In this document: positions 1-64,000 of the stretch, one piece after another
How the letters are laid out: every line of letters starts with the position of its first letter
Position numbering within the stretch: the first letter of the stretch is position 1
Assembly: GCA_023053545.1 (NCBI GenBank)
Contig: JAKZAN010000007.1
Coordinates: 10,044,001-10,108,000 of the forward strand
Reading direction: 5' to 3'
From: Lepidurus packardi
Taxonomy: Eukaryota > Arthropoda > Branchiopoda > Notostraca > Triopsidae
Length of the DNA stretch: 64,000 nucleotides
Program-made: the position numbers and the translations under genes
Notes under the pieces: generated by a model
Seen by the model: the letters and a program-made list of their open reading frames with translations, nothing else
Database searches by the model: none
Told to the model about the DNA's origin: nothing

Positions 1-841
1 GCATAAAACCCGCGTTAAAAAAACTTCTTCGAAAAAAACCAAGCAGCAGGAGGGCCTCGTCAAGTCTTTCACGCGGCTTTGCACTCTGACTAATCCAATC
101 GCAGCCGCATGACCGTGTTCTCCCTTTAATCTCCAACCTAAACAATAGAAAGAAATTCCCCTTCCGGTAGCAGCTGCTTGCCTGCTTTCTCAAAAACCTC
201 CCAACTTATACACTTGATCTTCCGACAAGAAAAAAAACCCCGTCGAGTCAACAATAAACCAATTACTGGTCGCAAAGGCTCCGCCTCCAAAGCGTCCCTC
301 CTTCACCTCCGAGAACAAGGACTACTAGCATGAGAGGAGGAAAAATCTTCGGCCCGTCAAAGGCAGCAATGTGGAAACTAATTAAAATGGTACCCGAGTA
401 CTCGGTATACGGTACCAGTGCCAGTACCGCCAAGCCTCTCTTGACAAACACAAGTGGATTCAACTAGCTCCTTCCCGGAAGGTTGGGGGCCAGGCATGAT
501 CCTAACATTGATCAAAAGGATAACTGCGGAAGAGTGTTTATAGATGGACAAAGAAGACTCTTCTTCTATACTTCCTTTCTTCTTCTTTTCTTTAATGTAA
601 AGGAAAAAAAAGGAGAACTGAAGCCACGTCATGTACATGTGTTGAAGCTTTCTCAACAGGATTCTTTATTTTCCTTTTGGCTATGGCTCTTCCAAAACCT
701 GCACCTGCACCGTCTGTCTTGTGTATGAGTCTTATTAGATTTTCGCGGTCTGGGTGGGAAAGCGAAGTAGATCTGTATAAAAAATAAAAATCCGCAACCT
801 AATTTTAGTTCCCTGACACGTAAAGAGGGTACAAGAAGAAA
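1..841. other. Gene-free stretch at the left edge
   Basis: I see no recognisable coding exon on either strand. The short open frames here have no domain-like composition and overlap one another on opposite strands. A perfect 12-bp palindrome, CCGAGTACTCGG, lies at 394-405, and a pyrimidine-rich tract runs about 553-590. Confidence 0.5.
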
Positions 842-1399
842 ATGGCGTACATAAACGTAGTGGAACAGTTGTTGAACAGGAATCGCCGAAGGGTTAGCAG
901 AACAGACCACTGCAGCCATACAGCAAGTTTACTGCGGTGCGGTCCGCTTAAACTAACAAATAGTTCTTATTTCTTGGCCGATGGCTATAAATACGCCAAC
1001 ACAATGATAACAGGAGAGGGTATTCAAAGGGATGGAACAATGAGGGCTATTGTGTGCTTTGGGATACAAGGAGAGCGGGTGGAGCATTTCTTTGGCAGAA
1101 ATAGTCGTAGAAATATTCCGCACAATATTGGCCCACGCTTCACCAAACCCGAGCCAACAACACAGACACGGGTGAGCCAAAAAAGGTTCAAGGATGTGAA
1201 AGAAAAAAATTGGGCAAAAACAAATGAACAACTAGAAGTTAACGACAGAAACAAAAGGAGTAGAAATATAAAGAGAATAAGGGTAACAAGGAAGAAATAC
1301 GAATCGAGCATGAATTTTCCAGTAGAAATCCTATGCCAGCTATTTGTGTCGTCTGTCAACGGGCTGATGCTGTTTGGTTGGGCAAATGATTTGAATTGA
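842..1399 (+). CDS. Hypothetical basic protein, 185 aa (doubtful)
   Basis: This is an uninterrupted ATG-to-stop frame of 185 codons with a favourable start context (GAAAATGGCG). The product would be rich in Lys, Arg and Asn, especially in residues 115-165, with no signal peptide, membrane segment or family motif that I recognise. The opposite strand is also open over about 139 codons in the same region, which weakens the case for coding. It is the longest open frame in the first 12 kb, so it is recorded, but it may be chance or the remnant of a repeat. Confidence 0.18.
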   Translation: MAYINVVEQLLNRNRRRVSRTDHCSHTASLLRCGPLKLTNSSYFLADGYKYANTMITGEGIQRDGTMRAIVCFGIQGERVEHFFGRNSRRNIPHNIGPRFTKPEPTTQTRVSQKRFKDVKEKNWAKTNEQLEVNDRNKRSRNIKRIRVTRKKYESSMNFPVEILCQLFVSSVNGLMLFGWANDLN

Positions 1400-1644
1400 T
1401 CACGGAAGGATGAACAGTCATGGAAGAACTTTAAGGATCGCAAGGATCACGTACGGTGAATGGTTAAGTAAACGAAAAATGAGAGTGAATAAATTTGAGA
1501 AAATGTAAGAAATTTTTAGAATTGTTTTCTGCAAGAATATTCTGCACAACTTTAGTAGTAACTAGTGAAAAGATTGAATGAGGATCTTATAAGTTCAGCA
1601 ATGAAACTTTGCTGACTCGAAGCAGGCAAACACGAGACAAAGAT

Positions 1645-1873
1645 GACCCGACATAAGGACGCCGGGCCCCGACACAAGGACGCCGGATCTCGACACAAGG
1701 ACGCCGGACCTCGACAGAAGGACGCCGGGCTCCGACACAAGGACGCCGGGCTCCGACACAAGGACGCCGGGCTCCGACACAAGGACGCCGGGCTCCGACA
1801 CAAGGACGCCGGACCTCGACTCAAGGACGCCGGGCCCCGACAGAAGGACGCCGGACCTCGACAGAAGGACGCC
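1645..1873 (+). repeat. 21-bp minisatellite, about 11 copies
   Basis: About eleven tandem copies of a 21-bp unit with core ACAAGGACGCCGGGCTCCG. Variation is concentrated at the positions CAC/CAG and GGGCTC/GGGCCC/GGACCT. Because 21 is a multiple of three, the array is open in several frames and reads as a repeated RHKDAGL-type heptapeptide. No flanking coding sequence supports translation. Confidence 0.9.
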
Positions 1874-1972
1874 TAACCCAATCTAACGTATCCCAACCTT
1901 TCCTAACGTACACTAATGTTACCTAACTTAACCTAGCCTAACCTAACCAAACCTAAGCTAAACTTACTTTGT
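1873..1972 (+). repeat. Degenerate CCTAA (telomere-like) tract
   Basis: Directly after the minisatellite is about 100 bp dense in CCTAA and CTAAC pentamers, often separated by one or two changed bases. CCTAA is the complement of TTAGG, the usual arthropod telomere repeat. The tract is degenerate, so it looks like an old interstitial telomere-like repeat rather than a live telomere. Confidence 0.65.
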
Positions 1973-4089
1973 GACGTACTTTTTTTTTAGTAATTTCTCC
2001 AGCAATTTGTATTTGCTTAAAACTGAGACTTTTACGAATCATTATCTTTACGAAGGTACCTTCCACATCCTTACGCTCGACAATCCAAGTCAATGAAACG
2101 CCGGATAATATTCTTCAACAATGCAGCTGATATCAATCAACTTCCTCAGTATCTCTCTCTTCCTCTCTTCACACCGCAACAACCGCACTCTCTTAGCCAT
2201 CCAGATCCCAGACTACGATTTCCAACGCATGACGAAAACTACATCTTCAATCAAATAAAACCTTCTCTTCCGTCTTGGCCCACCCAAATCAACCTCGCCT
2301 CCCTAAGCAAAAAGGAGAAAAAGTGCCTTAAAGCTAACCCGAATCCTAACAACAATTTCAAATTTTAAAAACCAAATTGTATACCGTTCAGGGACCTAAT
2401 TTCTGTCTTTCAGATAAGAGGCCAGGGACCTCTACAGAAAAAATCCATGCATCCCTAACCTGCCACTTTTTCATTCTGCCTCCCAATCTTTGCTTCTCAA
2501 AAAAGTCTGCCATAACTACCATTCACCCAACAGGACTCGACTCGTGCTGGCAAACCCCCGAGAGGTCCATAACATCTCTCATTTCCCTCAATGCTCTTGA
2601 AATTTCTGCACCACGTGGAAAGAAACTCTTCTCCTCCTACACCTTAACGACCTGACACTGTACTACCACTTTTACTTCCCAGTACTACTATTTCCTTATT
2701 TTTTTAATTTTCCTGAAGACAATCTCAGTTACCTCTTTCTTCCAACTAATTCCACCTTCACCTTACCAACGCTTTCTTAATCAACCCCAAAGTGGTAACC
2801 CAAGGCAGTAAAATCTCCCCGATTCCCGTTACGCGGTTCTAATCCCCTCCCCGTTCTCCCCCTAACGCCACCGCCAACAAGGTAAAAGGTGGGAGGAAAT
2901 GGGAAAGGCAGGTGAGTCTCCCTTCTGCCAGGATAACCCCTCTCGTAACAATTCACCCATAATGTATACCGTGTTGCTAAGAAACGTCCAGGTGCGTCTC
3001 TGAGAAACAAAAACTCTTCCCATTTTCGTCATTCCTTTTTTGGGTTCTTTATTTTTTCTCTCACAGTCTTCCTCTTGCTCTCCTTTCAACGCTCCATAGA
3101 CGGTACTACACCATGTACCCTATTGCTCATTATGGTCTTTTTCTTTCTATTTATAGCTTGTTTCCTTTCTGACAAGGTTGTTCGAGGAGACAGCGATCGT
3201 TCGGTAGCTCATAGAGTCCCCTTTTACTTCCAGGAAGAATCGAAGAATCGAGTCCCCTCTTCTCGCTCCGTGTCGTGTTCTACCTTCAAAGCTTCTAACC
3301 ATGCCAAACCGTGCCAGAAATTCGGAAAGAAATGGCGTCCTCTGGCTCTGCAGCCAAATTCTTCTTGAACCTCGGGAGAAGAATCCTTTCCCGTGTTCTA
3401 AAGTCGCCACGAAGACAGAAAATGATTCTTATATTCCTTTTACGCAACGGTTCATAAACTGAAAGCGAAGCTTTCACCCCCCAACTCCATTATCTGGCTG
3501 CTTTTACGGAATTGGAGCAAGTATAGATGACATTAAACTTGATCCATAACTCATCCCCCTGTCCTAACCTTTCCTAAGTAATTACATGGGCTGCAACGTG
3601 CCCCTTTGAACCCTCTCAATCCGCGAAATGGTTCCAATATTGTATCCCAAACTCCGCATCATTATTTTCTCTCCACACAAAAAGCCTCCATAAATAGATT
3701 AGACCCCCAAGAATGATGGATAGCAACCAAAGAACTTTTGCAGAAATAGTTTGTTTATCCTGGGGCTTATACGGGTTCCCGCACCTAACCGAATCCGAAA
3801 AAATAGTGTCAAACTCCGTCAGAACAAAAGGCTGGGACTGACTGTCACAGCTAGCTATACGAAGGATCTATCTATTTCTCTCTATATTCCAAAACGGAAA
3901 TCGAAAATCGATTAGACGCAAAAAGGGACTCAATGCTTCAATGTTCCACATGAGACGGAGGAAAATCTTTTGCTTTCTACAGACTACCCTATTACGCTAC
4001 TATTCACAACAAGCTTGTCGATACATATCTCTTGGAAGTATTCTTTAAAAAAAAAATCAATAAATAAAAAAATAAAATAAAAAAAATAG
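1973..4089. other. Gene-free stretch, C-rich and G-poor on this strand
   Basis: I find no recognisable exon. About 2050-2780 is strikingly poor in G and rich in C and T on the plus strand, which leaves chance frames of around 90 codons. A 78-codon ATG frame at 3132-3368 begins with a hydrophobic stretch and could resemble a signal peptide, but nothing else supports it. Confidence 0.5.
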
Positions 4090-4662
4090 TCTTGTAGTGT
4101 ACATGGCAGATGTTTGTTACAACGTGCGAATGTTCCGGAGAACCCTGAGGGAGCCTTGTCTTTATTTTTTTTATTTTATTTTTGGGATAAAGAACGAAAA
4201 GTTTAGAAAGAAAAGGTTGAAGCTAATGATTGCATTGATTCCCCGGAGTCTTACCCCCCTCTTGGGTTCGAAAAGTTTCCGGAGGCTCAAAGTTGGGTTA
4301 GTTATCCATGGTTTCCCGATAATTGAAAGCTACCAGCAGCAACCAGCATGTCAGCACGACTAACAGTGTGGAGCAAGATTCTATGTACCAGGAGGAAAAC
4401 AAACAAAGTGACGGGGGAGAAAGCGACAGAGACAGATGGTCTCTGTTTGACCCGTGAATCCCGGTTATAGTTGTCGTATACCTCGTAACTTATTTTAACT
4501 TGTGCAAGGACTAATGCTCAGAATACCCGGCTAGACTTAACCCGGCTAGATAGACTTAACTTTCCTGGATTTATTAGATTTTTTTTTAATGTTTGAAAAA
4601 AAATACTCTTGTAGTGTATCGGATGTTTTACAAAAAAAAAATCCGCCACGTACACTACAAGA
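4090..4662. mobile_element. Candidate non-autonomous DNA element with short inverted ends
   Basis: The left end reads TCTTGTAGTGTACATGGCAG, and the right end read on the other strand is the same apart from a few changes (TCTTGTAGTGTACGTGGCGG). A third partial copy of the same end lies at 4607-4618 and forms a hairpin with the right end. No transposase frame is inside. I could not identify a target-site duplication, so the boundaries are tentative. Confidence 0.45.
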
Positions 4663-6935
4663 ATATTTTTAAAAAATATCTTACAAAAGAGGAAGATTTG
4701 GTTAAGATTGAAAGTTTGATTGGAACGTTCCAGTTTGATTGAAAGTAAACTTCCTTGGATTAAGGTAAAACGATTCAATTTGGTGAAAGGCATTAGAACG
4801 CGTTCTGCAACAATAGGATGGCAAGTGAGTCAAGGAAACCCTTCTTCCGATTGTGCCAGTAATTGCCACGGGCTATTGCGAGGGAAAGAAACTCGAAAAA
4901 CGAAGGAAACTACCTTTTGTTTTAGTTTCCTCGTGGGCAGCCGGAACCTCTAACTTAACAAGAAAGAAATCTCTATTAGCAACAATCGAAGACCCAGGAA
5001 TTCCTTTCCCCCCTAATTCTCCGTTAGCAATCTTCAATCTCATCCATTTTCCAAGAATTCACTCCCTGCTTACTACTCCCTAACTCAATCACGCCATCTC
5101 TTGAAGGGGCTAATTAAAATCCCACGAAATGAAACCCTAAAACTGCTTCAAAGCTCTAAAATCTCTAAAAACCTCCCACTCTCTCGTTCACTCTCGTTAA
5201 CGTTCACTCTCCTTAACCATCTCCGCATCCTAAAAAATAATGCCAAGATAAAAAAAAAAATCGAGAATCCAGAAAGTTTTCCAACCGGACAGCAGAAGCT
5301 TAACCATCTCGAATCCCTTCCAAAATTTATGTTTAAGAAAATTGAGGAATGGATTCCCAAAGCCATTTCCCCTCCACGACAGTCTACTACAACCCACACC
5401 AATCTATAAACCTTTTCAGCCCGAAATTTGAAAAGAAATAACGTTTAGAGCATAACAGGGTTTCGATCGAAACTTCGGTCGAAAGCTTTTAAAAACAGAA
5501 AAAAAAAAATCAAGGAAAATGTAAAACAAAACTCGGCTTGCCATTTTTGGGATCCAGTGAATGAAATGAATCCAGAGCAAATACCAAAATGTGAAACAGA
5601 TCCAGTGAATGCGAATTAGCTCTAAAAAATTTCACCCTCGGTTGATCTTTTTACGTGTTTGGGGCGTAGTTTGGGCACTAAAGTCCCTTTTCCAAAATTG
5701 GAATAGGCAAAATTAGTACTTTTTTGTCTTCACCAGGATGCCACAGGAGGAAAAGGAAAAGTTTCACGCTAAGCTGCTACTAAAGTTCTTCATGTCACAC
5801 TTTCCTTGCGGTTGCACGTGTGTTCCATCGACGATTGTTTTGCCTCTGCCGTTTTCCTCAGATCAGGGCGATGAATAAGGAAGATGGAGGCCTAATTGAC
5901 TCCCACACATGCGTCATTATAGTCTAAATATAGATTTTCCGGTACACTGAACATACCAGCGTTATAAATTTAGCTATAAATAAATCTGGCTTCTAGCTTC
6001 TTCATTAATAATAAAAAATCTTGCTTTCCAATAACTACTCTTCTGTGTATATGTGTATGCTCATGCGTTAAAGCAACGCCGAGTTCCGTAATTAGTGTTA
6101 ATAATTCATTAGTAGTTCTTCATAGCAATTGATAGGATGGGATTCAATCGTTCATTTCAATTCATTTCATAGGAGTCATTTAATGGGCCATTAAGACAAT
6201 TGCGAGGTAATTAAGAAAACAAGAAAAATTTGAAGAAGCCAATACGATTCCTCGGAAATGTAATATCTTTAGGGATTGTAGATTTAAAAAAAATTTGCAG
6301 GTGATTTTGAGTTGATATGTATCATTAATGAATTTAAAGGTAATTAAAAAGGTGTGGGTTTTATAGTTTGACAGAATCTTTTATCTTCTTGACATCTGAG
6401 ACGTGCGTCCTTTTGCACGGAAGAGCGTTTCATTAGCTAGCTATCAGCTTTCAATTTAATTTGCATTGACAGTGATATGGGGGAAACAAAGGCCCGGAGG
6501 AGAAACAAGGGAACGCAAGGCTGTTTATAATCTTATATACGACACGTCTGCAGAAAGAAAAATGGACGAAAACAGAACATTTTTGTGTGTGGAATCTGGG
6601 CCTTTCATTGCAGAGTAAAACTACACCGATTACAGCAGATCATATCCTTTTTTCTTTAGCAATGAGTCTGCATAGACATGCCTTCTCTCCAACACTGAAA
6701 CTTGCGTCTTGTATACCTTTCTGGTCAGCAAAAAAAAAAACTCTTCAACAATGAAATTCAAACAATGAAACGATTTTTCTTCTCTTCAACCATGAAATTT
6801 CCATCCTATCCTTAGCGTCAACAATGAAAATTCCACGATATTCCTCTCTTTCTGCTCATCCCTTCCAACTGGGTTGGATGATAAAAGTAATGGAACTGTT
6901 CTGTACAACTAATTTGTCTGGAAATGGCTCATTAA
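4663..6935. other. Gene-free stretch
   Basis: No recognisable exon on either strand. About 4950-5420 again is C-rich and G-poor on the plus strand and carries open frames of 76-102 codons without any family signature. The rest is AT-rich sequence in which I see nothing organised. Confidence 0.5.
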
Positions 6936-7498
6936 AGGGTGGTTCACACTACCATTCAAAATCAAAAATCACCAGTCAAAATCAAGAAAATCACTGACTG
7001 GGGGCGTGGTTTGGTCTGACTTGTGCCATTCAAATAAGATTGAATTTGGGTCCTTTGATTGTTGTGATTTGTGTGACTTGCGACATTGCCAAGGAAAGTT
7101 TGTATGAAAAACATGCAGGAAACTTTGGTTTTTGAGCAGCTAAATAATAAATAAAACTGTAAAAAGCTATCCAGATTTACTGAATTAATATAATAAAGTT
7201 TTATGTTGCAGTTTTATGTTTTGGCTGCAACATAAAACTTTGTTATATTAATTTAGTAAATCTGGATAGCTTTTGACAGTTTTATTTATTATTTAGCTGC
7301 TCAAAAACCAAAGTTTCCTACATGTTTTTCCTACAATTTTGCTTGGCAATGTGGTAAATCACACAAATCACAACAATCAAAGGACCCAAATTCAATCTTA
7401 TTTGAATGGCACAAGTCAGACCAAACCACGCCCCCAGTCAGTGATTTTCTTGATTTTGACTGGTGATTTTTGATTTTGAATGGTAGTGTGAACCACCC
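6936..7498. mobile_element. 563-bp fold-back MITE flanked by TTAA
   Basis: The element begins AGGGTGGTTCACACTACC and ends with its reverse complement. The two arms (about 6936-7211 and 7225-7498) are complementary over nearly their whole length, leaving a loop of about 13 bases, so a single strand would fold into one hairpin of about 275 bp. TTAA stands immediately outside both ends (6932-6935 and 7499-7502), as expected for superfamilies that target TTAA (piggyBac, Kolobok); a TAA duplication as in PIF/Harbinger cannot be excluded. There is no coding sequence. Confidence 0.88.
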
Positions 7499-10400
7499 TT
7501 AACCAATGAATCCATTCGAAAAAGGGAGTAAACACCCTCCTTTTTATTGCAAGTGCGTTAGAAATAGTTGAGAAAATGAAAAGAAGAAAACTTGTTGAAG
7601 AAAGAAGTAACTTCTTTCTTCTATCCCAAGAAGAAAGTCTGAAGAAAGAAGTTACACGAAGTATAAAGAAAGAAGAAAAAGAAGATATGAACTCACCTCA
7701 TCCCAATGTCTTTTCCGGGCTTTGAGGCTTAATTTCTGGTGTCGTTCTCGTCGGGAGTCGCTGTTGCTTCGGTACATGCTTCTTCTTCCTCTTTCAACCC
7801 GTTTTTACATCCAGTTGCAACCCAACACACAACTGTCTGATTGTGCTTTGGGTCCACCGGAAATTCACAACCCAAACGTTTCCAAACCGGAAATGGTGTG
7901 GTGGTTCCTCCTAAATCTTCACGTCTTCCTAATCAAATTTTGGGCGCATTTCAATCTCAACACTTTCTTAAACAATTTTGGGGGGAAAACACGTTCTAAT
8001 ATTCTTCTTACTATACATTAAAAACCTTAAAAATAACCCCAATAATCGATACAGAATCTAACGAATCTAACTAATCTAACAATTTCCACAGATTCGTCAA
8101 CACCGGGTTCTCCAAAGAATTAAACGACACCACTCAAATAGAATTCGTATTCTCTACAATGATCGTTTATCATTACGAGCTAGGATCGCGGCATCAAATA
8201 ACTTCATTAAGCTGTCTGCCAGAAATCCATTTCCTTACACTCATTTCCCTCTTCATCAGTTCCCCTTTTCTCTCGTTTTGCTCGTAATGGTTAACTAATA
8301 ATAAATATTACAATAAATAACAATAATAATAAATAATTATAATAAATAATAACTTATTATATGTTATAATAATAATAATAAGTATACGCAACAGGCGTCA
8401 GCCTACGCGGGTTAAATCAATAAAAAAATAATAATAATAAGTATAATAATAGCACTATAATACACACTAATAATAATAATACTAATACTAATAATATATA
8501 TACTATATAATAATAATACTATCACTAATAATACTAATAATAATACACACTATAGTAACACACTACCGTACTATAGTAATAACATTAAAATTCAAATAAG
8601 TCACTTATTATATGAATGTATTAGGTTTGTCGGAAGCTCCACCCCTTTCCGAGTCTAATACCAATCAAATCCCTTAGTGAACTTCCAAAGCGAAGTTGCA
8701 TTGACGATCTAGTTTGGATCACTGAGTGATCCAAAGCTAAGATTCAATATAGAATCTGGATAGAATTAGCGATTCGGGTACATGAAAGGGGTTTTAGCCG
8801 GAAAAGGAGAGGAGGTCTTAATGACTAAGCACCTTAACATGGCCGAAAATACGCCATGTGGCTCCTTTTGACTCTTTAGAGAGTCTTTAGATAACCCTGC
8901 ATTGGATTAGCGAAGTGGGGCTTTTCTAAGAAAAACTGAAGCTTTCAAAATCCGCTCCAAAGTTCCAAACTCGTTGACTTTGATGTAGCACGCATCATTT
9001 CCTCTCCATTAGCTAGCCGAACCCTACTTTAAGGTCAATTAGCGAAGTTAATCAAGTCAGATTCTCCGACTGGCTGCATATTCATGAAAACAGCTCCCTT
9101 TTACTCAAAATGAATTCAATTTGCCAAAAATTCGACGAACAAAGTGTATGCGAAACGATCCTGCGAAAGTAAAAGGAAAAGAAAACGTCCCCCAAAGTCA
9201 CTGGACCCAAAGTGATTCCCGGACTTTCCTCTCCTTCCAGTACCTGATCTTTAGAGAGAGTGTAATCCAATACTCTAAAAAGCGCTCTCAAGCAAAAAGC
9301 TCGGCTTCTGCTCGCATAACTTCCCCAAATGGCTTCCATAGCGACTCTTCAAAGACAAAAAAAACTCAAAAAATCCCAATAAAAGCTTTCCAAGCCTTAA
9401 TTTCCACATAATCATGAGTGTACCCTTCTGAGCCTTGTTATTAGAACGCTAGTTGGAGTTCTCTATCCCAATACAGAGGAAAAAACGCGAATAAACAAAA
9501 GCGAGAAGGTCAGCTGTCATCTTAACCCCGTCTGCAAGTTGTCAGATAACGAGGAAACTAAACTAAGACACTATTTAAAAAATCCCGAAAATCCGGTTTA
9601 TCAATTTCTTGTAAGAAGACTTCCAGGAGATCAACGAAGTCATCAACAAGCTCGACAAAGACTAAACTGGGAAGCGCTATTTGCCGAGACGGTTCAAAAT
9701 GGCACCGTTACCATCTAGTGCGTCCCATTTCATTACCTCCCAGGTAATTAACCATACCATCGGATCAGCGAACGAATTCCACAAGTTCCTCAAGTTCCGA
9801 AGCTTCCCTAGTTGCACACTTACTATTTCCCTCCACGAAGCTTTATCGTACACTTTGCTGCGTTAGAACACTTTCAAATGCTGAAATGAGCACTTTTGTC
9901 TGAATATATTGCACAAACATATTACTGTGCTCCAATCAACTGTATCTGAACACGCTTCATGGAACCTTGTTGATCTTTACATTATTTCTTTCAGGAAAGG
10001 AAAAAATCCCTGCATATCCCGCCAAAATGCTTGTTAGGAGAAAAATCCCTTCCTTTCCCACCAAACGAGACAAAGAAAAAGAAAATCCCTGGGCTTAACC
10101 CCGTAATGGCGGAAATACAAATCTTCCTGTTCTTCTAAACGAATGAACAAGAAAGATTGGTGGAAAGTTAGGTTTTTGTTTTCTCTACAGGAAATTCATC
10201 GGTCAAATTGGAATCAAGGGTATTTAATGTATTTCTACAAAAAGGTTAGAACCGTTAGAAACTTCTTAACCTGCTCAAGCGTGAAATTAATAATCCGGGA
10301 TCTGTAGTTGTGGCTTTTAATATGCAACGAAAGGTCAGTCCCCGGCCCCTTCTATTAATACTTCAATTTCTTGATCGAATGGAAATGGAAAAGGCGGAAA

Positions 10401-12865
10401 TCGATCTAAATAAACTAAAATCTCATCCGCTGCCATCAATAATGATGATAAGCATCCCCCGCAAGCTCTTAGCAACACCCAAAACGTCGATTTACTTCTC
10501 AAATTTTCCCAAATCCTTGAAAAATAAATAAAAAATCACTTCCATCATCTTCTTTTCACTTCCATAAACTGATCCCATTGCTCGCCTACCAAACTTCCAA
10601 AACTCCGCTTCCACGCCTATAAAAAAATAACTCATAAACTAAACTTAAAATAATAAAATGAAACTCCAAACTAACAAACGATTCTAAGCCTATAAAAACA
10701 CAAACTAATAAAAATATTGAAGAGGCCATGAGAATTAATGATGACAATAAATAATAGTAAACAACTTTTTAGTTAACTAAAATAACTAACTAAATAACTA
10801 CAGAAGGTTTAAACTCAAAATAATTGTAGTTAACAAAAAAACGTGCTACCCTTCCCGATTTATCAATTGAATTAGTTTTCTTTCCTTAATCAATTTCCAC
10901 TTCTCTATAAAATTCCGCAAAATCGCTTTTATTTAGCAAAACAAGCCAAACACAACCTTCTAACCTTCAGCTCACATAAAGTATGCATCGTGCCCCTCTT
11001 CTCTCACTCTCGTTTCTTTCTGCCCTTATCTCGCAGTCACGGACGGCAGCCAAAGAAAAGATCAATAAAAACATTTCTAATAGCGTAGAGAGAAAAAATT
11101 GTGACTTTTTTTTTTCCTTCTCAGCGTTTTCTCAGTGACATGCTGACACCCCCGACACGAATAAAGAAAATTGCTACCTTAGCAATATAGATAACCATCC
11201 TAACCCCGGAAGGAGAAAAAAGTTTTTCTTACCCCAGCCAAATGTTTTTTTTTCGAACTCCACATCAATTGCTAGCAACTAATTTCTCAATAGTTTCCAC
11301 CTAAGTAAGAACCAGCAATAAATGGGAATGGAAATGAGTCCCAATGGAGTCACTTGGTTTAGTACCGTCTTGAACCGTAGCTGGTTGACGACTAAATTGA
11401 GGTGGGAAAGACAGCAATCTGAAGGGGAGGGGGAGTTAAAAGAGGAAGCGCTGCTTCAGCAGGTGAGCCAAAAGATCGTTCGAAAAGGTTCGGGAAATCA
11501 GAGGATCTCGCACGATGTACTGTACTGGGTTCTTTTTTTTGTGGGTGTCCTCCTCTGAGGGCAGGGCTGGGGTGAAGATGAAAAAGGACCAAATAGACAA
11601 TAAAAGGTGACTTGCGCGAAAGAGGTCCTGACATTGACAGTAGAAGACGCAAGAGCTTGAATAAAAAAATCGGAACAAAAATATATAAAAAAGAGACAAG
11701 CTCTTCTAATGTACGTATGGCTGTGAGGAACTTTTTGATCAAGAAATGGGATACCTTAGCTTTACGTTCCATAGGACACGACCGAGAGAAGGCGGAGATT
11801 TTTACTTAATATTCCGAGCTTCAGCTTCATCAAAGTGAGAGTAAAAATAGCCGAGATGAGCTATATTCTAATATCCTTATTAGGAAGGACTTGGTGCGTT
11901 TCTGAAACCAGGAAGTTTGATTTATAAAAATACTTTTTTTAGAAACTAAAACAAATAAGCTTACTTAGACTTGGCTTTTAGGAAATTAGATCCAGGAGGT
12001 CACTTCGCTGAATTGCCTAAATTAAAATAATATTTAGTAATGGTCTTGGACTAATTTGCTTGGTCGAGATTGCTTCTTAAAGGGTTGTTAAAGGTTGTGA
12101 CGGGTTTAAGGTTGGTTTGATTGACAGTTAAACAGGAATTACGGGAAAACACGGGTAAACACCCAGACGACGGAATTTAGTATTCACGTAAAAATAAGAT
12201 AATTTTAGAAAGAAAACGGAGAGTTTGGCTTACCGATGAACGCAGAGAGTTGGGATCCAGCTTAACTCTTGGACAAAATAAGAACTCGGGCGTTTTTATG
12301 CAAAATAACGGCTTAAAATGGCTCATTCGCACAGATGTTGAACAGAAACGTTCGCAAACGAAGCGACGCGCTTCCCGCGGGAATAGTGCCGAGCCAGGAG
12401 AAGAGGGCCCAGGCATGACTAGACAACTTTGCCGGTGAATATGCCGCAGCGCCACAGGTGCCTTGTCGGGTAAGCTTAGTACGCCTAGTAGGATAGGACA
12501 TGCGGTTCGGATCTCTGAAACCGGTGGCAAGTTCTAAATGCACGCAGCTGTTGACTTTTCATGGTAGTGAGTTTCTACCTCAATCCTAAATGTTAAAAAA
12601 TACACGAAATAAGTAGACAGGACAACTTTCACTGTTTCAAAATCAAGCGTCTTGATTACAGCATTATTAATTTAGAAAATGCAGAGCATTTACAACCCCA
12701 TTGATGTAATGTCTCCATAGATGGCGTTCCCAGAAACCCGCATCCCCCCATGTATCGGTTTCGGGTCACACCTCATTATTTACAGTTTCTTTCCTACAAT
12801 CAACCAAATAAAAGTACACAAAACTGCCAAATAGTTTATTTTGTAACTCTTTACGCTAACCAATA
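7499..12865. other. Gene-free stretch of about 5.4 kb
   Basis: No exon of a recognisable family was found on either strand. Open frames of 60-126 codons occur (for example 9121-9411 plus and 11392-11772 minus), but they look like chance. Small structures are present: a purine-rich block at 7560-7690 with a near-palindrome at 7597-7621 (12-base arms, one-base spacer), and a hairpin at 8713-8735 with 11-base arms (TTTGGATCACT). It may hold the promoter of the gene starting at 12866. Confidence 0.45.
8284..8585. repeat. AT-rich simple sequence (AAT/ATA)
   Basis: About 300 bp dominated by AAT, ATA and TAATAATAA triplets, broken once near 8388-8415 by a short GC-richer piece. It is low-complexity DNA with no coding potential. 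Confidence 0.85.
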
Positions 12866-13906
12866 ATGAAAGTAGCTGAAGATACTCGTATTATTAGGCG
12901 GAACCGCCCGGGCACCAAATCTAGCGTAATTATTCTTTCTTTAATCCAATTTTGATTTATAATAGTTACAGCTAACAATGAAAACAAGCTTCCGTGAGTT
13001 AACCAAGATTTTCTTGTTTTCTTTCCTAAATAGGATTATTACCGCTGGCCTGATGAGGCTTTTGATGAAATGGATAGCACATTAGCAGTGCAACAATACA
13101 TCCAACAATTAATACGGAAAGATTTCACTGCCATTGATGATATTTTGAAAGCTCCCGAGACTCAAGACGAAGGTGTATGGAAATATGAACATTTGCGGTA
13201 AAAAAAAGTCCTAAACTAATCAAGTTCAAAGGTTTTTAATCATTCACTAAGCTTTTAATCTTGGCATTAGGCAATTTTGCATGGAATTGAACGGCTTGGC
13301 AGTAAAGTTACAATGCGAATGTCAACCAGAAGCTTGCACTCAAATGACGGCAACTGATCAATGGATTTTCTTATGCGCTGCTCATAAAACTCCGAAAGAA
13401 TGTCCAGCTATTGACTACACCAGACACACTTTAGATGGGGCAGCTTGCTTGCTAAACAGCAATAAATACTTCCCCAGCAGGTAAACTTTCTAAATTGGCG
13501 TACAATTTCCTCTACTTCTTAATGTTTCCCAATTTTCTAAGAATTGTCTCATGATTTTTTTGTTCTTGAAACTTTAGAGTTAGCATTAAAGAATCTTCGG
13601 TGGCAAAGTTAGGCTCGGTTTGTCGCCGAGTGTATCGCATTTTCTCCCATGCGTATTACCATCATCGGAATCTATTTGATGAATTTGAAGTAAATCATAC
13701 AGAAATTCAGAAAAATCCTTTGACTCATTTCGTTTTTTTTTATCAGTTCTAATTTATAAATAATTGTCTTCTAGAATGAAACGTATTTGTGCCGTCGTTT
13801 TACGGTCTTCGTCACGAAGTATAATCTCATGTCACGTGACATTCTCATTGTCCCAATTTTGGAGGGATCGGAAGTCGCTGTACCATCCGGGGAATCCGAA
13901 GCTTAA
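12866..13906 (+). CDS. Mob4: MOB kinase activator 4 (phocein)
   Basis: Five exons: 12866-12925, 13034-13197, 13271-13480, 13578-13689, 13775-13906. They join in frame into 225 aa, the length of MOB4 in other animals, and all introns are GT-AG and 73-108 bp. The protein starts with the MOB4-type RRNRPGTK leader, then [20 protein letters not shown], the MOB core with [19 protein letters not shown], and ends SGESEA as in animal orthologues. The Cys and His ligands of the MOB zinc site are visible (two Cys in exon 3, HAYYHH in exon 4). MOB4 is a scaffold subunit of the STRIPAK phosphatase-kinase complex, acting in Hippo signalling and vesicle traffic. The first exon is only 60 bp, and its start was chosen by homology. 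Confidence 0.96.
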
Positions 13907-14025
13907 ATAAATTGATTAAACCAAAAGAGAAAAAAGCAGAAACATACTTTGGAAAGTCAGGAGAAGATTCCGTTTCGCTATTTGATACGGCTTTAAATGT
14001 TTATGTGTAATCTTATAATATTGAA

Positions 14026-14031
14026 AATAAA
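14026..14031 (+). terminator. Polyadenylation signal of the MOB4 gene
   Basis: AATAAA lies 120 bp after the MOB4 stop codon, just before the convergent gene on the other strand. Confidence 0.6.
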
Positions 14032-14148
14032 ACGTAATACAACGTGTATAAAACCGATACGCGATAGTTTCCATTCTCTTTTCAAGTTAACTAGAAACGA
14101 TTATTTTAGTATTTGTATACCTTGTCAATTAACGAATTATAGTTAGCT

Positions 14149-14625
14149 CTAACTGTACAACACTTGGCTAATTTTCCGAGTTAAAAGGATGTGTAAGACT
14201 GGAATTTCTCTTACGACACATAAAGGATCTAAACCTTCCATCAAAGGTTCCCAATGATCTTCAACTCTAAGAATTACTCCAATTATTCTCAAATAAAGGT
14301 GAATATTCTTACGAAAAGGAGGAATGGGTTTACGCTTCTTACCTTTGATGGCTTAGAGACGAGGTTTGGCAAACTGGTTTGCATTTCCGTTTGAGAATTT
14401 CGGCACACGTTATGGCTTTAGGAATACTAGGGCCATAACCAGTAAAAACCACCGCTGAAGGGTTCCTGTTCCATCCTCTTAACGCGATGTCCAATAAGTT
14501 CCGTGTACTACTGTTGGGCTTAACTTTGATCCATGTAAATGTGGGAGGAAGTTTAGCTTCAGGGAAACTGAGAGTTTCTTTCTCAATCGGGTTTTCTATC
14601 GTGGCTCCTTTCTTGTAGTGCTCCA
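14149..14625 (-). CDS. Rpp25l: Alba-domain protein, RNase P/MRP subunit p25-like
   Basis: On the minus strand, exon 14343-14625 is spliced to 14149-14287 through a 55-bp GT-AG intron. The joined frame reads EHYKKG near the start, then an Alba domain with TRNLLDIALRG and KAITCAEILKRK, and closes with LDPLCVVREIPVLHILLTRK, matching the animal RPP25/RPP25L family in order. These proteins bind the P3 region of RNase P and MRP RNA with a POP7 partner. The upstream exon begins right after TTTAG with TGGAGCAC. The initiating ATG may therefore be split, its A supplied by a 5' exon that I could not fix (a donor after 14696 is possible). Without that exon the frame would have to start at a non-ATG codon. 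The product is about 139 aa. The gene is tail-to-tail with MOB4. Confidence 0.88.
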
Positions 14626-14635
14626 CTAAACCCAA

Positions 14636-15632
14636 AAAAATACGAAAAGAAATTGTATAATTCTAGTACGTCATCAGGAATTTCAATTAGTCTATCGTTA
14701 CTTAATACCGATTGTTCTTTTGTTGAGGATAATTAATTTAAAACTGAAGCCAAAATTTCAAAATTGGATTACAGGAAATCTAGTTTCAAGCTATTTTCCT
14801 GAAACTGTGAAAGCGAAACAGAACGTAAAACACTATCAAAATACAAACTTACTGACACAAACTTACTCTAGTGTGCTGTCGATACGATTATGCTGTTATA
14901 GAACACTAAATACACTATTTTAATACATTTGTAATAATTGTTTCGCTGCTGTTTACTAATATTAACACCCAAAACTCGCCGCGTTGCCTAACTTGAGGGT
15001 GAATAGCGATTTTGAACAACTGAAATGTGCTACCAATACTAGCAATCTTTATCATCTTTGTTATTTTCCCAGTGTTTTGGAACTTCCCGGAAAAGCTCCG
15101 TTCCGGTCAGTTCCGTTCTTTTGGGTGGAACGGGAACGGGAACGGAGCGGCATTGCACCGAAAATGACGGGAACGGAGCCCCTAATTTTGATTAAAACTT
15201 GGAAAGATTTGATAAAGCAGGCTTATATTAACAATATGCTGGGCTTTAGGGATACTAACGTGAGATAAAATAAAAGGTTTTCTGTGTAAAACCAAGTTCG
15301 TACATTTAAATAACACGATATATTGATCAGACGGAGTCGTGTAAATTTCCAATAACTTGGCATAGCACAAAATGCGAGGAAGGAAACAGCTTTTCAGGTT
15401 CAACACGCTAACTTTGAAGAGTGATTTTTTAACATCAACGATATTTTGGAGATGGATCTTTTAAGCTGGCTGTCCATTCTTTCCCTTTGTGAAACACATG
15501 AAAGTATATTTATACCGGAGGAGTCCAACGCGACTAGTTCCCCGTAAGACAGTGGAATTTCGTAAGTGCAATGCAAAGTGATACACAATGGAACATTTTC
15601 CTTTTTTTTTACCGTTCGCCTCGCAAGGAATT
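14636..15632. other. Intergenic stretch with a GGAACG-rich patch
   Basis: No recognisable exon. At about 15090-15180 there is a GC-rich patch of GGAACGG repeats with the opposite-strand form CTCCGTTCC just before it, able to form a small hairpin. The rest is probably 3' flank of the gene downstream and 5' flank of the RPP25-like gene. Confidence 0.45.
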
Positions 15633-16566
<934 letters not shown>

Positions 16567-17601
16567 ACTTCCCAGCCTTAATTTCGTTCTATTTCACCTA
16601 AGTATGGGAGAAAAAAAAACGTACACAACACAAGACACATCAACACGCGATACCATGCGCAAGGAGAGATTATGCAGGCTGTGACGCTAATCAATAGAGC
16701 GACAAAATATCCCAGATTGTAGGTGCTGCCACCTACGGAGTATGTGAGTCTAAGGCGGGGGCAAACCTTCGATCAAGTCATAAAGATATGAAGTAGGCGT
16801 CGCCAGAGCTAAGCCGACCGAATGCTCGAAATTTTGCGATCGTTCGTTACATAAATTTGCAAAAGCGCGAGCGCAAACAAAATGGGCGCGTGCTCGTGAC
16901 TGCAGCGTCATCTAATGTCAACTAAGGGCAATCCTTTGGGAATAAACCTTGAGTGGTAGCCATTAGCTTAATTTTTTCGTTTATTGTGTATTACCATGTT
17001 CTGGTTTGGTGTTTGACGTAGAGTATTTTCTTTTGCTATGAGATCACAAGGGATAGCTAAATAAATAGGGTAAAACTGCCCCCCAGAAAATAAAGCAAAA
17101 TGAAATGTTGGACGGTTCATTGTATAGATGGCAGTAATGCTAGCCAGCGCGAGCGCTCTTTTTTTAAAAATTGCGAGCGGGCGTTCAATGACACTGTGCA
17201 AATCAAACGCGGGTTTAGGTCGCTGTTTTTCGGGAGCATGTCTTGCAACAATATGACTTACATGTGTCAGTTTTGACAACCAAGATTTTAACCGGAGAAC
17301 CTGTTGTTTTATCCATTGGCCGTTCCACCTGCCATCTGTGAGCCTTTTTAAGAACTAAGCTTAGAATCCAGGCGGAGTCCAAATTCTCTTCCTCTATGTG
17401 ATTCCCATTGCGATAAACAAGCCCAGACAAGTTTATTTCCCTTGCTTGAAAAGCGAATGTTGCTATAGATTAGCTTGACTGGACCTTCTCTTGGAACAAA
17501 GGTAAAAACAAGAAAATTTTCAATCTACATTGACATTCTTAAATTCATAAGTTAATCGTTAGTCCGTTTAAACTTTCTTTATCCTAGCTCAACCTATAAC
17601 C
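16567..17601. other. Intergenic stretch between PDE6D and the CARD caspase
   Basis: This should carry the divergent promoters of both genes. Two GC-richer patches with GCGCGAGCGC occur near 16850-16890 and 17140-17180. A minus-strand frame at 17215-17430 of 71 codons ends near a GTAAGT, but I recognise nothing in it. No TATA box could be assigned. Confidence 0.4.
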
Positions 17602-19608
17602 ATGAACGACTCGGATAAACAAATCATTAAAAACTGCCTCCCCCAGTTGGTCAGAACTGTCATCTTTGACGTGAGATTCCAGGACTTGCTCGTCACAAAA
17701 AAAGTCTTTTCGTCCCAAATGATGAAAGACATCAAAGTAAAACTTGCCTGAGACTCTTAGAAGCTTTTATTAGATATGACTATTTTCCTTTATTTTTATA
17801 GCGCAATCCAACTCCCCAGTTGGAACTTCTGATTTGTTTAATGAGAAGAGGACCCAACGATTTCCAAAACTTCTGCGAAGCGTTGAAAGAAACTTACCAA
17901 AACCGTTCGTTGCAAATCTTGGAAGATGCCAAAGGAAATGTACCGAGTCAGTCTCTGGTTGATCTTCCCCAGCATTACCATAACTGGCGTACGAGTTCAC
18001 CTGCCAATATGGAAACTTGCAATCCCAGGTCTTAATTTTTATCATAATTCAACTAAAATTCCTTAGAAAAATCCCTTGGCTTTATTCATAACTCCGATCA
18101 CCTTCGTTTCTTATGATTTTCTGCGTTTGCTCTTCACAGATCGTCTATTCCCAACGAAATTCCGGTTTCCAGATCGAATTCAAGCGCAGAGTAAGAACAA
18201 TAGGCTCAATTTACGTTAATTGGTTGCCTGTTAAATCATTTTCTTGAATCAATCAACAGGTCCAAAGTCTTGAATCCTCCTAATTATGAAACAGAGGCCC
18301 AAAGCAGTGAAACTCCGGAAATTGAACCCATGTCGGACTTGCCTGCTTTACCACTTGGTAATACTTTCCTTATTAACGTGAAATCAGCGAGTACTTTCAA
18401 AGGTGTTGGAGTTAAAGAGGTAATTCAGTTTTCTTACGTAAGTCCTTAATTGTCTTATTTTTTGTTCAAATGTTCACTTTTGCTTAAAGGTTTACCCGTG
18501 TGTTCTGGATGGATTACGGGGTTTGGCACTCATACTGAATTATAAAGTCGTTCCGAACCATGAAACCAGAGAAGGTTCAGAATTAGATGTTTTTCACTTG
18601 CAAGAACTGTTTAAACAACTCGGATATAAAGTGATGGCTCATTCCGATCTTAGTTACTCTGTAAGTTTTCTTTTGGCTTTATTGAATTCTCAATTTAACC
18701 ATTTAAGATTCTGCTTAGACCTTAATTCATCATTAGTTTTCTTTCAGTGTCATTCTTTATTTTATTGGACTTTTCGGCAAGGAAGCCTGTAATAAAGGAC
18801 TCTTGCCTTTTTAGGATACACTGCAAGTTGTACAAGACTTTCGTGACATGAAAGAGCATGCAAAGGCGGATTCGACCATTGTTGTTATAATGAGTCATGG
18901 AGAAGATGGTTCCGTAACTGAAGGAACCAGATTTCTGACATCCAACGGCAGCAGTATTGGCTCCGAAATTATTATAAACCATTTCAATAACCATGACTGC
19001 CCTAATCTGCTCGGAAAACCCAAAATTTTCCTCTTTCAGTTCTGTCGGTATTTGGAATACGCTAAAATGGGCATTGAACAATTTAGTTTTAAATCTTTTT
19101 ATATTTTAGAGGCAATCTGCGTGATGTTCCTCGTAATACACCAGTTGCTTCCCCATATCGGGTTGTCACAGATGGAGGGAAAGAAACTATCCCAGTGACG
19201 ACTGATGCGAGGCGATTTAGCGACATTCTAATCGCCAATTCCACCTTGCCAGGTTTGTTTATTTCTTTTAAGTATTTTTTGGCAAAGTTTAACGGATTTT
19301 TGGGCGATTTTGAAGGATTTGTAGCGTATCGAGAGCCTGAACAGGGGGCGTGGTTTGTACGGGCAATTTGCCTCATGTTCATGGAACACGCTCGGGATTA
19401 TCATGTCTACAAGTTACTTACTAAGGTAGTGGATTGACTTGTTAGGAATGTATTGCTAAAAAGAAAGAATGTTGGGTCTTTTTAGGTGGATCAATGTATG
19501 AAAGGGTGGACGGCGCATGAGAAGGGCAAGCAGACCGTAGAATGCACGCTCAGGGAGTTTCACAAGAAGTTCTTCTTCAACCCGGGCTTGGTTGGGGGTA
19601 CAAATTAA
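17602..19608 (+). CDS. CARD-containing initiator-type caspase, 456 aa
   Basis: Nine exons join in frame: 17602-17736, 17802-18028, 18140-18190, 18260-18437, 18490-18660, 18815-19047, 19110-19252, 19316-19425, 19486-19608. Residues 1-90 form a CARD-like helical domain, followed by an acidic linker, p20 from about residue 195, and p10. The catalytic His is about 282 (MSHGEDG) and the Cys about 331. The Cys motif QFCRG is completed only by splicing, since a phase-2 intron cuts the Arg codon. LRGLALILNY and AYREPEQGAWF carry the two Arg of the S1 pocket, and KKFFFNPG closes p10. Length and order match Dronc and caspase-2/9, which are activated on adaptor platforms to start apoptosis. It is the likely parent of the repeats downstream. 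Confidence 0.93.
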
Positions 19609-19840
19609 GTGATACTGTGGAGAAAGGGCTTTCAGTATCGGTTTGCAATCGATTCCAATCATGTGTGAATCAATATCGTTCTTGTTTTCCATACTTTCCT
19701 GCTTAATTTTATCCGATTTTTATATGGAATTGTTACATTGGGCCTGGCTTTGATCATGTACCCTTGACGCAATTAACAATACAGACCAATATGTACAGAA
19801 ATATGCAAAAGAAATGCAAACATCGAAGTACGTGAAGCTA
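19609..19840 (+). other. 3' flank of the CARD caspase
   Basis: This is untranslated or intergenic sequence up to the hAT target site. Parts of it (for example around 19720-19790) resemble the 3' flank of the three-domain copy at 33720-33830, which supports common descent of the two genes. Confidence 0.5.
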
Positions 19841-19848
19841 TTGGTAAC

Positions 19849-22800
19849 CAGGGCCGCCCAGAGGTTAGACGGGGCCCGGGGCGAACCTAAAATGGAGGCC
19901 CCCTTTTTTTTTTTTTTTTTTTTTAAATGCTGCGCCTATTGACCGCTTCTTTTATTGAGGCCCCTTTCGTGCACATACGAAACTGTAAAAAAAAAGTATT
20001 TAAAAAATTGAAAACCTTCTGTAATCTTGATTAAAATCAGACTTGTATATAGACAAAACCAAAGAAAAATTCGGAATACAGACTTTCTTGCTCTTCGCAT
20101 TGCAAACTCGTCAATTAAATTATCGTAATTAAGATTCCGAGCCAGGTTGTGTTCAACAGATAAAATCAGTAAATGATTTAGTCGTTCCTGGCCCATAGTG
20201 GAGCGCAAGTGGTTTTTTTACGAGGGACATCTTGCTGAAAGATCGCTCCGCAGACGCAACTGACACAGGCAAACAAAGAAACATACGCAACGATATACAA
20301 ATCTGAGGAAACAAGGTCTCTATAAGGAATGTTCATATATTTTGTTTAGCAGCTTCAAGGGAGAGCAAAGCTTTGACTGGAGAAAATTTTCACGAGTCTT
20401 GACAAAAAGTCGCATTTCTTCGACTAGATCTTCTTAACTTAAATCACGAGAATCAGCTTGAGCGAGACTTTTGGTTTTCCGATGTATTAAATCCATATTT
20501 GTGACTTCTTGGTCCCAAAGAAAAGAGAAGAGATCGCAAATGTTATTCGCTGCTTGAAAACGCTCTTTAATTTCCATTGATATTCTGTCTAAAGTGGCCA
20601 AAAAGACTTGTACTTTAAACTTGTCCTCCGCTGTTTCATGCAAGTGCTCCGTATTTTTCGGTTCACCATAAAAAGGCTTCCTTTTATGGAGTGCTTAGGT
20701 TTTTAGCTGGCTTTCCAAGCCCAACTGAGTAGCGACTAGTTTCGCTTCACTTACTAGTTGGTCCCAGTTCGTTCTCAATGTTTCGATGTCTTGAAGAAGG
20801 TTTCTGCATTCTCTAACTTCTCCTTCAATGCTAAGACTCGCTTTTTGTAGCAGCTTGTGCCTGTCATCGATGGCCTGCAGAGTCTTGTACCAAAATGTAC
20901 TCAAAAGGACGAAGTGAAAAGATGACATCCAATTATCAAGCGTATCTGCATCCGCGTGCGCTCCAGGCGGCAAATCCAGTTCTTGAAGAAGCTCAAGAGA
21001 TTTGAGGATTCCACGATAGTCCTTCAGCAAGGGCTTCACAGCGTCCATTCTGGCGCTCCAACGAGTATCTGAGAGGCTGTGCAGAGATACACTTGCGTTT
21101 TCTCGCAAAACTTTCCAGCGAGCTGGACTGCAGCTGAACCAGTTGTACAATTTTTGGATGTTGCCAAAGTAACTCTTAATTGCAAGGCATGCCTGGGCAG
21201 CATTCACACCACACAAATTCAAACTGTGGGCTCCACAAGGGGAATCAAGAGCGCACGAGTTCACTTTTAAAATTACTGCCTGTACACCCTTGTAGCAGCC
21301 CGACATGTTAGAAGCCTTATCGTATGCTTGGCCTCTGCAAAGCATGATTTCCGAATTGTTTTCCTTCAGAACTTGGAAAATCAGACCTGAAATGTCTTTC
21401 CCTTTCTTTTTTTCAAAATCTGCAAGTTTCAAAAATCTTTCGAAGACTTCCCAATTACTATCTGAACTCTGGTTGACAAAGCGAAAGAGGAATGTGACTT
21501 GTTCTGTGTGGGATGTATCTGGGGTGCTATCAGTAATAATGCTATAGTACTGAGCTTTAATAATTTCATCTACGACAGCCTTTCGAACAGAGTTACCACA
21601 AAGCTCGAGAAACTCATTCCGAGTTCTCCAGGAGAGATAGTGGGCCTGCATTCTTTCACCTCGCTGCTGGTATTTCACTACCTCATCCAGATGATACATC
21701 AGAGTCTGGTCATGTCTGCCAATGAGTTCTAAGACCCCGATCAAATTCCCGTTACCGTGCTCCCCGACATGAGAAGAAGAACCGCGAAAGACAAAAACAA
21801 AGCAACATCGAGACAGCATCTTAGAATTTCTCTCCATTTCTCGGATTCTTTGTTTACTTGCTTCACAACCTCCTTATCAATTCCTGTTGCCTTTTTGAAA
21901 GAAGTTAAACAGTCCTTCCATGCAAGATAAGCTTCAACGTGTGCAGCGGACTTTTCGTGATTCCTCAATTTTTCGTGAAGCTTATGCCAGTTCCCTCTAA
22001 CGCCAACTCCAAATTTGCACAGTGTTGAAGCGGATTCGGATTGCCGGTCACTTTGGAAAAGACAGCAAGAAAAACAAAATAGCCCTCCTACGCTGTCACT
22101 CCAAACTAACCAGTCTCGAGGTACTTTTACGCTGTTAGGCTGCTCCTTGTACAGTACAATCACTGGGATAGGCCGTCCACAAGAATCCCTCGGAAAAGCA
22201 GTGGGCATTGACGGAACCCCTTGTAGAACAATGAGGTCACGGTTCTTGACGATTTCTTCACGGGTTGTCCATGCGCCGGGATCACGTGCAGCTTCAGCTA
22301 GATGTTCTATATCATCGTCGTTCTCGACGCGTAATCCTGGTAAGTTGTCTTCCGGTTGCAAAGGTGAACTAGTAGTTTCTTCTACTGCTTCGCTTCCCTC
22401 ATCTTGAGCGGGTAATTCTGCTTCACCTATTTCGTAGGGGAGGATCTTGGCAACAAAGAGCTCTTCGGAATCTGTTCTTGGCTGAGGTAGCGCCTCATCT
22501 GATAGCAAAGTTAATTGAATAGGTACCATACATTTCGCACTAGGAATTGACAAATTTACCTTCATTCACTTGTTGAGCATTTTCGAACGAAATTTCTGTA
22601 GTAAGTGAATGTTCAACGATTTCGTTGCGACTGGAACTGGGCTGCGAAATCCAACCCAAGTCGATCAAAGTTAGTTTACCACGCTGGTCTGCAGAATCCC
22701 TATCCCGTTTAAGTTTTCTGTGTTGAGCACCAGACGGGTGATTTCTCTTCATTCTCATTAATTCTGAATAGTCAAGTGATAGATAGACTAAGCCATAAGC

Positions 22801-23113
22801 TAACCCAAACTCCATCAATTGCCTGATCTCTTAGGAGCTGCTGTCGTCTGTGGTGAGAATATTTTAGTTGTGCTCCCTATGGCCCGAAACCGTAACCTTG
22901 AAAACAGAGCGCGGTTTTTTACAGTTGTTCATAAGATTTTAGAGTGTGCGCCATACATCAAGATGGCGAGTTTCACAAGCTTTAAAAAGTGTTGAAAAAA
23001 ATTGAGCAGTTTTGTACAATATTTTTTAGCAGTATTTTGGTGTACAAAACATCCAAGTGGGGGCCCCCCAAGCAGCCGGGGCCCGGGACAAATCGCAAAT
23101 CTGGGCGGCCCTG
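19849..23113 (-). mobile_element. hAT transposon copy A with 8-bp target duplication
   Basis: The ends are inverted repeats beginning CAGGGCCGCCCAGA. The octamer TTGGTAAC stands directly outside both ends (19841-19848 and 23114-23121), a perfect 8-bp target-site duplication as hAT elements make. The transposase lies on the minus strand. A T-run follows the left end. The element is nearly identical to copy B at 34348-37627 and differs mainly by a 16-bp deletion. Confidence 0.93.
20695..22758 (-). pseudogene. hAT transposase (ZMYM/TTF-type), frameshifted
   Basis: The frame resembles animal ZMYM1-like hAT proteins. It has a KRNHPSGAQHRKLKR start region, then a TTF-type zinc-finger part (WLVWSDSVGGLFCFSCCLF), the DUF4371-like core with YSIITDSTPDTSHTEQ, and WSARMDAVKPLL. 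Near 21785-21800 a 16-bp deletion relative to copy B breaks the frame between VALFL and VFRGSSSH. The C-terminal hAT dimerisation part survives only in other frames beyond in-frame stops (20434-20643 and 19936-20208, with LRSTMGQERLNHL recognisable). These distal stops are shared with copy B, so the element was already dead before the segment was duplicated. Confidence 0.9.
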
Positions 23114-23914
23114 TTGGTAACTCCGCGTTGACTCATGGCGGCTGTTCCCTCCAAAGAACAACGAAAAATGCTTCTCAGAAAATCCCTGAAGCTAACCTTA
23201 TCTTATCAAAGTACGGTGACTTAGACGTAGAACAAGCTAGAGTTTGTAATTGCTATTGTTCTGATCCTAAGCTACAATTCGAATGTCTGTTTGCATCGTC
23301 AGCTTTTAGTATGACGTCACATGTCGGTTTTTCTCGTATGACGTCGCCGGTAACTTTTTGTATGGCGTCGCAGACGGCCTGCCCAGCTACGAGTGGGGTC
23401 TTATCGTTATCGCGTGAACTTCCAGCTCCAGATTTACACTGGCAAACATTTTTCGTTGCACATTTGGATGGAACAGCAGCCGCCATTAAGGCGTCGCCAA
23501 GTAGCACGTGGGTTACAATAGCTACATGTGAAATTTTAGTGGAAATAAAGTGTAACCAAATCGTTTTGTGCAGTACTGAAACTAGTGATCGTCTTCTGGA
23601 CTTTGCGAATAGACCGCTTAAGTTGACAAGCAAGATAATTCGCATAAACTGCTAAAGGAAGTGGACCGAGTCAGTCTCCGGTTGATCTTCCCCAGCATTA
23701 TCATAACCAGCCGACGAGTTCACCTGCCACTATGGCAACTTACAATCCCAGGTCTTAATTTTTATCATAATTCAGCTAAAATTCCTTAAAAATCCCTTGG
23801 ATTTATTCATAACTCCGATCACTTTCATTTATTATGATTTTCTGCGTTTGTTCTGCACAGATCGTCTATTCCCAACGAAATTCCGGTTGCCTGTTAAATA
23901 ATTTTCTTGAATAA
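23114..23914 (+). pseudogene. Remnant of caspase 5' exons plus an unidentified segment
   Basis: About 23122-23645 is an unidentified segment that matches 37636-38159 with no difference I could see; both strands hold long frames (130-217 codons) without family signatures. From about 23651 the sequence matches exon 2 of the CARD caspase (PSQSPVDLPQHYHN to its donor at 23752) and then exon 3. Exon 3 has lost its end and donor by a deletion between two GGTTG sites, fusing it to the next intron. The CARD exon itself is absent. The three-domain gene downstream therefore has no CARD from this side. Confidence 0.7.
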
Positions 23915-26900
23915 ATGAACAGGTCAAATGTCTTGAATCCTCCTGATTATGAAACAGATGCCCAAATAAGTGAAACTCCGGAAACTGAACCCATGTCGGA
24001 CTTGCCTGCTCCAACACGTGATAGTACTTTAACTATTAAAGTGAAATCAGCGAGTATTTTCAGAGGCGATGAAGTTGAAGGGGTAATTCAATCTTCTTAC
24101 TGAAGTCTAACTTCTGAGGTCCTTAATTGTCTTATTTTTGGTTCAAATGTTCACTTTTGCTTAAAGGTTTACCGGTGTGTTGCGGATGGATTACGGGGTT
24201 TGGCACTCATACTGAATTATAAACGCGTTCCGGACGGTAACAGAAGACTATGTTCAAAATCAGATGTTCCTCGCTTGCAAGAACTGTTTAAACAACTCGG
24301 TTATAAAGTGATCGCTCATTCCGACCTTAGTGAAGCTGTAAGTTTTCATTTGGCTTTATTGAATTCCCAATTTAACCATTTAAGATTCTGCTTAGATCTT
24401 TAACCTTTAGTTTTTTAGTTTTCTTTCCGTTTAATTCTTTATTTTTGTTCGACTTTTCGGCAAGGAAGCATGTAATAAAGGACTCTTGCCTTTTTAGGAA
24501 ACAATAAAAGTTGTAGAAGACTTTCGTGCCATGAAAGAGCATGCAAAGGCGGATTCGACCATTGTTATTATAACGAGTCATGGAAAAGTTTCCGAAACTG
24601 GAGAAACCACATTTCAGACATACGACAAGATCATTGGCTCCGAAAGTATTATAGATCATTTCAGTAACCGCAACTGCCCTAATCTGGTCGGAAAACCCAA
24701 AATTTTCCTCTTTCAGTTCTGTGGGTACTTGGAATAAACTAAAATGGTCATTGAACAATTTTACATTTTTTTTCTTTTTTTGAATATATTAGAGTCACTT
24801 TCAAAAATCGGGTTGTCACAGATGCAAGGAAAGAAACTATCCCAGTGCCGACTGATGAGAGGCGATTTAGCGACATTCTAATCGCCTATTCCACCTTGCC
24901 AGGTTCGTTTATTTCTTTTAAGTATTTTTTGGCGAAGTTTAAAGGATTTTTTGGCGATTTTGAAGATTTTGTAGCGTATGGAGAGTCTCATCAGTGTGCG
25001 TGGTTTGTATGGGCAATTTGCCATTTGTTCATGGAACACGCTCGGGATTCTCATGTCCAAGAGTTACTTACTAAGGTAGTGGATTGACTTGTTAGGAAGG
25101 TATTGCTAAAACGAAAGAATTTTGGGTCTTTTTAGGTGGACCAATGTATGAAACGGTGGACGGCGGCGCCTGAGATTGGCAAGCAGACCGTAGAATGCAA
25201 GCTCAGGGAGTTTCACAAGAAGTTCTTTTTCAACCCGGGCTTGGTTGGGCGTTCAAATTTAATAAATAGTAACGAACCCATACCGTCAGGCTTTCCTGCT
25301 TTACCAGCTGACAATACTTTTACTGTGGAAGTGAAACCTGCCAGTACTTTCAAAGGAGCTAATGAAGATAAAGAAGTAATTCAATTTCAGAAAATTCAGA
25401 AAACTTAATTTATAAAAGGATTTTTAAATCCTTATTTGTCTTATTTTTTGTTAAAATACTAACTTTTCTTTACAGATTTACAAGTGTGTTCTGTATAGAC
25501 CACGTGGTTATGCACTCATACTAAACTATAAGAAAATTGTGGGCCAGGAAGAAAGGATGGGTTCGGAATTAGATGTTTCCCACTTGCGAAACCTTTTTGA
25601 GCAACTCGGTTATGAAGTGATCGTTAATAGTGACTTGAATAAATCCGTAAGTTTCCTTTTGGCTTTAGCTAATCCCCAACTTAGCCACTTATTATTCAGC
25701 ATAGCCCTTAACCTTTAATTTTTGTAATTTAATTTCAGTTTAATTATGTACATTTTTGGAATTTTCGGCAAGGAAGCATCTAATAAAGGACTCTTGCCTT
25801 TTTAGGATACACTGCAAGTTGTACAAGACTTTCGTGACATGAAAGAGCATGCAAAGGCGGATTCGACCATTGTTGTTATAATGAGTCATGGAAAAGATGG
25901 TTCCGTAAGTGAAGGAACCAAAATTCTGACATCAGACGGCGACACCATTGGCTCCGAAATTATTATAAACTATTTCAATAACCATGACTGCCCTAATCTG
26001 CTCGGAAAACCCAAAATTTTCCTCTTTCAGTTCTGTCGGTATTTGGAATACGCTAAAATGGGCATTGAACAATTTAGTTTTAAATCTTTTTATATTTTAG
26101 AGGCAGTTGGCATGATGTTCCTCGTAATACACCAGTCGCTTCCACGGATGGGGTTGTCACAGATGAAGGGAACGTGACGACTGATGCGAGGCGATTTAGC
26201 GACATTCTAATCGCCAATTCCACGTTGCCAGGTTTATTTCTTTTAAGTATTTTTTTTAGCGAAGTTTAACGGATTTTTGGGCGATTTTGAAGGATTTGTA
26301 TCGTATCGAGAGACTGAACAGGGGACGTGGTTTGTACTGGCAATTTGCCTCATGTTCATGGAACACGCTCGGGATTCTCATGTCCAAGAGTTACTTACTA
26401 AGGTAGTGGATTGACTTGTTAGGAATGTATTGCTAAAAAGAAAGAATTTTGGGTCTTTTTAGGTGGATCAATGTATGAAAGGGTGGACGGCGCATGAGAA
26501 GGGCAAGCAGACCGTAGAATGCACGCTCAGGGAGTTTCACAAGAAGTTCTTCTTCAACCCGGGCTTGGTTGGGGGTACAAATTTAATAAATAGTATCGAA
26601 CCCATACCGTCAGGCACGCCTGCTTTACCAGCTGACAATACTTTTATTGTGAAAGTGAAACCTGCCAGTACTTTCAAAGGAGCTAATCGAGAAGAATTAG
26701 TAATTCACTTTCCGAAAATTCAGAAAACTTAATTTATAAAAGGATTTTTAAATCCTTATTTGTCTTATTTTTTGTTAAAATACTAACTTTTCTTTACAGA
26801 TTTACAAGTGTGTTCGGGATAGACCACGTGGTTATGCACTCATACTAAACTATGAGCATATTGTGGACGAGAAAACAAGAAAGGGTTCGGAATTAGATGT

Positions 26901-28017
26901 TTCAAACTTGCAAGAACTTTTTAAGCAACTCGGTTATGAAGTGATCTTTAAGCGTGACTTGAATCACTCCGTAAGTTTCCTTTTGGCTTTAGCTAATCCC
27001 CAACTTAGCCACTTATTATTCAGCATAGCCCTTAACCTTTAATTTTTGTAATTTAATTTCAGTTTAATTATGTACATTTTTGGAATTTTTGACAAGGAAA
27101 GATGTAATAAAATACTCTTGTCTTTTAGGACACTCGGAAAGCTGTACGAGAGTTTCGTGACAGGAAAGAACATGCACAGGCGGATTCGACCATTGTTGTT
27201 ATAATGAGTCATGGAGAAGATGGTTCCGTAAGTGAAAGAACCAAATTTCTGACAAAAGACGGCGGCACCATTATCTCCGAAACTATTATAGATGATTTCA
27301 ATAACCATAAGTGCCCTAATCTGAAAGGAAAACCAAAACTCTTCCTTTTCCAGTTCTGTCGGTATTAAGTTAAATGAACTTTAGAACAGTTTTGTTTTTG
27401 ATTTTAAAAAAAAAGTAGGGGTGATAATAAGGACGGTTCGCCAAATGGAACTTCCACAGATGGCCCGGGAGTACATGACCAAATGACAACTGATCAGATG
27501 CCATATGGGGACATAATAATCGCCAATTCCACCTTGCCAGGTTTTTCTTCTTGCTTTTAAGTATTTTTTGTGGACAAAGTTGAATGGATTTTGGTGTGGT
27601 TTTGAAGGATATGTAGCGTACCGACATCCTGGAAATGGCTCGTTGTTTATTCAGGTGATTTGTGAAACGTTTATGAAACACGCTCACGATAATCATTTGC
27701 GGCAGTTACTTGATAAGGTATAATGGATTCACTTGGTAGGAATTTATTGCTGAAAGAAAGATTTTTTGTAGGCGAATCGGCTTTTAAAACAGAGGTCGAT
27801 GGAAAATGGGGAGTTGAAGCAGACCTTCGAATGCACTGACAGGGCGTTTGAAAAAGATTTTTTTTTCAACCCAGGCTTGCATAGGGATAGGGGTATACGT
27901 ATACCCCTATCCCTATGCCTATGCCTATCCCTATGCCTATGCCTATCCCTATCCCCTACCCCTATCCCTATTTGGTGGACACGTCTACGGCACATTTGCC
28001 GCTATCCATGGTCCTGA
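23915..28017 (+). CDS. Tandem three-domain caspase, copy A (about 929 aa)
   Basis: Sixteen exons stay in frame: 23915-24082, 24167-24337, 24498-24724, 24793-24902, 24966-25075, 25136-25375, 25476-25646, 25806-26038, 26101-26231, 26293-26402, 26463-26699, 26800-26970, 27129-27361, 27419-27540, 27608-27717, 27772-28017. Three caspase units follow each other, with p20 from about residues 57, 343 and 637. His/Cys positions are 141/188, 427/476 and 721/770. Unit 1 ends QFCG and has YGESHQCAWF, losing both key Arg; units 2 and 3 have QFCRG. The exons that end p10 of units 1 and 2 continue into the next linker through a GTAATT donor. If that donor fails, a stop follows within 11 codons. There is no CARD. 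The start ATG is the first in frame and is inferred. The last exon runs into repeat sequence and ends with a low-complexity tail. Single-domain genes are the alternative reading. Confidence 0.75.
27880..27970 (+). repeat. 38-bp perfect palindrome and CCTATG microsatellite
   Basis: Bases 27880-27917 form a perfect palindrome centred on TATACGTATA. They run straight into tandem CCTATC and CCTATG hexamers up to about 27970. In copy B of the gene the same place has only a short GGGATGGGGGTAC, so this is new sequence in copy A and adds a Leu/Cys/Pro-rich tail to the predicted protein. Confidence 0.85.
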
Positions 28018-28530
28018 CATGGAACGTCATGGTTCGCTGTGCCATAGCGGGGCTTCCATGGCAGTCCATGCTGTGGAGATGGGACGGTTGTAGTTTTCCA
28101 TGACTTCACTGTTCCATGTTCTATTGTATCATGGAACTCTATGCCTTTTCTGTGACGTTGCAAAAAATATGCTTAGCTGTTTCCGCACATCTAGTTGCTT
28201 TGCACGTAGACCGGATGGTGTGCGATTCTAGTCTATCCTGTTTGCTTCGCGATTACTTAACATGGGGAGTAGAACTTAGACAGCAGGGCAGTTGGCTTAG
28301 ATCTTTTGATCAGTAAACACCTTATACACTTAACCATTTGTTGAACCCCTCGACGTTGTGATTGTCAATCCAATACACCTTCTTAATTACAACGTCACAA
28401 TACAATGGATTCTAAAAGATAGAGGTTTACGGTTGGAGAGGCGCCCACGAATTAATGGAGTAACTAACTGATGATAATCTTTATTGTTGCAATAACTCTA
28501 ATTAATAGGGCGAACATATCACATCATCCC
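28018..28530. other. CCATGG-rich part of the insertion, left of the gypsy element
   Basis: Gene-free. The first 120 bp repeat CCATGG-like words; the rest is plain sequence up to the 5-bp target ATCCC at 28526-28530. Confidence 0.5.
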
Positions 28531-28661
28531 TGTTATATATACGAAGGGTAGTGAGGTGCACGAACTTTCTAGATGGAAGGCAGGAACTCAACTGAGTATT
28601 GTTGAGGTTGGTAACAAAAGTGCAACACCAGCTCCATCTGGTATACAGGCAATATATAACA
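28531..28661 (-). repeat. 3' LTR of the gypsy element
   Basis: 131 bp with TG...CA ends; it is the downstream LTR relative to the minus-strand coding frame. It differs from the other LTR at one base near 28619. Confidence 0.95.
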
Positions 28662-28763
28662 ATTTCCTCCCCCGTATAAAAAAAAAAAACCCTATTTTCT
28701 TTCTGCCAAAAACCCCATTTACCATATTCCCAATTTAACTACCAGTAACAAAACGAAAGAACA

Positions 28764-31700
28764 CTAATGATACACAAATTCTGATTGACGAGTGCTTTTC
28801 TTCACTCTTTGAGAACGTCGGAGTTCGATAGGCGGTTCCGGTGAACTGGAACAAGGTAATGGCACTACGGCAAGCGGCTTCTGAGGCGAGGGAAAGTTTT
28901 CTGAAGCTGCAGGTTGTACATCCTTCACAGGAACAGCGTCAAACGCCGACGATTGAACCGATGATTGAAACGGAGACAGGGCAACAGGCAATGGTGAAAG
29001 CCGAACTGGGCTAGATTCAGGTGGAGGTTCTTCCACAACCACCTCTTCCTTCTCCACTAATGGATCACTTCTTTTCATCTGGTCGAAATGGCGCTTAACT
29101 AACACTTCCCCCACTCGTACTTGATACAGATAAACGCCTAGGCGACGTGTTACCATGCCCTGTTGCCATTTCGGGAACCCCTTCCGGAAATCTCGTACGA
29201 GAACAGGGTCACCCACGGAATAACTACTTACAGTTTCGTTGTCCCTAGTCAGTTTAGTTGGAAGCACAAGATCTAATCGTGTTCTGGGTGCGTACCCAAG
29301 CATGACTTCCACAGGGCATTTTCCCGTGGTTGCATGAGGAGTAGTGCGGTAATTGAATAAAAATCGGGATAACTTCGTTTGGAGTGGTACGGTGTCTTGT
29401 CCGGCTTTTCCCAAGTAGGCTTTCACGGACTGAACAAAACGTTCGGCCAATCCATTGGTTTGTGGGTGGTACGGTGCCCCCATCAAATGTTTAATTCCAT
29501 TACGTGTCATGAATTTGGCCATCTCCCCCGACGTAAATTGAGGCCCGTTGTCCGTAACCACTTCCAAAGGTAGGCCAAAACGCGAGAATACGGAACGCAA
29601 GAAGCTAATCGTTCCTTCTGCCGTGGTGCTATTCATTACGAAAACTTCTGGCCACTTGGAGTAAGCATCAACTATAATGAGAAGCATTTTTTTTTCAATG
29701 GGTCCCGCAAAGTCAGCGTGAATGCGCTGCCATGGACCTTTTGGAAGAGGCCACGCAGCGTTTTTCACCTTGTTTGGAGATCGTGCCATCAATTTGCAAT
29801 TAGGGCAATCTCTTACAAAGGCAACAACATCTTTATCCATAGTAGGCCACCAAAACTTGCTGCGGGCTACAGATTTGGTGCGCGAAACGCCAGGGTGTCC
29901 TTCGTGAAGTAATTCCAGGATATCCCTCCTCAAGGATGACGGTACCACTACACGACGTCCCCAAAGAACGGCACCATTCTCCAAGGAAAGTTCAAATCGA
30001 CGCGTATGGTAAGGTATCAAGTTATCTGGAATTTTGCTGGATTTCCAACCATTTTTTACATAATCTTGAACTTGGCGTAGGATTGGATCCCCTTTCTGTT
30101 CTTGCAGTAACTTTTCAAACGTAAGAGGAAGACCATCAAGAATTTCGAGATTGCAGCAAGTTGCAATGGAAGAAGCAATATCAGTGCGTGTTTGAGGCAA
30201 AGGAGATCTGGAGAGCGCATCAGCATTGCCATTTTCTTCCGATCTACGAAACTCCATATTGTAAGAATAGGCAGCTAGCTTTAGCGCCCACCTCTGCATC
30301 CGGGCAGCTGCAATAGCGGAAATCCCGGACTTCGGACCCAAGATCGCAAGTAGAGGCTTATGGTCGGTGACTAGCGTAAAGTTTCTCCCGTACAAATAGT
30401 CATGAAACCGTGAAACTCCGAAAACAATGGCAAGAGCCTCTCGCTCAATTTGAGAATAGTTCCTCTCGGCTTTGGTCAGTGTTTTGGAGGCGTAAGCAAT
30501 GGGACGCTCGTCTCCGTTTGAAAAGCGGTGGGTCAAAACTGCAGCCACCCCCACCGATGAAGCATCGCACTCCAAACGCACTGGCAATTTAGGGTCATAA
30601 TGACAAAGGATTGGCTCAGAGCTGAGACATTTCTTAAGCCTCGTCCAGGCTTTCTCTTGAGTAGGTCCCCAATTGAACCTCGATCCTTGTCTTGTCAACG
30701 CTGTCAAGGGTTCTGCAAATGTAGACAAACCCTTAATGAATTTTCCGTAGTATTGGATAAGGCCAAGGAAAGAGCGAATTTCCTTAATATCCTTGGGTTT
30801 TGGAAAATCTCGAACCGCACGGACTTTAGCAGGATCTGTCTTCAATCCGTCGGCCGAAACGATGATTCCGAGAAAAGGCACTTCGGTCAAGCCAAATAAG
30901 CATTTCAGCCAATCCAATCTGACATTTGCATCCAGAAGCGTTTTAAGAACGGCTTCCTGCCTTTCTCTGTGTTCTTCTTTCGTACGACCTGCAATGAGAA
31001 TGTCGTCCAGGTAGCATTTAGCGAACGGAAAATCATGTAGTAATTCGTCCATAAATTTCTGAAACTTTGCTGGAGCAGAAGAAATGCCAAAAGGCAACCG
31101 ACTATACTGGTAAAGTCCCCACTGGGTATTAATAGTAGTCAGCGGTTGCGAATCTGGATCCAAGGCAAGTTGCAAATAGGCTTGCGACAAGTCCAGTTTG
31201 GTGAAATAAGCTCCCCCTTCTAGGGTAGCGAACAAGTCTGCAGGCTTAGGCAGTGGGTACTGGTCTATCAGTAATTCCGAGTTGACAGACATCTTGTAAT
31301 CCCCACATATACGTATACGACCATTTGGCTTTGGAACTACCACAATGGGCGCCACAATACCATCAGCTTCCAATCGCTCGATTTCCTTTTTTACAGGCTC
31401 GCGTAAAGCATAAGGCAAGGATCGTGGTCTATTAAATCGAGGAACAGCGAACGGTTTCAAATCCAAACTAACCACAGTAATTGGGGTAGAACGGATGTTC
31501 AGAGGTTCGAACAGCCGCGCGTACTTGGCCTTTAAACTTTCGGGAGATCCAATTGCATTTACCGGAACAGTAGATAATTTGTGAACTACTTGCCAATTTA
31601 AGTTGAATTGCTGCAAAAGGTCTCTCCCCAATAATGCAATACTTGGTCCATCCACGACAACCAAGGAAGCAGGCTTGGAGGTACCATGAATTGTAACAGG

Positions 31701-32798
31701 GACATGTACCTTGCCAAGTAATGGAACCTCTTCTCCGGTATAGGTTTCGACTCGAGAAGTCATTCGTTCCAGCTGAGGGCAGCCCAATTTCTTCCAACTA
31801 GCTTTGGGAATTAAGGAAACGGAGGATCCTGTGTCGATCTCCATGCAAACTGAATGACCATTGAGGAAAGCTTCGACTTTGTAAGGATTGACGTTACCCA
31901 ATCTGCATACCGATACCGAATTCAGTGAATGAACTCTATCCCCAGGATCGTCCGAGTCTGACTCCTCCAGCAGGAAGTGATTCTTCTCTTTTTTTCCATG
32001 TGGACCCTTCTGTGACTTGGCTCCAGAACTCTTCGACTCCATTGTAGATCCCACAGCTTCACTTCGGCAAACTCGTGCAAAATGCCCTTTCTGGTTACAG
32101 TTTTTACAATTTTGATTAACGGCAGGACAGTTTCGACTATTGGCCTTGTGCGATGGATCCCCACAACGAAAACAAAAACACTTCGATTCCGTCTTCTTCT
32201 TCTGCAGGGCGTTGACGGGTAAACTCGAAGAAATCTTTTGAGCTTGTATTTTAGCAGTCTCCTGTGACATGGCTATGTGAAATGCTTTTTCCAAGGTCAA
32301 TCCCGGTTCGGACAAAAGCTTGGCTTGAATACGATTTTCATGGAGGCCCAATACGAAAGCATCTCGTAACGCAGAATCAAGGAACCCACCAAAATTACAA
32401 TCCCGGGAAAGCATACGCAGATCCGCAAGAAATTCCTTAACTGGTTCATCCGGCATTTGTGTTCTTTTGTAAAACCGAAACCGCTCCGCAATTTCTATTG
32501 TCGTCTCCACAAAATGCGCGTTAAGAACGTCGCAGATTTCATCGAAAGTTTTGGTTGTCGGGTCTGCAGGCGAACATAACTGCCATAGTTTCTCACAGGC
32601 ATACTCCCCCACCAATGTGAAAAAGCACGCCCTCTTCTGCTCAATGTCCACGATTCCATTTGCCAGGAAGAATTGACGTAGCCGGCTAAAGTAGACCCTC
32701 CAACTGCTCCCTTTTGTAAAGGGTTCTATGCTACCCAAAACTCGACCAAAAACATTTACGGGAATCGCAGGTGAAGCAGTCGCGGTTGACATTGCCAT
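28764..32798 (-). CDS. Gag-Pol polyprotein of the gypsy element, 1344 aa
   Basis: One uninterrupted frame carries, in order: a gag region, two CCHC zinc knuckles (about residue 208 onward, CFRCGDPSHK and CKNCNQKGHF), an aspartic protease with DTGSS (about 321), reverse transcriptase with YLDD (about 596), RNase H with ECDASS (about 743), and integrase with an HHCC zinc region (from about 966) and D,D,E residues in HADFAGP, VTDNGPQF and AERFVQS (about 1028-1118). The order RT-RNase H-integrase is that of Ty3/gypsy. The frame is open further upstream to 32909 without an ATG, so I chose the ATG of MAMSTATAS. Gag and Pol share one frame with no visible shift site. Confidence 0.95.
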   Translation of the reverse strand: MAMSTATASPAIPVNVFGRVLGSIEPFTKGSSWRVYFSRLRQFFLANGIVDIEQKRACFFTLVGEYACEKLWQLCSPADPTTKTFDEICDVLNAHFVETTIEIAERFRFYKRTQMPDEPVKEFLADLRMLSRDCNFGGFLDSALRDAFVLGLHENRIQAKLLSEPGLTLEKAFHIAMSQETAKIQAQKISSSLPVNALQKKKTESKCFCFRCGDPSHKANSRNCPAVNQNCKNCNQKGHFARVCRSEAVGSTMESKSSGAKSQKGPHGKKEKNHFLLEESDSDDPGDRVHSLNSVSVCRLGNVNPYKVEAFLNGHSVCMEIDTGSSVSLIPKASWKKLGCPQLERMTSRVETYTGEEVPLLGKVHVPVTIHGTSKPASLVVVDGPSIALLGRDLLQQFNLNWQVVHKLSTVPVNAIGSPESLKAKYARLFEPLNIRSTPITVVSLDLKPFAVPRFNRPRSLPYALREPVKKEIERLEADGIVAPIVVVPKPNGRIRICGDYKMSVNSELLIDQYPLPKPADLFATLEGGAYFTKLDLSQAYLQLALDPDSQPLTTINTQWGLYQYSRLPFGISSAPAKFQKFMDELLHDFPFAKCYLDDILIAGRTKEEHRERQEAVLKTLLDANVRLDWLKCLFGLTEVPFLGIIVSADGLKTDPAKVRAVRDFPKPKDIKEIRSFLGLIQYYGKFIKGLSTFAEPLTALTRQGSRFNWGPTQEKAWTRLKKCLSSEPILCHYDPKLPVRLECDASSVGVAAVLTHRFSNGDERPIAYASKTLTKAERNYSQIEREALAIVFGVSRFHDYLYGRNFTLVTDHKPLLAILGPKSGISAIAAARMQRWALKLAAYSYNMEFRRSEENGNADALSRSPLPQTRTDIASSIATCCNLEILDGLPLTFEKLLQEQKGDPILRQVQDYVKNGWKSSKIPDNLIPYHTRRFELSLENGAVLWGRRVVVPSSLRRDILELLHEGHPGVSRTKSVARSKFWWPTMDKDVVAFVRDCPNCKLMARSPNKVKNAAWPLPKGPWQRIHADFAGPIEKKMLLIIVDAYSKWPEVFVMNSTTAEGTISFLRSVFSRFGLPLEVVTDNGPQFTSGEMAKFMTRNGIKHLMGAPYHPQTNGLAERFVQSVKAYLGKAGQDTVPLQTKLSRFLFNYRTTPHATTGKCPVEVMLGYAPRTRLDLVLPTKLTRDNETVSSYSVGDPVLVRDFRKGFPKWQQGMVTRRLGVYLYQVRVGEVLVKRHFDQMKRSDPLVEKEEVVVEEPPPESSPVRLSPLPVALSPFQSSVQSSAFDAVPVKDVQPAASENFPSPQKPLAVVPLPCSSSPEPPIELRRSQRVKKSTRQSEFVYH

Positions 32799-33069
32799 TT
32801 CGAATTGAAGCAAGAGAATGAACAACGTCAGTAGGAAATCCAGAATGAACCAGTTCGTAACATTCGTAGCACAACGGTGAAGCAAGATAGTTCCACAAGG
32901 CAGTAGCAAAAGGGAAGAATTTGGAAAGTATCAGACTTAATAATTGACTGAAAAGGCAGAACCAAATCCCGCATGCAATTTAACTGTATCTTCCAGTAAC
33001 AGTCACTATACACTACCCATTCGAGTACCAGAATTCTTTCACAAGTATCCCATCCTCGTCGCCAAAATT

Positions 33070-33200
33070 TGTTATATATACGAAGGGTAGTGAGGTGCAC
33101 GAACTTTCTAGATGGAAGGCAGGAACTCAACTGAGTATTGTTGAGGTTGGTAACAAAGGTGCAACACCAGCTCCATCTGGTATACAGGCAATATATAACA
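33070..33200 (-). repeat. 5' LTR of the gypsy element
   Basis: 131 bp, upstream LTR relative to the coding frame, followed on its minus-strand side by the presumed primer-binding site. ATCCC target duplication at 33201-33205. Confidence 0.95.
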
Positions 33201-33205
33201 ATCCC

Positions 33206-34347
33206 GTGACATTTTGATGGCATAGATATAATTATAAGAATGCGCATCGACATTTCGATTGTGTACTGTAGAATTGTAAATGTAAGTGCAGAATACCTTT
33301 TAGTGCTTATCAGATTTGTATAAAACTTGTAGACGCATGAACTTATGTGAAATTTTGAAATTAATACAAAATGTGAACTGCTGTCGATATATATGTAATT
33401 CCACCATTGGAAAAAGCATGGATTGCCAGTGGAAGTTCCATTGGAATCCAAGGTGTTGTCCATCACAAAGGACATGGCACTGCCCATGGACAAGTATATA
33501 GACAGCCATGGCCAGGGGCATGGACAGACATGGAAAAGTCCATAGCAATCCACGGACAAATCCATGGAAGGCCATGGGTTTTTAGGCAAAATAACCTATG
33601 TCCTGGCCATGGAACTGGACCAAGGACAGCCATGGAAATTCCACCAATTTTTTTTACAAGGTACCCCAATCCCTATGCAAATTAATTTGAGTGATTATGT
33701 GGGAAGAGGGGCTTTTACTTAAGGTTTGCCATCGATCCCAATAAAATGAGCTTATGGTGCTAATTTTTTAAACGCAATTGTTTCATTGGGCCTTGAATTT
33801 TTGCAGCGCCCCAAGATAACCTTGTTAATACAGTTTCGATGAAACTATTATTGTTTCAAGCCTGTCTAGTGTATTTCCTATGTTAAAAAAGATGCTTCTG
33901 ATAACGAAACATCTTCAAAACATAACTAGAACACTTAAAAGTGTTTCATTGTTAAAGAGCTCTCAATTTAAAACTAGTAAAAAGTTTTTCTCGACCTAAT
34001 AACCTATGCATAAGAACGCGCTCTCTGATCGTAGGTAATAATTGAATTCGATCAATTAACAAAGAAGGGAAATCGGGATAGAAAGCATGAGCCATCCTGG
34101 GCTTAAATACATACTTGTATCTAAGACATATAACATTAATTAGAAGATAAATCTTTAATATCCCACTACTTATCATCCAGCAACGAAAAGCCAAACCATT
34201 TTTCGTTCTTTCCCTCAAGCTAAATTCTTTACTTAAAGATCACTAACTACCCAATAAGGTGATTGGCTTCCACTATCTAAATGTAATATTTTAAATCATA
34301 AATAATATGATCAAACATAAAAGAATTATACGTAAGTGAGGTACATG
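33206..34347. other. Right part of the insertion and 3' flank of copy A
   Basis: About 33206-33679 is CCATGG/CATGGA-rich insertion DNA. From about 33680 the sequence matches the 3' flank of copy B (42420-43019) apart from a deletion of about 110 bp in B, and ends GAGGTACATG directly against the hAT element. A minus-strand frame at 33952-34218 also exists in B, but the two differ by several amino-acid changes and show no sign of protein-level constraint. Confidence 0.6.
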
Positions 34348-37300
34348 CAGGGCCGCCCAGAGGTTAGACGGGGCCCGGGGCGAACCAAAAATGGAGGCCC
34401 CCCTTTTTTTTTTTTTTTTTTTAAATGCTGCGCCTATTGACCGCTTCTTTTATTGAGGCCCCTTTCGTGCACATACGAAACTGTAAAAAAAAAGTATTTA
34501 AAAAATTGAAAACCTTCTGTAATCTTGATTAAAATCAGACTTGTATATAGACAAAACCAAAGAAAAATTCGGAATACAGACTTTCTTGCTCTTCGCATTG
34601 CAAACTCGTCAATTAAATTATCGTAATTAAGATTCCGAGCCAGGTTGTGTTCAACAGATAAAATCAGTAAATGATTTAGTCGTTCCTGGCCCATAGTGGA
34701 GCGCAAGTGGTTTTTTTACGAGGGACATCTTGCTGAAAGATCGCTCCGCAGACGCAACTGACACAGGCAAACAAAGAAACATACGCAACGATATACAAAT
34801 CTGAGGAAACAAGGTCTCTATAAGGAATGTTCATATATTTTGTTTAGCAGCTTCAAGGGAGAGCAAAGCTTTGACTGGAGAAAATTTTCACGAGTCTTGA
34901 CAAAAAGTCGCATTTCTTCGACTAGATCTTCTTAACTTAAATCACGAGAATCAGCTTGAGCGAGACTTTTGGTTTTCCGATGTATTAAATCCATATTTGT
35001 GACTTCTTGGTCCCAAAGAAAAGAGAAGAGATCGCAAATGTTATTCGCTGCTTGAAAACGCTCTTTAATTTCCATTGATATTCTGTCTAAAGTGGCCAAA
35101 AAGACTTGTACTTTAAACTTGTCCTCCGCTGTTTCATGCAAGTGCTCCGTATTTTTCGGTTCACCATAAAAAGGCTTCCTTTTATGGAGTGCTTAGGTTT
35201 TTAGCTGGCTTTCCAAGCCCAACTGAGTAGCGACTAGTTTCGCTTCACTTACTAGTTGGTCCCAGTTCGTTCTCAATGTTTCGATGTCTTGAAGAAGGTT
35301 TCTGCATTCTCTAACTTCTCCTTCAATGCTAAGACTCGCTTTTTGTAGCAGCTTGTGCCTGTCATCGATGGCCTGCAGAGTCTTGTACCAAAATGTACTC
35401 AAAAGGACGAAGTGAAAAGATGACATCCAATTATCAAGCGTATCTGCATCCGCGTGCGCTCCAGGCGGCAAATCCAGTTCTTGAAGAAGCTCAAGAGATT
35501 TGAGGATTCCACGATAGTCCTTCAGCAAGGGCTTCACAGCGTCCATTCTGGCGCTCCAACGAGTATCTGAGAGGCTGTGCAGAGATACACTTGCGTTTTC
35601 TCGCAAAACTTTCCAGCGAGCTGGACTGCAGCTGAACCAGTTGTACAATTTTTGGATGTTGCCAAAGTAACTCTTAATTGCAAGGCATGCCTGGGCAGCA
35701 TTCACACCACACAAATTCAAACTGTGGGCTCCACAAGGGGAATCAAGAGCGCACGAGTTCACTTTTAAAATTACTGCCTGTACACCCTTGTAGCAGCCCG
35801 ACATGTTAGAAGCCTTATCGTATGCTTGGCCTCTGCAAAGCATGATTTCCGAATTGTTTTCCTTCAGACCTTGGAAAATCAGACCTGAAATGTCTTTCCC
35901 TTTCTTTTTTTCAAAATCTGCAAGTTTCAAAAATCTTTCGAAGACTTCCCAATTACCATCTGAACTCTGGTTGACAAAGCGAAAGAGGAATGTGACTTGT
36001 TCTGCGTGGGATGTATCTGGGGTGCTACCAGCAATAGTGCTATAGTACTGAGCTTTAATAATTTCATCTACGACAGCCTTTCGAACAGAGTTACCACAAA
36101 GCTCGAGAAACTCATTCCGAGTTCTCCAGGAGAGATAGTGGGCCTGCATTCTTTCACCTCGCTGCTGGTATTTCACTACCTCATCCAGATGATACATCAG
36201 AGTCTGGTCATGTCTGCCAATGAGTTCTAAGACCCCGATCAAATTCCCGTTACCGTGCTCCCCGACATGAGAAGAAGAACCGCGAAAGACAAGATTCCTT
36301 CCCGCCAAAAACAAAGCAACATCGAGACAGCATCTTAGAATTTCTCTCCATTTCTCGGATTCTTTGTTTACTTGCTTCACAACCTCCTTATCAATTCCTG
36401 TTGCCTTTTTGAAAGAAGTTAAACAGTCCTTCCATGCAAGATAAGCTTCAACGTGTGCAGCGGACTTTTCGTGATTCCTCAATTTTTCGTGAAGCTTATG
36501 CCAGTTCCCTCTAACGCCAACTCCAAATTTGCACAGTGTTGAAGCGGATTCGGATTGCCGGTCACTTTGGAAAAGACAGCAAGAAAAACAAAATAGCCCT
36601 CCTACGCTGTCACTCCAAACTAACCAGTCTCGAGGTACTTTTACGCTGTTAGGCTGCTCCTTGTACAGTACAATCACTGGGATAGGCCGTCCACAAGAAT
36701 CCCTCGGAAAAGCAGTGGGCATTGACGGAACCCCTTGTAGAACAATGAGGTCACGGTTCTTGACGATTTCTTCACGGGTTGTCCATGCGCCGGGATCACG
36801 TGCAGCTTCAGCTAGATGTTCTATATCATCGTCGTTCTCGACGCGTAATCCTGGTAAGTTGTCTTCCGGTTGCAAAGGTGAACTAGTAGTTTCTTCTACT
36901 GCTTCGCTTCCCTCATCTTGAGCGGGTAATTCTGCTTCACCTATTTCGTAGGGGAGGATCTTGGCAACAAAGAGCTCTTCGGAATCTGTTCTTGGCTGAG
37001 GTAGCGCCTCATCTGATAGCAAAGTTAATTGAATAGGTACCATACATTTCGCACTAGGAATTGACAAATTTACCTTCATTCACTTGTTGAGCATTTTCGA
37101 ACGAAATTTCTGTAGTAAGTGAATGTTCAACGATTTCGTTGCGACTGGAACTGGGCTGCGAAATCCAACCCAAGTCGATCAAAGTTAGTTTACCACGCTG
37201 GTCTGCAGAATCCCTATCCCGTTTAAGTTTTCTGTGTTGAGCACCAGACGGGTGATTTCTCTTCATTCTCATTAATTCTGAATAGTCAAGTGATAGATAG

Positions 37301-37627
37301 ACTAAGCCATAAGCTAACCCAAACTCCATCAATTGCCTGATCTCTTAGGAGCTGCTGTCGTCTGTGGTGAGAATATTTTAGTTGTGCTCCCTATGGCCCG
37401 AAACCGTAACCTTGAAAACAGAGCGCGGTTTTTTACAGTTGTTCATAAGATTTTAGAGTGTGCGCCATACATCAAGATGGCGAGTTTCACAAGCTTTAAA
37501 AAGTGTTGAAAAAAATTGAGCAGTTTTGTACAATATTTTTTAGCAGTATTTTGGTGTACAAAACATCCAAGTGGGGGCCCCCCAAGCAGCCGGGGCCCGG
37601 GACAAATCGCAAATCTGGGCGGCCCTG
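34348..37627 (-). mobile_element. hAT transposon copy B, no target duplication
   Basis: Same element as copy A with the same ends. Its right flank is TTGGTAAC, identical to copy A, but its left flank is GGTACATG, so the 8-bp duplication is missing. The left flank equals the sequence at 43012-43019, the end of the duplicated segment. This copy therefore arose with the segmental duplication, not by an independent ordinary insertion. Confidence 0.93.
35193..37272 (-). pseudogene. hAT transposase, copy B, main frame open but C-terminus broken
   Basis: The main frame 35193-37079 (628 codons) is open and includes the region deleted in copy A (VALFLAGRNLVFRGS). An upstream frame with KRNHPSGAQHRKLKR could join it through a 61-bp intron at 37013-37073, giving QQVNE-DEALPQP. 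The frame ends at LESQLKT; beyond this stop the protein continues recognisably (HETAEDKFKVQVFLATLDRI at 34932-35141) but meets another stop and a frameshift before the dimerisation segment RSTMGQERLNHL (34434-34706). Without that segment hAT transposases are not expected to work. Confidence 0.88.
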
Positions 37628-38428
37628 TTGGTAACTCCGCGTTGACTCATGGCGGCTGTTCCCTCCAAAGAACAACGAAAAATGCTTCTCAGAAAATCCC
37701 TGAAGCTAACCTTATCTTATCAAAGTACGGTGACTTAGACGTAGAACAAGCTAGAGTTTGTAATTGCTATTGTTCTGATCCTAAGCTACAATTCGAATGT
37801 CTGTTTGCATCGTCAGCTTTTAGTATGACGTCACATGTCGGTTTTTCTCGTATGACGTCGCCGGTAACTTTTTGTATGGCGTCGCAGACGGCCTGCCCAG
37901 CTACGAGTGGGGTCTTATCGTTATCGCGTGAACTTCCAGCTCCAGATTTACACTGGCAAACATTTTTCGTTGCACATTTGGATGGAACAGCAGCCGCCAT
38001 TAAGGCGTCGCCAAGTAGCACGTGGGTTACAATAGCTACATGTGAAATTTTAGTGGAAATAAAGTGTAACCAAATCGTTTTGTGCAGTACTGAAACTAGT
38101 GATCGTCTTCTGGACTTTGCGAATAGACCGCTTAAGTTGACAAGCAAGATAATTCGCATAAACTGCTAAAGGAAGTGGACCGAGTCAGTCTCCGGTTGAT
38201 CTTCCCCAGCATTATCATAACCAGCCGACGAGTTCACCTGCCACTATGGCAACTTACAATCCCAGGTCTTAATTTTTATCATAATTCAGCTAAAATTCCT
38301 TAAAAATCCCTTGGATTTATTCATAACTCCGATCACTTTCATTTATTATGATTTTCTGCGTTTGTTCTGCACAGATCGTCTATTCCCAACGAAATTCCGG
38401 TTGCCTGTTAAATAATTTTCTTGAATAA
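37628..38428 (+). pseudogene. Caspase 5' exon remnant and unidentified segment, copy B
   Basis: Matches 23114-23914 essentially base for base. It holds the unidentified 530-bp segment, the remnant of caspase exon 2 (to its donor at about 38266), and exon 3 fused to the following intron by the same deletion. The loss of the CARD thus predates the segmental duplication. Confidence 0.7.
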
Positions 38429-41400
38429 ATGAACAGGTCAAATGTCTTGAATCCTCCTGATTATGAAACAGATGCCCAAATAAGTGAAACTCCGGAAACT
38501 GAACCCATGTCGGACTTGCCTGCTCCAACACGTGATAGTACAACAAGTACTTTAACTATTAAAGTGAAATCAGCGAGTATTTTCAGAGGCGATGGAGTTG
38601 AAGGGGTAATTCAATCTTCTTACTGAAGTCTAACTTCTGAGGTCCTTAATTGTCTTATTTTTGGTTCAAATGTTCACTTTTGCTTAAAGGTTTACCGGTG
38701 TGTTGCGGATGGATTACGGGGTTTGGCACTCATACTGAATTATAAACGCGTTCCGGACGGTAACAGAAGACTACGTTCAAAATCAGATGTTCCTCGCTTG
38801 CAAGAACTGTTTAAACAACTCGGTTATAAAGTGATCGCTCATTCCGACCTTAGTGAAGCTGTAAGTTTTCATTGGGCTTTATTGAATTCCCAATTTAACC
38901 ATTTAAGATTCTGCTTAGATCTTTAACCTTTAGTTTTTTAGTTTTCTTTCAGTTTAATTCTTTATTTTTGTTCGACTTTTCGGCAAGGAAGCATGTAATA
39001 AAGGACTCTTGCCTTTTTAGGAAACAATAAAAGTTGTAGAAGACTTTCGTGCCATGAAAGAGCATGCAAAGGCGGATTCGACCATTGTTATTATAACGAG
39101 TCATGGAAAAGTTTCCGAAACTGGAGAAACCACATTTCAGACATACGACACGATCATTGGCTCCGAAATTATTATAAATAAATTCAATAACCATGACTGC
39201 CCTAATCTGAAAGGAAAACCCAAAATTTTCCTCTTTCAGTTCTGTGGGTACTTGGAATAAACTAAAATGGTCATTGAACAATTTAACATTTTTTTTCTTT
39301 TTTTGAATATATTAGAGTCACTTCCCCAAATCGGGTTGTCACAGATGCAAGGAACGAAACTATCCCAGTGCCGACTGATGAGAGGCGATTTAGCGACATT
39401 CTAATCGCCTATTCCACCTTGCCAGGTTCGTTTATTTCTTTTAAGTATTTTTTGGCGAAGTTTAACGGATTTTTTGGCGATTTTGAAGATTTTGTAGCGT
39501 ATGGAGAGTCTCATCAGTGTGCGTGGTTTGTATGGGCAATTTGCCATTTGTTCATGGAACACGCTCGGGATTCTCATGTCCAAGAGTTACTTACTAAGGT
39601 AGTGGATTGACTTGTTAGGAAGGTATTGCTAAAACGAAAGAATTTTGTGTCTTTTTAGGTGGACCAATGTATGAAACGGTGGACGGCGGATGAGTTGGGC
39701 AAGCAGACCGTAGAATGCACGCTCATTGAGTTTCGCAAGAAGTTCTTCTTCAACCCGGGCTTGGTTGGGCGTTCAAATTTAATAAATAGTAACGAACCCA
39801 TACCGTCAGGCTTTCCTGCTTTACCAGCTGACAATACTTTTACTGTGGAAGTGAAACCTGCCAGTACTTTCAAAGGAGCTAATGAAGATAAAGAAGTAAT
39901 TCAATTTCAGAAAATTCAGAAAACTTAATTTATAAAAGGATTTTTAAATCCTTATTTGTCTTATTTTTTGTTAAAATACTAACTTTTCTTTACAGACTTA
40001 CAAGTGTGTTCGGGATAGACCACGTGGTTATGCACTCATACTAAACTATAACAAAATTGTGGGCCAGAAAGAAAGGATGGGTTCGGAATTAGATGTTTCC
40101 CACTTGCAAGATCTTTTTAAGCAACTCGGTTATGAAGTGATCGTTAAGTGTGACTTGAAAAACTCCGTAAGTTTCCTTTTGGCTTTAGCTAATCCCCAAC
40201 TTAGCCACTTATTATTCAGCATAGCCCTTAACCTTTAATTTTTGTAATTTAATTTCAGTTTAATTATGTACATTTTTGGAATTTTCGACAAGGAAAGATG
40301 TAATAAAATACTCTTGTCTTTTAGGACACTCGGAAAGCTGTACGAGAGTTTCGTGACAGGAAAGAACATGCACAGGCGGATTCGACCATTGTTGTTATAA
40401 TGAGTCATGGGGAAGATGCTTTCCTAAGTGAAGGAACCAAATTTCTGACATCAGACGGCTACAAAATTGGCTCCGAAACTATTATTGATTATTTCAATAA
40501 CCATGACTGCCCTAATCTGTTCGGAAAACCCAAAATTTTCCTCTTTCAGTTCTGTCGGTATTTGGAATACGCTAAAATGGGCATTGAACAATTTAGTTTT
40601 AAATCTTTTTATATTTTAGAGGCATTCGGCATGATGTTCCTCGTAATACACCAGTCGCTTCCCCGTATGGGGTTGTCACAGATGGAGGGAAAGTGACGAC
40701 TGATAAGAGGCGATTTAGCGACATTCTAATCGCCAATTCCACGTTGCCAGGTTTATTTCTTTTAAGTATTTTTTTTAGCGAAGTTTAACGGATTTTTGGG
40801 CGTTTTTGAAGGATTTGTAGCGTATCGAGAGCCTGAACAGGGGGCGTGGTTTGTACGGGCAATTTGCCTCATGTTCATGGAACACGCTCGGGATTACCAT
40901 GTCTACAAGTTACTTACTAAGGTAGTGGATTGACTTGTTAGGAATGTATTGCTAAAAAGAAAGAATTTTGGGTCTTTTTAGGTGGATCAATGTATGAAAG
41001 GGTGGACGGCGCATGAGAATAAGGGCAAGCAGACCGTAGAATGCACGCTCAGGGAGTTTCACAAGAAGTTCTTCTTCAACCCGGGCTTGGTTGGGGATTC
41101 AAATTTAATAAATAGTATCGAACCCATACTGTCAGGCACGCCTGCTTTACCAGCTGACAATACTTTTATTGTGAAAGTGAAACCTGCCAGTACTTTCAAA
41201 GGAGCTAATCGAGAAGAATTAGTAATTCACTTTCCGAAAATTCAGAAAACTTAATTTATAAAAGGATTTTTAAATCCTTATTTGTCTTATTTTTTGTTAA
41301 AATACTAACTTTTCTTTACAGATTTACAAGTGTGTTCGGGATAGACCACGTGGTTATGCACTCATACTAAACTATAACAAATTTGGGGGCCAGGAAGAAA

Positions 41401-42479
41401 GGATGGGTTCGGAACTAGATGTTTCCCACTTGCGAAACCTTTTTAATCAACTCGGTTATGAAGTGATCGTTAAGCGTGACTTGAATTACTCCGTAAGTTT
41501 CCTTTTGGCTTTAGCTAATCCCCAACTTAGCCACTTACTATTCAGCATAGCCCTTAACCTTTAATTTTTGTAATTTAATTTCAGTTTAATTATGTACATT
41601 TTTGGAATTTTCGGCAAGGAAGCATCTAATAAAGGACTCTTGCCTTTTTAGGATACACTGCAAGTTGTACGAGACTTTCGTGACATGAAAGAGCATGCAA
41701 AGGCGGATTCGACCATTGTTGTTATAATGAGTCATGGAATAGATGGTTCCGTAACTGGAGGAACCAGATTTCTGACATCCAACGGCAGCAGTATTGGTTC
41801 CGAAATTATTATAAACCATTTCAATAACCGTAACTGCCCTAATCTGAAAGGAAAACCAAAACTCTTCCTTTTCCAGTTCTGTCGGTATTAAGTTAAAATG
41901 AACTTTAGAACAGTTTTGTTTTCGATTTTTTTTTAAAAATAGGGGTGATAATGAGGACGTTTCGCCAAATGGAACTTCCACAGATGGCCCGGGAGTACAT
42001 GCCCAAATGACAACTGATGAGATGCCATGTGGGGACATAATAATCGCCAATTCCACGTTGCCAGGTTTTTCTTCTTGCTTTTAAGTATTTTTTGTGGACA
42101 AAGTTGAATGGATTCTGGTGTGCTTTTGAAGGATATGTAGCGTACCGAAGTACTGGACATGGCTCGTGGTTTATTCAGGTGATTTGTCAAACGTTTATGG
42201 AACACGCTCAGGATAATCATTTGCGGCAGTTACTTGATAAGGTATAATGGATTCACTTGGTAGGAATTTATTGCTGAAAGAAAGATTTTTTTGTAGGCGA
42301 ATCAGCTTTTAAAACAGTGGTCGATTCAAAATAGGAAGTTCAAGCAGACCTTCGAATACACTGTCAGGGCGTTTGAAAAAGATTTTTTTTTCAACCCAGG
42401 CTTGCATATAGGGATGGGGGTACAAATTAATTTGAGTGATTATGTGGGAAGCTTGAATTTTTGTAACGCCCCAATATAA
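38429..42479 (+). CDS. Tandem three-domain caspase, copy B (about 911 aa)
   Basis: Sixteen in-frame exons: 38429-38605, 38690-38860, 39021-39247, 39316-39425, 39489-39598, 39659-39895, 39996-40166, 40325-40557, 40620-40750, 40812-40921, 40982-41221, 41322-41492, 41652-41884, 41943-42064, 42132-42241, 42297-42479. His/Cys pairs fall at about residues 144/191, 429/478 and 724/773. Unit 1 again has QFCG and YGESHQCAWF. Unit 2 has SHGEDA and QFCRGIRHD; unit 3 has SHGIDG and QFCRGDNEDV. The last exon ends normally shortly after FFFNPG, without the insertion seen in copy A, and so shows the ancestral C-terminus. That 48 splice-dependent frames across both copies and the CARD gene stay open argues that these are genes rather than debris. 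Expression is not shown by sequence. Confidence 0.77.
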
Positions 42480-43570
42480 CCTTGTAAGTACAGTTTCGAT
42501 GAAACTATTATTGTTTCAAGCCTGTCTAGTGTATTTCCTATGTTAAAAAAGATGCTTCTGATAAGGAAACATCTCCAAAACATAATTAGAACAGTTAAAA
42601 GTGTTTCATTGTTAAAGAGCTCTCAATTTAAAACTAGTAAAAAGTTTTTCTCGACCTAATAACCTATGCATAAGAACGCGCTCTCTGATCGTAGGTAATA
42701 ATTGAATTCGATCAATTAACAAAGAAGGGAAATCGGGATAGAAAGCATGAGCCATCCTGAGCTTACATACATAATTGTATCTAAGACATATAACATTAAT
42801 TAGAAGATAAATCTTCAATATCGTACTACTTGAACGGCAAACCGTATCATCTAGCAACGAAAAGCCAAACCATTTTCGTTCTTTCCCTCAAGCTAAATTC
42901 TTTACTTAAAGATCACTAACTAGTCAATAAGTTGATTGGCTTCCACTATCTAAATGTAATATTTTAAATCATAAATATTATGATCAAACACAAAAGAATT
43001 ATACGTAAGTGAGGTACATGTACAATATTGAGCTCAATAATCAACCGTAAATTGAATATCCGCCATTTTCGTACGCATAAGAGCCATCTAGTGTTACAAA
43101 CAGAACTACTTGCTACTACGTTCTTTCGTTATTTGGAAACGGAACGAAGGGGTGTTGGTGACATTTTTTGCGTACCTGAGAGTACAAATTCATGTCCGTT
43201 TCTAAATACAATGTTTACCAGAGCTGATACAGTAAGTTCTATCCTTTGTTCCACCCTTGTAATCACGTCTTAATCCAGAGTTTTCATTGTTTGTTGCAGT
43301 GTTATCCTTTCCAACCTTCACGTGCCCGATCCTGATTTCTGATAGCTTGGTTCGATTTTCTCATCACGATGACTTGGATGCAACTGATCTAACTGGCTTC
43401 CAGATTGCCCATTTAACTTGCTTTTAAAATCCCCATAGAGTTTCTGTCCTTCCTCTCGTTTTCCCCAACCTTCAATTCAACCTCAACTCTCATCAATTCA
43501 ATCGTGTTTCGTGAGCCAAAAATCGCCCCAAAACAAAAAGGAACCAAAAGAAAAAAGACTCTTGAGTTAC
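42480..43570. other. 3' flank of copy B and upstream region of SZRD1
   Basis: Up to 43019 this repeats the 3' flank of copy A and ends GAGGTACATG, where the duplicated segment stops. From 43020 the sequence is single-copy. CGCCATTTTCG near 43061 resembles a YY1-type promoter word. The rest looks like 5' untranslated and promoter DNA of the next gene. Confidence 0.55.
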
Positions 43571-44729
43571 ATGGCAAAAGCGTCAGCCCAGGAAGACTGC
43601 AAATCTGAATTTACTGGAGACAACGATGAAGATTTGCTAGAAGATTGGGAGCAGATGGAAGATTCTGGCGTAAGATTGCCTTTTTGACTAACTTTCATCA
43701 AGTCTCTTATCAAGTTTATTCGTTCTTCACAAAATCTCTTTGCTTTTCAGTTATTGGATAAGAAACTAGAAGCCATTGGACAAAAGCTGGTCACCAGCAC
43801 AAATCAAGCGTAAGGATTTCATGATTTCCGAAAAGTTTAATTAACATAATCCATGTGTTTGTGGTTTAGATCTGGATTCATTACGACTATTGACAGTCCT
43901 TATTCTATCATGACACCGGGACCCCAAATTAAGATACTGAAACGTCCAACTTCGTCCCAAGATTTGGACGCTAATGGCCCGAATTCACGTTTAAAGCCGA
44001 AACAACCCATGAAAACCTTACAACAGGTAATTGAACTTTCATCCGAAGGAAATTTTCACCCAAACCTTTTTACAAGACTCTTAGCACTCTTACAAAGGCT
44101 CTCATAACATGATGTGTACTAAAATTTCTCAAAAGTTGACAGAGTTGTGTCGTCATACCTCATTGTTCGATTTCAAGTTTACGACTTTGACTTGTTTGTC
44201 AATTAATCGTTAGAAAACACGTCCTGACCCTGAAAAGAAGTCAGAATAAGAATAAGATTGTTATAGAGTAAGATTCGAAACAAGTTCTAAACCCAAATCT
44301 AGTGTGCGCATGAACGTTTCGTACATTTGCTGATTCATTGCTGATTCAAACGTTAAAACTGGATATAATCTTCAGTTTAATAAAATAGAAGTGAACCTTA
44401 AGGTTTATCATAAATATCTTTCCTTCTTTTTCCCTAGCGAGAAGCTGAGTATGCGCAAGCGCGATTACGGATTTTGGGCGAAGCTGCTGCGCCATCTCCG
44501 AACGTTACTTTGACTCCAGTGGCGAACCTTTCGAACAAGTGAATCTAAATTCATTAAAAAAGGAAAAAGCCTTTAGCTTTTAAAGGAAATGCTAATTTTT
44601 TCTTCTCTTTGTTTAACTATTGTTGGCAGAGTGACTGCAGACGCTAAAGTAGTGACTAACGGGCCTGCGAATATTGTCCGGTGTCCACGTGGTCCGGATG
44701 GTAGCCAAGGATTCCGTCCTCGCACATAA
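43571..44729 (+). CDS. Szrd1: SUZ RNA-binding domain-containing protein (SZRD1)
   Basis: Five exons: 43571-43669, 43751-43809, 43870-44026, 44438-44538, 44630-44729, giving 171 aa. Recognisable blocks match animal SZRD1 in order: an acidic N-terminus with EDWEQMEDSG, LDKKLEAIGQK, the SUZ motif GPQIKILKRPTSS, REAEYAQARLRILGEA, and the C-terminal SUZ-C-like RGPDGSQGFRPR. SUZ segments bind RNA; the protein's role is not well defined, though human SZRD1 affects cell proliferation. Introns are 60-91 bp, with one of 411 bp. It lies downstream of the duplicated caspase segment and is not part of it. Confidence 0.94.
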
Positions 44730-45619
44730 CGTTGGGGAACTGCGGGAAAGGGGGAGGGGCGGAAAGCTTAGGAACGTGCCGCTTGTGTATATTCATGTGT
44801 AAGTGACTTTCCGGCAGCACTTGTGACAGTTTCTGATGAAGATTTTGGAAGTTTTCTTGGGGGAAAAGGGTAGGAGTAGGTCTTTTTTTCAATTGGCCTT
44901 GTAAACGTTACCAAAATAATTACAAATCTACTTCCCAGCGGAGAAATAAGGTGCTTGTTACAGTGTCTGATACAGCGCCAAGGTTGGAAAAAAACTGTTT
45001 CCCATAAGCAGCAGTAAATAAATGAAATAATTTTGAGGAAATGCTCCATTTCTTACCTATTACCTTTACCGTTGAAGTGGTTTTAGTTCTAATGCAGTGA
45101 AAGGGCCCTTACAGATCATGTAGAAAACCTTTTAGAAAACGCACGTAAAATGGTGGATTTCGCCCATTCTTGCCGCTAGGGAGCGAATTTGGTAAAGACT
45201 GTACGCCTTCTTTTGCGGCCCGTTTGTGGAAACGCAGTACCAGCAACGTTCGCCAGCTGTAATCATAGGGACGGCACCATTACCTTTCTTTTAAATGTTA
45301 AAAGAGGTCTGTAAGTGCTTTCATTAATTTAAAAACTCAATCACAATGGAACGCCTTTTCCTTTGCGCCATTGGGCGATCTCCGTGCTGCCGAGCCGAGA
45401 CCCGCGCCTGAGAGCCTGTTTCGGTTCGGCTTCGCAACTGAGAGCCCCTGCCTGGCAATGGGACCGCACGGTGCGGTTTTGACTATGCGGGTAACGTTCG
45501 CTAGATGGCGATGTTCGCTAGACGGCAAAAACATTACAGGCGTGGCTTACGGGCGCGTTGTTATTGGCCCGCAGTGCGAGAGTTCCTCATCCGTGTTTTG
45601 CAAGTTGTAATAATAAAAA
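44730..45619. other. Intergenic stretch between SZRD1 and the THAP gene
   Basis: No exon recognised. Overlapping frames of 65-93 codons on both strands look accidental. GC content rises from about 45160 toward the THAP start, as in a promoter or 5' untranslated region; CGTTCGCTAGA words recur near 45495 and 45510. Confidence 0.4.
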
Positions 45620-48441
45620 ATGGCAAGTAAACTGCCACCAAAGACAAATTATAGACGTTATGGTAATCAGTGCGTTGCTTTCGGTTGTAGCAACAATGGA
45701 AGTTCTGGTCTAGGTATGTATACTTTCCCCAAAGACGCCGAAAGAAGACGGCAATGGATTTTGCAAGTGCAAAGGACCAGGGCGGATTTTGTGGAACCCA
45801 AAAATAAATGGGTGTCTCTCTGTGGTGAACATTTCACCGAAGACCAATTCGACCGTAGTGTTGATCTACAGTTAGCGATGGGATTTCGAGCAAAATGTCG
45901 TGGGAGAAGTTTGTTGCCAACCGCTATTCCAACCGAGTTTGATAGGCCTGGGCTGCCCAGTCCACCTAAACCGCGAAAAACCTCCACTCTTGATAAAAGA
46001 CAACGCCATAACGTAAAATACACTCATACAATGTCAAGATCAATTAGTATTGAGATTAGTGACGTATACACATTCTAGATTATCCAAGAATTGCTACTTC
46101 AAAGCGAAAGGGAAAGAAATTCGGTCCAAACAGTGGCCGCTAGCACCGTTACTACGTCATACGCTGAGCCTGCCGGTTTGCTGTCGGAACCGGAACCTGA
46201 ACCCGAACCGGAACCCGCAATTAAGATGGAGTTTGTCGAAGTCAAGCTGGAAGTCATTGAAGAAGAAGAAGGCATTGAAGTGCCGTTGACCAAAGCTAAT
46301 ATGCAAGATTTCTCTTGTCAATTTTCCGGAGTTGCAATGGAAGACTTTCCATATTCCGGAACGACGACGCAAGACTTTTCTTGTCAATTTCCAGAGAATG
46401 GTCCACTTTTGCTGGTAAAGAAGATTCCCTATTGCGTACCAATTTTCTAAAATTTTGCCTAAATGTGTAGGAAAACGTTCCTTGCAGCGCTACCTTTAAA
46501 ACAGAAAACTTGAATAGCTTTACTGAACAGCCTGACTGTTACTCTGACGGTGCCGCAGATGAAGATTCTGAAACGGACGACGGAGAGGAAGATTCTGAAC
46601 CGGGCGATGAAGATTTTGAACCGGACGACGAATCTGAGGACACGGATTCGGACTTTTCACCCATGAAAGAGTACAATATTAAACCTCGTTCGTTTTGACG
46701 AATGTTGAAACAGACTTGAAAGTCTACCCAAGACTTTGCGCTTATAAGCGTTCCAGATAGATCGACTTCGGGCTTAAAAGCGTTTGCTTTAGCTAGTCGA
46801 CTGTTAGTTTTGGTCCCAAGTCTATAGCCAATAATAATAATATAATATAATATATATAATATTTATATATACAGTGGAACCTCTCTTAACGAGCACCTCT
46901 CATAACGAGTAATTCGCATAATGAGCAAAAAAAAATTTGAAAAAATTGCTCCCTTAACGAGCGACATTTCGCATAACGAGTGACGCAGAAAGGGAAGTCA
47001 CGTAACGTATGTGTCACATGTGAGCCGGGACTCATCAGTTTCGCTTAACGAGTGTTTCACATAACGAGCAAGATTCTGGAACGAATTGTGCTCGTTAAGA
47101 GAGATTCCACTGTATATAATATATAATAATAATATATAATAATAATAATAATAGCTCTTGTGCATAGACTTAGATTTAACCCCGCCTCTTGATTATGAGT
47201 CTCTCTTGTCGATATCGAACATTTTATATATTGCTTGTGTTTACGTTCTACAAGCACCGCCCCATGGGTGGAGCCATTGTAAACTTTTGCTTATAAGCGT
47301 TCGTTACTTAGATTTAACCCCGCCTCCTGGTTATGTGTCTCTCTTGTCGATATCGAACATTTTATATATTGCTTGTGTTTACTTTCTACAAGCACCGCCC
47401 CATGGGTGGAGCCATTGTAAACTTTTGCTTATAAGCGTTCGTTACTTAGATTTAACCCCGCCTCTTGGTTATGTGTCTCTCTTGTCGATAGCGAACATTT
47501 TATATATTGCTTGTGTTTACGTTCTACAAGCACCGCCCCATGGGTGGAGCAAAGTTTGCTTATAAGCGTTCGTTTTGGACTCGAGACATTTCAAGTCGAC
47601 TTCGGTAAAACTTTCGTCGTTTAGGCAGAAATGAACACTTATAAGCGCAAGTTAAGGGAGTTTGCCTAGTCTAAGTTTAAGTCGAAGATGCAAAAACGAA
47701 CGCGCTATTGATCTTAAATTTGTTAATTTAATATTAATAAAAATTATATTAATAATATTAATAAAAATATTAATATAAATTTGTTAATAAATCATTTAAT
47801 TGTAGGGTACCAGCCAGTTCTCCAATTCCACCTTTTGACCAAAGAAGCCAAGAACGGAAATTTATGGTTTTCGAGAGTCAGTTACGAGCTCTCTTTGATC
47901 TCTGTTATTACTGTCGGGCCCAAAGCACGCAAGTCCATTGTAACGTCACCGGGAGCAGTCTGCTGGTCGAACAGAAATGCCTGGATTGCGAGCGTGATTG
48001 GTAACTGCTACTGTCCATTGTATTTAGATATGGTTAACCTGCTGAAGTTCTATTAGGGAGTGGAAGTCACAACCTTACATAAGGAGACATGCAGTGGGAA
48101 ATATTCTGATATCGGCCGGTATCCGCTCTTCTGGATTGTCACCGACGAAGGTCCTTCGCCTGATGCAAGCGATTGGCTTGTGTGGTATATCGTTACGGAC
48201 GTATACTCGGCATCAATCGAAAATTCTATCCCAAGTCGATGTTGGCAGCGAAGAGCAGCATGATAAAGTAATGGAACGGGTATTTGCGTTAGTGGAAGCG
48301 CAGGAAGATGACAGCCTTGAAGATTTGGATGCCAGTGCATTGCCAGGCAGATCGTCAGTGCGTAAAACATACCGTCATCCGAACAAGCGGAAAGCTACAC
48401 AAGAAAGAGTTGCTCATTTCAAGAGAACCAAAGCAAAATAA
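45620..48441 (+). CDS. THAP-domain protein, 502 aa
   Basis: Five exons: 45620-46012, 46079-46414, 46471-46670, 47806-48000, 48057-48441. The N-terminal THAP zinc finger has Cys18, Cys23, Cys68 and His71, with invariant Trp46 and the box LLPTAIPTEF. Next come a coiled region, an EPEPEPEPEP stretch and a long acidic tract. The C-terminal half has KFMVFESQLRALFDLCYYC, CLDCERDWEWKSQP and SLRTYTRHQSK, a zinc-ribbon-like part seen in many invertebrate THAP proteins related to P-element-type transposases. Exon 3 would end 28 bp later at a stop if unspliced; the weak donor GA|GTACAA in phase 2 links it to exon 4 in the right frame. It may be a domesticated or solitary transposon-derived DNA-binding protein. 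The fourth intron is 1135 bp. Confidence 0.85.
46872..47112. mobile_element. 241-bp pogo/Tigger-like MITE in an intron
   Basis: The ends CAGTGGAACCTCTCTTAACG and its imperfect inverted copy are flanked by TA on both sides (46870-46871 and 47113-47114), as in the Tc1/mariner superfamily, pogo branch. The inside is built of degenerate TAACGAG words. There is no coding sequence. It sits in the long intron of the THAP gene, inside AT-rich microsatellite DNA. Confidence 0.88.
47166..47580 (+). repeat. Three-copy 138-bp tandem repeat in an intron
   Basis: Copies begin at about 47170, 47308 and 47446 with TTAGATTTAACCCCGCCTC and are nearly identical. Since 138 is a multiple of three, a 135-codon frame stays open through the array, but this is a consequence of the period. 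CTTATAAGCGTT, found at the junctions, also recurs singly nearby (about 46740, 47555 and 47638). Confidence 0.9.
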
Positions 48442-48446
48442 TTCGC

Positions 48447-48452
48447 AATAAA
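48447..48452 (+). terminator. Polyadenylation signal of the THAP gene
   Basis: AATAAA begins five bases after the THAP stop codon. Confidence 0.55.
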
Positions 48453-49537
48453 AGGCTTTGCTTCCGAAACGCTATGGTTGATTTCGTGTGATCAAGACTG
48501 AGGGAATAAGCTTTCGGAAAGATTTTTAGCTCTCTAGAAAGCTTTTCTAACTATTCTGAAAGTTTTTTTTTAGAATCTTCAGTTATAATTGCTCCTATCG
48601 CCGAGATTTCAGCCGCATTGAAGGGCTCCTGCTTTTCTATGAGCTGAAACTGGGAGAGCTGAGCACTCTTCATTTTTTGGCACAGGAACGCTAAAACACT
48701 CATCAAATTCCGTTCCTTCATCCTCTAGAATTAGGCTTCTATCAAAATAATCTTCATCCGAGTCTTCGGCCACTTTATTCTTGGAGGAATTTCACTTTGA
48801 CACTTTCTACACAAGAAACGCAGGGACTATAGAGCTCCTAGGAAGCATGCATCACCGATGCTACGTCATAGGGCCACGTGACTAAGATGAGGTGGGCTAA
48901 TTTCAAAGACTACCAATTTGAATTTTAGACTTCTTTTCTTAATAGCTGGGTCATTATTTCGCGTATAATAAACAGAAAGATGCCACCGGAAATTAGTTTT
49001 TGTACTTTTTTTTTAAACTTTTTTTTAAAACGAAATTTTTTTTAATGGCTATTGACTTTTAGCCTTTCTTCCAAATCTTTTTGAGGGAAATTCTATCTTG
49101 CTATTCTAATGTGCTATTCAGGTATTAATGAAGGAGAAATGGGTCATAGTCCACAAAAAAAGATTACGAATTGAACAAACAATAAATACTCCAGAAATGA
49201 ATGTTCAAATGTAGGAGGCGACGAAGTACAAGAAGGTGAGATCGATTATGCATGGTACGAATCAGTTCTGTTTGAGTCTAGTTTCTGCAGCAATAATTAC
49301 TAAGGCAGTCAATAGACAAAACAAAGCATGCATTTCATGTACTTGAATTTTAGAGATATATTCCCAATATATTTCTGCCTGCGAGTTTCGGATTTTCGAA
49401 TTTTCGGAATTTCTGCCTGCGAGTTTAGCTAAATTCGGAGTTTTTGAGCCTTGACAGAGACAAGAAATTAGCCAGTAATGGCAGTGATACTATTTCTTCT
49501 CATGTTATGAATAACTGCGTCCCAAAGTTCCTTTTTT
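48453..49537. other. Gene-free stretch
   Basis: Nothing recognisable on either strand. AT-rich with several homopolymer runs (about 49000-49045). Confidence 0.5.
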
Positions 49538-50165
49538 GTGACCCACGACTCGTACACGAATTCGAGCTTAGCTTCCGCAGTTATTTCTTTGACCCGTATT
49601 GCAGGTACTAGCATATCCACTACAAATTCGCAATTAGAAACAAACGTACTTTTTCAATTGGTTTCAATTACTGCGGCGTTATATTGCTGCGTCATTCATT
49701 CGCCTAGCCGTGCAGGAATTGCATCACATGATCGATTTGCTTTTTCTGCTATTTCATATTGGTTAATATTGGGTAACATGAAATGATACCATGGGTTTTT
49801 GTATTTTAAGGAATTTCCTATCCAAGAGCTACTCTGACTAATTCAGAATAAATTCAGAAATAAACTTAGCTTCTGCAGTTATTTCTTCGACTCGTATTGC
49901 AGGTACTAGCATATCCACTACAAATTCGCAATTAGAAGCAAACGTACTTTTTCAGTTGCTTTCAATTACTACGGCGTTATATTGCTGCGTCATTCATTCG
50001 CCTAGCCGTGCAGGAATTGTCTTTTACACCATCACATAATCGATTTGCTTTTTCTGCTATTTGGTTAATATTGGTTAACATGAAATGATACCATGGATTT
50101 TTGTATTTTAAGGAATTTCCTATCCAAGAGCTACTCTGACTAATTCAGAATAAATTCAGAAATAA
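49538..50165 (+). repeat. 298-bp tandem duplication with exon-1 relics of the secreted family
   Basis: Bases about 49563-49860 are repeated at about 49861-50165 (GCTTCCGCAGTTATTTCTT versus GCTTCTGCAGTTATTTCTT, period 298). The translated piece TNSSLASAVISLTRIAG followed by GTACTAG resembles the end of exon 1 of the secreted family with its donor. A similar relic (THDTYTSSS) lies at about 62270. These are dead fragments of the gene family to the right. Confidence 0.6.
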
Positions 50166-50282
50166 ACTAAGTCAGAATAAATTTCTGACTAGAGTTAAAC
50201 ATATACTGTGCCTTTCAGATTCTTTCCAATACTAAAAATTATTGGAAATGGGCGCAATATATTTTCATAGAATATTTCTTCC

Positions 50283-50905
50283 TTGGCTACAACTATGTTT
50301 CCGAATTTTATGGCAGCAATTCAGAGTATTGACTGGCGGGTTATTTCAGAGCTTCAGTCCTGGTCTACCCAAAAGAAATAGTTAGTGCATGTAACTGTAG
50401 ACGCTGGACGACGATACTTTTTCAAGTATGGTTAGCTTATAGATTGATCTGTCTGCTATAATGTATGAGTCGCGAGTTACTGGAGTTTGTCACGAAAGGG
50501 AAAAGAGGGAATTTTTGGTACTTGATAGTATCGATTATCCTTCAAATTGTTTTTGCTACTTTTCCTATATTATTGTGCATTTTAGAGTACTCGTCGTTCG
50601 CACGAAACGCAAATTTTGTAGGAATAAACGCATACTTAGCTGAACGAGTACGAGCTGGAATTGCCCTTTCCATATTTTTCCCAATTTGGTTTTGGAGGCC
50701 GCAAATTGACTGTCCTATGCAAAGATCGCGAGACAGTAATACTCCGGAATTCTTTCAACAATGGTTATCGAATCGCGACTAGTCTAGGATGGCCGTACTC
50801 CATAACTGCAGACAATTTACACGGCAGCAATTCTGACTATTACTGGACGCTTATTTCTGAGCTTCACTCCTTGAATCAGCTATTGCTTCACTGCTGTTCC
50901 TGTGG
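50283..50905 (+). pseudogene. Broken exon-3 fragments of the secreted family
   Basis: About 50300-50400 matches the middle of exon 3 (AAIQSIDWRVISELQSWS followed by a stop). About 50669-50880 matches its start (GFGGRKLTVLCKDRETVILR and WTLISELHSL) and then loses similarity. Exons 1 and 2 and the conserved C-terminus are missing, so this member is dead. Confidence 0.75.
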
Positions 50906-50931
50906 TAGTTGATTCGTTTGCAAGCTTAAAA

Positions 50932-51372
50932 GGCAAAGCAAAGCAATACAAGTACCTGAACTGTACTCGTGTACGGTCGAGTATTGATTACTCGGTAGCT
51001 GATATTTACGTTCAGCTATTACTGTCAGGTCAAAAGTACATTACTGCTCATACTAAACTGTTCCAATTACTGTGTGGGGACGTTCACTTTCTTCCAAAGT
51101 GAGTGCAGATCAAAGTATATGCAACGACAGTGATATTACTGCTTTTCGTGTAAAGCAAAGCAATACAGGTACCTGAACTGTACTCATGTACGGTCGACTA
51201 TTCATTACTCGGTAGATGATATTTACGTTCAGCTATTACTGTCAGGTCAAAAGTACATTACTGCTCATACTAAACTGTTCCAATTACTGTGTGGGAACGT
51301 TCACTTTCTTCCAAAGTGAGTCCGGATCAAAGTATATGCAATGACAGTGATATTACTGCTTTTCGTGTAATA
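50932..51372 (+). repeat. About 220-bp tandem duplication upstream of the family
   Basis: The block containing AGCTATTACTGTCAGGTC and CTGTTCCAATTACTGTGTGG occurs at about 50932-51151 and again at 51152-51372. A third copy lies at 55557-55680, at the start of the second large duplicated unit. Confidence 0.8.
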
Positions 51373-51391
51373 CTTTAATAATACTTCTCAG

Positions 51392-51530
51392 TGGGTGACA
51401 ACCATATTTCCGAATTATGTCGCAGCAATTCAGAATATTGACTGGCCGCTTATTTCTGAGCTTCAGTCCTTTTCTAACCAAAAGAAATTGTTCGTGTAAG
51501 TGTCAATACTTTACGACACTACTTTTTCGA
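51392..51530 (+). pseudogene. Exon-3 fragment of the secreted family
   Basis: The translation PNYVAAIQNIDWPLISELQS followed by KKLFV and a stop matches the middle of exon 3. Nothing of the rest of the gene is present. Confidence 0.7.
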
Positions 51531-51869
51531 ATACAGTTCACTTAATACAGGTCTCTTTGTTCTAAGGGAAAAGGCTTTCAAGTCCTATGACTGTGTGACT
51601 GTCTATGAATAATCTACGACTAGTTTGTTGGAATTTACAATCGAAAGGAAAAGGGGGGAATTGTGGCATTTGACGGTATCGATTATCTTTCCAGTTGTTT
51701 TTGTCACTTTTCCCCTTTAGTGTGACAATTGTATGTTAGAGTATTCGTCGTTCGCATGAAACGCTCATTCTAAAGGAATAAACGAATACGCAGCTGAACG
51801 AGTAGGCGCTGGCATTGTTCTATACCTATCTTGGAAGTGTGACATACCCTCGAGTCGACTGTTGCTGTA

Positions 51870-51882
51870 AGGTCAAAGGACC
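51870..51882 (+). promoter_or_regulatory. AGGTCAAAGG motif upstream of the first intact secreted gene
   Basis: AGGTCAAAGGACC lies 92 bp before the ATG. The same 13 bases stand 92 bp before the ATG of the next intact gene. AGGTCAAAGG resembles an HNF4/RXR-type nuclear-receptor site; function is inferred only. Confidence 0.35.
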
Positions 51883-51961
51883 TTGCTGGTCCCCGCCAAA
51901 GCGATATTACTGTCTAGAGACGTAGTCCCAAGTTAACAGTATAGAAGTTAATAGTTAAATA

Positions 51962-53125
51962 ATGAAGTTTATGATACTACTGCTCGTGGTATGGAATACA
52001 GAGATTATTTCTGCGTCCAGCAGTTTCTACTTTTTGACTGACTTTGCGTACATGACGTATAGTTTGGGTACTGCGGCTATATCTTCTAGTCAAGTTAAAG
52101 GTACAAGAATACATCTCTTCTTTTACTCTTAAAACTAGATATATGACTACAGGGGACATGGCTACTGTTACGCAGCAATGTCGTAGAACCTGCGCAGAAA
52201 GTTTATCTTGCAAAGCTTTTCAGACGGCATTACTGCAGCGACCAGCAACACTAGGGATCTTCAACTGCAGTTTTTACGGCTCGAACGCCTGCGACTACAG
52301 AAATACTGCGCTTGAAATTATTCCGGGACCACTCACACGTTCATTATGGGATAAACTAGACGCTAGCTTGTTGAAACCCCAAGCTTGCGCCAAGTATTGT
52401 TCCGTTTTAAAGAAAGGTGATTGCACTCTCTGTGGAGGGCTTTCGAATTTTACGGGTTTGGAGTGTGAAATAGCTCCCAAACTATGTTCAGACTATACAG
52501 CAACACCCGGTGAGTTGATTAGCTGCAATTCCTGGAGAAATTTAAAACCTCAATTTTTATTTGGCCTGAATGAGTAGATACTCCGACTTATTTCCCGATT
52601 TGGCCCTGGGGCTTGGGAGGCCGACAAATGAATGCCGTTTGCTATAATCGGGAGACAGTAATACTCCGGAATTCTTTCAACAACGGTGATCGAACCACGA
52701 ATAGTCTAGGATGGCCTAATGCCAAAGTTGCCCAAAGTTTATTCGCTTACACGGCAGCAACGGAGACGTTTAACTGGACGCTTATTTCTGAGCTTCAGTC
52801 CTTGTCTACCGAAAAGAAATTATTCGTTCACGTAACCTTAGACGGTACCACTCAAGATCATGTTTTCAGTGGTTTAGAAATCGAACCAGACGGTCAGCTA
52901 TCATTGAGTGCTTCACTCACTGGCTCTACCGGCTTTCCAACTCCTTTAAGCAAAGCTCCTTTTGTAGCTTCCCCAGTCGGGTATGGCGTCGATTGCGGAC
53001 CATTTTGGCGATTTGCAGGCGCCAACGTCTGCGACCAACGTACCAAGTTGCTAAACTTTGGGAAATTGGTTTGGAACGGACAAACCAGTGTTGGTCTAGG
53101 AACCGTTGTCTTGTCCTTCAAGTAA
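51962..53125 (+). CDS. Secreted cysteine-rich protein, family member 1, 347 aa
   Basis: Three exons: 51962-52100, 52153-52509, 52578-53125, joined through introns of 52 and 68 bp. The start MKFMILLLVVWNTEI is a signal peptide ending near ISAS. Exon 2 carries 11 Cys, with QQCRRTCAESLSCKAF and GIFNCSFYGSNACDY. The spacing recalls a PAN/Apple-like disulfide domain, but the match is weak. Exon 3 carries PIWPWGLGGR, NWTLISELQSLS, TGFPTPLSKAPF, CGPFWRF and VCDQRTKLL with three Cys, and ends VVLSFK. Fourteen Cys in the mature protein suggest seven disulfides. I do not recognise the family and assign no function. Several NxT/NxS sites are present. Confidence 0.88.
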
Positions 53126-55335
53126 CTCTAACCCAAGTCGTTTTCCCTTCAAACCTTTGTGGATTCGTATTTTTTAACTCGAAAGTTTTTCAATCAAGTC
53201 AGTCTAATTGCAACTCTTTGCTATTCTCAATTACACGGGATGTATAGATCAGTCTTTTGAAAGACGGTAACTAGGCTTAAGGCTCCCTTATACCTTAACT
53301 TATTGATGGCAAAGAGTCACAGATGGCACTGATGTTGGTTATCGTTTTGCGAAGAACGTAAGAACAGAAATAGATAGCTAATCACTGGCAAAGTTTCTAC
53401 GCTTGTTTTGTTCGGAAAAGTACAAGGATTGAAAACAAAGTCAAGCAAAAGTTTTCTTTTATTATCAGCTGGTATAAAACTAAAGGACAGATTTTTAGGT
53501 AACGTATTTCTCCTAGTTGCAAATTGCATTTGCACATTGCTATTCTATTATTCACTCGGAAAAAATATGCAGTGATTTGAAATTAGCTGTTAGCAATCTC
53601 AAGATTACTGTCAAAGAATTTCTTCATTAAATACACTGGTTTTCTCCAAAAAAATGTTCTGAATTTCTCCATGCTAACCGCTTATACCGAGCTAAGGTAT
53701 ACGGCAGCCTTTTAAGCCCTCAAACCGTTTTAAATTTATTTAAAAAAAAAAAACTAAGAAAAAGTCCTTTTCACAGTTTTAAAACACATTGAAATCCTCT
53801 TACTAAAGAGCACATCGCACGACTGTAACAATAGAGAATGGAGAAATAGGTGCCGCCATTATTGCTGATACAATTGAGTGAAGTTAAATTCTCTGTGAAG
53901 GAAATTCCAAATACCGTGTCGTTTTTCTTGTATTTTAGCGATGTCAAGAGCATACTTTCAGTGAATACAAGCAACAATTTCTATTTGAAATTATAATTTG
54001 GCATTTTCAAGTATTGTTTTCGTTCCAACTCCAGAAAGAGTAGCGTGTTTTTGCTACCCCCCTTTGTCAAACTAGACACGCTCGAGAGTCAATGTCACGC
54101 CACAATTCTGCAGAACTGATCGTACATAGTCTTATAATTATTGTTGAAAACGAAACCGGGATTTGAGCTCTGAATGACATTGAATTTTCTTATTTTTGAA
54201 GATGTGTTTTTTCCAGGAGGAATCAGCTATTGTTTCAATTTCTGTGCCAATGGTAGTTGGTTTGCATATAAATAAAAATAAAAAAAAGCTTAATAGAAAT
54301 AAAACTTCATAGAAATAAAAGCTTCATAGAAATAAGGTAAAGCAAGCAATATTAGGCGTCTGAAACTGTACATGTGTGGTCTACTATTCATTACTCCGTA
54401 GCACACTTAGGTTGACTATTACTGTCAGGTCAGAAGGACATTGCTGCTCCCATTAATCAGTCATATTACTGTCTGCGAAACGTTCCTTGCGTTTGCAGTG
54501 AATACCGACCAAATATAGGCGATGCCAGTGATGTTACTACTATTTTTTTTTAATAAAAGTAAAATAAAAAGTGAAAACTAAAGTTACAATGTAAAGACTA
54601 ATTTTCTAGTATGAAAGATATTTTGTCTAGTTCAGTACTGTCTTCCATGAAACATCGCAGAATTGGAACGTGAACCAATACTGCCAGTACTGTCAGCAAT
54701 GACGGTAATGATAATTACTCTCCAACGTATTTCTTTCGAGAGATTTATTGGATTTTCTAATATCAACATTTTCAATGAACCAAAAGATTAGTTTCAAGTT
54801 GATTCATAGAATTCAATTTTAACATGCAAAGCTTATTGTTTGGCGAGCTGCAGTTATGAAAGTCACAAGAAAACTGAGTTGGAACACGGTTTGAAAGGCG
54901 GAAAACTAGACTCGACTATTCGCTACAGAACTCACATATGTGGAATGTAGATTTTCTTTGGAAATGTTTGGAATTTGGAATGTTGACTATTGTAACCCTT
55001 CCGTTTCTATTTTGTTTTACTGCACTTTCCACGTTACTGGACTAGCTTTTTGTAATCTGTATGCGTATTCGTTATTACCAAACAAAAGCAAACGATTCCG
55101 ACGTCTGACCTGCAGTTCCCTTTATTCAATTCTGCCAAACTATGCGAATAAGAAAATAAGTTCCCTTTATTCAATTTAGCTTATATGCTAGAGCAGCCAA
55201 ATGCAGCCGACAAGGGAGTTGACTATTACTGCTGGTCGGAGACTTTCCTGGTCCAGTAGAAGAGATATCAAGCAAGAGAACGGTGCACTATAATTCGCGG
55301 AAATTGACAAAAGTGCTAATAGACGAATTCTGGTA
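53126..55335. other. Spacer of the duplicated unit, first copy
   Basis: Non-coding. It matches 57428-59705 along most of its length with scattered changes and small indels. Words such as CTATTACTGTCAGGTC recur near 54417 and relate it to the upstream blocks of the family. No exon was recognised. Confidence 0.6.
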
Positions 55336-55556
55336 ATGGCAATAGCAATATTTTATTTATTGTTATGGGACACACTGCATATTACTGCCTACGGGAATGT
55401 GTACTTTGCATCTCAGGAATCATACGCGTATTCGACCTTGGATTCGTCTATAACTTCTTCGACTAAATTGGCCGGTATACAACAGAATCCCTTATTTCTT
55501 CGGGCAAAACTTTATTTCTGCCCATACTAGGAAACGTAGAGACAGTTACCCAGCAA
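55336..55556 (+). pseudogene. Truncated secreted-family gene at the duplication junction
   Basis: Exon 1 (55336-55474, MAIAIFYLLL to KLAG) and the first bases of exon 2 (GNVETVTQQ) are nearly identical to the complete gene at 59706. Right after CAGCAA the sequence switches to the beginning of unit 2. Only the 5' tip of the gene remains. Confidence 0.88.
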
Positions 55557-55688
55557 CTGCTCGTACTAAACTGTTCCAATTACTGTGTGGGGACGTTCAC
55601 TTTCTTCCAAAGTGAGTGCAGATCAAAGTATATGCAACGACAGTGATATTACTGCTTTTCGTGTAATACTTTAATAATACTTCTCAGT

Positions 55689-55890
55689 GGGTGACAACCA
55701 TCTTTCCGAATTATGTCGCAGCAATTCAGAATATTGACTGGCCGCTTATTTCTGAGCTTCAGTCCTTTTCTAACAAACAGAAATTCTTCGTGTATGTAAC
55801 TGTCAATACTTTACGACACTACATTTTCGAATACAGTTCACTTATACAGCGAAGGTCTCTTTGTTCTAAGGGAAAAGGCTTTCAAGTCCT
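55689..55890 (+). pseudogene. Exon-3 fragment of the secreted family, second unit
   Basis: FPNYVAAIQNIDWPLISELQ and VTVNTLRHYIFEYSS match the middle of exon 3. It is the unit-2 counterpart of the fragment at 51392. Confidence 0.7.
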
Positions 55891-56173
55891 ATGAATGTGT
55901 GACTGTCTATGAACAACCTACGACTAGTTTGTTGGAGTTTACAATGGAAAGGAAAAGGGGGGAATTGTGGCATTTGACGGTATCGATTATCTTTCCAGTT
56001 GTTTTTGTCACTTTTCCCCTTTATTGTGACAATTGTGTGTTGGAGTATTCGTCGTTCGCATGAAACGCTCATTCTAAAGGAATAAACGAATACTCAGCTG
56101 AACGAGTAGGTGCTGGTATTGCTCTATACCTATCTTGGAAGTGTGACATACCCTCGAGTCGACTGTTACTGTA

Positions 56174-56186
56174 AGGTCAAAGGACC
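56174..56186 (+). promoter_or_regulatory. AGGTCAAAGG motif upstream of the second intact secreted gene
   Basis: Same 13 bases and same 92-bp distance to the ATG as at 51870. As the two genes are recent duplicates, conservation alone is weak evidence. Confidence 0.3.
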
Positions 56187-56265
56187 TTGTTGGCCCACGC
56201 CAAAGCGATATTACTGTCTAGAGACGTAGTCTAAAGTTAAAAGTATAGAAGTCACTAGTTAAATC

Positions 56266-57427
56266 ATGAGATTTATGATACTACTGGTCGTGTTATGGAA
56301 TACAGAGATTATTTCTGCGTCCAGCAGTTTCTACTTTTTGACTGACTTTGCATACACGATGAAGGGTTTGAGTGCTGTGGCTATTTCTTCGAGTCGAGTT
56401 AAAGGTACAAGAATACATCTCTTTTCTTCGTTTCAAACTTAATTTTCACCTTAGGGGACATGGCTACTGTTACGCAGCAATGTCGTAGAACCTGCGCCGA
56501 AAGTTTATTTTGCAAAGCTTTTCAGATGGCATTACTGCAGCGAGCAGCAGCACTAGGGATCTTCAACTGCAGTTTTTACGGCTCAAACTCCTGCGACTAC
56601 AGAATTACTGCGCTTCAAAATATTCTGGGACCACTCACACGTACATTATGGGATAAACTAGACGCTACCATGTTGAAACCCAAAGCTTGCGTCAAGTATT
56701 GTTCAGTTTTAAAGAAAGGTGATTGCACTCTCTGTGGAGGGCTTTCGAATTTTACGGGTTTGGAGTGTGAAATAGCTCCCAAACTATGTTCAGACTATAC
56801 AGCAACATCCGGTGAGTTGTTTAGCTGCAATTCTTGGAGAAATTTAAACCCTCAATTTTTATTTGGCCTGAATGAGTAGATGCTTTGACTTTTTTCCCGG
56901 TTTGGCCCTGGGGCTTGGGAGGCCGACAACTGAATGCCGTTTGCTATAATCGGGAGACAGTAATACTCCGGAATTCTTTCAAGAACGGTAATCGAACCAC
57001 GAATAGTCTAGGATGGCCTAATGTCAAAGTTGCCACAAGTTTATCCGCTTACACGGCAGTAATTCAGAGTATTAACTGGACGCTTATTTCTGAGCTGCAG
57101 TCCTTGTCTACCGAAAAGAAATTATTCGTTCACGTAATCTCAGACAGTTTCACTCAAGATCATGTTTTCAGCGGTTTAGAAATCGATCCAGACGGTCAGC
57201 TATCATTGAATGCTTCACTCACTGGCTCTACCGGCTTTCCAACTCCTTTCAGCAAAGCTCCTTTTGTTATGTACCCAACGGGGTATGGCGTAGATTGCGG
57301 ACCATTTTGGCGATTTGGAGTCGCCAACGTCTGCGACCAACGTACCAAGTTGCTAAACTTTGGGAATTTGGTTTGGAACGGACAAACCAGTGTTGGTCTA
57401 GGAACCGTTGTCTTGTCCTTCAAGTAA
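56266..57427 (+). CDS. Secreted cysteine-rich protein, family member 2, 347 aa
   Basis: Exons 56266-56404, 56455-56811 and 56880-57427 have lengths of 139, 357 and 548 bp, exactly as in member 1. The signal peptide is MRFMILLVVLWNTEI. All 14 Cys are kept. Differences from member 1 are mostly replacements in the stretch after the signal peptide (FAYTMKGLSAVAI) and around the middle of exon 3 (IQSINWTLI, VISDSFTQD), while introns and framework are nearly the same. This is the product of the 4.3-kb duplication. Function is unknown. Confidence 0.88.
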
Positions 57428-59705
57428 CCCTAACCAATTTTCCGTCAGCCCTTTTTCGATTCGTATTTTTTAACTCGCAAGTTTTTCAATCAAGTCGGTC
57501 TCATTGCAACTCATTACACTATTCTCAATTACACTGGATGTATAGATCAGTCTTTTGAAAGATGGTAACTAGGCTTAAGGCTCCCTTATACCTTAACTTA
57601 TTGCTGGCAAAGAGTCACAGATGGCATTCGTTGGTTATCGTTTTGCGAAAGCCTTGCGTAAGAACGTAAGAACAGAAATAGATAGCTAATTGCCGGCAAA
57701 GTTTCTACATTTGTTTTGCTTCCGGAAAGTACAGTTTGTCAACACAGTTCGCTGTAGCAGCACAATGTCCCAAATCAAGTCGTCAAACTTTTGGAACAAG
57801 ATTTCTCGAGAATGGCTTGTCAGGTTTGAAAAAATTCAAGCAAAAGTTTTCTTTTATTATCAGAACTAAAGGAGAGATTTTTAGGTAACGTATTTCTCAT
57901 AATTGCAAAATGAATTTGTATATTGCTAATTTATTACTCATTTGAAAATATTGCCCACTGGTTTTGAACTAGCTGTTAGCAAGCTCAAGATTACTGTCAA
58001 AGCATTTTTTGATTAAATACACTGGTTTTCTCCAAAAAAATGTTCTGAATTTCTCCATGCTAACCGCTTATACCGAGCTAAGGTATACGGCAGCCTTTTA
58101 AGCCCTCAAACCGTTTTAAATTTAATAAAAAAAAAACTAAGAAAAAGTCCTTTTCACAGTTTTAAAACACATTGAAATCATCTTATTAAAGAGCACATCG
58201 CACGACTGTAACAATAGAGAATGGAGAAATAGGTGCCGCCATTATTGCTGATACAATTGAGTGAAGTTAAATTCTCTGTGAAGGAAATTCCAAATACCGT
58301 GTCGTTTTTCTTGTCTTTTAGCGATGTGAAGAGCATACTTTCAGTGAATACAAGCAACGATTTCTATTTGAAATTATATTATGGCATTTTCAAGTATTGT
58401 TTTCCTTCCAACTCTAGAAAGAGTAGCGTGTTTTTGCTACCCCCATTTGTCAAACTAGACACGCTCAAGAGTCAATGTCACGCCACAATTCTGCAGAACT
58501 GATCGTACATAGTCTTATAATTATTGTTGAAAACGAAACCGGGATTTGAGCTCTGAATGACATTGAATTTTCTTATTTTTGAAGATGTGTTTTTTCCAGA
58601 AGGAATCAGCAATTGTTTCCATTTCTGTGCCAATGGTAATTGGTTTGCATATAAATAAAAATAAAAAAAAGCTTAATAGAAATAAAACTTCATAGAAATA
58701 AAAGCTTCACAGAAATAAGGTAAAGCAAGCAATATTAGGCGTCTGAAACTGTACATGTGTGGTCTACTATTCATTACTCTGTAGCAGACACTTAGGTTGA
58801 CTATTACTGTCAGGTCAGAAGGACATTGCTGCTCCCATTAATCAGTCATATTACTGTCTGGGAAACGTTCCTTGGGTTTAGCAGCGAATACCGACCAAAT
58901 ATAGGCGACGACAGTGATGTTACTACTATTTTTTTAATAAAAGTAAAATAAAAAATGAAAAGTAAAGTGACAATGTTAAGAATAATTTCTAGTAGGAAAG
59001 ATATTTTGTCTAGTTCAGTACTGTCTTCCATGAAACATCGCAGAATTGGAACGTGAACCAATACTGCCAGTACTGTCAGCAATGACGGTAATGATAATTA
59101 CTGGCAAACGTATTTCTTTCGACAGATTTATTGGATTTTCTAATATCAACATTTTCAATGAACCAAAAGATTACTTTCACGTTGATTCGTAGAATTCAAT
59201 TTTAACATGCAAAGCTTATTGTTTGGCGAGCTGCAGTTATGAAAGTCACAAGAAAACTGAGTTGGAACACGGTTTGAAAGGCGGGAAACTAGACTCGACT
59301 ATTCGCTACAGAACTCACATATGTGGAATGTAGATTTTCTTTGGAAACTCATGTTGACTATTGTAACCCTTGCGTTTCTATTTTGTTTTACTGCACTTTC
59401 CATGTTACTGGACTAGCTTTTGTAATCTGTATGCGTATTCGTTATTACCAAACAAAAGCAAACGATTCCGACGTCTGACCTGCAGTTCCCTTTATTCCAT
59501 TCTGCCAAAGTATGCGAATAAGAAACTAAGTCCCCTTTATTCAATTTAGCTTATATGCTAGAGCAGCCAAATGCAGCCGACAAGGGAGTTGACTATTACT
59601 GCTGGTCGGAGAGTTTCCTCGTCCAGTACAAGAGATATCAAGCAAGAGAACGGTGCATTATAATTCGCAGATAGTGACAGAAGTGCTAATAAACGAATTC
59701 TGGTA
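57428..59705. other. Spacer of the duplicated unit, second copy
   Basis: Non-coding counterpart of 53126-55335, with small indels. No exon was recognised. Confidence 0.6.
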
Positions 59706-60886
59706 ATGGCAATAGCAATATTTTATTTATTGTTATGTGCCACACTGCATATTACTGCCTACGGGAATGTGTACTTTGCATCTCAGGAATCATACGCGTA
59801 TTCGACCTTGGATTCGTCTATAACTTCTTCGACTAAATTGGCCGGTATACAACAGAATCCCTCATTTCTTCGAGCAAAACTTTATTTCTGCCCATACTAG
59901 GAAACGTGGAGACAGTTACCCAGCAATGTCGCCGAAGCTGCGCCCAAGATGTACCTTGCAAGGCCTTTGAAGTGACTTCACTGAAGGCAGAAATATCACT
60001 GGGGATCTTCAACTGCAGCTTTTACGAGTTGAACGCCTGCAACTACAGCTTTAACTCGCTTCAAAGCATTTCATCCACGCCCTATCATAGATTGTGGGAG
60101 AAATTAGATGCTGATATGGTCCAAAACCAACCTTGCGTTGAGTATTGCTTAGCGAGAGCCAGCGGCTATTGTACGATCTGTGGAGGATTGACGAATATCA
60201 CTGGACTCGTTTGCAAATTACCACCAATGCTGTGCTCGGACTACAATATGACTCTTTCTGGTGAGCATTTCCTTTGTGTCTATTAGAGCTTTGCACATAA
60301 CTTTTGGTTAGATCAATGGGTAGAATATCCAGTTTGGCCTTGGGGATCAGGAGGACGAAATCTAACAGTACTCTGCCGAAATCAGTCCACTTTAATAATC
60401 AAGAGTACATACAGCGTATCACCCTATTCCCGTATCCTACATAGTCTGGGATGGTCAACACCTAAAACTGCAGACAATTTAACGGCTTTCATGGCAGCAA
60501 CTAAGACAATTGACTGGGCTCTTATTGCTGCACTTCAATCCTTGTCCATCGAAAAGAAATTAATCGTATCCGTAGCTCTGGACACTAACGCCACTCAGGA
60601 TTACACTTTTAGCGGGTTCAAGATCAGTCCTAAGGGCGACTTATCCTTGAAAGCTTCGCTCAATACACCCAATTCTACTGGATTTCCCACGCCCCTCAGT
60701 AATGTCCCATTTATGGAGAATCCCATAGGGTTTAGTGCTAGTTGCGGACCGTTTTGGCGGTTCTATCCGAACCAAGAATCTATTTTAATCTGTGATCAAC
60801 GTACGAAATTGCTCTCCTTCGAGCATCTGAAATGGGATGGAAAAATCAGTAATAGCTACGGAACGGCTGCTCTCTCTTTCAAGTAG
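59706..60886 (+). CDS. Secreted cysteine-rich protein, family member 3, 357 aa
   Basis: Exons 59706-59844, 59901-60260 and 60312-60886. Exon 1 is again 139 bp, so the phase-1 intron is conserved. The signal peptide is MAIAIFYLLLCATLHITAYG. The 11 Cys of exon 2 (QQCRRSCAQDVPCKAF, GIFNCSFYELNACNY, CTICGGLTNITGLVC) and the three of exon 3 align with members 1 and 2, and the blocks WPWGSGGRNL, TGFPTPLSNVPF, CGPFWRF, CDQRTKLLSF and ALSFK are shared. It is clearly an older relative than the two 347-aa genes. Function is unknown; a PAN-like fold for exon 2 is only a guess. Confidence 0.88.
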
Positions 60887-61197
60887 CTTCTGTAACTCCT
60901 TACTTTGCACTTTAGTTTCCAACGCAGAACAAATAACCTACCAAGTATTCCTTACTTGCAGTTGTGTGACTCTGTATCATTTATATAAATAATCCACACA
61001 AGGCATAGTTATCATATTTACTAGGTTAAAGAATCCAAGAAATCACTAAGCGTGCAGTTAAACTAATTTCTCGATCTTCAATACAATATTCTGCCGGTAG
61101 ATATGGTGTTTTTGATCTTTCTTAAAGAAACAGTAATAATTCCGTAATTTTATAAAGGATGGTAATTTTACTCCTTTTTACAGGATAGTTTTTTAAA
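60887..61197. other. Spacer between members 3 and 4
   Basis: About 310 bp; I see nothing coding. Exon 1 and most of exon 2 of the next member should lie here but are absent. Confidence 0.5.
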
Positions 61198-61914
61198 GCA
61201 GTGCGATTGACGAATTTCACTCGACTCGCTTGCTATATACCACCAATGCGGTGCGCGGACTATAATACGACTTTTTCTGGTGAGCATTTCCTTTATAAAT
61301 ACTTTAGTTTTGTACATATCTGTTGGTTAGATCAATGGAGACCGTATCAAATATGGCCTTGGGGATTAGGAGGAAGAAATGTGACAGTACACTGCAGAAA
61401 TCTGGCCACGTTAATAATCAACAGTACACCAATCTTAACGCCCTATTCCCGTACACTAAATTGTCTGGGATGGTCAAGACCTAAAACTGCAGACAATTCA
61501 ATGGCTTTCATGGCAGCAATTGAAACCATTGACTGGGCTCTTATTGCTGCACTTCAATCCTTGTTCATTGAAAAGAAATTAATCGTATCCGTAACTCTGA
61601 ACATTACCACCACTCTGCATTACACTTTTAGCGGTTTCAGAATCAGTCCTATCGGTGAACTATCCTTGAAAGCTTCGCTCGATACTCCGATTTCTACTGG
61701 CTTTCCCACTCCTCTTTACAAAGTTCCATTTATATACCAGCCCAAAGGGTTTGGCGCTACCTGCGGATCGTTTTGGCGGTTCAATCCGACCGGTCCCTCA
61801 ATACCGGGTACTTTTGTTTGTGACCAACGTACGAAATTGCTCAGCTTCGGGAAGTTGCAATGGGACGGAAAAACCAGTGATGACTAAGGGACTGTGGCCC
61901 TCTCCTTCAAGTAG
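61198..61914 (+). pseudogene. Secreted-family pseudogene, 5' part missing
   Basis: The sequence starts inside exon 2 (LTNFTRLACYIPPMRCADYN), uses the same donor after TTTTCTG, and continues with a full exon 3 from 61331 (IWPWGLGGRNVTVHC, TGFPTPLYKVPF, WRFNPTGPS, CDQRTKLLSFGKLQWDG). A TAA at 61885-61887 stops the frame eight codons before the normal end, although GTVALSFK and the usual stop follow. CGPFWRF has become CGSFWRF. Its closest relative is member 3. With no signal peptide exon it cannot make a secreted product. Confidence 0.85.
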
Positions 61915-62259
61915 CTTGTACGCACTACATATCTTGCTCTGCAGGTTGCAAATGAAAACAAGTAAACTACCAAGCAAACCTAACTGCAGTAATGTGACTC
62001 TGTACCACAATAATAATATATAAAAACAGCACACACCAGCAATCCAAGAAATGGTATCACGAAGAGTGCAGTTCAATTGAATTCTTTGAGCTTCAATACA
62101 ATCCTTCGCCGGTAGAATTAGTATTGTATGCATTTCTTTCCAATCTCTTGATCCCACTATTCATTTTTAGAAATCTATCAATATCGTTTTTCAAAATAGA
62201 GTCAAAGGGAGTTTTTCTTGTGGGGAATCAGTCACGTAAAAGGCAAAAACAACATTGCT
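61915..62259. other. Spacer
   Basis: About 345 bp with no feature I can support; its middle resembles the spacer after member 3 (GTGACTCTGTA). Confidence 0.45.
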
Positions 62260-63059
62260 AATGTTTCTTCGCTACCCACGACACGTACACAAGCTCGAGC
62301 TACGGAACTCCTGGTCATTCTGTAATTAATATCTCTGGTATGTGAAAACAAATCTTTCGGGTAACCGATGTACAGTATTGTACTTAAATCACGACTCCGC
62401 TTAGGAAGCGCCACTTCTGTTATGCAGCAATGTCGTCGAACGTGCTTATTAGAAGCCTAACCGGCCGCCTAACTGCCTAGATCCTTAAGCCTTCTTCAGT
62501 GTTTGTCCGAATGAGTAGATGCTGTGCCGTTTTTCCCGATTTGACCATGGGCTTTAGAGGCCGCACACCAAAAGTCATAGGCAAAGACCGGGAGACAGTA
62601 ATACTCCTAATTCTGTAAGCGCTGGTTTTCGAACAGTGTATAGTATAGGATGGCCTAGTCACATGATTGCAACAGATTTATCGATTTACGCAAACAGCAA
62701 TTTAGAAGAATGACTGGCCACTTATTTCTGAGCTTCAGACTTTGTCTCCCGATAAGAAACTGTTCGTTCATGTCAACTTAGACGCTGTCACTCCAGATCA
62801 TACTCCTAGCGGTTTAGGAATTGCTCCTACCAACTATCACTGAATGCTTCACTCGCTGGCTCTACCGGCTTTCCAGCTCCTTTCAGCAAAGCTCCTTGCG
62901 TAAATTCCCCAGCCGGGTAGGGCGTCGATTGCGGACCATTTTGGCGATTTACATCCGGCCCCGTCTGCGACCAACGGACCAAGTTGCTAAACTACGGGAA
63001 TTTGGTTTGGAACGGACAAACAGTTTTGGCCTAGGAAGCGTTGTTTTGCCCTCCAGTAA
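62260..63059 (+). pseudogene. Secreted-family pseudogene, heavily decayed
   Basis: Relics appear in order. An exon-1 end lies near 62270-62335 (THDTYTSSS). The start of exon 2 is at about 62413 (SVMQQCRRTCLLEA, then a stop). Exon 3 begins at about 62520 with stops and shifts, and its last third is at 62840-63059, where GSTGF, CGPFWRF and CDQRTKLL can be read only by changing frame. The middle of exon 2 is deleted. It is closer to members 1 and 2 than to member 3. Confidence 0.8.
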
Positions 63060-64000
63060 CACTAACCCAACTCGTTTTTGGCCTTCATAACTTTGTGGAT
63101 TCGTATTTTTTTCTAACTCGCAAGCCTTTTAAACAAGTCTATCTGACTGCAACGCTTCCTACATTCAATTCCACTTTTACTGTACAAGGATTTATAGATC
63201 AATAAATTCTGTGAGAGAACGCAACTGGAGCAAGTCCGTTAGCATTTCTTAAACTCATTAATATCTTTTTGTTATTAACACCATCACACGACTGTAACAT
63301 ACGCATAATAGCTTCTTGCCAATGCAATTGAATGAACGTACAGTACAGTTCTACCGGCAATAATTGAGTTTGAAGTCAATCTCTCTATGAAGAAATTTCA
63401 TTATACCATGTCGTTTTTCTTGTCGTTCAATGACCATTGTCAAGAGCAAAGTTTAGCTAATCAGGACTTGGATTCTCTGTCAGTAAGATTGCTGGTATAT
63501 CCAACTCAATCCTTACAGGTAAAAGAAACATTGCTCACACTAGGAGACAAACATTGCTACGTGAACAGCGGGTGTTTAGAGCTCGTACTAAAAGGTTTTT
63601 TTTGTCTTCTTATTACTTCGAACATTCAAGCTACTGAAATCCCATTAAGCAAATGTCATTTCCCGTAGCGCTTTTCTAAACACGCTACGAACATGGCAAG
63701 CGTGAGCCCACTTTGGTTAAGGGTAGCAAAGTGCAGGTAGAAACTTCGTATGGAAGACGAAGATTAATTCATAAAACAAGAGGCTTAAGGGCAACACAAC
63801 TTAGCTTAAACTGGCTCCCGAATATACTAAACTCGTGCTCAAAGGTTCTTCAAGCTTCCCATTACTGTCTAACGTCCCTTTTTCTACATTCCCATTAAGG
63901 GACGGTAATTTAACGAAGGTCTAGGACTTTTATTTATTGTCCGGACCAACAGCTTTACTGCCTAGATCCTGAAGCCTTCTTCAGATCTTCGAGTCAACTA
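63060..64000. other. Decayed spacer at the right edge
   Basis: About 63285-63440 resembles the family spacer at 58195-58340 (CACACGACTGTAACAT, CATGTCGTTTTTCTTGTC). GCCTAGATCCTGAAGCC at about 63960 nearly repeats 62475, which suggests the array continues beyond the window. The 93-codon frame at 63387-63668 shows no family feature. Confidence 0.5.

Follow-up and report, generated by a model that had tools for sequence, protein, structure and literature searches.

Two candidate triple-caspase genes beside a CARD caspase in the notostracan Lepidurus packardi

Introduction

Caspases act as dimers, and a chain with three caspase units therefore raises the question of which of them form pairs in cis and what role falls to the odd third one. 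Chains with more than one caspase domain have been described before. In the coral Acropora millepora, caspase-X (AmCaspase Xa-Xd) carries two caspase domains, of which the N-terminal one is predicted to be inactive and the C-terminal one to be active, and pairing of the two has been proposed (PMC4715348). HeLa cells survived less well with the whole protein and less well still with the active domain by itself; caspase-X is cytotoxic in these cells and held back by its own inactive domain (PMC4715348). One prediction from Acropora digitifera even combines four caspase domains with a glycosyl-transferase domain (PMC4715348). In mammalian CASP16, exon duplication has placed another caspase-like domain on the N-terminal side of the active domain, and here, too, pairing has been proposed (PMC12198278). 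That a pseudo-caspase partner can set the activity of a caspase is known from the FLIP(L)-caspase-8 heterodimer (PMC7586951). Gene conversion and positive selection have been reported in a preprint for primate CASP1 and CASP5. For Daphnia pulex, the part of the published account drawn on here lists eight caspases and mentions no multi-domain form in that list.

The DNA analyzed in this study is a window of 64,000 nucleotides from Lepidurus packardi (contig JAKZAN010000007.1, positions 10,044,001 to 10,108,000), to which all coordinates below refer and in which all genes discussed lie on the forward strand. It holds two genes, here called tri1 and tri2, whose models each join three caspase units, and a neighboring single-unit CARD caspase. 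Like caspase-X, tri1 and tri2 combine multiple caspase domains in a single chain. Caspase-X, however, is a cnidarian protein with two domains instead of three and presumably of separate origin, and its inactive domain is without Cys and His, whereas unit 1 of tri1 and tri2 keeps both and has lost the p10 pocket Arg. CASP16 has two domains, one of them with catalytic residues, as against three units in tri1 and tri2, two of which have all the residues checked. The FLIP(L)-caspase-8 pair may serve as a functional analogue for units 1 and 2, but its members are separate proteins that meet through DEDs, while tri1 and tri2 are single chains without DED or CARD; furthermore, FLIP(L) has lost the His and Cys that unit 1 retains. 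Daphnia-type CARD caspases and the neighboring CARD caspase resemble tri1 and tri2 both in the caspase domain and in the N-terminal linker strand. The CARD caspase next to tri1 nevertheless combines one unit with a CARD, in contrast to three units and no CARD in the triple genes.

An earlier note on this DNA, made from the letters alone, knew of no described caspase of such a form. As caspase-X and CASP16 illustrate, multi-domain caspases have been described, while a three-unit caspase was not found in the literature searched, which consisted mostly of papers outside subscription journals.

Results and discussion

The tri1 gene (23915..28017) comprises 16 exons, which join into a single open frame of 2790 nt (929 aa) with 0 internal stops; 15 of its 15 introns are bounded by GT-AG. 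Exon ends of tri1, tri2 and the CARD caspase were fixed by homology and GT-AG borders, without transcripts. Pfam finds the Peptidase_C14 (caspase) domain three times in the predicted protein (E 1.6e-136). The earlier reading of sixteen exons in one frame is therefore borne out and, at the level of the gene model, so is that of three caspase domains in one chain. Two points are to be corrected: the domain part ends near 27880, and the first exon is uncertain. The final ~45 codons (to 28017) consist mostly of a CCCTAT repeat (27905-27971) and of DNA 3' of this repeat. At the other end two start codons are candidates: the ATG at 23915, or an ATG at 23732 followed by a splice to 23923. The latter would belong to a possible alternative first coding exon (23732..23751), which lies inside a relic of the CARD gene and is in frame if spliced in this way. 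Promoter and first exon are tentative for tri2 as well as for tri1.

A second triple-caspase gene, tri2 (38429..42479; 911 aa), lies 14.5 kb from tri1; the earlier note described tri1 only. It is intact, its 16 exons match those of tri1, all 15 introns are again bounded by GT-AG, and Pfam once more reports Peptidase_C14 three times (E 6.4e-137). No CARD or DED was found in either protein by Pfam at E 0.001. The CARD caspase (17602..19608; 9 exons, 450 aa) contains a single caspase domain in addition to its CARD (26.4 bits versus a cut-off of 23.9), and its closest named relative is the Daphnia galeata protein P0016 with 39% identity. A caspase cluster is also seen on contig C4, at tblastn level.

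Exons 6 (25136-25375) and 11 (26463-26699) of tri1 run past FFFNPGL into a linker, and a phase 0 splice connects each of them to the p20 exon that follows, just as the earlier note had it for the exons that complete p10 of units 1 and 2. Linker 1 (25256..25375), the 3' part of exon 6, is continuous with the p10 of unit 1, and linker 2 (26580..26699) forms the 3' part of exon 11; the linkers of tri2 are found at 39776..39895 and 41102..41221. In each joint a single unbroken exon encodes both the end of one p10 and the N-terminal strand of the unit that follows. The joints of tri1 and tri2 are free of in-frame Met codons and stops, and the statement that no start codon separates the units stands accordingly; the first linker of each triple gene contains a single ATG (25362 in tri1), and this is out of frame. 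By eye, the stretch before p20 in the joint exons, e.g. TFTVEVKPASTFKG, resembles the pre-caspase-domain strand of the proteins P0001, P0003 and P0016. The end of the CARD gene, ACAAATTAA, corresponds to ACAAATTTAATAAATAGT in tri1 unit 2; here the CARD gene stops and the joint exon reads on. Both inter-unit linkers contain PALPADNTF, versus PALPLGNTF in the CARD gene, and the Asp of this motif is a candidate for cleavage within the joint.

Caspases of this family normally have a single unit, and separate single-unit genes in tandem, or an assembly artefact, might have been misread as one gene. We regard this as highly improbable. Tandem genes are disfavored by joint exons that continue without a stop or an in-frame start, and an assembly duplication by units that differ by 7-37% within one gene in every exon class, by differences between the exons of tri1 and tri2, and by the 10.7 Mb length of the contig; moreover, the same build is present twice. 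A search of the 108.6 Mb assembly (344 contigs) found the fused exon in full length at four places, all of them within the window, among eight matches in total (the other four are partial). The DNA of tri1 is best read as encoding three caspase units in one chain, and tri2 strengthens this reading.

The TAA at 25406-25408, which the earlier note had named as a possible end of unit 1, is indeed in frame, but it lies inside intron 6 (25376..25475) and would be read only if this intron were retained. The same in-frame stop, ten codons into the intron, is present in intron 11 and in both tri2 counterparts (26730-26732, 39926-39928 and 41252-41254, respectively). Introns 6 and 11 have an A at donor position -1 (GAA/gt and TTA/gt) instead of the G of the CARD gene (GAG/gt), and without this exonic G retention could give rise to one- or two-unit proteins. 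If introns 6 and 11 were often kept, such proteins would be the main products and the three-unit form a minor one. We consider this unlikely. Intron 6, and likewise intron 11, has its homolog in CARD-gene intron 4, which has to be removed for the CARD caspase to be made, and this counts for splicing of intron 6 in tri1. Both introns are also identical between tri1 and tri2 (0/100 differences each), and retention would only ever yield unit 1, which is probably dead, or units 1-2, so that unit 3 would never be made. The motif AATAAA is present in all four linkers of the two genes, where polyadenylation would yield a message without a stop.

By between-unit divergence the units fall into two sequence types, alpha and beta. 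The alpha type comprises the CARD caspase and unit 1 (24167..25255 in tri1), and unit 3 (26800..27880) is of beta type in its first p20 exon and on its p10 side. Unit 2 (25476..26579) is a recombinant. Its sequence is like that of unit 3 as far as intron 1; beginning with the second p20 exon it is like that of unit 1 and the CARD caspase. Before the second p20 exon, 59 of the 61 diagnostic sites in tri1 unit 2 are beta (1 alpha, 1 neither); from there on 97 of 105 are alpha (1 beta, 7 neither). The corresponding numbers for tri2 are 60/61 beta and 98/105 alpha. We infer from these sequences that an alpha-type caspase may have lost its stop and become joined, in the same frame, to the linker exon of a beta-type caspase, that one unequal crossover between a beta unit and an alpha unit may then have created the order alpha - beta/alpha - beta, and that the triple gene would later have been duplicated along with a hAT-like element. 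Fusion plus one unequal crossover would account for the unit order and for the likeness of both linkers, which differ at 12 of 120 positions (11.5 of the differences non-synonymous). Unit 1 closely resembles the neighboring CARD caspase, and this suggests a local origin.

The duplicated block (19849..27895, a 97.1% match to 34348-42422) begins at the left end of the hAT-like element. A relic of CARD-gene exons 2-3 lies upstream of the triple genes (block 17927-18167 versus 38164-38402, 91.3%), and a new ATG sits at the former splice site. Since the hAT-like element and its flank show only 8 substitutions in 4082 aligned columns between the copies, the duplication is very young and the intactness of both copies alone says little. 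All of this would also suit a non-functional by-product of unequal crossover, which has lost its promoter and CARD exons, is silent or nearly so and is open only through its youth; pN/pS near 1 in several unit pairs points the same way. We nevertheless judge such a by-product improbable, and one point against it is that the reading frame has been kept. Among the seven units (tri1, tri2 and the CARD caspase), gap lengths in the five exon classes are 3, 12, 21 and 33, as compared to 1, 2, 4, 5, 6, 7, 8, 14 and 16 in the introns. When tri1 is compared with tri2, gaps in the exons upstream of the tail measure 9, 3 and 3 bases (exons 1, 6 and 11) and those in the introns are single bases (introns 7, 12, 13 and 15). 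At least 332 substitutions among the seven units have produced 0 stops, while ~13.7 would be expected under random placement.

Catalytic His and Cys (SHG, QxC) are present in seven of seven units, and the same is true for the first pocket Arg and for the Gln before the Cys. For this comparison the CARD caspase was aligned to caspase-3, CED-3 and Dronc; we take the caspase-3 numbering and pocket roles as given, and the p10 pocket Arg to be R207 of caspase-3. QxCRG and the p10 S1-pocket Arg are kept in the CARD caspase and in all four units 2 and 3, and this conservation in both triple genes again speaks against a non-functional by-product. Unit 3 of tri1 has a Leu at a pocket Trp position. In unit 1 of both triple genes QFCGV is found instead of QFCRG, and the p10 pocket Arg is replaced by Gly. 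Unit 1 is thus a probable pseudo-caspase; it retains catalytic Cys and His and the first pocket Arg, which makes "inactive" a prediction. The tri1 chain probably does not consist of three equal working caspases. By analogy with cFLIP, unit 1 could act as a built-in pseudo-caspase, pairing with unit 2 and setting how active it is, and unit 3 may find its partner in a second chain or in a unit released by cleavage. Cleavage at Asp residues in the p20-p10 linkers and in the inter-unit linkers would release active enzyme. Pairing in cis within the chain and cleavage of the linkers are what we infer from this arrangement.

Between tri1 and tri2 the exons are ~6% different, the introns differ at 31 of 1312 positions (2.4%), and the upstream region at 0 of 814. 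Coding counts, made without the tails after the last NPGL and ignoring the alignment of the exon 16 tail (75 gap columns), give dN 0.070 (138.5 non-synonymous changes at 2070 sites) and dS 0.038 (21.5 synonymous changes at 579 sites). Non-synonymous change exceeds synonymous change over all exons (one-sided p 0.005) and exceeds change in the introns (p 3.5e-9), and synonymous change versus introns gives a two-sided p of 0.096; here and below, the tests treat sites as independent despite conversion, and p values are uncorrected for the number of tests. The excess is modest, but it is a further point against the non-functional by-product. The ratio of non-synonymous to synonymous change is 2.7 (p 0.037) in the beta and 3.1 (p 0.027) in the alpha version of the first p20 exon, and 2.4 (p 0.074) in the unit 1 pair. 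On the p10 side of unit 3 it reaches 5.7 (p 0.032), although the non-synonymous rate there is not higher than in the unit's own introns (p 0.13). The alpha p10 side has a ratio of 1.4 (p 0.39), or 1.3 (p 0.23) with unit 1 added. No excess is seen in the second p20 exon (0.83, p 0.81), and the adjoining intron differs more, at 20 of 55 positions. A test omitting exons 8 and 13 (p 6.6e-5) was picked after the data had been seen and is excluded as evidence. More distant unit pairs mostly have a pN/pS close to 1 or lower. An exchange between tri1 and tri2 has apparently involved the second p20 exons of units 2 and 3, and conversion thus contributes. With moderate confidence, we read the pattern between the two genes as diversifying selection together with unit shuffling. 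Such fast diversification of the units is more in keeping with a role in immunity or conflict than with core apoptosis.

The search for multi-caspase proteins that the earlier note had called for turned up arthropod proteins with two caspase domains, but none with three. Two of the two-domain examples are arthropod predictions: P0001 from Procambarus clarkii (603 aa) shows 33% identity to tri2, and P0004 from Ladona fulva (655 aa) shows 27%. Two sizeable caspase domains were detected by a home-made profile in three of 76 proteins from public protein searches (P0001, P0004 and P0036, the last with one domain partial), and three caspase domains in 0 of 76. The profile was partly trained on these same proteins, the searches reach only relatives that share short words and are of set lengths, and one of them gave scores for the best 7998 candidates by shared words; the absence of other triple caspases is therefore weak.

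Conclusions

Taken as a whole, the sequences lead us to favor, by a little better than an even chance, a picture in which tri1 and tri2 encode single ~100 kDa chains of three caspase units without a CARD, which arose by fusion and crossover, are regulated by their own pseudo-caspase and diversify fast. More tentatively, and with the balance tilted toward doubt, the locus may swap units in a modular fashion: its phase 0-0 exon block would allow unequal crossover to alter how many units there are, and diversifying selection on the exons would make the product a hypervariable immune or conflict protease. If this were true, the locus would be comparable to resistance-gene arrays, and individuals would be expected to differ in the number of units and in exon content. 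Caspase-X, CASP16 and tri1/tri2 alike have an inactive or disabled-looking domain on the N-terminal side of an active one. Should they have independent origins, a fused pseudo-caspase would be a repeated mode of caspase regulation. Exons that outpace introns would connect a cell-death protease with rapid evolution under conflict in an arthropod.

The element at 19849-23113 (copy A, upstream of tri1) and 34348-37627 (copy B, upstream of tri2), which we take to be hAT-like, has inverted ends beginning with CAGGGCCGCCC in both copies, and copy B carries a Pfam match to DUF4371. Copy A is flanked by the 8-bp repeat TTGGTAAC; copy B has no left flanking repeat. Across an alignment of 570 bases, the left flank of copy B matches DNA on the right-hand side of tri2 at 93.7%, which places the joint of the duplication at the end of the hAT-like element. 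A single 628-aa ORF is present in copy B (35196-37079, minus strand); the same region of copy A has 16 bases fewer and its reading frame is split.

Immediately upstream of tri1 and tri2 lie the two copies of a 219-aa ORF (22996-23655 and 37510-38169), which are identical across the 511 bases compared (23140-23650). A sequence search with this stretch found no further full-length match beyond its two copies, and a Pfam search of the second copy gave no match. Four further ORFs (52574-53122, 56876-57424, 60287-60883 and 61189-61884) share a WPWG-GGR motif and returned no match in a Pfam search at E 0.01; they look like a tandem family.

In the interval from tri1 to tri2 lies an LTR retroelement-like stretch (28531-33202), whose ends are 133-bp direct repeats (28531-28663 and 33070-33202, 99% alike). 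Elsewhere in the same genome, what appear to be four caspase units are clustered on another contig (G000:C4:12936000-12953000), spaced about 2-4 kb apart.
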